Origin: Coptis chinensis
Taxonomy: Eukaryota > Streptophyta > Magnoliopsida > Ranunculales > Ranunculaceae
Assembly: GCA_015680905.1 (NCBI GenBank)
Contig: CM027378.1
Span: forward strand, 83,233,501-83,297,500
DNA length: 64,000 nt
Reading direction: 5' to 3'
Position 1 is the stretch's first letter; the number at the start of each line of letters is the position of its first letter. Of the stretch, positions 1-64,000 are shown piece by piece. The notes beneath the pieces were generated by a model, which ran no database searches, had not been told where the DNA came from, and saw nothing but the letters and a program-made list of their open reading frames with translations. A program made the translations under genes and the position numbers.

Positions 1-507
1 CCAAAAGGCATTCGTTTATAGGCATACGTTCCAAAGGGACATGTGAAGGTAGTCTTTTCTTGGTCATCAATATCAATAATAATCTGAAAATAGCCTGAGT
101 AGCCATCTAGAAAACAATAAAAAGCATGACCAGCTAGGCGTTCGAGCATTTGATCTATAAAAGGTAAAGGAAAGTGATCCTTTCGTATCATAGCATTTAA
201 ACGTCTGTAATCAATACAGATCCTCCATTTCATAGGACCTTGTGTGACAATATAGTCACCCTTTCCGTTACGAACCATGGTAACTCCCGATTTCTTAGGA
301 ACTACATGAATGGGGCTTACCCATTCGCTATCAGAGATTGGGTATATGATACCCGCATCGAGTAAGCGTAAGACTTCTTCCCTAACCACCTCTTTCATGA
401 CAGGGGTTCAAGCGACGCTGAGGTTCACGAGAGGTCTTCGCGTTATCCTCCAAATGGATACGATGAGTGCAAACATTAGGGTCAATTCCCTTAATGTCAG
501 CTAGGGA
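1..507 (-). pseudogene. gypsy reverse transcriptase, N-terminal fragment
   Basis: Conceptual translation gives the N-terminal RT palm and fingers of a Ty3/gypsy polymerase: RLNPVMKEVVREEVLRLLDA, then VPKKSG, MKWRICIDYRRLNA, RKDHFPLPFIDQMLERLAG, FCFLDGYSGY-like text and TTFTCPFGTYAYKRMPF at the window edge. The catalytic YxDD box would lie beyond the edge. A frameshift sits near position 408, between the REPQRRLNP stretch and VMKEVV, and a stop separates this block from the protease ORF at 508. The enzyme would copy the element RNA into cDNA, but this copy cannot make it. Confidence 0.85.
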
Positions 508-1300
508 CTAACCAATCGCCGACCAATGTTCCCTAATAACCCGGATTAAACGTGTCTCTTCATTCTTAGATAACAGAGAAGATATAATTACCGGATGACT
601 ACCATTCGGATCAAGTTGAATATATTTTAACTCCAGGGGAAGAGGTTTAAGCACTGGGGTGGAAGGAAAATCAATAGATGTTTCATCGGGGTCCTCATTT
701 TGCATAATGAATACTTGCTTAGGTAGCAAGTCTTCATACTCAGTATATGGAGCAACCGAAGGGTCTACAATTGGTGTGTACTCAAGGATGGTGTTGACTT
801 CCTCTAAGTAGGAGTCATTTACAAAATCTGAAATTCCAAAAGAAAGGAATTTATACATATTGTTTTCGGGAAATGTGTTGTTAAAATAATCTTGAGCTAA
901 GCTCTCGATCATGCTAACCTCCCCATCTATAGACGAATCTGGTAACTGTTTCATCATTTTAAAAACATTTACCTCAACTCTAAGATGGCCAAAATATAAG
1001 GACATTTTACCATCGTGGCAATTTATAAGTGCGTTGGCAGTTGCCAAGAAGGGGTGCCCTAAGATGATCGGTACAGAGTCGTTAGCGACTTCTGTATCGA
1101 GGATAACAAAATCAGTAGGATAGTAAAAATCCCGAACCTTAACAAGCACGTTTTCCACTACACCCTTAGGATACTTAATTGACCGTCCGCTAATTGCAAG
1201 CGTTATTTTTGTAGGTTGCATTTCGTAGACCTATTTGTTTATACAAGTAATACGGGGAGTAAGTTAACATTCGCCCCGTGTCTAATAAAGCGGTCGTCGT
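508..1300 (-). pseudogene. gypsy aspartic protease region
   Basis: The open part (508-1221, about 237 residues) contains DFVILDTEVANDSVPIILGH and PFLATANALINCHDGKMSL, the ILGRPFL-like second half of a retropepsin. The active-site triplet DTG is readable just upstream (about 1277-1285, minus strand), but the frame slips directly after it, so protease and active site are no longer in one frame. The remainder to 508 is the protease-RT linker. The family cuts the Gag-Pol polyprotein. The copy is inactive by frameshift. Confidence 0.75.
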
Positions 1301-2241
1301 GTGGGAATCTCCTAAGGTGCATTTTCTGATGGGATCGACCGGGGTCCTTGTACTTAACAATTCCATTATTTTCGGATAAAGTTGGGAACTATTCGGTTAG
1401 AAAAGCCGTCTTTAGGTATGTTGGTCTTACGCCTAGTAGTACACAACTCTTTAAGAAACTTAGCGTGGTTAGGGAGCTTTTTAATAGCCGAGAAAAGGAA
1501 GGTTTATCGTTAGATTCTTGAAAACGCGTTCCTAATCTCCTCAAAGTTTGTATCCCCGGTTAGCATGGCTAACTTCGAGGGAATGGTGGTTTAAGCTCTA
1601 TATTTAGGGTATGGCTCGACTTGATGTGTTACCTTGGCTTTCGTTTCTTAGTTTGTTGTTTAACCGGTACCTCTACAAAGTGGTAGGCTCTTCGGTTTCT
1701 ACTGGCGGTATCTAGTTCGATATCCGGTGTAGGAGTACTGATGGGGTAACTATAGGCATAGTTACTTTGTTATCAACCACTCTTCCAGAGCGGAGAGTGG
1801 TGATGGCATTAAGGTCACCTACGATTGTAGTTTCGATTACTAGTATTACCGTTTACCTCAAAGGTCGTGGTTTGCTTTGTTTTAGGGTTTGGTATCGCTT
1901 TGTCACCGAAACACACCTTTTGGTTGGGCTTTCTCTTGGGCTAACTGTTGTATGCCCTAATTTATGGATTGTAAGATCTGTTGGTTTGATTGAGTCATTG
2001 ATTGGAAAAGTTTTTGGGTAATCTGTATAAAGGCGTATATACGATCCGGATGTGATGGTGTAGTAGTCACAGGTAGTGCGACTGGAACTATCTCACGTTG
2101 ATTATTTATGGGTGGGTTGTGATAGTTACTATTGTTAACCGGAACGATACCTCTATTGGTATTATAACTATTATAATTACCCTGACCTTGTGCTAAACCT
2201 TGTCGTGGTTGCGCTTGGTTGTTATAATTATTATAATTTCC
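1301..2241 (-). other. degenerate gag-pol linker of the gypsy element
   Basis: No sustained reading frame is visible between the gag ORF and the protease. Position and orientation place it in the C-terminal gag and pol leader of the element. The plus-strand ORF at 1767-2021 has no recognisable content and is treated as chance. Confidence 0.55.
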
Positions 2242-3432
2242 CTAACTTTGTCCCTGTCCTTGCCTAGGTGGAGCTTGATGATAGTTGTTTGCTTGCCTAA
2301 CATTTTGGTTATTAAACCTTGGAGGTGAAACTTGTTGATTGTTTCGCCAACTAAAGTTGGGATGTTGTCTCCATGAGGCATTAGAAATAGGATAGCTATT
2401 AATGGAGCAAACATTGTCTTGCTCTAATTGTTGTTGTTCATAGGCGAGAGGACAATAGGATTCAGGGTGCTCAGGACTCAAACAGACATTACATGGGTTG
2501 GAGTTAACATTCATGACGGGAATAGGCTTTTGTTGCACAGAAATAGCCTCAACCTTTTTAGTTAGAGATTCGATTAAATTTTTAAGTTTTAGATCGGGTT
2601 TCATCTCAAACATACCGGCGGCCTTAACTGTTGAAGAAGAACTAACAGAGCGGGGGATATCATCACTACCCCCCCAATTGTTATTACGTTTAGTTTGATC
2701 TTCTAAAAATTTGTAAGCCTCCGAGGCTCCTTTACTTAGGAAACTACCCCCATTCATTATGTCAAGGACTTCTTTATGGTGATGTTGAAGTCCTTTGAAA
2801 AAGGCACGAACTAACGTGTCTTTTGCTAGGTTATGGTGTGGACACTCTATAAGCAGATCGGTGAAACGATTCCAAGCCTCAGAAAAGGATTCATGAGGAT
2901 TTTGTCGGAAAAAATGAATCTTGGAAAGCATCTCATCCGTCTTTAGGGGTGGGTAAAAATGTTCCATAAACAACTGAACAAGTTTAGCCCACGAGTCCAC
3001 AGAGTTAGGCGTTTGGGCAGTTAACCAAGACGCTGCCTTATCGGCTAAGGTGAAGGGAAATACCCTCAGTTTAATTTGTTCCGTACCAACCGTAGGATGA
3101 TGGAATGTTGTAAGGACTTGTTCAATCTTACGCATGTGTTGATAAGGTTTTTCATGATCTAAACTATGGAAAACGGGTAACAAATTAAATATGTTTGGGG
3201 GAATTCGAAAATCCCCCACTGGGTCTGCTAGAACGATGCAAGATTTAGGGCTATCGCTCAAGGCTTTGTAAAAGTCGGAGAGAGGAGTCTCTCTTTCTTT
3301 AGCCATTATGTCCGGTGTGGTTGGCGGAATAGTGGCTAGAGGTGTAGTGATTGGTATACTCGATAGATTTGTTTGTTGACGCTGACGGTTAATTACGTTC
3401 GGTGTTTTTCTCCGACCAGGTCTTAATCTCAT
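2242..3432 (-). CDS. gypsy Gag (retrotransposon gag domain plus CCHC knuckle)
   Basis: An uninterrupted ORF of about 396 codons. Residues about 70-230 form the plant retrotransposon gag domain: PPNIFNLLPVFHSLDHEKPY, IKLRVFPFTLADKAASWL, LVQLFMEHFYPPLKTDEM, SFSEAWNRFTDLLIECPHH. Near residue 315 the sequence CNVCLSPEHPESYC fits a C-x2-C-x4-H-x4-C zinc knuckle, which in the family binds genomic RNA. A Gln/Asn-rich tail follows. It is the best preserved ORF of this element; the first ATG at 3432 is taken as start, though the in-frame Met before AKERETPLSDF is an alternative. Function as capsid protein follows from family knowledge. Confidence 0.85.
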   Translation of the reverse strand: MRLRPGRRKTPNVINRQRQQTNLSSIPITTPLATIPPTTPDIMAKERETPLSDFYKALSDSPKSCIVLADPVGDFRIPPNIFNLLPVFHSLDHEKPYQHMRKIEQVLTTFHHPTVGTEQIKLRVFPFTLADKAASWLTAQTPNSVDSWAKLVQLFMEHFYPPLKTDEMLSKIHFFRQNPHESFSEAWNRFTDLLIECPHHNLAKDTLVRAFFKGLQHHHKEVLDIMNGGSFLSKGASEAYKFLEDQTKRNNNWGGSDDIPRSVSSSSTVKAAGMFEMKPDLKLKNLIESLTKKVEAISVQQKPIPVMNVNSNPCNVCLSPEHPESYCPLAYEQQQLEQDNVCSINSYPISNASWRQHPNFSWRNNQQVSPPRFNNQNVRQANNYHQAPPRQGQGQS

Positions 3433-3943
3433 GCAAGTCTAAGTCTAAACACGACAACACTCCAAACAATCTTGATATTTTAGTATAAACCTCTAACTGG
3501 AGATGCGAGGTATGGAAGAAAGGAATACCGATAACGTCCTTGGCTTCGCTTATGAATAGCGTCTTGTTTACGCGTGTTCAGTGTAAATAACAAGTTAGAA
3601 CACTGAAAAACTTAAAAAATCGAAGTTCGAAACAAACCTGTAGAAATCCGGAAAATTTAGCTTAGGGCGCGGGTGCGCTCACTTAGGGCGCAGTCGCGCT
3701 CCGTGTAACTTGAAGTTACAGTGTTCTAGGGTGGGTGGGTCGTGTTATTGTGATCTTTTGGGCAGAAGTAGGCCGCTTAGGGCTGGTCGCGCTCCGTGTA
3801 TATTTTTATGGAACTTTCAACGTTGAAACGGACAACCACAGTATGAATCAAACAAGAGTGGGTGGGTTTAATGGGACTTAAAAATGACTAATTATACTAT
3901 GAAAACAATACAAAAGTGAAACTAAGATGGCAGCGGCGCCATT
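3433..3943 (-). other. gypsy 5' leader with GC-rich motifs
   Basis: Untranslated leader between primer-binding site and gag. It holds three GC-rich blocks (3665-3680, 3686-3701, 3780-3794), each reading on the minus strand as a variant of GAGCGCGACCNGCGCCC. The same motif recurs in the LTR of the unrelated copia element at 7051-7164. Confidence 0.6.
3929..3941 (-). promoter_or_regulatory. primer-binding site, tRNA-Asp type
   Basis: On the minus strand TGGCGCCGCTGCC lies two bases after the LTR end. It differs at one position from the complement of the 3' end of plant tRNA-Asp (TGGCGCCGTTGCC), the primer used by Athila/Tat elements. It fixes the LTR boundary and the orientation. Confidence 0.85.
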
Positions 3944-5419
3944 TGATAAAACATAAAATTAAATAGTTTACCTACGAAATGAACGATAAAACTCAAAATG
4001 TAAGTAAACTAAAACTAAGTTATGTGCCTATATTTATCAAAGTTCTACTCTCAATTCTATCGAAATAGAGTGGAGTAACAAATTCGTTCCACTCCTAGTT
4101 CTCTAGCATGGAATGTTTTCTAATCTAATTAATCGGTCTTAAGTCTAATGAGAGATTTACGAAGGGTGTTATACTACGATACAATATGAAATTGATTATG
4201 TTGAATTTAAACTACGAATGCTATGGAAATATGATTGTTTTTTGAATCTAGATAAAGGATTAGAGGGGAATTGAATCCACCTCGAATCCAACTTAATAAC
4301 CTAGCATAGATTCTTGTATCTCGATTCTTACGTTCTTACGGTAAGAATTTCGAGTTCTAATCCCTAGTGTTCATGGCATTTCTACCAAATACTAACTAGC
4401 ATGTGAGGTCGTCCACCCATTCTCATGGCGAATCACGACCTTTCAGAGTGGAATAGATTCTACAATGCTTCTACACTATACCACTAAGTTTTCATCAAAG
4501 CTTCATCAACACCTCTAATGGAGGTTTTAGCCTTGAGTCATCAACCCATCATTTCCCATTGAATTATAACTACACATCATATTAAAATTCTAACTTAACT
4601 AATTTAACTAACAATGTTTCAATCTACTTAAACTACGAAATGATAATCAACAAGAATTAAAATTAGATCTATAAATTGAAATGACAAAAATCGAAATTGA
4701 TAAAAATAACTATTTTATTTATCTAATCAATCAAGAACAATGATTCAAGACTTAATCTAAAACAAGAATTGGAAATGGAACTTAAACTTAATTACTCTAC
4801 TGAAAACTAGATCTAGAGTTCTATATAGTTTTAGGTCTAACTAGCTACCATTAACAAAGAGTTCAGCTTTGGTTTTTATACTTTCAGATCCAAAAATTGT
4901 GCATGGGCTTGGAGCCATGTTTTGGGCTAGAGAATCAGGCCCAAAACCCAATTCTTTCAGTCCAAAAAGGCCTTTTCAGCTGCAGTTGGCTTCAACATAC
5001 TTTTCGTCCACTTATGCTCCTCTGATTGGATCAAGGCTTAGACCATTGGAAAGCTCTTTCCGAGCCGGTCGTTTTGACATAAGGTAGGCCCCATTCTGAG
5101 GTCTGAGTCTAAAGATACGGCCTTCGGAAGTTCTGCTGACTTGTGTGTTGTTTCTGCCCGCGTCGACTTTTCAACTTTTGACCGGGCTTTAGAAAGGCTT
5201 TGTCTTCTTGAATCTTGGCCTTTAATCACGGAACTCCTTAGTAACCAACCTTTGCTCCTTTATCTCGCTAAAGTGGCACATTTATGCACATAATGGACTT
5301 TGAAACCTGAAATGCATAAAAACACGTAATCAGTGTTAACTCTTAATTATTACTCACATAATTGGTCTAAAAGTATGACTGTTATAGGGTTAAAACTACA
5401 GTTTTGGGCTCTTATCACA
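3944..5419 (-). repeat. gypsy 5' LTR, 1476 bp
   Basis: Minus-strand LTR beginning TGTGATAAGAGCCC at 5419 and ending TTTTATCA at 3944, next to the primer-binding site. The ends are TG...CA with an imperfect TGATAA/TTATCA inversion. The length suits Athila-type LTRs. The copia pol reading frame resumes at 5420, directly outside the LTR. Confidence 0.8.
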
Positions 5420-7013
5420 TAGCCTTTCTGAAACCCATGCACTTGTCATAAATCAATTGTCTACTGTATCTATTCCTAGTAACATGCAAGATGCTTTAAA
5501 AGATTCAAAATGGAAAAAAGCAATGAATGAATAATTGGAAGCCCTTCAAAAGAATGTAATATGGGAGGTAGTTGATATGCCTGTTGGAATGAAGATTGTT
5601 GGATGTCGTTAGGTGTTTACCGTGAAACTTAATGCAGATGGAACTATTAATAGATATAAGGCGAGATTGGTTGCCAATGGATACACACAGCGTTATGGAA
5701 TTGATTATGAAGAGACTTTCGCACCTGTAACGAAAATCAATACAGTCCGGATTTTAATTTCACTTGCAGCAAATAGAGATTGGCCCTTGCACCAGCTTAA
5801 TGTGAAGAATGCATTCCTAAATGGGACCTTGGAGGAGGAAGTATACATGGATATGCCTCCAGGTGTGAAGAACCATCCCAAAGATGTTGGGAAGGTGTGT
5901 AAATTGAAGAAGGCTTTGTATGGCCTGAAACAGTCTCCAAGAGCTTAGTTTGGAAGACTTACACAGTCAATGAAAGTTTTTGGGTACAAACAGAGCAATT
6001 CTGACCATACCTTGTTTATCAAACACAAGGATGGTAAGATTATAGCTCTAATTGTGTATATGGATGACATGGTCGTTACAGGAGATGATCCGAAGGAAAT
6101 AAATGAATTGCAGAAGTATTTGTCGAAGGAATTTGAAATTAAGGATCTAAGACAACTGAAGTATTTTCTGGGTATTGAAGTTGCAAGGTCTAAAAAGGGG
6201 ATTTCATTCTCACAAAGGAAGTATGTCCTTGATTTGCTTGCTGAAACCAGGATGTTAGATTGCAAACCGATGGAGACACCCATTGAGATGAATCACAGAC
6301 TCGCCATTCATTCTAACCAAGTTCCTACTGATAAAAGCAGGTATCAACGTCTTGTAGGAAGGTTAATCTATCTCTCTCATACTAGACCTGATATTGCTTA
6401 TGCTGTGAGTGTGGTTAGTCAATTTATGCATTGTCCTAGTGAAGAACATATGGATGCAGTCTTTCGTATCCTGAAGTATTTGAAAAAAGCACCTGACAAA
6501 GGTTTACTATTTGGAAAGTATGATGCATTGGATATTGTTGGATACACAGATGCAGATTGGGCTGGTGATAAAACTGATAGACGGTCTACATCAGGATATT
6601 TCACTTTTGTCGGTGGAAATCTTGTAACTTGGCGTAATAAGAAGCAGAAAGTTGTTGCCAGATCGAGTGCAGAAGCTGAATTTTGAGGTATGGCATAGGG
6701 AGTATGTGAATTGTTATGGATCTGTACTGTCTTGATGGAATTGGGCTTCAAGCTTCAAAAGCCTATGGATTTACATTGTGATAATAAAGCCGCCATTCAA
6801 ATTGCACATAATCCAGTTCAGCATGATAGGACAAAGCATGTGGAGGTTGATCGTCATTTTATTAAAGAAAATCTTGACAGAAAGATTATTCGTTTTCCGT
6901 TTGTAACCTCAGAGGAGCAATTAGCTGATGTTCTTACCAAAGGTGCATCCCACAAGGTGTTTGACAACTCAGTTGACAAGTTGGGCATGATTGACATCTA
7001 TGCACCAACTTGA
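5420..7013 (+). pseudogene. copia reverse transcriptase-RNase H with five nonsense codons
   Basis: One reading frame runs from 5420 to the natural stop at 7011-7013 with no frameshift. It covers [58 protein letters not shown], the catalytic YMDD (6057-6068), LSHTRPDIAYAVSVVSQFMH, GYTDADWAGDKTDRRSTSGY (RNase H Asp), SSAEAEF, and the C-terminal LHCDNKAAIQIAHNPVQHD and TKHVEVDRHFI. Five in-frame stops interrupt it: 5532-5534, 5610-5612, 5946-5948, 6684-6686 and 6696-6698. Each fits a C-to-T or G-to-A change at an expected Trp, Arg or Gln/His codon. The polymerase copies element RNA to DNA; this copy cannot. Confidence 0.88.
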
Positions 7014-7020
7014 GGGGGAG
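7012..7020 (+). promoter_or_regulatory. polypurine tract of copia element 1
   Basis: GAGGGGGAG overlaps the pol stop codon and ends one base before the LTR, the standard position for plus-strand DNA priming. Confidence 0.85.
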
Positions 7021-7286
7021 TGTAGAAAATTGTATAGGATTTCATGTATAGAGCGCGACCTACGCTCAGATAAGGTACAAATGGAGCGCGACCCGCGCTT
7101 GTCTCCAGTAACTTGAGCGCGACCCGCGCTCGTCTCTAGTGTAAACAGGGCGCGACCCGCGCCCCGTGTTTCTCAAACCATTGACTGTTTTGTTTCTATT
7201 TGTGGTAACCTCTATATAAACCAAATTGTAATCTCTTAGAATTCAATCAAGTAAATAATAAACTGAATTGAATCTCTGAATCTACA
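7021..7286 (+). repeat. copia element 1 3' LTR, 266 bp
   Basis: Starts TGTAGAAAATTG and ends TCTACA, a perfect 6-bp terminal inversion. A TATA-like CTCTATATAAACC lies near 7210. Between 7051 and 7164 are four copies of a 17-base GC palindrome with a three-base loop. Confidence 0.87.
7051..7164 (+). repeat. four GC hairpin motifs inside the copia LTR
   Basis: Copies at 7051-7067, 7084-7100, 7115-7131 and 7148-7164. The consensus GAGCGCGACCCGCGCTC folds as a 7-bp stem with loop ACC. The fourth copy, GGGCGCGACCCGCGCCC, changes both partners of one pair, so pairing is kept. Confidence 0.75.
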
Positions 7287-8024
7287 TATCAGAAGAATTA
7301 TAAAAGTTGAGGCATGTTTTGTAGTGCTCAGGAAGTGGTGAGAAACTGCTACTGCATGAAGGCAAGAAAAAGGAACCAACACACAACAGAGAAGGCATTC
7401 ACACTTATGTCGAGGTATAACAAGGATGTATAAGAGGAAATGATTTAATTCACAGGTTTTTAAAATATCTAAAAGAGAAGTTAGCCACTAAACAAAAATA
7501 AGACACCATAAGTAAGTTGTTATTACTAGTTTAAAATAACCTTTATGATCGCATTATTTATGAAACATCATAACTTTATGTTAGTGAAAAACGTTTGTAT
7601 AATACCGGCTTTTGGGAAAGGTAAAGAGAATTATGCTCCTAGAGCTCCCAAGCATGTTTCAGCCACACATTTTGCTCCTAGAGCATCAAAATGGGGAGGG
7701 ACACAACTTTCCACCAATTACACCTAAGCTCTTAACCTATAAAAAAAGAAAATTTCAATAAAATAATGTCGCAGAATACAAATGACATATTCGCTATAAG
7801 CAAATGTTTTTGTAACTAACATATTTTCAAAAGCCACAATGTTTCTGAACTGCATTGAACATATTTAAAATTCGCAAAAATATAAAGGAATGTACAACTA
7901 AAAGAAAGTGTAACTCAAATGAAGCTTAACTCTTTTAAAACACATTGGAGGTCAAAATAAAGAATATAAGTTTCTCATTCATAGTACAATAATATTAAAA
8001 GATTTGTGATATGAAAATATAACA
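7287..8024. other. intergenic, no gene seen
   Basis: AT-rich sequence without a supported gene. Two imperfect direct copies of a TGCTCCTAGAGC motif lie near 7634 and 7674. The ORF at 7545-7727 has no recognisable domain. Confidence 0.5.
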
Positions 8025-8725
8025 CAACCACTATTCTTTTTTTTTCAGCAACCAAAATTTTTCTAGAAAAACATATTCTAGATTCATAGTATTGTGTGGC
8101 ACTATCAATACCTTTTTCTTTAAGAAGAGTTTCCGAAATTGTTGCATCCAGTCGATTTAACCGACTCCCAACCTTGCCCAATCAGCAAGCACAAGTGACA
8201 CAAAATGTGTTTCCCCATTTATGTGGCTAATGGTGATTTTCGGGATTTTCAACACATCTTCTAGGGTTGTCCTCAATGGAAAAGTATGAAACAAGTTCTC
8301 TTGGAGTTATGCTGACAAAACACAACCAAAAGTACTTGCAACTAAGCAACTCATTTTGGGAAAATCAATCTATTCTTCAGTATTCATAAATTGTTATGTA
8401 CACTATAAATTCCTTTCGATATGTTCAAACACATCGATAAGTTCAACCCCGTCAAAACTGTACAACCCGATGTAGCATCCTCATATTGCAGCAACTCTTT
8501 TACCCCTCATTGTCCACCACACTAATTGATCACTAAACCCTATCAATGTAGCCATAGATTTATAGCCAGAATGCCCATTTGTGATAACTTCAACCCCTTC
8601 CACAATAAAGTCTTTAATCAAAGGAACTCACTCATGCAAACAATCCTCTCATCTTCTTCTCCAAATGAACGTGAGTTTAAAAGTTTTGGTTTAAAGCTTG
8701 AAGGGGGGAAAAAACAATAATACTA
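8025..8725 (-). pseudogene. OTU-like cysteine protease fragment, left arm of inverted repeat
   Basis: Read on the minus strand, the arm gives GHSGYKSMATLIGF followed further on by a degenerate middle, then ISHINGETHFVSLVLAD. This resembles the plant OTU-like pattern (GDGNCGFRAVA ... NGNHFVxVxL). The nucleophile Cys of the G-C-G-Y/F-R box is Ser here, while the catalytic-His motif HFV remains. Several stops and frame changes are present. The arm is a diverged mirror copy of 8750-9540. Identification is by motif only; no start or end is defined. Confidence 0.5.
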
Positions 8726-8749
8726 AAACAAATGAAAAGTTCAGTCTCT

Positions 8750-9540
8750 GCTTTCATGACTTTTGCATGAGTTAAATCATTTGATCTACAAATTTATTGA
8801 CGAACTGAAGTTACCGCAGGTGGGCATTGTGGTTATAGATCTATAGATACATTGCCAGGATACATCGACCAATTTGCATGTAAGATAATGAAAATTTAAG
8901 TCGTATGTTGAAAGAGTTGCTCCAATATGAGGATGACTAAATAAGTTTGTACGGTTTTAACATGATTTAATATATCGAAAGGAATTTATAGTGTGCCAAC
9001 TACCAAGCCTTTCACAATAAATTGGGAAGAATGACTTGATCCTTCCGACATGGATTACTTTTGGGCTTGTTTGTTTTTTTTACTATGTATAAGTGCTTGC
9101 AACTTATAAGTTTGTGCAAGTCAGAATTTGCGACTTACACTTTTGTCACTTATAAATACCAAAATAAGAGCCTATGTTAAAAAACAAACACCTAAAAGAA
9201 AGTGATCCACCACTTTATAAGTGGCAAACACTTATAAGTACTAAAAACAAACAACCCCATAATTGCAAGTATTTTAAATTCTGTTTTTGTTAGCATCTCC
9301 AAGAGAATGTATTTCATACTTTCCATTGAAGACACCTCCAGAAGATATGTCGAAAATACAGAGAATCACAATTCACCACATAAATAGAGGGACACATTTT
9401 GTGTCACTTGGGCATGCTGCAAGCTGAGAAACTCTTCTTAAAACAAAGACCGATTTGTTGGCTTTATTGGTGTCACACAATATTATGAACCTAGAATATG
9501 CTTATCTGGAATAGTTTTCGTTGTTAAAAAATAAAATAAA
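8750..9540 (+). pseudogene. OTU-like cysteine protease fragment, right arm of inverted repeat
   Basis: Plus-strand translation gives EVTAGGHCGYRSIDTLPGY (OTU Cys box with Cys kept but the usual Asp changed to Gly), a degenerate middle, then PLKTPPEDMSKIQRITIHHI and NRGTHFVSLG, the OTU His region. A MITE (9063-9258) interrupts it. Stops are present in the middle. OTU domains occur in host deubiquitinases and in proteins carried by plant transposons; I cannot tell which source applies. Confidence 0.52.
9063..9258. mobile_element. short MITE with GGGCTTGTTTGTTTTT ends
   Basis: Terminal inverted repeats: GGGCTTGTTTGTTTTT on the left and, on the other strand of the right end, GGGGTTGTTTGTTTTT. 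About 196 bp. Inside are inverted ACTTATAAG-type motifs. It is absent from the left arm of the surrounding inverted repeat, which proves it is an insertion. The target duplication is not clear. The ends look hAT-like. Confidence 0.7.
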
Positions 9541-9760
9541 GAATAGAGCTTATTTTATATTTTTATTTTTGTAGGAACTCTTGTTTCGTTATCATATACT
9601 AGTCTTGAACACGTGCTACGCACGATTTTGTTAGATATGTTTGGCCCTTAAAGAAAAAAAAAACAAAAACGAAAAGAATGGCATTTGATTTGGGTGGGGC
9701 AAGAGTGAGAAAATTGAAAAAAAAACAAAAAAAAGTGCGAAGGGTTTTGTGGTTTTAGAC
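9541..9760. other. AT-rich spacer
   Basis: Homopolymer-rich sequence between the OTU inverted repeat and the ATATCG MITE. No gene seen. Confidence 0.4.
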
Positions 9761-10154
9761 AAGGCCCAAAATATCGCCGATATATATCGTTTTTTTTGTA
9801 CACCGACATAGATATATTCGATATATCTCAACCGAATATTGAATTCTTTTTTTTCCAATATATATCGTAATTTCTGATATAACGATATATTTCGATCAAT
9901 ATATACGATATATCCAATATAAATTGTTGACTTTGACCGATATTGTTGACTTTGACCAAATATTGTTGATTTTGATCGATATATTGACGATATTTTTGAT
10001 ATAATCGGCGATATTTCTGATATAATTGACGATATTTCTGATATATCGATATACAAAACAAAATTTGGACTGATCAACAAAAAATAAAATATTTCCGATA
10101 TATCGGTTTTTTAGTATATCGAAATATTCACCGAATTCGATATTTTGGGCCTTT
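9761..10154. mobile_element. MITE of the ATATCG-repeat family, copy 1
   Basis: Begins AAGGCCCAAAATATCG and ends CGATATTTTGGGCCTTT, a 15-base terminal inversion. The interior is filled with imperfect ATATCGAT/TATATCG repeats on both strands. Flanks GTTTTAGAC (9752-9760) and GTTTTAAAT (10155-10163) agree at 7 of 9 positions, fitting a decayed 9-bp target duplication of Mutator type. Copy 2 lies at 53028-53376. The ORFs seen here are products of the repeat. Confidence 0.72.
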
Positions 10155-10619
10155 GTTTTAAATGGGGTAGGCGAAAAAAGGAGAAAAAGTTGTGCAAACG
10201 GATACCAACACAGCTAAACGGCTGGCTCCCCACGCCTCAATATAATTTCGTTACCATATATGACAAAACTTATATTCTCTATTTTGACCTTCAATGTTCA
10301 ATAAAAGAGTTTATCTTCCTGTTAGTTGATCATTTGTATTTCTTGTATTTAAAATATGTTCAATCCTTTTTGTAAGTTTCCCTCTTTTATTGGTTATGGG
10401 GAAAAACATAATGCTAAAACTGTTGGAAAATTGTGCGAGCCCTCATCCATATTTTGACGCAGAGGAGCAAAACGTATGTGGCTGATATATGGTATGGTAG
10501 TAAAAGTTTCTCATCTAAGGGAGACCTATGGTGAACTTGTGTCACGACCATAAGTATAGCCGTCACTATTCTAATTTATGTTTAATATCTACTAGTCACA
10601 TCACATCTACCTATAAAAA
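10155..10619. other. intergenic, no gene seen
   Basis: No ORF with recognisable content, no repeat structure noticed. Confidence 0.45.
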
Positions 10620-10850
10620 TTTTTCTTTTTTTTAGCTAGGTAAGTTTAAATATATTAATAAAAAGAAAAATACAAGAGAATGGTTTGAGTATGGAAAACC
10701 AAACTCAGCTTTTAACCAAGATGTTATGTGTACTCTAGCAAGTTGGGTACACAACACACAATACTAGTCTATTCTCACAAATTTGCTATAGGGATTTTCC
10801 CATCGGATAAGCTATGAAGGCTTTCCTTCAGTGATGATTGAAGCATTTTC

Positions 10851-11645
10851 TTACAAGCATGCACCTATTTTTGACAAGATATCAGCTGCAATATTGGCCT
10901 CTCTCCATGTGTGAGTAAAGGAGAGGGATTGAAGTTTCAACCGACATGCTCTCCATCTTGCTTGTAGTTCCCAAATGATTTCTCTGCTAGTGAAAGAATC
11001 CATTGCTGCAGTAGAATCAGACTCTACCCAAATTTTTAACCAACCTCGTGCAATCGCCATTTCCACGTCCAAAACAATAGCATGACACTCTGCTTTGTAA
11101 CTGGTGCTGACACCTAAGTTCTTATGAAAAGTAATAAGAAAATCACCAGTAAAGTTTTTGAAGGTTACGCCTATACCTGAAGGACCTGGATTGCCAAAAG
11201 AGGCACCATTAGAATTCAACTTTACTATATCCGGCTCGAGAGGGATCCAGAAACAGGATTTCAGAGTAGGTGGTGGATTGATTATAAAATTAATGTTCCA
11301 AAACATACAAAAATGTCTATCTCTCACGGTGTCGTCCATGTGGGCTTTGGAGAGATGGTCAGTGCATAAGATGTGGGATCTAATTGTTTTTTTTTTACAA
11401 ATATCCACATTAGGAGTAGAACCTTCAAAAACAATTTTGTTCCGATGCTTCCAAATCGCAACTATGCCTACCAATAATCCTGAGTTCCATGTTTGCTTCA
11501 GGTACGGACTCCAGAAAGAAAACAACGGGCATAGACGCTTCATGGAAATTAATAAGGGGTTGTGACATTTGGAAACAACTTGAAAACCAAGACCACAATT
11601 GGACAGCAAAAGGACATTGCCATACAATGTGGTGAAGAGATTCAA
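10851..11645 (-). pseudogene. LINE RNase H domain
   Basis: Reads FWIPLEPDIVKLNSNGAS, NPGPSGIGVTFKNFTGDF, SYKAECHAIVLDVEMAIARG, WVESDSTAAMDSF and WREANIAADILSKIGACL. These are the RNase H motifs of plant LINE ORF2 proteins (usually DGS/DGA, E, D, D). The first Asp is Asn here (SNGA), explained by a G-to-A change; the Glu, second Asp and final Asp remain. The domain would remove RNA from the RNA-DNA hybrid. It is separated from RT by frameshifts. Confidence 0.82.
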
Positions 11646-11945
11646 TAGATTGAGAACAAAAACGACAACAAGAAGCTAGTGTGATTCCCATTTTTTGTAC
11701 TCTCATCAGTAGCCACACATCCATTGATCAACTTCCAAGCAGTAGCAGCAACTCTAGGGTGAGTATGCGAGTTCCAGACAAGGTTTGACCAGGAAACAAT
11801 GGGTTTTTTTTTCCTTGTATCATCGAATGCTGATTTGGCCGAGAATTTTTCTTTGATGTCTGGGCACCAAACCTTGTAATCGCCGTGTTGAGGATTACAA
11901 GAGACGTCTGGTATGATTCCAAAGGACGCAAGCAATTGCATAAAA
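11560..11945 (-). pseudogene. LINE zf-RVT zinc-binding linker
   Basis: Two frames carry the pieces: KFSAKSAFDDTRKKKP with VSWSNLVWNSHTHPRVAATA, and then CCRFCSQSIESLHHIVWQC. The latter matches the Cys-rich part of the zf-RVT domain (CxxC...H...C) that lies between RT and RNase H in plant LINEs. A frameshift lies near 11700-11730. Confidence 0.75.
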
Positions 11946-13620
11946 GGTATGATTCCAACTTAGAGTTGTAACCTTTTAGCTCTTGATCAATGAGATCCAA
12001 CACATGTTGAAGAGAGAAATTGCCTAGCCAATTACCCCTCCAAAAATCAATTGATTCTCCGTTGCCTATAATCCACTTGTACCTTGTACTGATTTCTTCC
12101 AAAGTTTTTTTAATTCCATACCAAATCGAGGAGGGTTTGTGATATTGTGTCAGAGAGCCCTCTCTACTCGTATACTTAAGCTTTATAAACTGTGCAAAAT
12201 CATCTTCCCTATTGGTTATAAACCATGCCAGTTTCATAAGCATTGCCATGTACACCTCTCTGAGTTTACGAATGCCAAGGCCACCTTCATTTATAGGTTT
12301 ACAAGTGTTTTCCCATCTCACAGTAGTGGACCATTTAGAAGAAGGATCCCCGGTCCAAAGAAAGTTACGCATAACTCTTTCAGCTTCTTTAATGATACAA
12401 GACGGCCATCTGTAGATTGACATATTATATATGGGCATACTACAAAGAGTAGATTTGATTAGAATTGCTCTACCTTGGAAGGAGAGCATATTTCCTTTTC
12501 AACTAGTCAGTTTCTTCCTAATTCTATCTAGGACTGGAGAAATAGTAGAACGCTTGACTTTTCCATATACCATAAGTACCCCAAGATACTTCTCTGGCAG
12601 AAAATCTTCGGAGAATTGTAGTTCATTAAGGACCCTGTTTTTCCTGAGCATGGTAAAACCTTCAAGGAAGATTCTAGATTTGGCTTTATTAATGTTCTGA
12701 CCAGATGCCAATTTATATTTATCAAGGAGTTGATTAATACATCTGAGACTTCTGCTGTCACATTTAGAGAAGATAATCATGTCATCTGCGAAGATAAGAT
12801 GACTTGGAACTGGAAAGCCTTTGACAATAGTAAGAGGTTTTATAAGATTATGATGTCTAAGAGAGTGCATGCCCCTACTAAAAATGTCTTCTGCTATAGT
12901 AAAAAGCAATGGAGATAAGGGATCTCCTTGCTTTAACCCCCTACTCTTAGGGAAAAAGCCAATAGGTCCACCATTGAATAGAATAGAAAGATGAGCATAA
13001 CTCGTAATAACTTTGATCCAATTGATCCAAGTGAGAGAGAAACCCAGTCTACTCATAGCCTGAAAGAGGAAAAACCAACTCATAGAGTCATAAGCTTGTG
13101 TAATGTCGATCTTGATGGCAGCATTGCCTCCTCTTCTTTTAGTCTGCATCTCATTAAAGAGTTCAGAAGCTAGCCCAATATTAGATTGAGAAGACCTACC
13201 GGGAACAAAACCAGCTTGTTCCTTAGTAATAATTTTTTAACCTAAGCTGTAGTAGTTTGGAAATAATTTTCATGAGAAAATTGCCACAACAGATGGGTCT
13301 AAACTTACTAAGTTTCGTTGCATCTTTTTCTTTCGGGATCAGAGATATGAAGTTAGAGTATATGCCATTTGGTAATCTGGACTAGATGAAAAAAGATTGA
13401 ACAACTTCACATATGTCTAGCTTGATGATGGGCCAACATTTGTGGTAAAAGTGACCTTGGAATCCGTCTGGACTAGGGGAACTGTCCACTTTCATGGAAA
13501 AAATCACTTCTTGTATCTCCACATAATCAGGAATAATAGTGAGAGAGTGATTATCTTCATCAGTAACTAACTTAGGAGTGAGTCCTAAGAGTTGATCATC
13601 TTGAATCACAGCAGTTTCTG
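11946..13620 (-). pseudogene. LINE reverse transcriptase
   Basis: The N-terminal motif SPSPDGFQGHFYHKCWPII lies at about 13440-13500. The core (12499-13149) reads AIKIDITQAYDSMSWFFLFQ, GLKQGDPLSPLLFTIAEDIF and the catalytic FADD (12781-12792). The thumb (11728-12489) reads LSFQGRAILIKSTLCSMPIY and GGLGIRKLREVYMAMLMKL. All are signatures of plant non-LTR RT, which primes on nicked target DNA. At least three frameshifts or stops separate the pieces, so the element is inactive. Confidence 0.85.
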
Positions 13621-14096
13621 TGAATTTGGCTTCATAAAAACGTACTATATAGTCTTGTATTTCCTTCGGGTCTGAAAAGAGTGTCCTCTTCAGTTACAAG
13701 CTCTAAAATTATAGATGCCCCTTGTCTTAACTTACACATGTTGTGAAAGAAAGCAGAGTTCCTGTCGAGTTCTTCATCAAAGTTTAATCTACTTTTTTGC
13801 CTCTATAGACTTGCTCTGTTATTTCTTGCTGTGGAAAGTTCATTTTCTTTAAGAACTGCTTCGTTGATGATAAGATTTTTATCATGATTATCTTGGTCTG
13901 CAAGAGTTTGAGCTTGAAGAAGTTGTGCCTCTGCCATTCAGATATTATTGTCTAAGTTACCAAAAACTTCATGGTTCCATTTCTTCAGGTCCAGCTTGAG
14001 TCTCTGAAGTTTTTTTATCACTCTCACCAAGGGTGGTGCAAATAAAGGCCGACTCTAACTACTTTGAATTAATTCCAAAAAGGATGGATGGGAAAT
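13621..14096 (-). other. degenerate LINE ORF2 segment between endonuclease and RT
   Basis: Connects the endonuclease and RT blocks; only short broken frames remain. Confidence 0.6.
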
Positions 14097-14834
14097 CTAG
14101 ATTTTATTGAATCGAAAAGGGATATTCTTTGGTTTAGGCACACAAGGTTGCGCACCAAGTAGAGGTGCATGATCAGAAGCATGTCTAGGACCCACTTTGT
14201 ACCTCCACCCATTGCATTTCAAGCTCCAGGCAACATTAAAGAAGACCCTATCCAACTTAGCAATCACTCTAGAGCCCCCTCTTTGATTATTAGACCAAGT
14301 GAAGTTCATACCTTCATAAGGGGATTCAATAAGTTGAGTAGCATTAATAGCATCATGAAAATCTTGCATAGATGATCTGTTAGGAAGGTGAACACCCTTT
14401 TTTTCTTCATATCTTAAAAATGCATTGAAGTCACCTAACACTATCCAAGGAAGAGTAGTGCTAGTGAGTTTCAAATCTGACCATAGTCTCATTCTTTGAA
14501 CAATGTGACAGTTCGCATGTACAAAAGAGAGAACTGCATTATCATATGAAATCAAAATGCACTGATCTGACGTATGAACAACATCCACATTGAGACCAAC
14601 CTTGTATAAAATCCATAGATTACCCAATCTAGCAGGTAAGTCATTGTGGATAACATCAGAATTAAAGTAGTTTATGCCAATAGACTCAGTATAAAAAATA
14701 TAAAAAGACGAAGGCTTGATCATAGGTTCTGCAAGGCATAAGATTTCTGGCTTATGTTGTGAAACAATTTCCTTTAATCTATCCACTGCAGATTCCTTTC
14801 TTATTCCCCTAACATTCCAGAAGACTATCTTCAT
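14097..14834 (-). pseudogene. LINE APE-type endonuclease (ORF2 N-terminus)
   Basis: About 245 open codons: MKIVFWNVRGIRKESAVDRL, PEILCLAEPMI (catalytic Glu), IVLGDFNAFLRYEEKKG (Asp/Asn), NFTWSNNQRGG, KLDRVFFN and RHASDHAPLL (the SDH box). The domain nicks target DNA to start retrotransposition. The start ATG at 14834 overlaps the end of ORF1 by a few bases, as is usual. This block is intact on its own; the rest of ORF2 is not. Confidence 0.86.
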
Positions 14835-15480
14835 TGAGAAGGGTTGGAAGTGGTGACCTTACTGCCATGGGACCTAGTGAAAGGTGGAGTAACCACCATG
14901 CCAGTTGCTAGAATGGAGGATGCACCTTTCTTTTTAATCCCTTTCTTATTTTGACCAAATTCAGTTTGCATAGAATTGCCAACTAGATTAGTCCAACTTT
15001 CAGTGAAGGCATCTGTGACATTTAAAGCACTATGTTGAACTATAAGAGCCAACTCCTCCTCAGACGAGATTGTAAGTCTGAATAGGAATTGGGGGAGTCG
15101 ATTGACCCACATGAACTCCAATATTAGAGACAGTATGTTCCGTAGCTAAAAGTGTTGGAGAATCAGAGTCAACAATACGATCAAAATTGGTCGAGACATT
15201 TTGTTGCAGAACCACTGGATTGATAGGATGTGGGGTCGATTGACCCAACTGTACGCCAATAAAGGGAGCAACAAGTGCAGGAGGTGGTGGAATAATAAGA
15301 GAAACAGAGCCAACTATATGATCAAAGTTGGTTGAGACATTCCGTTCTATATTCATTAGGGGAATAGGAAGCTCCTCAACTCCCACAACAAGCAAAGCAT
15401 GGCATGAGAGTCATTCTCCATCCTGTCATTGTTAGTAGTACATTGACCCTGAAGAATAGAAATGGATGGGACTAAAGTAG
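14831..15480 (-). pseudogene. LINE ORF1, C-terminal part with internal peptide repeat
   Basis: Two frames (15395-15060 and 15121-14831) cover the end of ORF1. A repeated unit appears twice: NVSTNFDHIVGSVS ... GVQLGQSTP, and NVSTNFDRIVDSDSP ... GVHVGQSTPP. ORF1 of LINEs binds RNA, but the conserved zinc-knuckle region is not visible here and would lie in the missing 5' part. Confidence 0.6.
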
Positions 15481-15481
15481 T

Positions 15482-16732
15482 TGTCACAGCCCGAATTTCT
15501 AAACCATTAAAAAAATGAATATTTGAAATATAAATATCTCAAACATCACTTGGTTCAATTGTCTAAAAACCCAGGCTATGACGGGGTGGATACAACACAT
15601 GTCAAAACCTGAAACCCACATCATAAAGAATCTTAACAACAAAAATCATCTCCAAAATTCTCTTTATTACTTTATAAAAAGTCTATCTTCCGTCCCAATA
15701 AAACATCAAACCACTCTAAGAATAACAGGTCTTCAACATCGTATTTTTTGTGTCATATGAAAAGGAAACTACGTTATTACATACTTCCAAAAGATCAGAC
15801 CTAATAAAATAACCTCCCGGACTGCTCCAGGCAAGAATCCAAATCACACGCCGCGGTTCCACTGCCTTCCACCTGTGTTCCCAAGAACACACCCACGTTA
15901 CCAAAACAAAGCAAACATGGGTCAGCAAAATGGAATTTGCTGGTATGAGTAGATTAACCACATAAAACCTTTTCAAAACTTTTCTTATCCAACTAACACT
16001 TTAACTCTATCATAACCTAATCATTCTCAGCTTGGAAGACAGGTAGTTCCGTCATCTCAACCGGCATAGTTCTTCACAAGCAAAACTTCCATTATCTTAA
16101 CTTATTTTAATAACTCGTTTTAATATCTAAATACTTGAATTAAAACTTACCGATATCCACTGCTGTATAAGGGTAGGACCGCGTCCCTGCACAAAAATGT
16201 TATTAAGTCTTACCCTCCTGCAAAAGAAAGTTAGAACTTCTATATAACATATGTAGATATTATATTAGGTGTTCAAAAGTAAACCCAAACACTCGCATAA
16301 TCAAAGAATACAACTAATCAATTTCTTTTCTTATACACTCACCATTTAGTGCCTATATACCTTAGGTCATTCCCGTCACATTCAAGGAATACCCAACCCT
16401 ACATTCCCGTACCCTCAAGGAACACAACTAACCCGCAAGGCGAATACCTTAGTTCCTCTCTAGGGTAGTCCAAACAATCTGGTCATTCATGGCACATTCA
16501 ATGAATACCGGGTCATTCATGGCACATTCAATGAATACCCATATATAACGGCTAACGGGCCATTTATGGCACATTCAATAAATGCCCACCTAACATATGA
16601 CATCAACAGTCATAAAACTCAATTCCAAAACTTGAGGCGTGGAGAGTTCTAAAAGAGTGCGGTAAATTTGTTTACGCATTATTGAACTTTATTGTATATA
16701 TTATTTCAGAGAACGAAGGAATATCTTGTACT
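15482..16732 (-). mobile_element. LTR-like element L, copy L1, truncated
   Basis: Starts TGTCACAGCCCGAATTTC, the same end as L3 at 34024. Shared blocks with L2 (reverse orientation there) include CATTCATGGCACATTCAATG repeats, CCGCAAGGCGAATACCTTAG and a GGGTAGGACCG stretch. The right end is lost: at about 16733 it joins copia A sequence. It also cuts the LINE at 15481. No coding capacity is seen. Confidence 0.65.
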
Positions 16733-18705
16733 GTCACATAGAACTACAAATTGTTTCTGCTTTAGCCTAGTTCTTCGAAGAACCTCTTCATTCATAGCAT
16801 CTCTTTGCAACACTCAGTGGCTGCAATATACTCAGCTTCTGTAGTGGAGAGAGCAACACACTTTTGCAACTTAGATTGTTAAGAAACTGCTCCCCCTATA
16901 AAAGTAACCAGATAACCAGAGATGGACTTCATCGAATCAACATCACCTACCATGTCTGCATCAATGTACTCTTCCAGTAAGAGCTTACTTCTACTAAAAC
17001 ACAAACACGATTTGGAAGTGCTCTTGAGATATCTCAATATCCACATAACACCTTCCCAATGCTTCTTCCCCGGATTTGACAGAAATCGACTTACAACATC
17101 CACGACGAAAGTAATATCTGGTCTTGTACACACCATTGCATACATCAAGCTGCCCACTGTGGATGCATAAGGAATCTTTTCCAACTGACTCTACCCATGC
17201 TCACTCTTTGGACACATATCTTTGGTCATGCGGAACTGGCCACCAAGCAGACAACTGACTGGCTTTACTTGATCCATGCTGAATCTCTTCAACACCTTCT
17301 CAATGTAGCTTTCTTGAGAAAGCCACAGCTTCCCACTCTTTCTGTCACGAGTGATCCACATCCCAAGTATCTGCTTTGATTGATCCAAATCCTTCATCTT
17401 AAATGACTTACTTAAGTCTTTCTTCAGCTCGGATATCTTGTTGATGTTCGGGCCAACTATCAACATGTAATCCACATACAACAAAAGCACTATGAAATCC
17501 CCATCTAGAAATTTCTGAACAAATACACAATGATCGGAAGCAGACTTCTTGTATCGTTGCTTCTCCATAAATGAATCAAACTTTATGTACCACTACCTCG
17601 GTGCTTGTTTCAACCCATACAAACTCTTTATCAGCTTACATACTAGGTGCTCCTTGCCTTTGACCTCAAACCCCTCTGGCTGGTCCATGTAGACATCTTC
17701 TTCAAGGTCTCCATGAAGAAAAGATGTCTTGACATCTAGTTGCTCAACCTCTAGGTTCATACTTGCGGTCATACCCAATACCATCCGGATAGAAGTCATC
17801 TTCACTACAGGAGAGAAAATCTCATCAAAGTCAATTCCTTTCCTTTGACCAAATCCCTTTACTACAAGGTGAGCTTTGTGCCTTGGGTGTGGATTGTTCT
17901 CCTCATGCTTGACTTTGTAAATCCACTTATTCTTTAGAACTTTTCTTCATGTCGGTTTCTCAACTAACTCATAAGTGTGATTCTTATGCAAAGAATCCAT
18001 CTCGTCATGCATGGCCTTCAACCACTTCTCTTTGTTTGTACCTTCAAGAGCCTCTTGATAGTACATAGGTTCTCCACCATCAGATAGTAAAATATACGCA
18101 TGTGGTGGATACCTAGTTAAAGCTAGTCTCTCTCTGTCTAACCTCCTTGCCCCATCTGCTGGTGCCTCAGAAGGATTCACTTCTGCTTGCTCTGGTGGTG
18201 GTTCATGCATTTTATCTGCATCTTCTATACCAGTAGGTTCTATCCCATCATGAGCAATAAGATTCTCATCATGAGCTTCAAACTCATGGTTCTCTGTATT
18301 CTCAATGCCTTCTGCACGTTCCACAGTAGGAACTTCTAGTTCTAAATCAACAAGATCATTAATGAATGTCTGTAGCTTCTCACCCTCCTCAAAGTCTGCT
18401 ATGATTTGGTCTTCCAAAAACACAACATCTCAACTTCGGATTACCTTTTTGTTAATTGGATCATAGAGTTTGTAACCAAACTTTTCATCTCCATAACCCA
18501 GAAAAATGCACTGCTTGGCTTTGTCATCAAGCTTGGATCTCTCATCCTTCGGAATATGCACAAATGCCCTGCACCCAAATACCCTAAAGTATCCATAATC
18601 AACATCTCTGCCTGACCATACTCTCTTTGGATAGTCACTATTCAGAGGCTTCGATGGCGATAGGTTGATCACATGCACGGTTGTACGCATTTCTTCTACC
18701 CAGTA
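16733..18705 (-). pseudogene. copia A integrase C-terminus, RT and RNase H
   Basis: Pieces, minus strand: FRVFGCRAFVHIPKDERSKL and CIFLGYGDEKFGYKLYD (integrase C-terminus), EKWLKAMHDEMDSLHKNHTY, LEVEQLDVKTSFLHGDLEED with VYMDQPEGF, then KQRYKKSASDHCVFVQKF and SYIEKVLKRFSMD, then SLMYAMVCTRPDITFVVDVV and RNase H start. The catalytic YVDD is YVDY (17467-17478), losing an essential Asp. Frames change at least four times. RNase H is cut at 16733. Confidence 0.84.
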
Positions 18706-18708
18706 GGT
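18706..18708. repeat. possible 3-bp target duplication GGT, left
   Basis: GGT here and at 27629-27631 flank the insert. Without it the copia A sequence would read through as in element B (39640-39680). Three bases is the CACTA target-site length, but the match could be chance. Confidence 0.5.
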
Positions 18709-19120
18709 CACTACCAAAAGAATGACTTTACCCGACTGACTATGGCTGTCGCGAAAGGTATTACCCGACAGACCAAAACTGCCGCAAGACCGTCGGAAAA
18801 TGCTCGGTCGGCATAGGCTTCTGACAGTTTTTATTGGTCAAAACAGGCCGTCGGGGTTGAGGATCTTTGCCGATGGACATTCCTGCTGTTAAAAACCGTC
18901 GGATATGCCAGCTGTCAAAAACCGTCGAATAGTTGCTGCTGTAAAAAACCGTCGGATATTCCTGCTACTAAAATCCGTTGGATATTTCGGCTATTAAAAA
19001 TCGTTGGATAGTTCTGCTATTATAAACCGTCGGTTAGACCAGCTGTCACCAGCCGTTAGATATGCCAACTGCTAGCCGTCGGGTAGTTTGCTACTAGACA
19101 GTTTTTATCCGTCGAGTATT
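18709..19120. repeat. CACTA subterminal repeat region, CCGTCGG type
   Basis: More than ten variants of AAACCGTCGGATAT and its inverse occur here. In CACTA elements such arrays are transposase-binding sites. Confidence 0.7.
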
Positions 19121-20560
19121 AGTTCTTTATTTTTAAAAAAAATATTTTTTATAATAATTGTTTCAGGTATCCCAACATTACATTCTTGCAAGTTCCCACT
19201 CAAATGCTACGAACGCCAATGTATTCATAAAAAAAAAACAAGAATAAGACATGTCGTTCACTAAGTATACATATTACTTCCTTCAGAAACCAAAAATCAG
19301 CACCACGTACACCATCTATCTAGCAACCAGTCCTAGTAATCTCTAGTACCATTACTTACAACAAACATACTCAAAAAAACAAAATAGATGAAGTTTGCAT
19401 ATCCCACACAATAGATTACTCATACTACAACCTTGATTCAACCCTTCAACAAAATCACTAAGGTCCAAAGCGTCTCACCAAATTGGTAATCCATTTGCCA
19501 AGATCTTGAAGTGAGTTTTGCTGACCAAAAAAATGAAGAAGAAGAAGAAGATCATGAAGTACTCTCTTAGGAACTAGAAATAATTCTAGCTGTTTTATTC
19601 TAGCTATAAGTACCTAAAAATACCCAAATAAAAACTCCCAGCCCATGAAAATACCCAAACAAAAACACGTGCTAGAAGAATGTAAGAAACTTGCTAATCA
19701 AAATAGAATCAAAAGCCTTGAGTTTGAATGTAAGAAACTTGCTAATCAAAACAGAATAAAAAACACGTGCTGGAAGAATGTTTGAAGTTTGCACACTAAC
19801 CAAAACAGAATCAAAAGCCTTAAGTTCTATTTGTAAGCCCCTCAAGGCGTCCTTGAACAACTGCATGCCTATCTTGAATTTTGAAGAGCCATCTGTGTTA
19901 TAATAGCTTGTAGCTTTGTTCCCACTCCTAAGATTGCCTGCAAGCAGTTCAGGGGTGAGATTGAACTTTAGCACTAGTTAGGAAAGGTACTACCATAATA
20001 CATAAAATTGCTCACAAGTAGAGGAAACACGGCTATCCCCAACAAAGCCTGCCATCCTGGAAATAACAATATGATCCAATGAAAAGACTGCATCTTAAAT
20101 TGAATTTGAATTGAGAATATAAATAACCAGAAAAATGTTTGATTAAAGGCGTGAGCTCACCAAAGAACACATTCGGAAGCAAAAATACCACAACCGAAGG
20201 CCATAGCAAAGGATTTGTTGACATCATGGAGCGATTCTGAAATTAAAATGCATAATTAGAAATCCATTATAAAAAAACCAACACAACTAGAAAAGTTTCG
20301 ATATAACCACAACCGGTAATGTCATACCTAATTCCAACAACTATCTTGAAATCGTCTTCTAATGACCTTTTGATATATTTTTGAAAGTTAAACTTACTTC
20401 GGGGATAAATGAACCTATAAGAATAAAAAGTTAGCACAATACAAAACAAAATGAAGGAATCGGCGATTTGTTGTAGGCAAAAACTCACACTAATGAATCC
20501 ATGACGATAGCCGGTAGTCGGACTTGCGTCTGATGATCTGAAAAACAAAACTGCCAAAAG
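19121..20560 (-). other. unidentified exon-like segments in insert 1
   Basis: Two segments look like exons on the minus strand. One, at about 20164-20240, follows a TTTCAG acceptor, reads SLHDVNKSFAMAFGCGIFAS and ends at a GTGAGC donor. The other, at about 19840-19975, reads NLTPELLAGNLRSGNKATSY with SKFKIGMQLFKDALRGL. I do not recognise either. A direct repeat of GAATGTAAGAAACTTGCTAA lies near 19680 and 19728. Confidence 0.35.
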
Positions 20561-20827
20561 AAAGCACCCTAGAAAAAGTCACAGGAAAAAGTCAGCCAAT
20601 TTCATAGCTAAAACTAGTAGTAGTCTAAAACTTGGTCAAAACATAAGTAATGAGAATCAAACTTAGCATTTCTTTGAAGCCACCAAAACAGTTCACTTTA
20701 GTTGATGCCAATTGCAAAACTCATCAAATCAAGTAAAACCAAAGGATTCTAATACACGAAAAGTTCAATTGGTTCAGTTTCAAGTTTTTAATTGGCTAAA
20801 AGTCTGCAAGAAATAAATGGCCAGTGG

Positions 20828-20857
<30 letters not shown>
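20828..20857 (+). repeat. poly-A run, 30 bases
   Basis: Uninterrupted A30 downstream of the SSADH-like exons; on the coding (minus) strand it is a T-run, so it is not a poly-A tail of that fragment. Confidence 0.9.
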
Positions 20858-20859
<2 letters not shown>

Positions 20860-20937
20860 GTCGTGTGAAAAAGAAAGCATGGAACTAAAAGGATGACAAT
20901 ATGGTCGTCGTTGTAAAATATAGGCAGTAAAGTTTAC

Positions 20938-21048
20938 CGGTGGTATGCCAGCTTGAAGAGAAAGCTCAGCCACTGCTAAAGCTGTTAGGGGCGTAAGTTC
21001 AGAGGGTTTGATAATTACTGTACAACCACAAGCTAGAGCAGGAGTGAC
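20938..21048 (-). pseudogene. SSADH/ALDH5-like exon b, captured fragment
   Basis: A 111-bp exon between a TTTCAG acceptor and a GTAAAC donor reads [20 protein letters not shown] and [17 protein letters not shown]. This is the NAD-binding region of plant mitochondrial succinate-semialdehyde dehydrogenase ([20 protein letters not shown] in the family). No other catalytic exons (Glu and Cys regions) are visible downstream, so it is a fragment. Intron boundaries are kept, which implies DNA-level capture. Confidence 0.8.
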
Positions 21049-21175
21049 CTGAAACAACATAAATAGAGAGCTTATGATCTTCAAAAAGGCATAAAGGCAT
21101 CAAGCAAAAACAAAAAAGGTATCCATATTCAAAATCTCAAACTATATGCAAAATGGGTTAAACTAGAGAGTATAC

Positions 21176-21238
21176 CTTGCAAGTGAACATTGCTAAAGGG
21201 AAGTTCCATGGTGTAATCGCTCCAACGACACCAACAGG
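21176..21238 (-). pseudogene. SSADH/ALDH5-like exon a, captured fragment
   Basis: A 63-bp exon with CTATAG acceptor and GTATAC donor reads PVGVVGAITPWNFPLAMFTC followed by Lys. The ITPWNFPLAM block is the ALDH N-terminal Rossmann motif. It lies upstream of exon b in the correct order, separated by a roughly 130-bp intron. Confidence 0.82.
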
Positions 21239-21927
21239 CTATAGAAGAAGAATGATGCAAGACCTTTAATAAAGTAATAATAGATCCATATAGATAAGCT
21301 TCGAATTCAGTTAGAAAGCTTAAAAAATCCAGTTTAAAGGATGCAGGTGTACTGCATTCTTGCCTCCCTCTCTAGAGAATTCAAACTATGAGTGAAAATT
21401 AAGATTGTCACCAACAGTTTTTTGCATCTTCAGATCCTTGATTGAATGTCAAATAAGAGAATATCTAGTAAAAGGTATTTGAATACTACTACCTTACTAC
21501 TAAAATTTCCATAAGAGCTACATTCCATGGTAAAGAGAATTATAGCAACGCAATAGATAAATTATGAACAGTTTATGACTCAGAATATACTCTGTTACTG
21601 TATCAAAGCAATATTAATTGTGTACTATGACCAGCAAGCAACATGTCAAGGTGGCTTTCTAGTGTTGATTGATGCATTTAAAACAAATGCCTAGTGCAGG
21701 GAAAATGGGAAATACAAAAGAAATAGGATTTCGTAGTACAGAAAAAGGACCAAGACATTCTAAGTATACTTCCGGCTTGCAGTGAATGTTGGGACATTTA
21801 GTTCACATGTAGACATAGCTTCAATTTTTACAGATAAAGCAAGGGGTGCTACAGCCATAGAAGGAGCATGGACTTGGACACTAGGTTCTAGTCGTAAAAC
21901 CTTTCAAAAGATAATATAAGGCAAACC
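21239..21927. other. boundary between captured SSADH-like and hydrolase fragments
   Basis: No exon recognised. The junction of the two gene fragments lies here. Confidence 0.4.
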
Positions 21928-22034
21928 TCAAAATTTTCTAAACAATTAGCTGCTTTGTAAGCCTCCTGAGCTTTTGAAATGGGTGTATTCAGACCTTCAA
22001 GAGGACAACGAGGATATTCTGCACATGTGCATTT

Positions 22035-22036
<2 letters not shown>

Positions 22037-22102
<66 letters not shown>

Positions 22103-22110
22103 AAGAATCT
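22037..22110. repeat. (AT)n then (AAT)n microsatellite
   Basis: About 50 bases of AT dinucleotides followed by AATAATAAT. It lies just next to the last hydrolase exon. Confidence 0.9.
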
Positions 22111-22725
22111 GAGGTTACGATGTTGCGGCTACAATCCATTGGGGCTAAAGTTCCCATGGTTATCAACCATCGAAATTTGATATGAGAGCGAGAATCATGT
22201 TTTTATGGTTAAAATTTGATATGAGGACAGATTAATTATATAGCTAAATGTATGTTGATGACTGGAGCTTGATACAAAAAGAAAAACAAACAAGAGAAAG
22301 TCATACCATTCAAAATTAGAAGAGGGTGTGGTGCAATGGCTGGGATTGTGTCAGGTGAATCGAACTTGGATGCTAGACCAGGAGCTATCCTATCCCAAAC
22401 CTGCTCAAAAGTAGGGCTCGTCATTTTCATCACAGTTACATGGTGAAAAATGACAAAGCTGGAAAATTTTGAGATAGGTTGCACAAGGTACAAAATATAA
22501 CTGCCCTTCAAGCCATGAAGCATATACCGCATCATAAACGAAATGCCCATCTCCAAAGAGAAATAAGAACTTCTAATGGATAGGAATACCTCAAATGAAG
22601 GAGGATGGAATAAAGAGAGGAATGTACTTCTAGATAGCAAATACAGATTTTTAATGCTACTAACCTTTTCCACCACTTCTTTATCCAGGTTGTTCTTCCT
22701 AATCTCGACCGCAGCTTCTGCAACC

Positions 22726-22780
22726 ATGCATGCATTCCTGCGGCAAAAGAATTATCATATTCTCCCTTGGTGCAAATACA
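22726..22780. repeat. 54-bp direct repeat, copy 1
   Basis: ATGCATGCATTCCTGCGGC and the following 35 bases recur with one change at about 23069-23123. Copy 2 is the acceptor side of the GMHAWF exon; copy 1 joins the start of that exon to the EAAVEIRKN exon. It looks like a local template-switch duplication. Confidence 0.7.
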
Positions 22781-23068
22781 GAATTATCATGATTTGTTAA
22801 TATTTTTCTTTCTCTGCTTGTGATACTGGTGAGTTCACCTGTAAAGACAGGCTTTATATTGTCCACTCGAGCGTGCCATTTGTCATTATCTATAGCCCAT
22901 CTAAATCCCTACAATCATTTGACATATCCGTTAGCTTCTTTTGATACATAGTGCAATTTTTAGCAATCATTTCCTATTCACATGAGACGTCAAAACTATC
23001 GCTTGTGGCACCTGAACACCAATTATTGGGACAACCACTGCATACCGAGTATCCACAAAAGCAGCAAA

Positions 23069-23123
23069 CCATGCATGCATTCCTACGGCAAAAGAATTAT
23101 CATATTCTCCCTTGGTGCAAATT
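23069..23123. repeat. 54-bp direct repeat, copy 2
   Basis: Partner of 22726-22780; contains the intron 3' end and first codons of the GMHAWF exon. Confidence 0.7.
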
Positions 23124-25291
23124 ACTGAAACATTGCAAGTTAAATTTCCATTAGTACAAGTCTTATTTAACTGACCTCCAAGGGATTCACCAGTAATCCT
23201 GATCTTAGAATGGTCTATATCCTCTCTTTCTGTAAGGTAATCAACCAGTTTTATCAGATCCCATACCTGCCACAACTATTTCTTTAATAGAGAGCTCTTC
23301 ATAAACCACAATAGCAGAACACTGGCCAATATGATCTGACAGTAATTTGCACCTCCAAAAATGACATAACTACAACAAGTACAGGTAAGGCATCACAAAT
23401 TTAAACAGGACATGTTGATGGTATGGTCTGGTGGAATTCCTCCCAGTGGAAGTCTAGTTCACGAAAAATAATAAACTAAAAACAATTGATAATGCAACAT
23501 TAGCTATTCCTTCTTTAGTGCTCAGTTTTTCTCTTCAATTAAGTCATGCAAGTGAACTCATTAAATAAGCTTCTGACTAGTGTCCAACTCTCCACTTCTA
23601 TGGACTACAAAGTTATGGAAAGGCAGGATTCTCAATTGCTGTTGGAGATCAAGTTGTTCCAAGAGTAAACTCTTCAATATAAAACTAGAGAGCTATCAGT
23701 TCAATGAACGAACAAGCTATGAATGCTGGAAAGCATGAAGACATAGGCATATGACGAAAAAGAAGAGGGGAAAACCATGAAAGCCTGAATATCAAGTAGA
23801 AACATAAGGTATTGTCTCCCATTGATAAAAGAAAAATGATACTAATTATGTGGTCGCATTTAACAAGTTATCGGAAGAAATAATATGGTAGAAATCAAGA
23901 GTCAGTCTGTCAGAGTGTTGATGGAAAGATTATAACATTTTATTTTATGAAGGAGAATTACATCTAAATTCCTATTGGTTTGCACTTGCAAAGGGAAGAT
24001 GGTATGGGGATAACCGTTTACCCCAGGAACTGGATGGAATCAACATTAGAAAGATCCTCAAAACTGAATGGGCCCTGCCAAACCTCTGCCCTCCTCTTGG
24101 GTGATAACTCTTGACCTTAGCATGATTTTCAAAACGGTAAGGTAAAGCTCTCCTTACACCACAAGGAAATATATTGTATTAATTACTAAGAATGAATGAC
24201 TTGAATTGCTTCTTGGCATCTATTCTGGACACGAACAGTCATAGATTACTTCTCATGTAAGGGTTAGATACAAAAGTTTACACTACGACCAACATGATGG
24301 AACTTAAAATCACTATTTACATCTTACTCTATAGAGCATATGAGCTGTATCACTGTATGACTGTCTCTAAACACTCTCGTGAACAACATAATCTCAAAGC
24401 AAAGCCGGTCTAGGGATGTGTGATCAAAAGCAATAGGAAATATGGAAACTCAATTTACAACTTCTAAAACATGACGAGATTGGGTCAATCAAAATAACAA
24501 TTCCACAGAAAGATATATAATTAGCATAAAAAAACAATAATTTACATCCAAAATGAGAAAAATTAAGGACGAATACTAAAAAGAGCCTGTAAAATGGGAT
24601 TGGGGCGATCACAACATAAATATTCAACAGATAAAATAGAATCTCTAGCTCTAGTACCACATACATACATCACAAACCGTCTGCAAACATTAGAAGTAAT
24701 TCCAAATATGTATATCCAAAAAAAGGAAGAGGAATTAGACTTGATCAAGTATAAAGTTAACAAAATGCAAAGTGGCCATTTCCATCTCAATAATGGACGT
24801 CATCTGAAATTCAGAAACATGTGTCTTTAGTTCAAAAATTAAGCAGACACTCCATTACTCCGTTGGAAAATGCCATTGTACATAAACATCAATAGAAAAC
24901 ATATAATCAGATACATCAGGAAAACATCCAGTACATATTATGCATATAAACAATTTTTTGTCAAAACAGGAAAATGAAAGGATATACGTACATCTCAGTA
25001 TGTGGTTATATGTGCAGCTCGTTCACCATGATAGCGAGAATCAATTGCAATAGCAATATATCCCCTAGAAGCGTATGCCTTGAAACAATGAGAAAATATC
25101 ACGATGTTGCACATATGTAGAACGTAAATGACTAGAAGATTTCTAAGGACAAATACAGTGTTACTACCTCGAGCAATGGCCGCAGCCATTCCTTGCATTT
25201 GTGTGTGCTATGCAAAAAAACTATAGCTGGCCTCTTTTGTTGCTTGCTTTCTTTCATGCTCAGAGTTAATACTGGGAGGTGTCCTTGCTCA

Positions 25292-27628
25292 CTGGCCTAT
25301 TTAAGAAAATGGACAATAAATGTTATGACACAGTCCAAAGAATTTGTTACTTGCATAGTTTTAAACAGGAAAAGTTGTTCCTAGTCCGAATATATCATGT
25401 ACTCAGAGTGTGGGATACTCGACACTACCTGATACCCAAATAATTATTGCAGAAGGTGAAAAAATTTGTTTCTTTTTTCATCTAAATCTCTAAACACTTT
25501 CTCTTCCTTCTAATGAGTTATGCTCCACATTTTCCTCCAAATTTATTCAGAACTAAGGTATGCAAATGAATATTTATTTTTCTTTTTCTTTTATATCTTT
25601 CTTTACTCAACAAGGACTTGGTTGCCAACCAATTTCGATGAGTAGAGTGACTTAATTGTAGTTGTGAAGGAATCATAAGTAATACATTGGGCACTCCTGT
25701 CAAAATAACTCAGCTTAAGACGAACTGAAAACAAGTACATATTCTTTCCAATAGCTTAATGATCTCTACACTCATTAAGACCCTTTCTGAGGCAGGGCCA
25801 CCCAAGACCTAGATACTCTAATAGAAGACCATCAGTTCCCCAATCAATCCTACCTATTTTATTTGTGAGTAATAACAAGCTAACGATAATCTTATTCTAA
25901 TACCCTGAACAAGATTTTTACCCGATTAGCTAGTGCCTTATCAAAATAAAGAAAAGGAAAAAACAAAGGTGAAAGTTAGCTTGTGCGTGACTGCCAGAGG
26001 GTAGAAAACTTAAAAGCTAAAGTGATGTAAGGAACAATTGTCTTTTCTATTCATCTTCCTGGCAGAAATAGTTGAGAGTTTGATTGCTCAAAAAATAATT
26101 TCCAGAAATAAATCGAGCAAATGAGAATGCAATCTATTTTATTATCCCACCTAAAAAAAGAAAAGAAAAATCTGAACCAAGATTTTCCCATCAACTATAA
26201 AAAGTTAAAAACCATAAAGGTTACTGTTGGGAAAATGGTGCAGAGGTGTCTTGACGAGTTTTCTCTTTTTCTTAATTTATTTTATTTGTCCATGAGGAGT
26301 TAAACTGGGATAGATGGAAAAGGAAAACACATCGACGCAACCTGACCTTTTCATCCAAAAAGTAGAATGCATTATAAGCTGAGAATCTGGTGCAGCTTTT
26401 CATCTCAGAATCTCCACATGTGGCAAAAAAATGCAACTTGGCAAGTCCTGCTGCCCTGATGCAAATAATCCACACATAAAATTGAGAAACTACTATTAGT
26501 ATGTGATTAAGTACAACTTTTATCATAAACAGTTGGAATTTCATCCTAAACTCGTTCAACTTTGAATGCCGCAGTTAACATGTTATCTATGGCATAAAAA
26601 TAAGAATTCTAAGTTCAACAAAGAATCATATGAGTGTCCTCTCACTAAGTTTTCTTATGAGATAGAGGAAAATTATCTACAAATTATATGAAGAAGGCCC
26701 TGCTAGTACACTAGTGAATCCCACATGGGAAAACAACGAGGAAAAACAAAAAACCACAGAAGAAAAAAGAAAAAGGACCTAGGGAGTTAAATACTAACAA
26801 GTTCTCATTATTTACAAATTTCATAACCATCATGTTCGAAGGATAGAGACTACAGAATTAAGTTTCAGTTGTATTGTTGAGAGTGAGTCAAGGGTGAGCT
26901 CAAAGGTTTAGCATAGATGATTAGGAAAAATTGTAGATAAAGAATTCTTCCTCCTCAACAATTACTGGGTGCTACTATAGAACTCAAATGATCTCGAGGA
27001 TGAGGGTATCCATTCTGTACATTCAATAGGACTTTGACACCCATTATGTGCATTCGATAGCACTTTGACATACACATTGCAGTCTAAACCTTATTTGTTC
27101 TTTTATATTGTCCCGTGCACTGTTTTGGTTCATACAGGTATACTCATTTTTTATTCATACTCTGAGGAAGTAAGACACATTCAAAGTTGGTAGGTCGTCA
27201 AGGCCAATTGAAAATGAGGTTGAGCGGTTAGGTCATCTTACCTCAGACTCACTTAGAAGCTTAATTTGGTGCCCTTTTCCAAATGCATTCACCACATTAG
27301 TTGATTCCTACAAAAATAATAATCAAAAGCCGAGGTGAGTCCAACTTCGTAATGAATATCACAAACTAAACCACATCTAAACAAAAGTAAAACTTTCAAG
27401 AAAAGTAAAACCTTAGAGTAAGTATGACTAAACAACCTAAAAGTAAAACCTTTCGTTGAAAATCCTGTCTAGACCTTACTATGACATTTGCTCAGTTAAT
27501 TTGCACATAAATAAATATTAAATATTTTATTTTAGCTTCCTATCTACAGATTATAAGATAACAATATACAAGCTGAACGCACTAATACAATATTTTCTTA
27601 TAACATTTTAATTTAGCAATATACAACC
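25292..27628 (-). other. right part of insert 1, uncertain exon-like pieces
   Basis: One possible exon at about 26340-26465 reads AAGLAKLHFFATCGDSEMKS. Another at about 27240-27310 reads NVVNAFGKGHQIKLLSES. I do not recognise them and they may be noncoding. No transposase and no CACTA right terminus found. Confidence 0.3.
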
Positions 27629-27631
27629 GGT

Positions 27632-28888
27632 TCTAGGTAGCTTAGAGTGAGCTAGCATGCATCTCATCCTCTCTACAATAGTACGGTTCATTCTCTCTGC
27701 TAATTCATTCTGTTGCGGTGTCTTAGGAACGGTATGCTCATGACAAATCCCATGACTCTGGCAATACTCTTCAAATGGCCCAATATACTCACCCCCATTA
27801 TCTAAGCAAATGCACTTCAACAACTTCCCAGTCTCTCTTTCCACCATGCTGTGGAATTTCTCAAACATGCCAAGTACTTCATCCTTGGTCTTCAGACCAT
27901 ATGCCCATACCTTTCTTGATGCATCATCAATGAAGGTCACAAAGTATAAAGCTCCCCCGTGGGACTTCACTTTTATAGGACCACATAAGTCTATGTGCAC
28001 TAGTTCAAGGACATTGTCCTTTCTGTGAGACGAAAATCTTTGGAAAGACACCCTGTATTGTTTTCCTACCAAACAGTGAGTACATGTATTTAAATATGTA
28101 CCTTTGATGTTTGGCAAGACCTTTTGCTTAGCAAGAACTTTCATCCCTTTTACGCCCATATGACACAATCTCTTGTCCCACAGTTTGGAGGAAGCTTATT
28201 CTTCTGCCGCATTCACTTCTACTTTACACAAACTAGCCTGTGTTTTGTAAAGAGAGCAAGTTTTTTTCCCTCTGGCTGCTGCAATGGAACCTCTGCTCAG
28301 TTTCCATACCCCGTTATCAAATGAGTTTACAAAGCCACGTCATCTAACTTCCCTGCCGAAATTAGGCTTAGCCGAATGTCAGGGACATGTGTTACATCCT
28401 TAAGTGTCAAGGTGTAGCCGACATTGGTTTCTATATGAATATCACCAATGCCTATAATCTTTGAGACTCCACTGTTACCCATCTTCACTTCACCATATTC
28501 ACCACAGCTGTAGGTAGTGAAGAATCCCCTGTGCGGTGTGACGTGATAGGATGCTCTTGTATTTATCACCCACTCTGTATCATGGCCTGATGTACTAAGA
28601 CAACATACACCATAATCTGACACAATTCCCACTAGATCATCGACTAGTGCGGTAGTATCTCTGCCTGTGTTTCCGTTCCTCTACACCATGTCTTCATGTA
28701 CACAGTTATTCTTCTCATCCCTCTTCAGTGTTCTGCACTCATACCTGAAGTGACCCTTGGTGGCACAATAGTAACATTGCCTCTATGCCTTAGGAGTTGT
28801 AGCTTCACCCCTAGATTTACTTCTGTCATCACCTCTAAAACGAGATGGTTTTCTGTTTCTACCTCTTCCCCGTTTCTCTGTGACAAAG
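27632..28888 (-). pseudogene. copia A zinc knuckle, protease and integrase
   Basis: Minus-strand order: knuckle CYYCATKGHFRYEC (about 28745-28790), protease TEWVINTRASYHVTPHRGFF with VPDIRLSLISAGKLDD, pre-integrase CHMGVKGMKVLAKQK, and integrase core ELVHIDLCGPIKVKSHGGAL, CLDNGGEYIGPFEEYC, TPQQNELAERMNRTIVERM. The retropepsin D-T-G is N-T-R (both by G-to-A changes), so the protease is catalytically dead. The integrase Asp, Asp and Glu are still visible. The 3' end is cut by insert 1. Confidence 0.85.
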
Positions 28889-28893
28889 ATCTC

Positions 28894-31463
28894 TATAACA
28901 CCCCGTGTTTTACTTTTACTTTTCATAGTACCATAATAGTAATAATAATAATAATATATAAAACAAAAATAGGATAGATATTAGTAAGGATAGAAAACCG
29001 AGTATGGTTAAGAGATAAACCTTCCTTCCTTGTTTTTAGGGGGGTTTGAAAAAAAACAAAAAAGAGTTAGCACGGAGTTTTTAAAAAAGGACAGAAAAGT
29101 GATACACAGAGAGAAAAAAAAAAAAAAAAGAGTTTTACTGAGAGAGGAAAAAAAGGGTTTTTTGATAGATAGTTAATAGTTGGAGCTAATCACGGGTGAG
29201 TAGTTATATATATTTCTTTTAAATCTAATTCACCGAAACAAAGAAAAAGACTTTACTCTCGGAGTTTTCTGCTCCATTTTTGTTCTGCTTATTCTTCTCG
29301 CGCTAGTTTTTCTTGTCCTGCCTATTGTTAAACTAGTTAAATGTTATATATGGTTTTCTTAAATAATGAAATTTATTGGACTGTTGAAACTCTGTTATGT
29401 GCATTAATGTCTGTGCAAGCCTAGAGAACAAAGAATTGTCGTGCATATGATTTGAACTTGTATAATAGGTATAATGTTATTGTTTTGAGTTGTTGGTTGA
29501 TGTCGGAGAATTAAGGCGTTGTTATGTTGGTTGATTGGTTGATTGGGTGGGTGTTGTGATGGAAGGAGGCGTTAATGGCGTCGAACGCCATTGGTGAGCA
29601 GTGAGGGTTTTGGGGTTTTGAGTATACCCTATAGTTTTGGTTGTTGATGGGGATCAATACCCAACAGTTTGGTGGTGATTGTAGCTGGACAGTGGTGCGG
29701 AGGAAGCTTCGACAGGTGTTAATGGTGGCACGATTGAGTTTTGGAGCAGCGAGGGTTTTGAGTTTTGATGGTATCAAATTGTTGGTTTTTTCGTCATGAT
29801 AAAAACCGCTGGGATGAATGGGGAGGAGGAGGAGAATTGGTGGTCGGAATTCGGGTTGGAACGTGGTGGAGGAGAGCTGGTGAGGAAGGAAGACGAACCT
29901 GGTTCAGTTTCTAATTTGGTTGGGCCTTGGGCTGAAGTTGGTTAGTTTAGTTGTTGGGCCGATTTTCTTTTATTTTGTGGGATTGGTCTTTTTAGTTATG
30001 TGGATCTGGTTAACATTATTTGAATATTTTGTTTGAGTCATGGGCTTGGCTAGTTAGGTCTGAACTATGACCTTAGTCATGAGCCCATGAGCCATACACA
30101 TTTACCTTAGCCATGACATGAACTATGACCTTAGCCATGAACCCTGGCTAGGACCATAAACCTGTTGAACATGGAAATGACATGTTGACTTTGACCTTGA
30201 CCTTGACCATTGACCGTTGATCATTGACGGTGGAATGTTAACTTTTTCCATATTTTCACATATTTAATTTTATGGACAAATGTAATAGTAAAATGTTGTT
30301 GAAAATTGTATAACCTTGTTTGTCATTATCTAATTAAGATTTGACGTGAGTAGTGTGTAAAACATATAAATATTGGCACGTAACAAGAGGAGAATTCTTA
30401 TAAGACTTAGATATATACATTTTTTATGAGAATTAAACTACATATGGACTTAGATTCATGGACTTTAGTATTGGGCTTTTGATGGTTGATCAGTTTGACT
30501 TGACTTGTGATTTGGACTCGAATAATTATGCATGATATTTGGAAATGAGATTTTATGACTGATGATGTCATATGCTAGGTGGGCATTTATTGAATGTGCC
30601 ATAAATGGCCTGTTAGCGTTATAAAGGGGTATTCATTGACTGTGCCATGAATGACCTGGGTATTCATTAAATGTGCATGAATGACCAGATTGTTTGGACT
30701 GCCCTAGAGAGGAACTAAGGTATTCGCCTTGCGGGTTAGTTGTATTCCTTGAGTGTACGAGAATGTAGGGTTGGGTATTCCTTGAATGTGACAGGAATGA
30801 CCCAGGGCATTCATTGAATGTGCCATTAATGACCTGACTTTTATGCCATAAGAGGCTTGGTTTTATGAGCATTAAAAATCCATAGATGGCTGTGACTCAC
30901 AAGTACGAGTTTACAAGAGGGATATATGATGTTTTATGCGAGACAAATAAGATTAAGAGCTACGTAAGGCTTGATTCCAATCTTGAAAGATTTGGATATG
31001 TAGGCAGCTTTGAGCAAAAGTGCAGCCACCATATTACATATTACATATTAGTTTAGTGATAACTATGTGGTATCAATTAGACTTCAATGTCTTAAATGAG
31101 GTTTTGATTATGAATGGAAATTTGACTAGTTGAGCTAAATCCTTTTATTGTGATGTCTAACTCTGTTTTGCAGAGGGGTAGGATCCGTTAATCTTGTATG
31201 CAGGGACGTAAATATCCTACCCTAAGACGACGTGATGGCTTAAAGGTAAAGTGTATAAAACTCATATTTAAATAAGTTATTATATGTGTATTTAATGAAT
31301 GGAATGTAAGTGGTTTTTATACTGTGAGTTAATTTTGGAAAAATAGGTTATTAGGGTTTCGTTTCATCTTGAGTTTTCAGATGATTGAATAGGGTGACGA
31401 TTGAGATATTTATATCCTGGAAAATTCCCTATTTTAGATTTTCTGGAAATTTGGGGTGTGGCA
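28894..31463 (+). mobile_element. LTR-like element L, copy L2 (2.57 kb)
   Basis: Flanked by a 5-bp duplication ATCTC (28889-28893 and 31464-31468). Removing it restores the copia A sequence seen in element B at about 40913-40935. Ends are TATAACACCCCG and GGGGTGTGGCA, a decayed TGT...ACA inversion. The 5-bp duplication and ends suggest a solo LTR or a noncoding LTR-type element. It contains W-box-rich and TGGGCC-rich stretches. No ORF of note. Confidence 0.72.
30184..30235 (+). promoter_or_regulatory. W-box cluster in L2
   Basis: Six TTGAC cores (GTTGACT, several TTGACC, ATTGACGG) in about 50 bp. W-boxes are WRKY factor sites. The homologous part of L3 holds a much larger array. Confidence 0.6.
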
Positions 31464-31468
31464 ATCTC

Positions 31469-32058
31469 TGAGTGAGAGGAGCTACCTTTTGAACTCCTTC
31501 TAGTCTCCTCATTCAACAAAGATGCGGTAGCCATCTCCATGGAAACGATTCCATCCTTGGCTGCTCCGTGTAGAAAGACTACTAACGTCTCCCAACTTTC
31601 GGGTAGAGATCCTAATAGAAACAAAGCCTCAAATTCGTCTCCCAAATTAATCTTCATCAAATACATCTGATTGATGGTATTCTATACTTCGTTAAGATGC
31701 TCAGACATTGAAGAACCTTCTTGGTACTTCGTGTTGGCAAACTTCTTAACAACCAGCACTTTGTTTCTGCCCGACTTCCTCTCATAGAGGTCTTCGAGTT
31801 TCTTCTACAAGCCAAAAGTTGTAGTCTCTTGGGATACATGGTGAAAGACACGTCGTCAATCCACTGTCGAATGTATCCAATTGCTTTTCTATCAAGCTTG
31901 CTCCACTCAGCCACAGCGACCGATTCCGATCTTTCTCCTCCATTCTCAATGGGTTGTGCCAAGTCCTTGCAATAAAGGAAGTCTTCCATCTTGGCTTTCC
32001 AAATGGTGTAGTTCTTCCTATTTAGACTCATCATGCGAGTGTTTACGGAATTGTCCAT
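31469..32058 (-). pseudogene. copia A Gag
   Basis: Begins MDNSVNTRMMSLNRKNYTIW and continues KAKMEDFLYCKDLAQPIEN and AEWSKLDRKAIGYIRQWIDD; the second frame gives GDEFEALFLLGSLPESWETL and MATASLLNEETRRS. This is the UBN2-type Gag of Ty1/copia elements. A frameshift near 31660-31860 splits it, and L2 interrupts it at 31463 before the zinc knuckle. Confidence 0.82.
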
Positions 32059-32149
32059 GTCTACAAGTTATTTAAACTCAAATCTTCTCTCAGGAGTTTT
32101 GTCAAACACCTTACGACCAAGATTTGGATAACACCTTAGGCTAATCGAA

Positions 32150-32166
32150 CCAAAGCTCTGATTTCA
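32150..32166 (-). promoter_or_regulatory. primer-binding site of copia A
   Basis: On the minus strand, directly after the LTR, AGTGAAATCAGAGCTTTGG resembles TGGTATCAGAGC, the initiator-tRNA-Met site, with two changes. Confidence 0.7.
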
Positions 32167-32168
32167 CT

Positions 32169-32912
32169 TGTTGGGGTTTAACACCGATACCAATCGATTC
32201 CCCACTACACAGATAACTTGAATTTGAACAATAACAACTCCAATCAACAATATAAATATTCCCTACAACCAAACTAACATGCCCAACTCGCTAAACAATT
32301 ATTAACAACAAATAATAATGTAAAGCAGTAAAAGCAAAACACAACACAAATATATACCGTGGTTCGGCCAATGGTGCCTAGTTCCACAAGAGTTAGTTCT
32401 TATATAAAGTGGTAAGGAATATTATAATCACTCCTTTGCAGTCTCTCACTTTACTAGATCACTCCTCTCTCTTTACAGGCTTGTCTCTTTGTAAAAGTTA
32501 TCTGTCAATCTTGATTGCTTTCAAGATTGGGTTTCTCTCTTTGTTCTTTTGTATTTTCGTGTCTCTTCTGAGTGTTAGGTTTTGCCAAAAACCCCAACCT
32601 ATATTGTAAACTTGCGGTTCACCAAAAAATAAAATCCTGCCGAAAATAGGCATGGGTGCGGGGCGCGCCTTGGGCAAGGCCAAGTCGAGCGCACGGCGCC
32701 CTCAACGAGCTGGAGGTCGACCAAGGTATGGGCGCGGGGTGGGCCTTGGGCAAGGCCAAGTCGAGCGCGTGGAGCCCTCAAAGAACTAGAGGTCGACCAA
32801 GGCATGAGCGCGGGTTGCACCTTGAGCAAGACTGATAGGAGAGCGCACGCGCTCAGGCTTCTCCATGCAGCCTGTACTCTTTTTTCTCCTCATATAAGGG
32901 ATAACTCCAACA
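32169..32912 (-). repeat. copia A 5' LTR, 744 bp
   Basis: Plus strand reads TGTTGGGGTTTAACACCG ... GGATAACTCCAACA. Ends and body match the two LTRs of element B. It is longer because of a 76-bp GC-rich tandem repeat (32652-32830) that B has only once. Confidence 0.88.
32652..32830. repeat. 76-bp GC-rich tandem repeat in the LTR of A
   Basis: Units 32652-32727, 32728-32803 and a partial third. Each holds GGGCAAGGCCAAGTCGAGCG and GAGGTCGACCAAGG. It is much richer in GC than its surroundings. Confidence 0.82.
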
Positions 32913-32948
32913 GTCAAAAGTAATGTCCAATGCAGTATAGGTTTTGCA
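32913..32948 (-). pseudogene. host gene exon, start only, cut by copia A
   Basis: These 36 bases are host DNA between elements A and B. On the minus strand they follow a TTGCAG acceptor and continue the reading frame of the exon at 51118-51264 (phase 2), giving AKPILHWTLLL. Element A interrupts the exon. The product is unidentified. Confidence 0.55.
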
Positions 32949-32958
32949 CTGCAATTTT

Positions 32959-33616
32959 TGTTGGGGTTAATACCGAGACCAATCGATCTCCACTCCACAT
33001 ATAACTTGTAATATGATCAATAACAACTCCAGACTACGATCTAAACTTTCACTACAACCTGCCTAACATGCCCAACTCTCTAAACAACTATCAACAACAA
33101 ATAATAATGCAAGAGAGTAAAACGCATACTACAACACAAGATGTAACGTGGTTTGGCCAATGATGCCTACTTCCACAAGAGCTAATCTTTTTATAAAGTG
33201 GGAATGATGATTACAATCACTCCTTTCAGTCTCTCACCTTACTAGATCACTCCTCTCTCTTTACAGGCTTTTCTTTGCAAAGGTTATCTCTCTCAATCTT
33301 GATTGCTCTCAAAATTGGGTTTCAATTTCATGACTTGTGTTGGCTTGGTCGTCGGCTTAGGTTTTCCAAAACCTTGATTTGTTTTTATACCAAAAACAAA
33401 TTTCGCGATTACTGTAGCAAACTGCGAAAATAGACATTGGCACGGGCGAGCTTTAAGCAAGGCCAATTCGAAAGCATCGCGCTACCAGTGCTGTTCCATT
33501 TTCGGTAACATGAAGGGCGGACGCGTGCTTAGGCCACTCGAGCAGCATCGATCTTCTTCATGCAAACAAAACTTGATTTCTTATTCCTCATTCTCATGTG
33601 AGGGATAACTCCAACA
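32959..33616 (-). repeat. copia B 3' LTR, 658 bp
   Basis: Plus strand TGTTGGGGTTAATACCG ... GGGATAACTCCAACA. Very similar to 50219-50892. Confidence 0.9.
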
Positions 33617-33634
33617 ATCTCCCCCTCCTGAACA
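33617..33634 (-). promoter_or_regulatory. polypurine tract of copia B
   Basis: Minus strand AGGAGGGGGAGAT abuts the LTR start TGTTGG. Confidence 0.85.
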
Positions 33635-34023
33635 GTGAGGAGGGATACCTCCATGCAATTTCCAAATCAACAGGAGGAGTGTGTTACCATTCCGGCGTTA
33701 GCACAGCAAACATCAAACTTACCTTTCGGTAAGACCTTGGTTATCATATCCAACCCGTTCTTGTTGGCATGAATCTTCTCAATGCACAAATGATTGTCTT
33801 TGAGTACTTCTCTAATCCAATGATAACACACGTGTATGTGCTTGGATCTAGAATGAAAACTCGGATTCTTGCTCAAATGGATAACGCTCTGACTGTCACA
33901 TAGAACTACAAACTGTTTCTGCTTTATCCCTAGTTCATCGAAAAACCTCTTCATCCATAGCATCTCTTTGCAACCCTCAGTGCCTACAATATACTTTCGG
34001 CTTTTGTAGTGGAGAGGGCAACT
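33635..34023 (-). pseudogene. copia B RNase H, C-terminal part
   Basis: Reads CKEMLWMKRFFDELGIKQKQ, VLCDSQSVIHLSKNPSFHSR, HIHVCYHWIREVLKDNHLCI and NKNGLDMITKVLPKGKF before a stop. The DSQS and SKHI motifs are typical. The N-terminal half lies at 37743 onward, across element L3. Confidence 0.84.
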
Positions 34024-34484
34024 GTCACACCCCGAATTTTGACAGAATTCGGAAAAAACATTATTTGTTCCCGACTCTTCGATCTCCGAGGTGTTAGGCA
34101 CTCTCAACTTCCAAAAACCCATAAACAGTTTTAAATATGCGGATAATTAAAAACCAATAAAAATTTCAATTAAACAAATGTCCTCTTCATTACAAAAATT
34201 TACAAAAGAAAATACAAATAACTTTGTCTCAACAGAAACTCTATATCACCTCAAAGGAAAACAAAGCCTATCTTGAAATGCGACGCTAACGCAAACCACG
34301 AGCAGCAACCAATCTTCTTCAATACTAAACCTGTCAAGACTTATCAACTGTGTTCATTTAATGAACACACCCGATAAGCAAACATGCAAATCGGGTCAGC
34401 ATTATAAACAATGCTGGTGTGAGTAGCCCTAAAATACAACATATACTTATACTAATATATACACAAACCATACGGCAGTTAGTT

Positions 34485-34655
34485 CCTCCACCGAGGCGCC
34501 TTAACTTTCCACGACTAATACAACATCTTTAAGTTCAATAACTAAGGCAGGTAGTTCCTCCCCTGAGGCGCCTTAACTTCCAACAACTAATACAACATAC
34601 CATACGCATAATAAAAAGCATTTAGTTCCTCCACGAGGCGCCTTAGGTTCTAACT
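34485..34655. repeat. about 70-bp tandem repeat, three units, in L3
   Basis: Each unit holds TAGTTCCTCC(acc)GAGGCGCCTTA. Related text (GAGGAACTAAGGTATTCGCC) occurs in L1 and L2. Confidence 0.75.
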
Positions 34656-34994
34656 AAACTACTAACCAGCCAAACATATACAATCATCTATCTAGAGATA
34701 TATCATTTACCAACATATTACCATAATTATATTAGTTTAGACTTTCTTTGCGTGTCCCTAAAATTCACGTCGTATCTATGTCTTACTTAGTTTCCCTGGC
34801 TACCACAATCGCTACCCAACGCCGAATATGTACATCCACATGCCTCCCCTTATATAATGTATCACTCGTATGCGTAACCACCCCGGGCGGGATCTTTGCG
34901 ACACCGTAAATCCTCACACGGAAGCCATTATATAAGTAATGCCCCTATTCGGCATAAAATATCACGCATCTCGTTCTATTTTGCGAACGGAATA

Positions 34995-35262
34995 ATCAAG
35001 CCACTATTCGGCTACGATTGCCCAACACATGGGTCAATCAACATCTCATATATATACAACATCTTATATATCAACATCTTATATATCAAGCCACTATTAT
35101 TCGCGACGATTGCCCAACACATGGGTCAATCAACATCTCATATATATACAACATCTTATATATCAACATCTTATATATCAAGCCACTATTCGGCTACGAT
35201 TGCCCAACACATGGGTCAATCAACATCTCATATATATACAACATCTTATATATCAAATCGCA
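34995..35262. repeat. 90-92-bp tandem repeat, three units, in L3
   Basis: Units start at 34995, 35085 and 35177 with ATCAAGCCACTATT, followed by GATTGCCCAACACATGGGTC. Units differ at few positions, so the array is young. Confidence 0.88.
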
Positions 35263-35906
35263 CACAGGCGGATCACATGAGTTGTGGTAGTCAGGTTCTA
35301 GGATTTTCGTTACGTAATTTATTCAGGTGTCATACATTTATGACTCATAAACATTCCACTATATCACGTGCAGGTCAATTACCTTATTGCACTAAGCCAC
35401 AATATTTAGAAATATCTCGATTCTATCTAATAACCAATTTCATTCTTTCACGTGCCAATATATTATTGTACTACGCCACAAACCCGTGGGAAAATATCTA
35501 CACATATTATACTACGTCATAGTAGCATCTTACATATAAAATAATAAAGCTTTTATACATCTATGTCTCCAAAACTATTGCATTCAATATATATATCCCA
35601 ACATATTACATAGTGTCACAATATCAACGTCAAATCTTAATTAGATAATGACAACCAAATTTATATCAGCTTCCACAGCATTTCAACATTTGATTTGTCC
35701 ATACAATTTACGACATAAAATGTAGCACAATTAAACAGTCTACAGTCCACAATCAAAGCCCAATATATATATATATATATATATGTTTTACACACTACTC
35801 ACGTCAAATCATAATTAGATAATGACAAACAACGTTATATAATGTTCGACAACATTTTATTATTACAATAGTCCATAAAATCAAATATGAGAAAAACTGA
35901 AAAAAG

Positions 35907-36112
35907 TCAACAGTCAATGGTCAAAGTCAACACATCATGGTCAACATGTCATGGTCAAAGTCAACATGCCATGGTCAAAGGTCAAAGTCAACCATCAATG
36001 GTCAAAGTCAACACGTCATGGTCAACATGTCATGGTCAAAGTCAACATGCCATGGTCAAAGGTCAAAGTCAACCGTCAATGGTCAACGGTCAAAGTCAAA
36101 GTCAAACTATTG
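35907..36112 (-). promoter_or_regulatory. W-box array, about 23 TTGAC cores, in L3
   Basis: About 23 GTCAA motifs (TTGAC on the minus strand) in 205 bp, most extended to TTGACC or TTGACT. They sit in an 81-bp tandem unit (35926-36006, 36007-36087). W-boxes bind WRKY factors; stress control of the element is inference. Confidence 0.65.
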
Positions 36113-37742
36113 TTTCTATGTTCAACAGGTTCATAGTCATAGCCATGGTTCATGGCTAAGGTCAAAGGTGCATGGCTCATGGGCTCATGACCAAGGTAAT
36201 GGTTCGGACCCAACTGGCCAAGCCCAAACCTTAGAACCCAAAAGTCTCAAACCGACTTATTTATTCTACCTGACCCAATTGGGGACATAAGGACCAGCCC
36301 ACCTAAATTAGAAACCGGCCCAAAGAAACTAATTAAACTGGTCCACAAACTAATTGGGTTCGACCCAAGCTAACAGAAAATAAAACTTAGACTGGCCCAA
36401 AACCTTAAATTGAACTGGTCCACAAATTTAAAACAAAACCGGGCCCAACATCAACTGAACTGGCCCATAGGCTAAGCCAAATTAGTCTGGCCCCAAACAA
36501 AACAAGCTAGGGCCCAAGAACTTAAAACAAAACCGGCCCAACAACTAAACAAACTAGAATCGGCCTAAACAAAACCAACCCACTTGGTCTTGACCCAAGC
36601 CCAACCCGAAATTTACTGTTCATCATCTTCTCACCACCAACAGCCACCAAAATCGACCACCACCAAGCTCTAATCGACCACCCACTTTGACCACACGGTT
36701 TCACTCCCCATAACAATCCCTACAACTTTAACAAACACCCATTTCTCAAATCATTCCATCCTAACTTCATCAAATCTAGATCTAAAAACCTTACTGCCGC
36801 CATTAATGGCTTCCACCACCATTCAACAGCCCCCATCCACATTCCAACATACCAACATACATCAACCACCCACCAAAACAAACAAAACAGTTCAAACGAT
36901 TTTAAAAATGCATAAGAACCCAAGTCCCAGTATCACAGTAATGGCAGTAACGCCATTAACGCCTCCCTCAACGCTTCACTGCCCCGACATCAAGCACCAC
37001 ACAACCCAACTTCAACCCATTATCAACAATCATACAAACCACTACAAACGCGGCGGCACTTTCTCCATCGAAGGCGTCGACCGACGGCGTCTTGAGGCTT
37101 GAGCATTTCGTCCAATCACCGACGACCAAACCTCCAAAGACTCACTCAACCCCCTCCCCCGAATCTACAACCCTCATCAAACAATACAACAACCAACAAT
37201 GACAGTCCACACAAAAAGTTTACTGGCGAGTTCTCCGCCGCCTCCATTAATGTCAGCCGAAGCTTCAAGCTTCCAAAGCTTTAACAGTTCAATAAAATTT
37301 CGATATTGAACAAAGTTTATTAAATACGACACGTACGACGTCGAATAAAACAGGATAATGAACAGTATAAAAACAGAAATAGTAGACAGTATACCGACAT
37401 ACGAAAACTACAAATCTGGTGAAATAGCAAAATAGCTACTCACGTTTATGAACAGCTCCTACGAATTCCTCCGAGTCCGAGCCGTCGCGCTCCACCGCTT
37501 GAGCAAAGGAGCTTCAAGCTTTGCCTCCATTTTCATTATTCTATTATCTTAAAAACCCTATTCTCTAGAACAATGTGTTTATATACTTAGGTCCGAAACC
37601 CAAGCCCAACACAGACTCGGGCCCAAAACCAGGCCCACGTATCCCGAGTCCAATCCGACGAATTTTGAAAATAAATAAATTAAATTAAATTAATTAATTA
37701 AATAGATAAAAACGTATTTTAAAATACGGGCGTTACAGCAAC

Positions 37743-38999
37743 ACACTTTTGCAACTTAGAATCCCAAGAAACTGCTCCCCCTGCAAAAGTAACCAGATAA
37801 CCGAATGTGGACTTCATCGAGTCAACATCGCCTGCCATGTCTGCATCAATGTAGCCTTCAAGTAAGGGCTTACTTCAACCAAAACACAAACACGCTTTGG
37901 AAGTGCCCTTGAGATATCTCAATACCCACTTAACACCTTCCTAATGCTCCTTCCCCGGATTTGACAGAAATCGGCTTACAACACCAACGATGAAAGCAAT
38001 ATCCGGTATTGTACACACCATTACATATATTAAGCTGCCCACTGCGGATGCTTAAGGAATCTTTTCCATCTGACTCTGCTCATGCTCACCCTTTGGATAC
38101 ATCACTTTGGTCATGCGAATCGCCACCAAGCGGATTAACCGACCGGCTTCGCTTTTGATCCATGTTGAATCTCTTCAACACCTTCTCAATGTAGCTTTCT
38201 TAAGAAAGCCACAACTTCTCACCCTTTCTGTCACGAGTGATCTGCATCCCAAGTATCTGCTTTGCTTGACCCAAATCCTTCATCTCAAAGGACTTACGAA
38301 AGCCACAACTTCTCACCCTTTCTGTCACGAGTGATCTGCATCCCAAGTATCTGCTTTGCTTGACCCAAATCCTTCATCTCAAAGGACTTACTCAAGTCTT
38401 TCTTCAGCTTGGATATCTTGTTGATGTTCGGGCCAACTATCAACATATCATCCACATACAACAAAAGCACTATGAAATCCCCATCTAAAAATTTCTAAAC
38501 AAACACACAATGATCGAAAGCAGACTTCTTGTATCCATGCTTCACCATAAAGGAATCAAACTTTATATACCACTGCCTCAGTGCCTGCTTCACCATACAA
38601 GCTCTTTATCAGCTTGCATACTAGGTGCTCCTTTCCTTTGACCTCAAACCCCTCTGGCTGGTCCATGTAGACATCTTCTTCAAGGTCTCCATGAATAAAT
38701 GTTATCTTGACATCTAGCTGCTCAACCTCTAGGTTCATACTTGCAGTCATACCCAATTCCACCCGGATAGAAGTCATCTTGACTACAGGAGAGCAAATTT
38801 CATATAAGTCAATACATTTCCTTTGACCAAATCCCTTCACAACAAGGCAAGCTTTTTTCCTTGGGTGTGGATTATTCTCCACATGCTTGACTTTGTAGAT
38901 CCACTTATTCTTGAGAATTTTTTTTCCTTTCGGTTTCTCAACTAACTCATAAGTGTGATTCTTATGCAAAGAATCTATCTCATCATGCATAGCCTTCAA
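37743..38999 (-). pseudogene. copia B RT and RNase H N-terminal part
   Basis: Minus strand: MKAMHDEIDSLHKNHTYELV, KILKNKWIYKVKHVENNPHP, LEVEQLDVKITFIHGDLEED, VYMDQPEGFEVKGKEHLVCK, then (new frame) LLLYVDDMLIVGPNINK with intact YVDD (38449-38460). A perfect 94-bp tandem duplication (38204-38297, 38298-38391) shifts the frame. RNase H is cut by L3 at 37737. Inactive. Confidence 0.85.
38204..38391. repeat. 94-bp tandem duplication in copia B RT
   Basis: GAAAGCCACAACTTCTCACC to GACTTAC occurs twice head to tail without a mismatch that I can see. Element A has one copy. 94 is not a multiple of three. Confidence 0.92.
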
Positions 39000-40330
39000 C
39001 CACTACTCTTTGTCTGTACCTTCAACTGCCTCTTGATAGTACATAGGTTTTCTACCATCCGATAGTAGAACATAGGTATGTGGTGGATACCTGGTTGAAG
39101 CTTGTCTCTATCTTTCTGACCTCCTTACCCCATCTGCTTGCTCAGGTGGTGGTTCATGCACTTCATCTGCATCTTCTATATCAATAAGTTTTATCCCATC
39201 ATGAGCAATAGGATCATCATCATGAGCTTCAAACCCATGGTTTTTTGCATTCTCAATGCCTTCTGCACGTTCCACAGTAAGAACTTCTGGTTCTGAATCA
39301 ACAAGATCATTAATGAAGCTTGTAGCTTCTCACCCTCCTCGAAATCTGCTATGGTTTGATCTTCCAGTAATATCACATCTCGACTTCGGATTACCTTCTT
39401 GTTAATCGGATCATAGAGTTTGTAGCCAAACTTCCCATCCCCATAACCAAGAAAAATGCACTGTTTGGCTTTGTCATCAAGCTTGGATCTCTCATCCTTC
39501 GGAATATGCACAAATACCCTGCACCCAAATACCCTCAAATATCCATAATCAACAGCTCTGCATGACCATACTCTCTCTGGATAATCACTATTCAGAGGCT
39601 TCGACGGCAATAGGTTGATCATATGTACGGCTGTGCGCATTGCTTCTACCCAGTAGCTTCTAAGTAACTTAGAGTGAGACAGCATGCATCTCATCCTCTC
39701 TATAATTGTACGATTCATCCTCTCGGCTATACCATTTTGCTGCGGAGTTTTGGGAATGGTTTGTTCATGACGAATCCCATGACTCTCGCAATACTCTTCC
39801 AACGGCCCCATGTACTCACCCCTATTATCTGAGCGAATACACTCCAAAGGCTTCCATGTCTCTCTTTCCACCATGCTATGAAAATTCTTAAACACGCCAA
39901 GTACTTCATCCTTGGTCTTCAGACTATATGCCCATACCTTTCTCGACGCATCATCAATGAAGGTCACGGAGTATAAAGCTCCCCCGTGGGACTTTACTTT
40001 TATAGGACCACATAAATCTATGTGCACTAGTTCAAGGACATTGTCCTTTCTGTGAGACGGGAATCTTTGGAAAGACACCATATGTTACTTTCCTACCAAA
40101 CAGTGAGTACATATATTTAAATGTGTACCTTAATTTGATATATGGCAAGGCCTTTTGCTTGTCAAGAACTTCCATGCCTTTTTCACCCATATGACATAGT
40201 CTCTTATGCCATAGCTCGGAGGAAGCTTCTTCTTCTGCCGCATTTACTTCTACTTTATACAAACTAGCATGTGTCTTGTAAAGAGAGCAAGTTTTCTTCC
40301 CTTTGGCTACTACAATGGAACCTCTACTCA
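39000..40330 (-). pseudogene. copia B integrase
   Basis: Pre-integrase zinc part ELWHKRLCHMGEKGMEVLD; core LVHIDLCGPIKVKSHGGALY, ECIRSDNRGEYMGPLEEYC, TPQQNGIAERMNRTIIERM; C-terminus VFVHIPKDERSKLDDKAKQC and FLGYGDGKFGYKLYDPIN. The D, D, E residues are visible. Frames shift between zinc part and core near 40030-40080, and again after 39330. Confidence 0.85.
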
Positions 40331-41530
40331 GTTTCTATACCCCGTTACCAAACGAGTTTAGAAAGCCATCATCATCGAACTTTTCAGCGAAAATTAGACT
40401 TAGCCGAATGTCAGGGACATGTCTTACATCCTTGAGTGTCAAGGTGTAGCCGACATTGGTTTCTACATGAACATCCCCAATGCCTGCAATCTTCGAGACT
40501 CCACTGTTGCCCATCTTCACTTCACCATATTCACCACAGCTGTATGTAGTAAAGAATCCCCTGTGCGGTGTGCCGTGATAAGATGCTCATGTATCTATCA
40601 CCCACTATGTATCCTGGCATGAGGTACTAAGACAGCACTCGATCACCACAATCTGACACAATTCCCACTAGACCATCATTGACTAGTGTGGTAGTATCTC
40701 TGCCTGAGTTTCTGTTCCTCTTTACCATGTCTTCATGTACACAGTTATTCTTCTCATCCCTCTGTAGTGTTCTGCACTCATACCTGAAGTGACCCTTGGT
40801 GGCACAGTAGTAACATCGCCTATTTGCCTTAGGAGTTCTAGCTTCACCCATAGATTTGCTTCTGTCATCACCTCTAGAATGAGATAGTTTTCTGCTCCTT
40901 CCTTTCCCCCGTTTCTCTGTGACAAGGATCTCTGAGTGAGAGGAGTTGTTTCTTGAACTCCTTCTAGTCTCCTTATTCAACAAAGACGCAGTAGCCATCT
41001 CCATGGAAATGATTCCATCCTTAGCTGATCCGTGTAGAGAAACTGTTAACGTCTCTCAACTTTCGAGTAGAAAGTTTAATAGAAACAAAGCCTCAACTTC
41101 GTCTCCTATATTAATCTTCATCAAATGCATCTAATTGTTGGTATTCTGTACTTCATTAAGATACTCAGAGATTGAAGAACCTTCTTGGTACTTCGTGTTG
41201 GCAAACTTCTTAACGAGCAGCTCTTTGTTTCCGCCCGACTTCCTATCATAGAAGTCTTTGAGTTTCTTCCACAAGCCAAAAGTTGTAGTCTCTTGGGATA
41301 CATGGTGAAAGACACTGTCGTCAATCCACTGTCGAATATACCCAATTGCTTTTCTGTCAAGCTTGTTCCATTCAGCTGCAGCAATCAATTCCGGTTTTTC
41401 TCCTCCATTTTCAATAGGTTGTGCCAAGTCCTTGCAATATAGCAAGTTTTCTATCTTGGTTTTCCAAATAGTGTAGTTCTTTCTATTCAGACTAGTCATG
41501 CAAGTGTTCATAGAATGGTCCATCTCTACA
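40331..41530 (-). pseudogene. copia B Gag, zinc knuckle and protease
   Basis: Gag starts at 41523 (MDHSMNTCMTSLNRKNYTIW) and runs through FGLWKKLKDFYDRKSGGNKE. A second frame gives MATASLLNKETRRSSRNNSS and the knuckle CYYCATKGHFRYEC. The protease reads WVIDT-stop-ASYH, a nonsense codon within the D-T-G-A motif, then KMGNSGVSKIAGIGDVHVET. Three breaks in all. Confidence 0.84.
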
Positions 41531-41612
41531 TGTTATTTTCAACTCAAACCTCCTTTCAGGAATTTGATCAAACACCTTCTCGGCTAGATTTGGATAACAC
41601 CCTGCTAGGTTA
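41531..41612 (-). other. copia B leader, left part, next to CACTA insertion
   Basis: Leader sequence between gag ATG and primer site; split by CACTA element 2 at a TTA target. The other part is 50194-50218. Confidence 0.75.
41610..41612. repeat. CACTA 2 target duplication TTA, left
   Basis: TTA here and at 50191-50193 flank the element exactly. Confidence 0.85.
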
Positions 41613-41905
41613 CACTACACCAAAACAGCTTTTTTGTGACGCCAAAATGGCGTCACAAATAATTTTAGTGATACCATTTTGACGTCACAAATATGGTGTC
41701 ACAATCTGGCGTCAATTATTTTTGTGACGCCATTTTGACGTCACTAATTTGTGACATCAAAATGGTGTCACAAAATTTTGTGACGCCAAAATAGCGTTAC
41801 AAAATATAGTGACGCCAAAATGGCGTCACAAATATTTGGAACGTCAAAATGGTGTCACAAATTTTGTGACATCGTTTTGGCGTCACAAAATATATTTTAG
41901 GAAAA
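41613..41905. repeat. CACTA 2 left subterminal repeats
   Basis: About a dozen variants of TGACGCCAAAATGGCGTCA, itself palindromic, at spacings of 20-30 bases. Some read TGACGTCA, a bZIP-type core. Confidence 0.82.
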
Positions 41906-43430
41906 AAAAAATTATTGGTTGTTATACATCCACCTTACAGTCTTGCACCCTGTAAAAGAACTCATTTAAAACACCGTCCACTCTATAGAATACAAAATTA
42001 CACCATCAATCCCTTTCAAGAATATATAGTATTCATTCCATTCATTTCAAAATTATGAAGTCACTTGCAGAATAAATACTTATATTTTCCAAGCGAAAGT
42101 ACTATGCTACATTACATTGTGTTTACAACTAGCTACATAAAAAGAAAGTCTTATTAGAAAGTGTCCAAGTTGTTGCAATATAAACCATCTCCATTCTTCA
42201 AGGTGAGACAAACCAATGCCACATGTTTTGCCTATTTCATTTAACAGAGTTTAGATAGACTGATCTATTTAAATTATAACAAGAGATAGTTTAGTTCCAA
42301 CATATTTTTACACTAAAGATAGTTAGAACATACTAAACATAAAACTTCTAGGTTTGAAAACGCAACAAAAACCGGTGTCGAAGGCAATGTCATAACGTTT
42401 CACAATTTATTTATACTGGTGAATGCATTGAAGTATTGGTAAGCACAATAAACCACAAGTTACACGAGAAAAAGAAACAAAGATTTTTCAAACCTGAACT
42501 TAAAATATATAAAATAATCCACCCCTTATCTCCACATCTTCATGGCCTTGCACATTAACTCTGTAGTTCCCCATCCTTAGAGTCTCAATTATCACCTATG
42601 AAGTAAACATACATATATAACATTAGTAGGACAAAAACTTATCGACTTTAAGAAACCCATATTATGAGAATTTGTACACATGCGCACCATCTAGACATTA
42701 ACATAGATGTTGCGTATAATTAGCCAAGATACTTTGCTTTTAATATGGGTATGAGGCATAAATTTTCAGGTTTAATCATAATAACACACAAGCAACTGTG
42801 TTTTTAGTTAAATAACACAAGCTCGACTGTGTTTTAGTGAAGTAAGAGTTCATCTAATCTTATATCTTGTGCAAATGGCAAAGACACATAAGTAGTCAGT
42901 CCAGCGCAAAGGTTCTACCTATTCGATCTTAACACTTTTTAAGTTCATATATAACAAACTCGGGTTCTTGACAATCAATTGTAATGACTATAAATACCAT
43001 TCAAAGCTATAAGCATTACTAAAAGAAAATCATAAGATGATGAGTAAAATAAACTCACCTTCATCTCAAGGTCCTTCAATGCTAATACATATAGCTTGAG
43101 TGAAAGGAATATAAACCAAACTGCTCATCAGCAAATTCAAACCTTCATCTTCACAACAAATTGTTACTATTAAACCGTAATTTAAGTTAATAGTACTGAT
43201 TGTTTCAAAGAATTATCAATTGAACGAAAAAGTTTCTTATTCAGATGTCAAGTAATTCAACATGCTCAAAAAAATAACTCAATGATCAGATGGCAATATA
43301 TTCAAAAGTGCAACATATCATATATCAGACGTCAGGCTCGAGTCCCATTTGCCTAACAAAAAGAGTAATGACTAAAAAAGACAACAATAAAAGTTTTTTT
43401 CAACCATTACCACAAAGGAACAATGAGATA
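41906..43430. other. CACTA 2 interior, no gene recognised
   Basis: AT-rich, no recognisable exon or repeat. Confidence 0.45.
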
Positions 43431-44020
43431 CTTTTTGGGATGTCTAGAAGCACCTTTGTGAATTACACTTACAAGAAGTTATGCTCGCTTGGGCTTTCAC
43501 ACCTGTCTTTCCTTTCGCTTTGGACGAGGATTCTTTCCATCCAGCCACCTAGGCGAGGAAGCCTATCCAGCCTCAAATTCGTCTCATAAGTCTAAGACTA
43601 TAGAACTTACTTGATACCTAGATATCTAGCTACTAGGAACAGCCTAGCTAGTCAGATTCAAAGGAAAGAGCAGATAAAACAACATATAAGTAGAAACGGA
43701 AACCTATTATACTAGATATGCATTGCTGCTCTTGGAGTCTAAGACTTCTAACTCTTTTGCCTCATTGGACTCAAGGACATATCAAATATTAACTCAATGA
43801 TCGGGGCCACATAGTGCGAAACGCACTTTGGTGAACCTTATAGCCTTCCCTTCCGTTCGTCATCGACTTAGAAAGAATCCCCTCCTAGGATTCAAAGAAA
43901 ACTAGAGCAACGATTTTAACTCGGCAAAGAAAAAGGTTTTTGTTCATTCCAGGCACAAGAACTGGACTCAATTCGAGTTTAGCTACAATGCATACTAGCT
44001 AAGCTAACTAAAAGAGCAGT
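43431..44020. other. GC-richer block of foreign look, possible organellar DNA
   Basis: Sequence such as GGACGAGGATTCTTTCCATC and CCTAGGCGAGGAAGCC differs in base composition from its surroundings and resembles plant mitochondrial intergenic DNA in style. No mitochondrial gene is recognised, so this is a guess. Confidence 0.25.
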
Positions 44021-44113
44021 TACCGAATGCTAGAATAATAACATTTGTATGCAAAGTGGGTAAATTCCATCATCGAGAGCATTAAAAAGAGGGAAAGACA
44101 AGCCCAAACTTTA

Positions 44114-44135
44114 GTGTGTGTGTGTGTGTGTGTGT
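44114..44135. repeat. (GT)11 microsatellite
   Basis: Uninterrupted GT repeat. Confidence 0.9.
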
Positions 44136-44198
44136 TTAATAGTTTGTAGCAGAAACTGTATTTAATAAAAAACAACATATGAAAATAGGTAAATAACA

Positions 44199-45020
44199 TC
44201 ATATGAATGTTCCTCGTACTTTGTCATACACTGCCCAGTTTATCTCATATGAGAACAGCTCCTCCTTTGTCTTAGGAATCATGTCAATCAATTGCTTTGC
44301 ATCCAAAAGTTTTTTGTTATCTTGTGTCTTAACACGTTCACTCTCCCTGTCACGGTCAGTTATATTCTCCTTGTAGTCATCCGTCGGACGATGTCTGGCC
44401 TCATCATTGTGATCCCACTCATGCTGGCTCGACCTGTCACCAGCTTGTCTACTTCTATCCCTTTCAGCTTCATTTCGTTCTTTTGGGTTAACATTTGAAA
44501 TGCGCTTGGCATACTCCGCTGCCGCAGCCAAATTAGGTGGTGGTGTCCTAGAACTGGGAGTTTGGACATCTTGCAGTTCCTCCGTTGAGTAATCAATAGG
44601 AACCAAGGGCCTCATTTTCTTGTCTTTATCCCCATCATCTTCATTTTCTTCATGGAATATAGAAGGTACAGCCGTTCGTTTACCTGAACCCACCAGACCA
44701 AATCCCAGTTTCTTAGTAGGAGGCTAGGAGCATTACTACTCTGCCTAGTATATGGTAAAGGAACTGGCAAGACAGTTGAATCATCCCCAACGCTATTTTT
44801 CATTATCACATCATCTGTGAAAAGTAAAGTTGAGATTATAAAACAGATAAGAAAAACAAAAGAGCAAGGAACATAGAGCAAATAAAATAATTAAGGTACA
44901 GTAAACTAACTTGAATGATTCGTAACTCGAAAGACGCTCTCATAAGACTGTTCAACAACAACACTGGATCTAAAATCAGCAATAGCTTCTTCTAGCAATG
45001 CTGATTTTTCATTTCCGTTA
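44199..45020 (-). pseudogene. RBM25-like splicing factor fragment, captured by CACTA 2
   Basis: Minus strand: possible exon at about 44920-45010 (SALLEEAIADFRSSVVVEQS), then about 44740-44820 (SDDVIMKNSVGDDSTVLPVP), then PPTKKLGFGLVGSGKRTAVP, RPLVPIDYSTEELQ, PPPNLAAAAEYAKRISNVNP, an Arg/Asp/Glu-rich stretch, and KQLIDMIPKTKEELFSYEIN followed by WAVYDK. The last parts are the linker and the start of the PWI domain of RBM25 proteins. The PWI domain is cut after WAVYDK. A frame break occurs just before PPTKKLG. The family acts in splicing; this piece lacks the RRM. Confidence 0.82.
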
Positions 45021-45235
45021 CACTGTTCTACACACATTTACTACAACATATTATACATATTCCACTCCCTTCTCAAAGTTTGACAGGTTATCAATTGGAA
45101 CTCATGCATGACATAACAAAGAAAAATCAGAACAAAACTATGAAAGACCAACAATACAGTTGAAATAAAAGTCCCCCTACTTATTCAAATAAATGAGTCA
45201 AGCCAAACTACGATTCTTGGAGACTGAATGAGAGA

Positions 45236-45422
45236 AGTTCTAACCTTAGAAGTATTCAGCCTTCCAAAATCAGTTTCAATTCTTAAACTAGAAGGCTTAT
45301 TAGAGCTACAACTAGGCGCCTGATTGTCAGTTGGAAATGCAGCCCCATCATGAGCATTGAGAATTACACAATAGCATTGATCTGTTTCTGTCATGACCTG
45401 CAACAAGATAGTGATTTTATTC
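45236..45422 (-). other. unidentified exon-like segment in CACTA 2
   Basis: Between a TTGCAG acceptor and a GTTAGA donor-like site the minus strand reads VMTETDQCYCVILNAHDGAA, FPTDNQAPSCSSNKPSSLRI and ETDFGRLNTSK without a stop. It may be an upstream exon of the same RBM25-like gene or of another gene. Confidence 0.35.
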
Positions 45423-47163
45423 ATGCACATTCAATACCTTGGTGGTAGAGCTGCCTCCAACAGATCTTTAGCAACCTATGAACAATGACACGATTAAAAC
45501 CAATTTCGTGGTCAAGAAAATATTTGAAGCCTCTAAGAACCCTACAAAACTTCATCCATTAAACAAGTACTCCTCTTCAATTACCAAAGAAGTCGGACAT
45601 TCCTAAAGGAACTGCTCCATTTTTCAGAACCACCCAATTCCCTCTTTACCATACCCAATAAAAATTTAACCAATCTCAACTCCAACTCATTAATCAATAT
45701 TTAGCAATCAAAGTCGGATACCTACAATATTCACATATAACAAAGATCAGGTTGATGAGAAATAATCACTATGTAAAACTCATGTCACCCAATTTGTGTA
45801 AAACAAAATGAAATTTTGATCGATAATAGAAAAAGCAAATTAAGGCTAGAAAACACACCAAAGGATCTAGCTGATTGTAACAGGATATGGCAACACCCCA
45901 CCTGTATAGTTTTCCTACCAAATAAAAATGAATAAGATAGCGAAGGTTACGATCAAATGATTATGCCTTAATAAAAGTAATATCTTTCTTTTGGAAGCAT
46001 AATGCGGACGTCAATAACAATTAACAACCGAATAGAGATGCACTTTAACAAATGCGCTTGAGAAAAGCTTCTCGCAAAGAGCGAGAAAGATGTTAAAGTC
46101 TACGATAAATGAATAGGTTCGGATCTTTAATAGAGACAGAAAGATCGAGGTAACTTGTATTAGTTGCATGAACTTATTGACGATGTGATCTTTGGTTTGT
46201 AAAAGCATTTATGTAGTCTGTCTACCTAAACCTTGCCTTATTTACCAATAACTAAATAAAATTAAAAGAATGCATCTTTGGATTTGGACACTCAACGGCG
46301 GCTTGACTCGCTTCAAGCCATTTGATTAAAGTCATAGTATTAGTAAATTAAAAGAGCTACACCCTACAAATTGCAATGAGACCAATAAAACCACGAGATA
46401 GAATTGTGGAACCCAACCATATCATATATACTTCGGATCAAAAGAAATTGTTATATCTAGTTATCTCCCATACAATTTTGGCATTTGCATATGCTTTTGG
46501 AGTAATATATAATACATATAGAAAGACTGAACTATAGACTCACCGTTAACGGTAACGTTTATCTATATTAGTTACACCATGATATTTCTCTGGCAATGGT
46601 AGCAAAGATTTTGTGAGATTGCAAATGACCTTACACAAACAGAAAGCACCCCAAAAAGAGAATAACAAAAGTAATTTCAATCCAAAGATTGTGCAACGAA
46701 AGAGCAACATGTGTAATCGACATGGTCATTCAGAATACAAATCTATAAGAAACACTTCATGAAATTCATGCTCAAAAACCAAACAAGAATATGTATAGTG
46801 GTTGCTTCTAAAAAGCTACCAGGAACCACCAATAACTACAAAATAACACAAACACTAATTAGCACACCTTTATAACTACTTTGAAATATACTCCAATTAG
46901 CATAAGCTAAAACTCTTAAACAATGATGTTTCATATAGAAATACCTCGTGCTACAACATCGTCTCTCCGGTTTAGTTCCTAAATGCCATTTAAAAAATGT
47001 AACCAACAGATTAATTTTTAACTAAAGGCAAAGACAATCACAAAAAATGAAAAGTTAATACTCTTCTATGTATGGCATCAACTACCTAGTCTAATGTAGC
47101 ACACAGATATCCAATGTAGACATGCACATGCTTATACACATCTAAAGCAAAAGCAGAAGATAC
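45423..47163. other. CACTA 2 interior, no gene recognised
   Basis: AT-rich; no recognisable exon. Confidence 0.4.
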
Positions 47164-47226
47164 CTACTCCCTTTTCTTCAATTCAGCCTCCTTGAATTAG
47201 AGTTCCTTCCCCTTCTTTTTGATATC
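47164..47226 (-). pseudogene. SCAMP-like exon b, captured fragment
   Basis: A 63-bp exon after a TTAG acceptor and before a GTATCT donor reads DIKKKGKEL-stop-FKEAELKKRE-stop. It matches the coiled segment [20 protein letters not shown] of plant secretory carrier-associated membrane proteins. The last stop is TAG where the family has CAG (Gln). Confidence 0.78.
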
Positions 47227-47320
47227 CTAATTCAAAACAAAGTATCGTATGATGAGTTCAGATTAAAGCTTAAATAAGGCATCCTAATAAGGTAATTTGT
47301 TGTCCTGAAATTTATCTCAC

Positions 47321-47416
47321 CTTTGAAGAATCAAGAGGAATATCAACTGTTGCACCACATTCAGGAGGGAGAGGTGAAAGCCCTGAGTTTGCGACAGGAG
47401 TAACACTTCCAGGATT
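47321..47416 (-). pseudogene. SCAMP-like exon a, captured fragment
   Basis: A 96-bp exon (TTAG acceptor, GTGAGA donor) reads NPGSVTPVANSGLSPLPPEC and GATVDIPLDSSK. Plant SCAMPs have NPFANPGSVPP...SRLSPLPPEP...TVDIPLD at their N-terminus. Exon order a then b is kept. No membrane-spanning exons are seen. Confidence 0.8.
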
Positions 47417-47879
47417 CTAACAATCAAACCAAAATGTTAGCTTGATACAGCATAATACATCAAATGAATCTCAGAAGCAAACAAAAGGATAAAAACCCAA
47501 AAACTCCAAGTCATAGTAACATATATAACTAACAATTTCAGAAATTAGACATTACCTTCAAACAAAGCAAAACCCCATGGCACCATCTACTCGAATTGGA
47601 TCAAAACAAACAGATCTAAAATTCCGGTGAACTAGATACCTAGTCAGTAAAACCCCACGAAGATCAGATGCTCGATCTAGTGGAGAAGAGAAGCTCGAGA
47701 ACACCTAGGTTGATCTAATTAAGACAACCATTGCGGATGAGTTTCCCAAACCCTAGAATTGGTTTGTGCCTACCGAAAAGTTTCTTTTCTTTCTTTTCCG
47801 GTAAAGCAATGAAATAACACAAGAATTCTTATATCTAAACGGAATATTCTTATATTGCAAAAAATGTAAGTGATATTAT

Positions 47880-48095
47880 ACATACTTAACTACTTAGATG
47901 GGTTGGAACTTTGTGATATAAAAGGTTGGATATAACATATCAGTTATTATGTAAACGACATGACAAAATAGCAACCGATATGAAAAAATATAAACCGATA
48001 TGAGAAATCTTGGTAGAGAATATTATATCGGTTTTATTAAGAACCGATATAGAGGTATTCTTGTAACCGATATAAAATATGCTTTTTTAGTAGTG
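47880..48095. mobile_element. foreign CACTA right end, AACCGATAT type
   Basis: Repeats of AACCGATAT on both strands lead to GCTTTTTTAGTAGTG at 48081-48095, which is a CACTA-like terminus unlike those of element 2. Its left partner was not found, so it is a fragment or the other end has decayed. Confidence 0.5.
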
Positions 48096-48700
48096 ATTCT
48101 TACCTTTGGCTCGATTCCTTGTTGTCTTACCTTTTGGAACAAGTTCAAGTATTTCACTTGGATCCTACCTTCTCTTATATAACCTAAGGTCCATGGCAAA
48201 GAATAAAGAAGATTGCACCCGGCAAAGAACACCAAGAAGATGGGCAAAGCAGCGGGCACCGGAGCCCGATGCGCACCGGTGGCAACAACACCAAGAAGCG
48301 AAGACGAAATTCACTTCTATTAAGTGAAAGAGTTTTACAGGAATTGTCTTGATCGTCGGATATCCTGAAGAAGAAGAAGTGTTATAGAACGATTTTCTGC
48401 AATTCTTACCAGTATGGAATGAGTAAATAATCAAGCTACAAGTCTCGATCTATATGAAGCGGGTTTCTTTTTTCAGCTATCCTTACCTAAAGGCACCAGC
48501 CCGATGGGGTGTCTAACCTATACTAGGAGTCTCGGACATACTTATGAAAGCCGGCGAATATAGCAAAGATCATCGGGGAAGCACTAACTACTAGTTAGCG
48601 GCTATTCATGGAGACTCAGACATGTAGCAAGCTAACTAGGACTAGTACGACTTCAATACCTAGTCTTTGGTTCTCAAGTTCCAGCTGTTGGGCCTTACTT
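48096..48700. other. GC-richer block of foreign look beside the CACTA end
   Basis: Text such as GGGCACCGGAGCCCGATGCG and CACCAGCCCGATGGGGTG stands out in composition. No gene recognised; organellar origin is possible but unproven. Confidence 0.25.
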
Positions 48701-49253
48701 AAAAAATAGACAAGGAAAAATTCCAAGACAAGGAAGCAAGGAAAGAAAATCTACCCTACAACTAAGAACTCCCCCATTTACAAAAAAAATACAACTAACA
48801 TCAGCTGCCATCCTCCCCTGATCAGGTCCCTTCCACGTCATCCTCGACCTAAATCGGATGTGATCATCCTCCTCACTGTCCACATCATTTCATGATTCCA
48901 AGCCACAAATGTAACTTTTATTTTTGATCCATCAATCTAAATATATTGAGATAATTCAGAGATTACATCAACACCTAGAATCAGGAAAAAAAAAATACTA
49001 AATCAAAAAGTTAATACTAAAACCAGAACTCCAGACCCAACTCCCTCACCACACACACACAATACACCCAACTAATTAACACCCAAAGCAGATAAGCAAG
49101 CTAAATAAAACAAAGCAAAAGGCAAAAAAGAAAAATAGACACAACTACATAAAAGACACAAAGCCAAATGTACAACAATAAGAATTTAATTCACGCCTCT
49201 TAATCAACTAGAGAAGTATCTAGAACATTTTAGAATAACCAAAATAAAAGTGC
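48701..49253. other. CACTA 2 interior, no gene recognised
   Basis: Low-complexity A-rich stretches; no supported exon. Confidence 0.4.
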
Positions 49254-49491
49254 CTAGCGCAGAACAAACGTGAAGATACCAACCGTGCCATTTGTCGACG
49301 CAGAAACTAAACTAGTGGTCATCCATGTGCCAATGGATAAGGCCGTCACTTCTCCATCGTGTTTTCCAACAAATTGGACACCATCAATCAGCTTGTTAAT
49401 AGGAAACTTTATTGCTTCCTCTGTAGAAAATACTTCCTTTTTTTCAACTTGAATTGTATCAATTTTCAGCATATTTTCCGATCCCAACTAC
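49254..49491 (-). pseudogene. VARICOSE/EDC4-like WD40 exon, captured fragment
   Basis: After a GTAG acceptor the minus strand reads [60 protein letters not shown] and TNGT, ending at a GTTGGT donor-like site near 49289. Plant VARICOSE has [20 protein letters not shown] and WMTTRLVSAS here. The family scaffolds mRNA decapping. Only this exon is recognised. Confidence 0.83.
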
Positions 49492-50089
49492 CAAATATTC
49501 CTATAAATGGTCAAGAGCGATAAAAATGGGGTTTGAAGATATGAGAAAGAGAGGAGAGGATGTGGTTAGATGATTTGTTTTGATCAAGAGAGTAGAGAAA
49601 GAGAGTGGGGTTCTCACACAGATGGTTCTCGTTTATGAATCTGATGCAAATTGGGTGGAGAAACTGCGAAATGGAGAAAACTCCATAGGAACAAGATTAT
49701 AAACCCTAGAAAACGAAATCACGTTAGAAACCCCAAAACAAAAATCAAGACAAACAAAACTTATCTTCATCGACTGTAACCTTAAAAGATCGAAAAGTGA
49801 GTACCTTTGTTTAAAGATGGAGATGTTGGGATAAACAAAGCTGTCACCTTCAATTCACCGTCGTCGAAATTAGGGGAAGGAGGTGGAATATGAAGAAGTG
49901 GGGAGGAAGAACATATTTAGGGCAAGGGGTTTCACTCTTTCAGAGAGTTGAGATCGAGAAGAAACCCGATGTCTTTCGAGTTTGACGCTTAATGCGAGAA
50001 CGCGTCTTGATTTCAACTGTTTTTTAGCTAAAATCTCACGCCTGTATGCCGTCACTAATTTTTTCCAGAATTTTCTTAAAAAAATAAAA
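49492..50089. other. CACTA 2 interior, no gene recognised
   Basis: Contains AGAGAGAG-rich sequence near 49545-49610. No exon recognised. Confidence 0.4.
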
Positions 50090-50190
50090 TAACCTTTTGA
50101 TTTATTGTAACGCCTAAAAATGAATACTGACGCCTAATTGCCGTCACAAAGCCTCAAAACCCTCTATCACAAAAATGCAGTTATGTAGTG
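50090..50190. repeat. CACTA 2 right terminus and subterminal repeats
   Basis: TAACGCCT, TGACGCCT and GCCGTCACAAA motifs lead to GTTATGTAGTG at the end. Confidence 0.82.
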
Positions 50191-50203
50191 TTATTCTAAC
50201 CTT

Positions 50204-50216
50204 GGCTTTGATACCA
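50204..50216 (-). promoter_or_regulatory. primer-binding site of copia B
   Basis: Minus strand TGGTATCAAAGCC, two bases after the LTR, matches the initiator-tRNA-Met site TGGTATCAGAGCC with one change. Confidence 0.85.
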
Positions 50217-50218
50217 CT

Positions 50219-50892
50219 TGTTGGGGTTAATACCGACACTAATCGATCCCCACTACACAGATAACTTGTACTATGATCAATAACAACTCCAGACAAAGAT
50301 CTAAACTTTCACTACAACCTACCTAGCATGCCCAACTCTCTAAACAACTATCAACAACAAATAATAATACAAGAAAGTAAAACGCATACCACAACACAAG
50401 ATGTAACGTGGTTCGGCCAATGATGCCTACTTCCACAAGAGCTAATCTTTTTATAAAGTGGGAATGACGATTACAATCACTCCTTTCAGTCTCTCATCTT
50501 ACTAGATCACTCTTCTCTCTTTACAGGCTTTTCTCTGCAAATGTTATCTCTCTCAATCTTGATTGCTCTCAAAATTGGGTTTCAATTTCGTGACTTGTGT
50601 TGGCTTGGTCGTCGGCTTAGGTTTTCCAAAACCTTGATTTGTTTTTATACCAAAAACAAATTTCAAGGTTCTTGTAAGCAAAAAGCAAAATAGACATGAA
50701 ATTTGTGGCGCCTCAAGAAGGCCAATTCGAGCACGCCCTCAAGTGCATGTTCAGTTTTCCAGTAACATGGGCGCGGGCGAGCCTTGTGCTTAGGCCAATC
50801 TGAACGCGCGCACACTCAACCTTTTTCACGCAAATAGAACTTGATTTCTTCTTCCTCATTCTCATGTGAAATTGTGAAGGATAACTCTAACA
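50219..50892 (-). repeat. copia B 5' LTR, 674 bp
   Basis: Plus strand TGTTGGGGTTAATACCGACA ... GGATAACTCTAACA; partner of 32959-33616. Target duplication ATTTT follows at 50893-50897. Confidence 0.9.
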
Positions 50893-50897
50893 ATTTT

Positions 50898-51117
50898 TTC
50901 TTGATGAAGTTTTACTTTCACTACAAATTGCATTATGCTTTTAAAATCACTATAAATTCTACTAAAGATTTTGCATTTGCCTTGAAATTTTCAATTGAAA
51001 ACCCGTTTTGTGCTGAAAATGGCAAATTTCAAATTTTCAAAACGAAATCAATTTTGCAACAAAGATTCACAATTCAGTATCCACTGTATAGTTTATGCTA
51101 AAAATTCTCAGACTCAC
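50898..51117 (-). other. host intron interrupted by copia B
   Basis: On the minus strand a GTGAGTC donor (51117-51111) opens this AT-rich intron. Its acceptor TTGCAG is on the other side of element B, at 32949-32954. Confidence 0.55.
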
Positions 51118-51264
51118 CGATTCCAATGACGTGGAAGTACACCTTCAGAGTTGGTTAACTCACAGTAAAGTGGCCCCTCACATCCTCCAAATGGACAAGC
51201 CCCTTCTATTCTCACAACTCTGCACACACAAGGATGCCATTGAACAACAGAAAGACCATAGGGA
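51118..51264 (-). pseudogene. exon of an unidentified host gene
   Basis: A 147-bp stretch between an ATTTAG acceptor and a canonical GTGAGT donor has one stop-free frame: PYGLSVVQWHPCVCRVVRIE, GACPFGGCEGPLYCELTNSE, GVLPRHWNR. Cys-rich and strongly protein-like. I do not recognise the family. The next exon begins at 32948 and is cut by element A, so the gene is probably broken. Upstream coding exon not identified; a possible 5'-UTR exon lies at 51754-51850. Confidence 0.55.
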
Positions 51265-51753
51265 CTAAATCCATAAAACTAGTCAGCCTTGTCGTTTACA
51301 TTGAAACGATTTAAAATAGCACTGTTATGCCCGACTTACAAAAATTCCACTTCTAAGACACATTCAATTTGAGGCAGGAGGAATGTTCTGATGTCGAAGG
51401 CATGCCATTATGCTGTGCCTGAGGTACAAAATTTTATGAAGGCATGCTATTAAGTAACAAGTGTGAAAAGTGCGTAAACAAGTGACAGAGGGAAACTGGA
51501 CACTTGTCTGATTCATGAGTATGCATGTGGAGCAAATTATATTCAACATTTGAATTTATGGAAAATAACATTGGCACATGTGGTTGGTAGATACCAAGTA
51601 TGTTTAGGAATATTACAAGCATATCCTAATATCAAACACAACTGTAATTGCATCAGAAATAATAAAACCCTAAACTACACAGAATAAAAAGTTGAGCATA
51701 ACAATAAGTAAAAGTAACAAACACCTAATTAAGGAGCGTAAAAAATTACTTAC

Positions 51754-51850
51754 ATCCCTTTGATTCGTTCCCGTTCCCAATTAGAAAAGCCAAAAATGTT
51801 TCTTGAACAAGCAAAAATCTCTCTCTCTCTCTAGAGTGAGTTAGAGTTTT
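51754..51850 (-). other. possible 5'-UTR exon of the unidentified host gene
   Basis: A CT/GA-rich run followed by a GTAAGT donor (51753-51748) on the minus strand, 490 bp upstream of the coding exon. It has no ATG. The link is inference. Confidence 0.3.
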
Positions 51851-51979
51851 GAGATAAGCGCAGGATCTACGCGGGAAAAAACACAGTGGTACTGGGCCGG
51901 GTTTAACACAGTGGAAATGAACTTGGACCGGGCCAAACCTAAAACCCAATTTAAATATTGCAAAAAATCAGTCTTAAGT

Positions 51980-52856
51980 GGGTGTTTGGATCTTATTTTT
52001 AAAAAAAATCAGGTTTTCTCAAAAAGTATTTTTCTAAAAAAATATTTATTCTAAAAACAATTTTTAAATAAACATATTTGGTTGAGATTTTTTCTTAAGA
52101 GCATTCCCAATGCAAATCAATATGAAGGGGAATTGAGAATTTTCACACCCAAAATGCTAAAAAACCCTTGCTCAATGCAAGGGTGACTATGGGGGTGACT
52201 TATTCACTAAGTTAAAACGAGAGTGAAACTTGCTACCGAGATAATAGCTGAGTTGTGAGCTTCGAACAAAATGTTTTATTTCGTCTCGTGTTTTTTTTTA
52301 AAAAAAATATCGGTTTTTTTTTTTGACGGAATGTTTCATTCTGTCTCACGTGTGTTTTTCGATTTTTTTTTGTTTTTTTTTAACTTCAGACAGGATGTTT
52401 CATATTCAAACATCCTGTCCGAAATTCATAGTCACTTTTGCATTGGGCAACCTCACTTTGCTTTTCACCAAAACAGTGGAAAATAAGGAAAATTGAGCCT
52501 ACGTGGAGGTGAATATGAGTGACTTGTATTGGGAATGCTCTAAAAACTATTTTATCAAACTAGTAAATTTCATGATATTTTTCGAAATATCTAAGTATAT
52601 ATCGGCATTTTTCACTAATGGGCAATTCATATGCCTTTGGAGCTGAATGAGAAAGGGAGAAGAAAAAATTGTGTTTTAACCTGAAAAATAAATTTTTGCT
52701 ATTTATCATAAAATATGTTTTTTGGACTAATAAATGTTTTTTAGGTGAAAACCCAATTTCTACATAAATAGAAACCAAACATATTTATTTTAAAAAAAAA
52801 ACATTTTTTCACTGATAAATATTTATTAATAATAAATAAATAGGATCCAAACACCC
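51980..52856. mobile_element. MITE with GGGTGTTTGGATC ends, carrying a nested MITE
   Basis: Left end GGGTGTTTGGATC; right end is GGATCCAAACACCC, its inverse. AT-rich interior with T/A runs. Another MITE (52099-52540) sits inside. The target duplication is unclear; ends resemble plant hAT-like MITEs. Confidence 0.72.
52099..52540. mobile_element. Tourist/Harbinger-type MITE, 442 bp
   Basis: Left end GAGCATTCCCAATGCAA, right end TTGTATTGGGAATGCTC, inverse with one change. TAA flanks both sides (52096-52098, 52541-52543), the 3-bp target length of PIF/Harbinger elements. Confidence 0.83.
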
Positions 52857-52958
52857 CAAACATATTTCCCTCGTTTGCCTCATAATAAATACAACTGTTA
52901 AACGCTTACCTACTTAGCCAAGCTATTGATGACTTATATATGAATTCTTTGTCACATG

Positions 52959-53027
52959 CAATCCTCGTTTAAGTCATTTTCTAGTATGCTGGGTAACATG
53001 CCATCCTCGTTTAAGTTATTTCCTAGT
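52959..53027. repeat. 46-bp tandem duplication hosting a MITE
   Basis: CATCCTCGTTTAAGT-ATT-CTAGTATGC-GGGTAAC occurs at 52960-53000 and again from 53001; the second copy is split by the MITE at 53028 and resumes at 53377. The intact copy gives an independent view of the empty site. Confidence 0.78.
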
Positions 53028-53376
53028 AAGGTCCAAAATATCGATATCGATGAATATATCGGTGTACCTAAAAATCGATATATATCAGATATATTGGATA
53101 TATCTATTTTTTTTTGTGACCAGTCCGAACTATTTAAAATATCAAAAATATCGGATATATCAGAAATATAATATCATAAATAAAATATCATAAATATCGG
53201 ATATATATCGATTATATCAGCGATATAAAATTTTATATCGGAAATTCTTATATATATCGAGAAAAAAAAGGGTTTTATATTCGGTAGATATATGTTGAAA
53301 ATATCGATATTGGTGTACCAAAATACCAATATATATCAGCAATATATCGGATATATCGGCGATATTTTGGTCCTTG
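53028..53376. mobile_element. MITE of the ATATCG-repeat family, copy 2
   Basis: Begins AAGGTCCAAAATATCG and ends CGATATTTTGGTCCTTG, inverse of each other with one change. A perfect 9-bp target duplication TTTCCTAGT lies at 53019-53027 and 53377-53385. The interior is imperfect ATATCG repeats. The 9-bp duplication and long ends suggest a Mutator-derived MITE. Copy 1 is at 9761-10154. Confidence 0.85.
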
Positions 53377-53407
53377 TTTCCTAGTATGCCGGGTAACGCC
53401 ATCAACT

Positions 53408-53614
53408 ATGAAGTAATTCAAAACAGTGAAGCTTTAATATGATGGTCCCTGCATTTCATTCAGAATTATCCAAACACGGTCCTCGGAAATTAAAATGAGA
53501 AAGCAATGGATTGCAATTTTAGTGTGGGTATTCCTCAGTCCTCACCTACTCTCAAAAAACAAAAAAGAATATTCCTCACCTAATGAAGTAATTCAAAACA
53601 GTGAAGCTTTAATA
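53408..53614. repeat. 32-bp direct repeats upstream of chlorophyllase 1
   Basis: ATGAAGTAATTCAAAACAGT and the next 12 bases occur at 53408-53439 and 53583-53614. Confidence 0.85.
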
Positions 53615-53677
53615 CAAATTGAAACTTCAATGCTTGGCCTACTCAAATTTGTATACTTCGTACCCCTTGCTGGCTAT

Positions 53678-53684
53678 TATAAAT
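53678..53684 (+). promoter_or_regulatory. TATA box of chlorophyllase gene 1
   Basis: TATAAAT, 46 bp before the ATG. Surrounding text (CCTACTCAAATTTGTA, TATTGC) is shared with gene 2, so the promoters are paralogous. Confidence 0.65.
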
Positions 53685-53729
53685 ATTGCCAACGGATTCC
53701 TCTAACTTTTAGGCATTAGAACAAGAACA

Positions 53730-53996
53730 ATGGCAACAATTTTGGCCAATAAACCCACTGTTGAGCTCACTTCAAAAACCTCAGTGTTTGAAGTAGGGAT
53801 ATTTGACTTAGCTCAACAGCAAGTTGAGACATCGCAACCCTCGTCCCCTCCAAAACAGTTGTTAATCATTGCACCAACCGCACAAGGCGAGTATCCTGTT
53901 ATTGTCTTTTTACATGGCACGTCTTTAAGCACATCCTTCTATAGCCAACTCCTCCAGCACATTGCCTCCCATGGTTACATAGTTGTTGCTCCACAG
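53730..53996 (+). CDS. CLH: chlorophyllase 1, exon 1
   Basis: 89 codons from ATG 53730 to a GT donor after GCTCCACAG. Reads MATILANKPTVELTSKTSVF, LLIIAPTAQGEYPVIVFLHG, TSLSTSFYSQLLQHIASHGY and IVVAPQ. The FLHGTS block is the alpha/beta-hydrolase oxyanion region of plant chlorophyllases. No signal peptide is obvious. The exon length and split site equal those of gene 2. The open frame beyond 53996 is intron. Confidence 0.9.
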
Positions 53997-54464
53997 GTTT
54001 TATTTTCTCTTCACTCAATAGCCATTATAAAGCGCTCGTGCATGTTTCCTACAACAATTTTTGCTGGGGCGACCCTATAGTGCTTTTTTTGGGGGTCAAA
54101 GTACTATATCAAAAATCAAAATTTCCTGAGGGCTCGTTACTCTAAATTTCAGAAATTTATAGTTAAAAAAATTCATAGAGAAGTCCTAATACATATATTG
54201 TAATTGTCTTTATAACTAGCTAGGTAGATATTAACGTTATGAAAGCAAAATACTATTTATTTTTGGACAATTGAAAGCAGAATACTGACTATATGTCTAT
54301 ATTAGCAAGTGCATGCGCGTTCTTTTATTTGGTTATGATATTTTAATTTTTAAGTTCTTCAATTTAGCGAACGTTGAAGACTGAACTCCAGTGAAACAGT
54401 GAAGGAGTTATCTGTTATTACTTATTAGTAAGACAAGTTCCGTAAGGACTAAATATCTTCCAAT

Positions 54465-55062
54465 CAGGGCTGGCTCGACCCAACTTGAGGCCCTAAGGCG
54501 GAAGCTCAAAATGTGGCCTTCCTTTAGGAGGCATATTTGTTAGGAACTAGTATATAAACTGTTTGTTAGGAGGCATATGTTTGTTTATATAAACATATTT
54601 GTTTGGAACTGTTTCAAATTAGGCCCAAAAAAACCCCAACGAACGGAATGATAAAAGCCTAGTCTATAAAGCAACCATTGTTGACCAAATCAATAATGAT
54701 CAAGTACTCTTTCAAATTAACATTTTAAACTGTATATATCTTATAAGACTTTGGATATGCCATGCCATAACTTGTGACAAACATTTGTAGCCACCGGATG
54801 GGGCCTTAGGGACCCCATACCAAGCCTTTTTATTAGATAGATATACTAGCTATAAGCCAAATATTTAGAAATAGTTCATAAGATTATGTTCACTTGAGAG
54901 TCATATCTTTGGTAATTTCTTTAGGTTCATAATATGAGTAAATTGAGACCTATTTTTAAGGAAGTTTTTAGAGATTTTGTAAATTATAAGAGATTACAAG
55001 GCCTTCCTTAAAGCGAGGCCTTAGGTGGCTATCTTTTTGGCCTTAAGGATGAGTTGGCACTG
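54465..55062. mobile_element. hAT-type MITE in the chlorophyllase 1 intron
   Basis: Ends CAGGGCTGGCTC and GAGTTGGCACTG (inverse CAGTGCCAACTC). Flanks CTTCCAAT (54457-54464) and CTTCGAAT (55063-55070) are an 8-bp target duplication with one change, the hAT length. Confidence 0.8.
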
Positions 55063-55406
55063 CTTCGAATGTCAAGACATCACAACTATGGAAGTGAACG
55101 AAAACAACCATCTACTACAAATTTAAATAGCCAATCAATATAACAAAACAAGGCTTCTAGATGAACCATGGCTGGGGATTTTATCCAACGGTGGTGCATT
55201 CATGAGTGGTTAGATTTCTCTCTAATCCCTTGATAAGTGTGTTAATCTACAATAATTTTGACAAATAATTAATAATATGTTATGTTATGAATATTAATAG
55301 ATACAACCGACAGTAGGGACGGAGTCAAGAATTTGGGTGGGGGGAGGGGGCAATAGTGCACTATCCCAAAAAAATTTGGAGGGGCAAAACCTTATATATT
55401 TAGGAT

Positions 55407-55507
55407 GTTGGATGTGTGATCCAATGGTCCGAAAATCAAAAACAAACTTACATTTTCTCTCTTTCTTTTTATTTTTGATTTTCGGACCGTTGGATCACAC
55501 ATCCAAC
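55407..55507. repeat. near-perfect 36-bp hairpin in the chlorophyllase 1 intron
   Basis: Arms 55407-55442 and 55472-55507 with a 29-base pyrimidine-rich loop. GTTGGATGTGTGATCCAA and its partner pair throughout; the only difference is a position that pairs G-U in RNA. It lies inside a transcribed intron. Confidence 0.85.
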
Positions 55508-55735
55508 TGTCTAGGACCCTCATCCCCCTCATTCATATGAGGATATTCTCGTGGTAGCCCAGGCCTATCTCTAATTGATATAAAAATCTTTTGTACAAAA
55601 TTTGAACCGAAAATATTGGATTAATTTACTAAAAGCAAAAGTCCGAAATTCTAGATTGTGTTGCGTGGTTGCCCGTGGCGCCCAGCGTTTACTCTTTCAG
55701 ATTTCTTTCTAACTACAAATGTGTTCTTAATGTAG

Positions 55736-56440
55736 CTATACCCAGTGTTCCCTCCCTCGTGTTGCTCTTGCTACAAAGAAATGAAATTTACAGCAGAAGT
55801 CACAGACTGGTTGCCTAAAGGCCTCCAATCAGTACTACATGAAAATGTTAAAGCAAACCTACTCAAGCTCGTCCTAATTGGGCATAGTCGAGGTGGAATG
55901 ACCGCGTTTTCTCTTGCACTAGACCGTGGTGGAACTTGGCGCAAATTCTCAGTTTTAATTGGATTAGACCCCGTAGCAGGAAATGAACTGATAGGTCAGA
56001 TTAAACCTGAGATTCTCAACAAATGTCCTAGTTCTCTTAATTTTGGTATTCCAGTTATGGTCATCGGAACAGGTCTTGGAGAAGTAAAATTCGGTGGATT
56101 GGGACCTGCATGTGCCCCAGTTGGACTGAACCATAAAGAGTTTTACTATGAATCCCAGCCTCCTTGTTACCATTTTGTCACTAAGGATTATGGGCATATG
56201 GATATGTTAGATGACAAGCTCAACTGCAGCGGGAAGTTGGCTGCTTGTCTTTGTAAAGCAGGGAAAGGTACAAAAGACACAATGAGAAAATGTGTAGGTG
56301 GACTTGTAGTAGCTTTTCTGGAAAATTATTTGGATGGCAAGACTGGAGATCTTGAAGCAATACTACAGAACCCTGATATTGCACCAACTACACTCTCTCC
56401 AGTTGAGTATATAAGTGAGGTGCTAAAGTCGTCGACTTAG
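55736..56440 (+). CDS. CLH: chlorophyllase 1, exon 2
   Basis: 234 codons plus stop; with exon 1 a 323-residue protein, usual for the family. The lipase box GHSRGG starts at 55880 (Ser about residue 140), with the likely triad Asp in IGLDPVAG (about 167) and His in KDYGHMDMLDD (about 243). Other family text: MKFTAEVTDWLPKGLQSVL, PACAPVGLNHKEFYYESQPP, CVGGLVVAFLENYLDG, ending LSPVEYISEVLKSST. The reaction is hydrolysis of chlorophyll to chlorophyllide and phytol. Compared with gene 2 the exon start LYPVFPPSCCSCY is unusual. Intact. About four of five residues agree with gene 2. Confidence 0.92.
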   Translation, partial: LYPVFPPSCCSCYKEMKFTAEVTDWLPKGLQSVLHENVKANLLKLVLIGHSRGGMTAFSLALDRGGTWRKFSVLIGLDPVAGNELIGQIKPEILNKCPSSLNFGIPVMVIGTGLGEVKFGGLGPACAPVGLNHKEFYYESQPPCYHFVTKDYGHMDMLDDKLNCSGKLAACLCKAGKGTKDTMRKCVGGLVVAFLENYLDGKTGDLEAILQNPDIAPTTLSPVEYISEVLKSST

Positions 56441-57747
56441 CTTAGGTAATGCTATTTATGTCATTGTAAGTAATAGTAAAAAAAACTACAATGCGCTACC
56501 TCGTGATTTAATTAACTGGATGTTACAAATAATTGGTGGTGGTTGTTGCTGTGGTAATTGCCACTTTCACAATGTGGCGTATCGTGGTATTGTAACATGA
56601 ATTTTCTAGAATTGAGACATAGATAACTTAATCTATTCGTCCGGCCGGCCTCTTTCATGCACATTTATCATTCGTCAATATATGTAACCCCTTGGTAAAG
56701 AATAGTAAATTTGCGGTGTCCTAGTCTCGTAGCAGTAGTCTGATCGGTGCTTTCAGCAGTAATCTGATACTCTAATCGGTGCCTTCAGTAGTCTATTTCC
56801 GTTTCTCTGTGAGTGACTTCACTTGCTCTGTGTGTCTTTTACTAACTTAACCACGTTTCCCTCATTTGCTTAGGAAAATTCCCAAAATCTAACACAAGCA
56901 TATTGACCAATGACCAAATACCAAATACCGCATACATATCTTCTACATCAACGAATGAAAACATAATAATGCAACGTGGTGGTTGACCACACTGAAAGAG
57001 AACTCCTCATGGAACTCTCTAAAAGCTGGAGAATCCGCAAGTGCACAATCAGGCAGACAATTGATGACTAGCTGAATTCTTATCACACTAATATGCTTCC
57101 AAGCGTAGATTCTTATTGAATTTTCGAAATTCAGACGAGTAAAAAAACCTGAAAGTTTACCAAAATTTTGGTATTTTTCGTGACACGGAGGAAATCTCCA
57201 ATAAAACTTTCATGCTGAATATTTGGAAACTGAAATTTTCCGTCATAATTTTGGACGTTTTGACGGAATTATTGTCTATGCTTTCAACAACTAATATGAA
57301 AGCAAACACAATATATAACACATGCTCTCTCATTTTTTTGTCAATTTTGCAACTTCAGGGCCATTGGTTTATCATTCATTTTATTTTATGGTGTTCATGA
57401 AAACATAAGAGATCGGCAATACTATATTTTCAAAAGTGAAAATGGAACAACGTATAGAAATTAAACTAGAGGTGGAGCAGGCATCAAATTTTCATATATT
57501 GGAGGAGAAAGTTAAACTCCATTAGTTATAGTACGAATTCCTAGCTGAGTTGGTCAAAGCGCACATTGCTTAAATTACAAACAAAACGTCAAAATTACAT
57601 TGTTCGTATTACTTTCCGGTCCATGGCATTTTCTGCTGTCAATTCTCAATTCTCCTTACGAAAAAAATTCAATTTTCAACCCAAACTTCAACACAAAATC
57701 GAACTTCAAATGCCTAGCCTACTCAAATTGTACACTTCCACTGCTAC
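56441..57747. other. spacer between the chlorophyllase genes
   Basis: 3' flank of gene 1 and 5' flank of gene 2. No gene or repeat recognised. Confidence 0.55.
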
Positions 57748-57753
57748 TATAAG
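57748..57753 (+). promoter_or_regulatory. TATA-like box of chlorophyllase gene 2
   Basis: TATAAG, 48 bp before the ATG, aligned with TATAAAT of gene 1 in a shared promoter block. Confidence 0.55.
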
Positions 57754-57795
57754 TATTGCTAGAATGATTCTAAATTTAAGCAGAAAAACAAAGCA

Positions 57796-58062
57796 ATGGC
57801 AACAATTTTAGCCAATAAGTTTAATATTAAGCTCACATCAAATGACTCTGTGTTTGAAGCAGGGCCATTTAACATTGCTAAGCAGAAAGTGGAGACATCC
57901 GACCTCTCGTCTCCTCCAAAAGAGTTGTTAGTTATTACACCAACAGAGAAAGGGGAGTATCCTGTTATCGTCTTCTTGCATGGTTTCGCTTTAAGCACGT
58001 CTTTCTACACTGAGCTCCTCAAGCGTATCGCTTCCCATGGCTATATAGTTATTGCTCCACAG
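57796..58062 (+). CDS. CLH: chlorophyllase 2, exon 1
   Basis: 89 codons ending at GCTCCACAG with a GT donor. Reads MATILANKFNIKLTSNDSVF, LLVITPTEKGEYPVIVFLHG, FALSTSFYTELLKRIASHGY and IVIAPQ. Same length and split as gene 1. The 90-bp intron 58063-58152 follows, with a T-rich donor side and TTTTAG acceptor. Confidence 0.92.
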
Positions 58063-58152
58063 GTCTTTTTTTTTTTCGTCTCTATCACTCTTACATTATT
58101 ATAACGCGCTCTTGCACATTTACTGAAGTCATTTGTTTCGTTTTTCTTTTAG

Positions 58153-58842
58153 CTATATTTTTTGGTACCAAATTCGCTACCTAGCGATGGCTACGAAGAA
58201 ATGAAATCAACAGCAGAAGTCACTGACTGGTTATCAGAGGGCCTAAAATCAATACTACCTGAACATGTGCAAGCGAACCTGCTCAAGCTCGCCCTTATTG
58301 GTCATAGTCGAGGTGGCAAGACCGCTTTCTCTCTTGCATTAGATCGTGGTGAAACATGGCGCAAATTCTCTGTTTTAATTGGAATAGACCCTGTAGCAGG
58401 AACAGGACTATTAGGTCAAGTTAAACCTGACATCCTCACTAATGTCCCTCGTTCTCTTAACTTTGGAGTTCCAGTTATGATCATTGGCACTGGTCTTGGA
58501 GATGTGAAACTCGATGGATTGGCACCTGCATGTGCCCCGGTTGGAATGAACCACAATGAATTTTATTATGAATCTCAACCACCTTGTTACCATTTGGTCA
58601 CCAAGGATTATGGTCATATGGATATGTTAGATGATAATCTCGACCTCTTGGGGAAGTTAGAAGTTTGTGTTTGTACGTCTGGAAAAGGTACAAAGGACCC
58701 CATGAGAAGAAGTGTAGGTGGACTTGTAGTAGCCTTTCTGGAAAATTACTTGGATGGTATGAGTGTAGATCTTGAAGCAATACTCCAAAACCCTGATATT
58801 GCACCAGCTACACTTTCTCCAGTTGAATATGTCAAGTCCTGA
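58153..58842 (+). CDS. CLH: chlorophyllase 2, exon 2
   Basis: 229 codons plus stop; full protein 318 residues. It reads LYFLVPNSLPSDGYEEMKST, then GHSRGG at 58300-58317 (Ser about residue 141), IGIDPVAG (Asp about 168) and KDYGHMDMLDD (His about 244). C-terminal text is RSVGGLVVAFLENYLDG and LSPVEYVKS. All expected triad residues are present. The gene arose with gene 1 by tandem duplication, as promoter, exon lengths and intron site agree. It is more compact and closer to the family around the exon 2 start. Confidence 0.93.
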   Translation, partial: LYFLVPNSLPSDGYEEMKSTAEVTDWLSEGLKSILPEHVQANLLKLALIGHSRGGKTAFSLALDRGETWRKFSVLIGIDPVAGTGLLGQVKPDILTNVPRSLNFGVPVMIIGTGLGDVKLDGLAPACAPVGMNHNEFYYESQPPCYHLVTKDYGHMDMLDDNLDLLGKLEVCVCTSGKGTKDPMRRSVGGLVVAFLENYLDGMSVDLEAILQNPDIAPATLSPVEYVKS

Positions 58843-59109
58843 AGACTGAAGTCATCAAGTTAACTAGTTAAGTAAAAGTAATTATGTCAATGTAATAATT
58901 GTGAGTTTAGACGGTACTACCTGGAGATTTAATTTAATGTTAGAAAACACTTGGTGTTGGTTTTGTGGTTAATTGCCACTTTCACGATATGTATGGTGTC
59001 TCTTCGTGTTTTTAGATTGAATTACTTAATCACATTCATCACAATGTAATATCCGTACCAGAATTGGCGCCTTCAGCTCTAGTCTGATGGCATATGTGAT
59101 CACATCATT

Positions 59110-59137
59110 GATCTGTGATCTGTGATCTGTGATCTGT
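59110..59137 (+). repeat. (GATCTGT)4 minisatellite
   Basis: Four exact 7-bp units downstream of chlorophyllase 2. Confidence 0.92.
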
Positions 59138-60646
59138 TTTGACAAAAGATACTCTTAGGGTTCTGTTTGAAGGCGAAAACTTGCAGCCCTTATTTTATAT
59201 TTTTATATGGACATTGGTACCAATATCGACAACATTTACATGGTATACGGAGTTCCTCCGCCAATCACAATACACCCTTTCCGAGTTTCTGGCAGGGGAT
59301 TCTAGTGATTAACACCGTACCAAGCTTATGTTTATCAAAATCCATGTATACAGTAGAGTACATATGTGCTGTGGTTCTACACAAACTTCCTGAACTAAAA
59401 TGGTTTGAATTTTCTTGATTGTTTTTCGATTCTGGTGTAGTAACTAGTAAGTGGTGGTATGCTTCCTAACTGATCTGAAAGCAAGCATGCACTTGTTCAT
59501 CTCCTATTCCGTCATTTATTTGTTTAACGGGCATGGAACACAGATGAAACTACAAATTCATGATCATTAACTAAGCCCAAACCTTTGGTTTGCTAAATAA
59601 AAAATTAGTGATACTAAAAGACATAACATAATTGGTGATTGTATAGTACTTATGAAGGTGGACGGGGTTTCATGAACACTGTATAAACAGTTTGGATCGA
59701 TCCTTGATGTCTTCGCAACCTTTTTCTAGCAACATTGTATTCATCTCCGGTATTTAGTTGCTTGAGACCGACCAATATACACAAGAGCATCTGTATTCTT
59801 GTCCTTGCATACTTTCTATCCTTGTCCTTGGACTCCTTGCATACCTTTTAGTCGGAGTTACCAAAATATCAAAATTAAATCCCCTCCTAGGAACAATGCG
59901 GTACATATGTAGCCATGTAGCCATTTTAAATATTTAGTGTGGGGGAGAAACAGGAAGCATACATCGTTATTAATAAGGACACTCAAGTTGAAAATCTATC
60001 GAATTCCCCTTGACCAACGACAATCGTATTCATAGTTTTCCTATTTTTTCTTTTTTCAAAGATACATTTTATTTGATACCCAAAATAGATCATACAAAAG
60101 ATTTAGAGGTCAAACGTGCTACAAATTGGGCGTGAGCCTCTTTTAAAATAGCAAATCAATTCCCCTAAGCACATACTTTCTACAATCTTGTAAGCAGCTC
60201 AACATCTTCCGACGCCAAAAAAATGTATCAAGCGCAAATAAGATGAAGTAGAGTTGGCTAGCTACATATGCTCCTTCCTCCATGTTTCTCCACCTTCGTT
60301 GCAGCTGCAGTATTAGTTGCATTTCCTACCCCAAATAATCCATTACCAAATCATACCACTAGAGTCTGGAGATACTCCTATAAGGTTATATGCTTTCCTT
60401 CCTACCAATTATAAACAATGACATCTATCGGTCGAAGCGTTGATCTACCTTTGCTAGGGTTAGTAAGAAAGTTGATAGGAGCTATTGGAATATAATTTCT
60501 GCAACAAGAGTAAACAGTGAATATAAAGAAGGCTGGCTGAGGCATGGATCGATACGCTCTCTTTAAGGTTGTTTCATGTCTGTTCCTATTTATGCAGACA
60601 GACCACGTCAACCCCTAGGAAACAACAGCCAGTTATTACTTTCCTT
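59138..60646. other. intergenic, no gene seen
   Basis: No ORF with recognisable content. The minus-strand ORF at 60402-60611 has no known motif. Confidence 0.45.
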
Positions 60647-61233
60647 TGTTTACTGCAGATAAACCAAATAAGAAAAGGAAGAACCACAATACTGATCTTA
60701 TGATTGCCCAAAACGTAGTTTAGAAAGTAGTTTTTATCGCAGATACTATAGGCTGCTGATAGAGGAGTTTTTATAGAGGAAAAATGCGTAGAGCACTTAG
60801 TAGATCCGAATTGTAGAGAACTGCTTCAGTTTCCCAATAAGGATTGGATTCTACAAGTCCATCACGTTTCTGTTTCCCAATTCATATCCAATTCTGTTTC
60901 CAAACTTATCCGGAAACAGTTTACCAAAAAGAAGATAAGGGATCAAAGAGAGCCCAATCCCATGCCCGGCCTGGTTCGGTTCGGCACGCGCACGCGCACG
61001 CGAGCAGTTTTGTGTGAGTCCTCCCTCCTAACCCAAAAGCCTTTGTACCCTAAAGGCATGCCCTTAGTATAAGACTTTCACTTATAAACACTATTCACTA
61101 GTGTTTCCTCTCCAACGTGGGACTAAAGTTCTCTACTTAAACAACTATTCCACAAAGAGGTCAAGGGATCAAACCACCACAAAGTCACTCCAAACTTCAC
61201 CACTTGTTTTATTGAAAATAACACAACAATACA
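60647..61233 (-). repeat. copia C 3' LTR, about 587 bp
   Basis: The LTR starts TGTATTGTTGTG at 61233, right after the polypurine tract. The end is less certain; CTGCAGTAAACA at 60647 is proposed. A TATA box CTCTATAAAAAC lies at about 60766-60777 on the minus strand. A CGCACG-type repeat lies near 60985. Confidence 0.68.
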
Positions 61234-61242
61234 ATCCCCCAC
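61234..61242 (-). promoter_or_regulatory. polypurine tract of copia C
   Basis: AAGTGGGGGAT directly before the LTR on the minus strand. Confidence 0.82.
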
Positions 61243-61812
61243 TTATTTTTTATAAAAACAAAATATAAAATAAACTTAAGAGCAATCAATATCAGTATCA
61301 ACATGTTATGCATAGATGAAGGTGTCCAAGGCTTAAACATTTACGTAGTGAAAATTACTCAAAGTATAAGAGCCATAAGTGACTAAGTCTTAAACTTAGG
61401 TCTCGAGTATACAATAAGTTAGAATCACGCATAACATCTCCAGTGTTCTCCTTTCTTGTTCTGCACATTAAAGGCCCTGTGCTCTCTTCCTGGATTCGTG
61501 AATGATCTAGAGAATCAACCCTTATTCTCATATAAAATGGCATGTACTTTCACATTCACTAGGTGAGTATATCAAGAGTGCTCCTGTAGCTATGCACTCC
61601 GCCCATAAGGACCATAGAACTTCATTAGGAGTTTTTCCCAGAAAACCTCAACCTTTATTTATCGCTTCAGGATTTCATACATTTTTCTATCCAACTACGG
61701 GACAGATAAGTAACAATGCATGTCTTACAACCAACATTCTATGACTTATTCTTTCCTTTAAACCTAGTTCTTGGGATCTCCAGTCCCTAGGTTGGGTTAC
61801 CATCATAGATGT
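61243..61812 (-). other. copia C untranslated 3' region
   Basis: About 570 bp between pol stop and polypurine tract, longer than usual. No coding content recognised. Confidence 0.6.
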
Positions 61813-62610
61813 TCATCTTTCAATTGGCTTCAGTCCCATGCTTCTGGCAGTAGTCCACAATTTTTCTTTGGCCAAAGCTTTGGTAAATGGATCTACTAGA
61901 TTATCATCAGATCTCACAAAATCAATAGTCACTACACCTTTAGATATAAAATCCCTGACAGTACTATGTTTACGACGAATCTTTCGTGATTTACCATTAT
62001 AAAACTTACTGTGGACTCGCCCAATAGCAGCAATGCTATCACAATGTATCAAAGTGGGTGGTACCGGTTTATGCCAAACCGGAATATGAGTGAGAAGATC
62101 TCGTAAACAACCAGCATCCTCACTTACACTAGCCAAAGCAATCAGTTAAGACTTCATGGTAGACTGTGTTATAATGGTCTGCTTCTTGGACTTCCAAGAT
62201 ACAGCACCTCCACAAATGCTAAACACATAGCCACTGGTGGCCTTAGAGTCTTTTGAGAGAGTGTTCCAGTCAGCATATGTATACCCCTCAAGAACAGCAG
62301 GATATCTCTGATTATGAATACCCAAATCAATGGTTCTCTTTAGGTATCTCATTAACCTACCAATTGCTCGCCAATGCTCAGGGCCAGGATTACTAGTATA
62401 TCTGCAAAGAACACCTACTGCATAGGCAATGTCATGTCTAGTACAATCTGTAGCATATCTCAAACTACCAATGATACTTGCATATTCTTTCTGATTTACA
62501 GGTTCACCATTATTCGCAAATAATTTAATACAGGAATCAAAAGGATTACTAACAACCACACAGTCGAAGTAGTTATACTTCTTCAACATTTTCTCAATGT
62601 AGTGTGACTG
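61813..62610 (-). pseudogene. copia C RNase H
   Basis: Reads [60 protein letters not shown] and [20 protein letters not shown], then across one stop ASVSEDAGCLRDLLTHIPVW, LIHCDSIAAIGRVHSKFYNG and LVDPFTKALAKEKLWTTARS. A stop lies at about 62143. The first RNase H Asp region is GYTYADW, with Tyr in place of the usual Asp of YTDADW. Confidence 0.84.
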
Positions 62611-62616
62611 ATCCAG

Positions 62617-63085
62617 CTATATGCCATCAGACAATCTTGTAATTTTGATTCCCAACATTACATCAGCCTCACCTAAGTCCTTCATATCAAAGTTAGAAGA
62701 CAACAGGTTCTTCGTCTCTTTCACAACATGTAAATTGGAACCAAAGATTAGTAGATCATCAACATATAAGCATATAATAACACATATCCCATCAGAGTAC
62801 TTATAATAAATGCACTTGTCACTTTTATTTATCTTGAACCCACTGGTAATAATAAAGTTATCAAATTTCTCATGCCACTGTTTAGGTGCTTGTTTCAACC
62901 CATAAAGTGACTTAAGTAATTTGCATACCTTTTTACCCTTACATGGTTCCATGAAACCTGTTGGCTACTCCATGTAAATCTCCTCTTCTAAATCCCCATT
63001 TAGAAAGGTTGTCTTAATATCCATCTGATGAATAATAAGATTATGAACAGCAACAACAGAAAATAATATAGGAACCGTTATTTCA
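62617..63085 (-). pseudogene. copia C reverse transcriptase, 3' part
   Basis: Reads LIIHQMDIKTTFLNGDLEEE, IYME then a stop, VCKLLKSLYGLKQAPKQWHE, CLYVDDLLIFGSNLHVVKET (YVDD at 62755-62766) and FDMKDLGEADVMLGIKI. The N-terminal RT is missing beyond about 63085. A stop follows IYME (TAG where Gln or Trp is expected). Confidence 0.85.
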
Positions 63086-64000
63086 GAATGACTATTTCTA
63101 CAAACCGCGAACACCACGCACAACGGAATTAATGAGTGTCCACGATTTGTGATTGGAAAACATACCTTTGATAATCGGTTTAGATAACTCTGAGAATCCA
63201 AGCTTTATGAAATCCGAAATCAACCTCTTGATCTTCTGTTGTATTCCTTTGGAATAGATTGGACGTTGTGTGGACAACGATCTACCAACCCCCTTCTTTC
63301 TCTCAAGATCATAAACGAATTTAGATCTACTTTTCTTGCCTCTTTTTCAAAACAATAAATAGTGAATTTAGGCCAGAGAGAAAGAGTATTCTATTTATAG
63401 GCTACAACAGAGACCATGAGGAGAAATTAGGGATGGGCCTCCTGACGGGCTTGGGCTTCCCATGTTCACCCCAAACACACCGCCCAAGTCCGTCAACAAA
63501 TGGCTTATTCCACTAAAAGTCATTGTTGCACTACCGCCCTAATCCCAAATTACGTGTCAGTGTTTATGGGCTACATATTATATGCTCGTTGATCTCCCCG
63601 TGTTTAAGATATCGAATGTCCATTGATTAAGTCAAGTTACTGACAACTACATTAATCAACTTCTTATGTCTTTGAATAGTACCACTCAACCTCATTGTCA
63701 TGTCGAAATAAATCCACCTGCAGGGTTTACATGACAATCTTTTTGAGCTCCTCAAGAGGACATCATCAACCTGACTTCTTGTGGGACACAAATTCCTTCT
63801 ATAATTAACAACACACGTTACATACAACATCATTACCCAATCCATCGAGTTTGTTGATTCACCAATGAATCTCACTCATTGATAATTTAATGTAATGTAC
63901 AATGCACGTAAGTGCCCGTTATTATATCTGGATTAGAAGGACAAACATCCATAATAACAGAGGCGTTTGTTCTCTTATATAGTCAGTATAAGGAGAAACA
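63086..64000 (-). mobile_element. LTR-like sequence of another element, right edge
   Basis: No coding frame. On the minus strand a promoter-like GCCTATAAATAGAATACTC lies at about 63388-63406, followed by a CTCTCTGG start region, as in LTRs. It joins copia C RT abruptly at about 63085. Right boundary is beyond the window. Confidence 0.4.

Follow-up and report, generated by a model that had tools for sequence, protein, structure and literature searches.

A complete non-autonomous CACTA element of Coptis chinensis with broken fragments of four host genes, probably assembled by fusion of smaller elements

What kind of element occupies positions 41613 to 50190 of a 64,000 nt stretch of the Coptis chinensis genome (GCA_015680905.1, CM027378.1, 83,233,501-83,297,500 of the forward strand; hereafter the window), and how did it come to hold the host gene fragments that lie inside it? 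The element starts with CACTACACCAAAACAGC and finishes with ...TTATGTAGTG, is flanked by TTA on each side (unstranded target-site duplications at 41610-41612 and 50191-50193), and has terminal inverted repeats beginning with CACTA, at 41613-41643 on the plus strand (CACTACACCAAAACAGCTTTTTTGTGACGCC) and at 50160-50190 on the minus strand. The right repeat is shorter by 3 bp than that of sister copies, as it reads CACTACATAACTGC here and CACTACACCATAACTGC or close to it there. The 31-mer of the left repeat was found in identical form at 18 places (window included) among the best 100 of 222 end matches, and the C3 copy has it at its left end too. When the joined flanks (1500 + 1500 bases) were used as query, an empty site was found elsewhere in the window, at 31464-32535 in a related Copia copy, with a continuous alignment (85% over 1081 columns) which spans the insertion junction. 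The host of the insertion is itself a Copia retrotransposon.

Besides the RBM25 exon there were no open reading frames of 120 aa or more inside the element, so that it has no transposase of its own at that size, and its fragments come from identifiable host genes, as in Pack-CACTA elements. The ends, the TTA duplications and the empty site agree in confirming what an earlier note on this sequence had proposed, namely a real and complete non-autonomous CACTA element bounded at 41613 and 50190. Its content is broken pieces of host genes. It is an instructive case of a known kind, with no sign of a new encoded protein. The TGACGCC-type subterminal repeats described in the same note are present on the left, where an array of TGACGCCA..TGGCGTCA units covers 41633-41890 on the plus strand; the motif TGAC[AG][CT]C occurs 17 times in the left 300 bp versus once in the right 300 bp (mean 0.08 and maximum 1 over 183 bins elsewhere in the window), and the array is therefore essentially left-sided.

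All captured fragments are on the minus strand, and their parents were searched for in the plant's own genome (936 Mb). The RBM25 fragment (44025-45021) consists of a partial exon, an intron, the next exon as far as YDK and the beginning of the intron after it, and is 93% identical to its parent L051 (C2:24006250-24008900); the gene had been named correctly before, with its exons placed at 44199-45020, but the homology is longer than this, as it starts at about 45021, passes through the intron and reaches 44025. A fourth fragment, missing from the earlier list of three genes, comes from a DUF2045 gene (45018-45424, one exon at about 45245-45397 plus intron pieces) and is 96% identical to its parent L052 (C2:113924300-113925299). 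The SCAMP-like (47164-47416) and VARICOSE-like (49254-49491) pieces were recovered as had been noted, matching intact genes of the same genome. The SCAMP homology (46896-47416, with introns and with exons at about 47321-47416 and 47164-47227) matches at 68-70%, with two paralogues still candidates for the parent, and the VARICOSE exon fragment (EDC4/Ge-1 type WD40) matches at 74%. Family searches were weak: all Pfam matches were below the cut-off, to Herpes_UL56 and CLN3 for the RBM25 piece and to DUF2045 (E 0.008) for the DUF2045 piece, with none for the VARICOSE or SCAMP piece, while the PDB search returned RBM25 (3v53, E 0.031) and lamin-B1 (0.82) for the RBM25 piece and only designed Cake proteins for the VARICOSE piece. 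The identity of the fragments rests instead on the parent loci, which bear out RBM25, SCAMP and VARICOSE as the closest genes.

The combination of genes had been called distinct, which does not hold in the sense of unique. Counted by position, the full set (left arm, RBM25, SCAMP and VARICOSE) is present at at least four places, and single modules or subsets at at least 51 others, the lower bounds being 12 for left arm with RBM25 (known by match positions), eight for RBM25 only, seven for left arm only, eight for SCAMP with VARICOSE, ten for SCAMP only and six for VARICOSE only. The left arm (41890-44024, no strand; 47 matches, with the best 40 of 233 candidates scored) also lies beside RBM25 fragments lacking a listed SCAMP or VARICOSE match, and the right arm (49510-50189, no strand; 49 matches, with the best 40 of 209 candidates scored) is present at at least 40 scored places, window included. 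In the form that is found in separate elements as well, the SCAMP module covers 46152-47657 on the minus strand, and three of the four SCAMP-only elements fetched have the end CACTAGGTG, a single end being recognised, with none in L041. A further CACTA-like end, CACTACTAAAAAA with ATATCGGTT repeats, lies orphaned inside the element (47950-48095, minus strand) and may be a relic terminus.

Matching 3-bp duplications were found for five of the seven sister copies with both ends read (ACT on C5, TGT on C9, ATA on C3 and GGA for a pair on C1, which is probably a single insertion that was duplicated), and were imperfect for the other two (L032, ATG/GCG; L037, TGT/TGC); some SCAMP with VARICOSE copies and some four-gene copies are among those with matching duplications. 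The K2P distances among four composite copies are 0.017-0.052 over 45420-47080. CACTA transposases (PF02992) are abundant in the genome, many of them without stops among the best 150 of 2715 candidates, but neither these nor the best 100 of 222 end matches identified an autonomous element with the ends seen here.

The mosaic origin of the element, which had been overlooked, is best read as that of a non-autonomous Pack-CACTA moved in trans and built up as smaller CACTA elements with gene fragments fused step by step, a reading to which we give a probability of about 0.7. Neighbouring insertions would have fused and been mobilised as one unit, with CACTA transposases as the putative partner in trans, the left end coming from one insertion and the right end from the other, and the internal ends being lost. 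The modules are found apart (left arm with the DUF2045-RBM25 fusion alone, VARICOSE without SCAMP, SCAMP with a different CACTA end), and the SCAMP with VARICOSE form and the four-gene form are each present at several places. Two lesions suggest a direction. A 2-bp frameshifting deletion in VARICOSE is present in all 12 copies with SCAMP and in none of the six without it, and an 8-bp frameshifting insertion in RBM25 (near 44720) is common to the three composite sisters fetched and present at five genome places, versus the parental form at the parent and 12 other places. By their polarity these markers argue that the composite derived from the modules, and disfavour the opposite direction, in which a multi-gene element came first and gave rise to the small ones by deletion. 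Deletion derivatives are usual for CACTA elements, and a lost ancestor which was parental at both lesion sites could still have produced them; with the parental state kept in all six VARICOSE copies without SCAMP and in the 12 RBM25 carriers, we regard this as unlikely. Census and lesion polarity both fit the model published for fusion of neighbouring Pack-CACTA elements (PMC8903248).

Somewhat less doubtful, albeit clearly behind stepwise fusion, is a series of captures within a single element, through template switching in gap repair after excision. It would explain the 4-bp overlap (GTAA) between the two parent loci at the DUF2045-RBM25 junction, as in microhomology joining, but the other RBM25 boundary has no overlap. 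Stepwise repair capture could yield a similar census, and the left ends of the SCAMP with VARICOSE copies are related to that of the composite (4 to 6 differences in 31), so that an exchange of left ends through fusion cannot be read directly from the sequence; nor were adjacent precursor insertions seen. Also counting against fusion are the two sister copies with imperfect duplications, and three RBM25 places which reach the insertion site and have neither lesion form within 3 mismatches. However, modules at separate places, one of them with its own CACTA end, and an internal end persisting at 48095 are not predicted by repair capture alone.

With regard to function, the earlier note had suggested a chimeric transcription unit. 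The four fragments share one orientation and retain several splice sites, and the soybean element Tgm-Express1 is a precedent for the splicing of such fragments as exons (PMC1947982), but as a coding unit the chimera is not supported by its sequence, because the reading frames of RBM25 and VARICOSE are shifted and that of SCAMP is interrupted by an in-frame TAA and an exon-end TAG, lesions which are largely common to sister copies. Substitutions in RBM25 private to single copies fall on codon positions 1/2/3 as 15/23/25 (chi-square p 0.26), and differences from the parent common to four copies as 9/6/4. An expressed gene with a functional fusion product is thus very improbable, and the payload would be passenger DNA, with no coding constraint detected. 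Any effect is likely to be at the RNA level, either by splicing into read-through transcripts or by small RNAs matching the parents. It is a long shot that transcription from the right arm across all fragments would give small or spliced non-coding RNAs acting on several parents simultaneously, which would make this a mobile multi-gene regulator of the RBM25 splicing factor, the VARICOSE decapping scaffold, SCAMP and DUF2045.

Pack-CACTA and other Pack-TYPE elements of Arabidopsis, rice and maize are likewise non-autonomous, with fragments from several loci between transposon ends, and the longer ones resemble fusions of shorter ones (PMC8903248). Relative to what is described there, the present case is from a different plant, has four parents located, lesions which constrain the order of assembly, and a SCAMP module with a second CACTA end. 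Tgm-Express1 is also a CACTA element with several unrelated host gene fragments retaining exon-intron structure, but its genes are different and it lies in a gene intron rather than in a Copia retrotransposon; its expression was shown in soybean (PMC1947982). The Jozin elements of Chenopodium also captured gene fragments, but differ, as far as they are described in PMC8978399, in having transposase coding regions, other genes and the quoted end CACTAGTAGAAAAATAG.... The single-gene, two-gene and four-gene CACTA elements of this one genome form a natural series of intermediates. Together with the lesion markers, which limit the possible orders of assembly, they make it possible to test growth of Pack-CACTA elements by neighbour fusion on full-length sequences of the copies. 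Annotators should also be aware that many exons of this genome which resemble RBM25, SCAMP or VARICOSE are carried as passengers by transposons.

Finally, nothing in the window reached the gathering threshold in Rfam. A 29-mer from near 43880-43908, where the sequence resembles 48096-48760 by look, had zero exact matches in viral contigs. A mitochondrial origin of 48096-48760, which was a first impression by look, is not supported: all 46 matches listed (the best 40 of 97 candidates being scored) are on C1-C9, and the segment thus behaves as a dispersed chromosomal repeat.

The element is 8578 bp long (41613-50190), with CACTAC beginning each of its two ends and TTA on each flank, in agreement with the CACTA ends and target duplications described in the earlier note. 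When the flanks were joined without the element, their alignment to a related Copia-type copy (window 31464-32535, 85% over 1081 columns) ran on across the junction, which indicates that the site was formerly empty and that the ends at 41613 and 50190 were called correctly. The CACTA element lies within one of the Copia-like copies of the window, adjoining a TGGTATCA-type sequence near 50213-50220 on the minus strand, which we take to be the primer-binding site of the host retrotransposon. Open frames in many places of the window, e.g. 2242-3438, 11728-14858 and 39191-40084 (-), presumably represent pieces of Copia, Gypsy and LINE retrotransposons. The TGACGCC-type subterminal repeats noted earlier are concentrated on the left side: the motif TGAC[AG][CT]C occurs 17 times in the left 300 bp of the element versus once in the right 300 bp, where 183 other bins averaged 0.08 and none exceeded 1. 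In sister copies the right end is CACTACACCATAACTGC or nearly so, and hence the window copy lacks 3 bp there.

The RBM25-, SCAMP- and VARICOSE-like fragments were traced to gene loci in the same genome (935.6 Mb, 116 contigs), in agreement with the genes named in the earlier note. The RBM25 parent (C2:24006250-24008900) is identical at 936/1004 positions to window 45021-44025 (93% level), one intron included, and continues into an intact PWI exon (PF01480, 54.9 bits). The VARICOSE parent (C9:17271545-17271772) matches at 74% and its manually joined exons match Ge1_WD40 (PF16529, E 4e-8). Two donor candidates remain for SCAMP, at C9:37606326 (70%) and C4:75828717 (68%): the manually joined exons of the C4 locus match PF04144 (E 8e-20), and the C9 locus, for which the N-terminal piece alone gave no Pfam match, has more of the stretch in common (46896-47060 and 47160-47390). 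A fourth gene fragment at 45424-45018 is identical at 389/407 positions to part of C2:113924300-113925299, where the joined exons match DUF2045 (PF09741, 62.6 bits, cut-off 25). The DUF2045 match ends in GTGTAA and the RBM25 match starts with GTAACGG, giving a 4-bp overlap at this junction and none at the other RBM25 boundary.

The fragments belong to a family dispersed over the genome. For SCAMP, 22 of the 24 matches (24/24 candidates scored) were at 92-100%, window included; the 21 VARICOSE matches (21/21 scored) comprised 14 of full length at 88-100%, again with the window, the parent, four partial ones at 90-93% and two that were very short; and the RBM25/DUF2045 segment gave 26 matches (26/26 candidates), among them both parents and the window. 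Places less than 9 kb apart were merged, and the parents (two for SCAMP, one each for VARICOSE, RBM25 and DUF2045), the two very short matches and 24/47 left-arm rows (second pieces of counted places, or short matches) were excluded. This gave at least 55 places, all figures being lower bounds since the left-arm search scored 40/233 candidates. The composite form with all modules occupies at least four (C1:42.51, C2:83.28 [window], C3:44.14 and C7:70.99 Mb), so the combination, which looked distinct to the earlier note, is not unique to this element. Left arm plus RBM25 was found at at least 12 places and SCAMP plus VARICOSE at at least eight; with no other module among the matches listed nearby, RBM25 occurred at at least eight, the left arm at at least seven, SCAMP at at least ten and VARICOSE at at least six. 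The place at C3:44.18 Mb, counted as left arm plus RBM25, probably belongs to the composite lineage: it shares with the composite both the RBM25 insertion and some of the middle stretch, and only about 33 kb separate it from the C3:44.14 copy. That copy (L034) carries about 1.2 kb of additional sequence (3143-4346) between VARICOSE and SCAMP, absent in the window, L030, L035 and L037. Three RBM25-fragment copies lie inside 70 kb at C8:89.86-89.93 Mb, perhaps through local hops or tandem duplication.

Shared lesions bear on the order of assembly. A 2-bp deletion in the VARICOSE exon is present in 12/12 copies with SCAMP (the window and 11 others) and in 0/6 copies without it. An 8-bp insertion at one point of the RBM25 exon is found in the window and 3/3 fetched composite sisters, and at five places genome-wide; the parent and 12 other places have the uninserted form (up to three mismatches), and 7/24 non-parent places have neither, four stopping short of the site and three reaching it (C6:51.59, C8:89.86 and C8:89.92 Mb). 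The simple elements with these parental states are thus not remnants of the composite in its present form. Three of the four fetched SCAMP-only elements begin at CACTAGGTGAAAATATGG, which differs from both ends of the window element (their other end was not recognised), and the window element contains an orphan internal CACTACTAAAAAA end with ATATCGGTT repeats at 48095. Compared with the left end of the window element, those of SCAMP plus VARICOSE copies show 4 to 6 differences in 31 positions, which makes them related and compatible. Together these features fit the model of PMC8903248, in which adjacent Pack-CACTA insertions are mobilised as a single unit with loss of internal ends. The composite would have arisen by such a fusion of neighbours, a likely origin although not a proven one, as the adjacent precursors were not seen. 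Pack-CACTA elements with fragments of several loci are already known (PMC8903248, PMC8978399 and the review PMC13317346), and the window element resembles them in this respect; within the open literature searched, there was no CACTA element carrying RBM25 (by title and abstract) and none with a captured VARICOSE.

Target duplications were identical in five of the seven sister copies with both ends read: on C5 (6479 bp, ACT), C9 (5034 bp, TGT), the C3 composite (10006 bp, ATA) and a C1:46.2-Mb pair (4716 and 4705 bp, GGA). The C1:42.5 composite (8568 bp) has flanks TGT/TGC, and the C4:12.46 copy (L032) ATG/GCG. As the two C1 copies (L036 and L038, at 46.21 and 46.25 Mb, both SCAMP plus VARICOSE) share the GGA duplication and agree in their flanks as far as these were compared, they probably represent one insertion within a duplicated segment. 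Similarly, L032 and the C4:12.18-Mb copy (L039, left element end missing) have homologous flanks (93-95%), and GCG stands at the right end of L039 and the left end of L032, so that both may stem from one insertion, the GCG duplication having been altered to ATG in L032. K2P among the four composite copies was 0.017-0.052 (over 45420-47080).

The chimeric unit envisaged earlier finds no support as a coding unit. The RBM25 and VARICOSE fragments are frameshifted, by the insertion and the deletion respectively, and the SCAMP exon ends in TAG in 15/16 aligned copies (window and L029-L043; the L031 alignment stops before the last two bases); three copies (L036, L038 and that of the window) have a further TAA. 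No coding constraint on the RBM25 fragment was seen by codon position in the four composite copies and the parent: substitutions private to one copy numbered 15/23/25 at positions 1/2/3 (231/230/231 sites), indistinguishable from even (p 0.26), and differences common to all four versus the parent numbered 9/6/4, with no third-position excess. Splice sites are partly retained, which makes spliced non-coding transcripts possible, by analogy with soybean Tgm-Express1, for which PMC1947982 reports spliced transcripts of captured fragments.

Among the matches listed, a stretch of about 410 bp (48308-48720) recurs on the chromosomes at several further sites, with 89-92% identity. The genome-wide search for the end pattern of the element also listed another abundant family, whose ends read CACTACACCTACACAACCGG. 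Outside the element, plus-strand open frames at 53706-54080, 55736-56440 and 58153-58842, with a GHSRGG motif, are presumably two or three tandem genes resembling chlorophyllase-type hydrolases.
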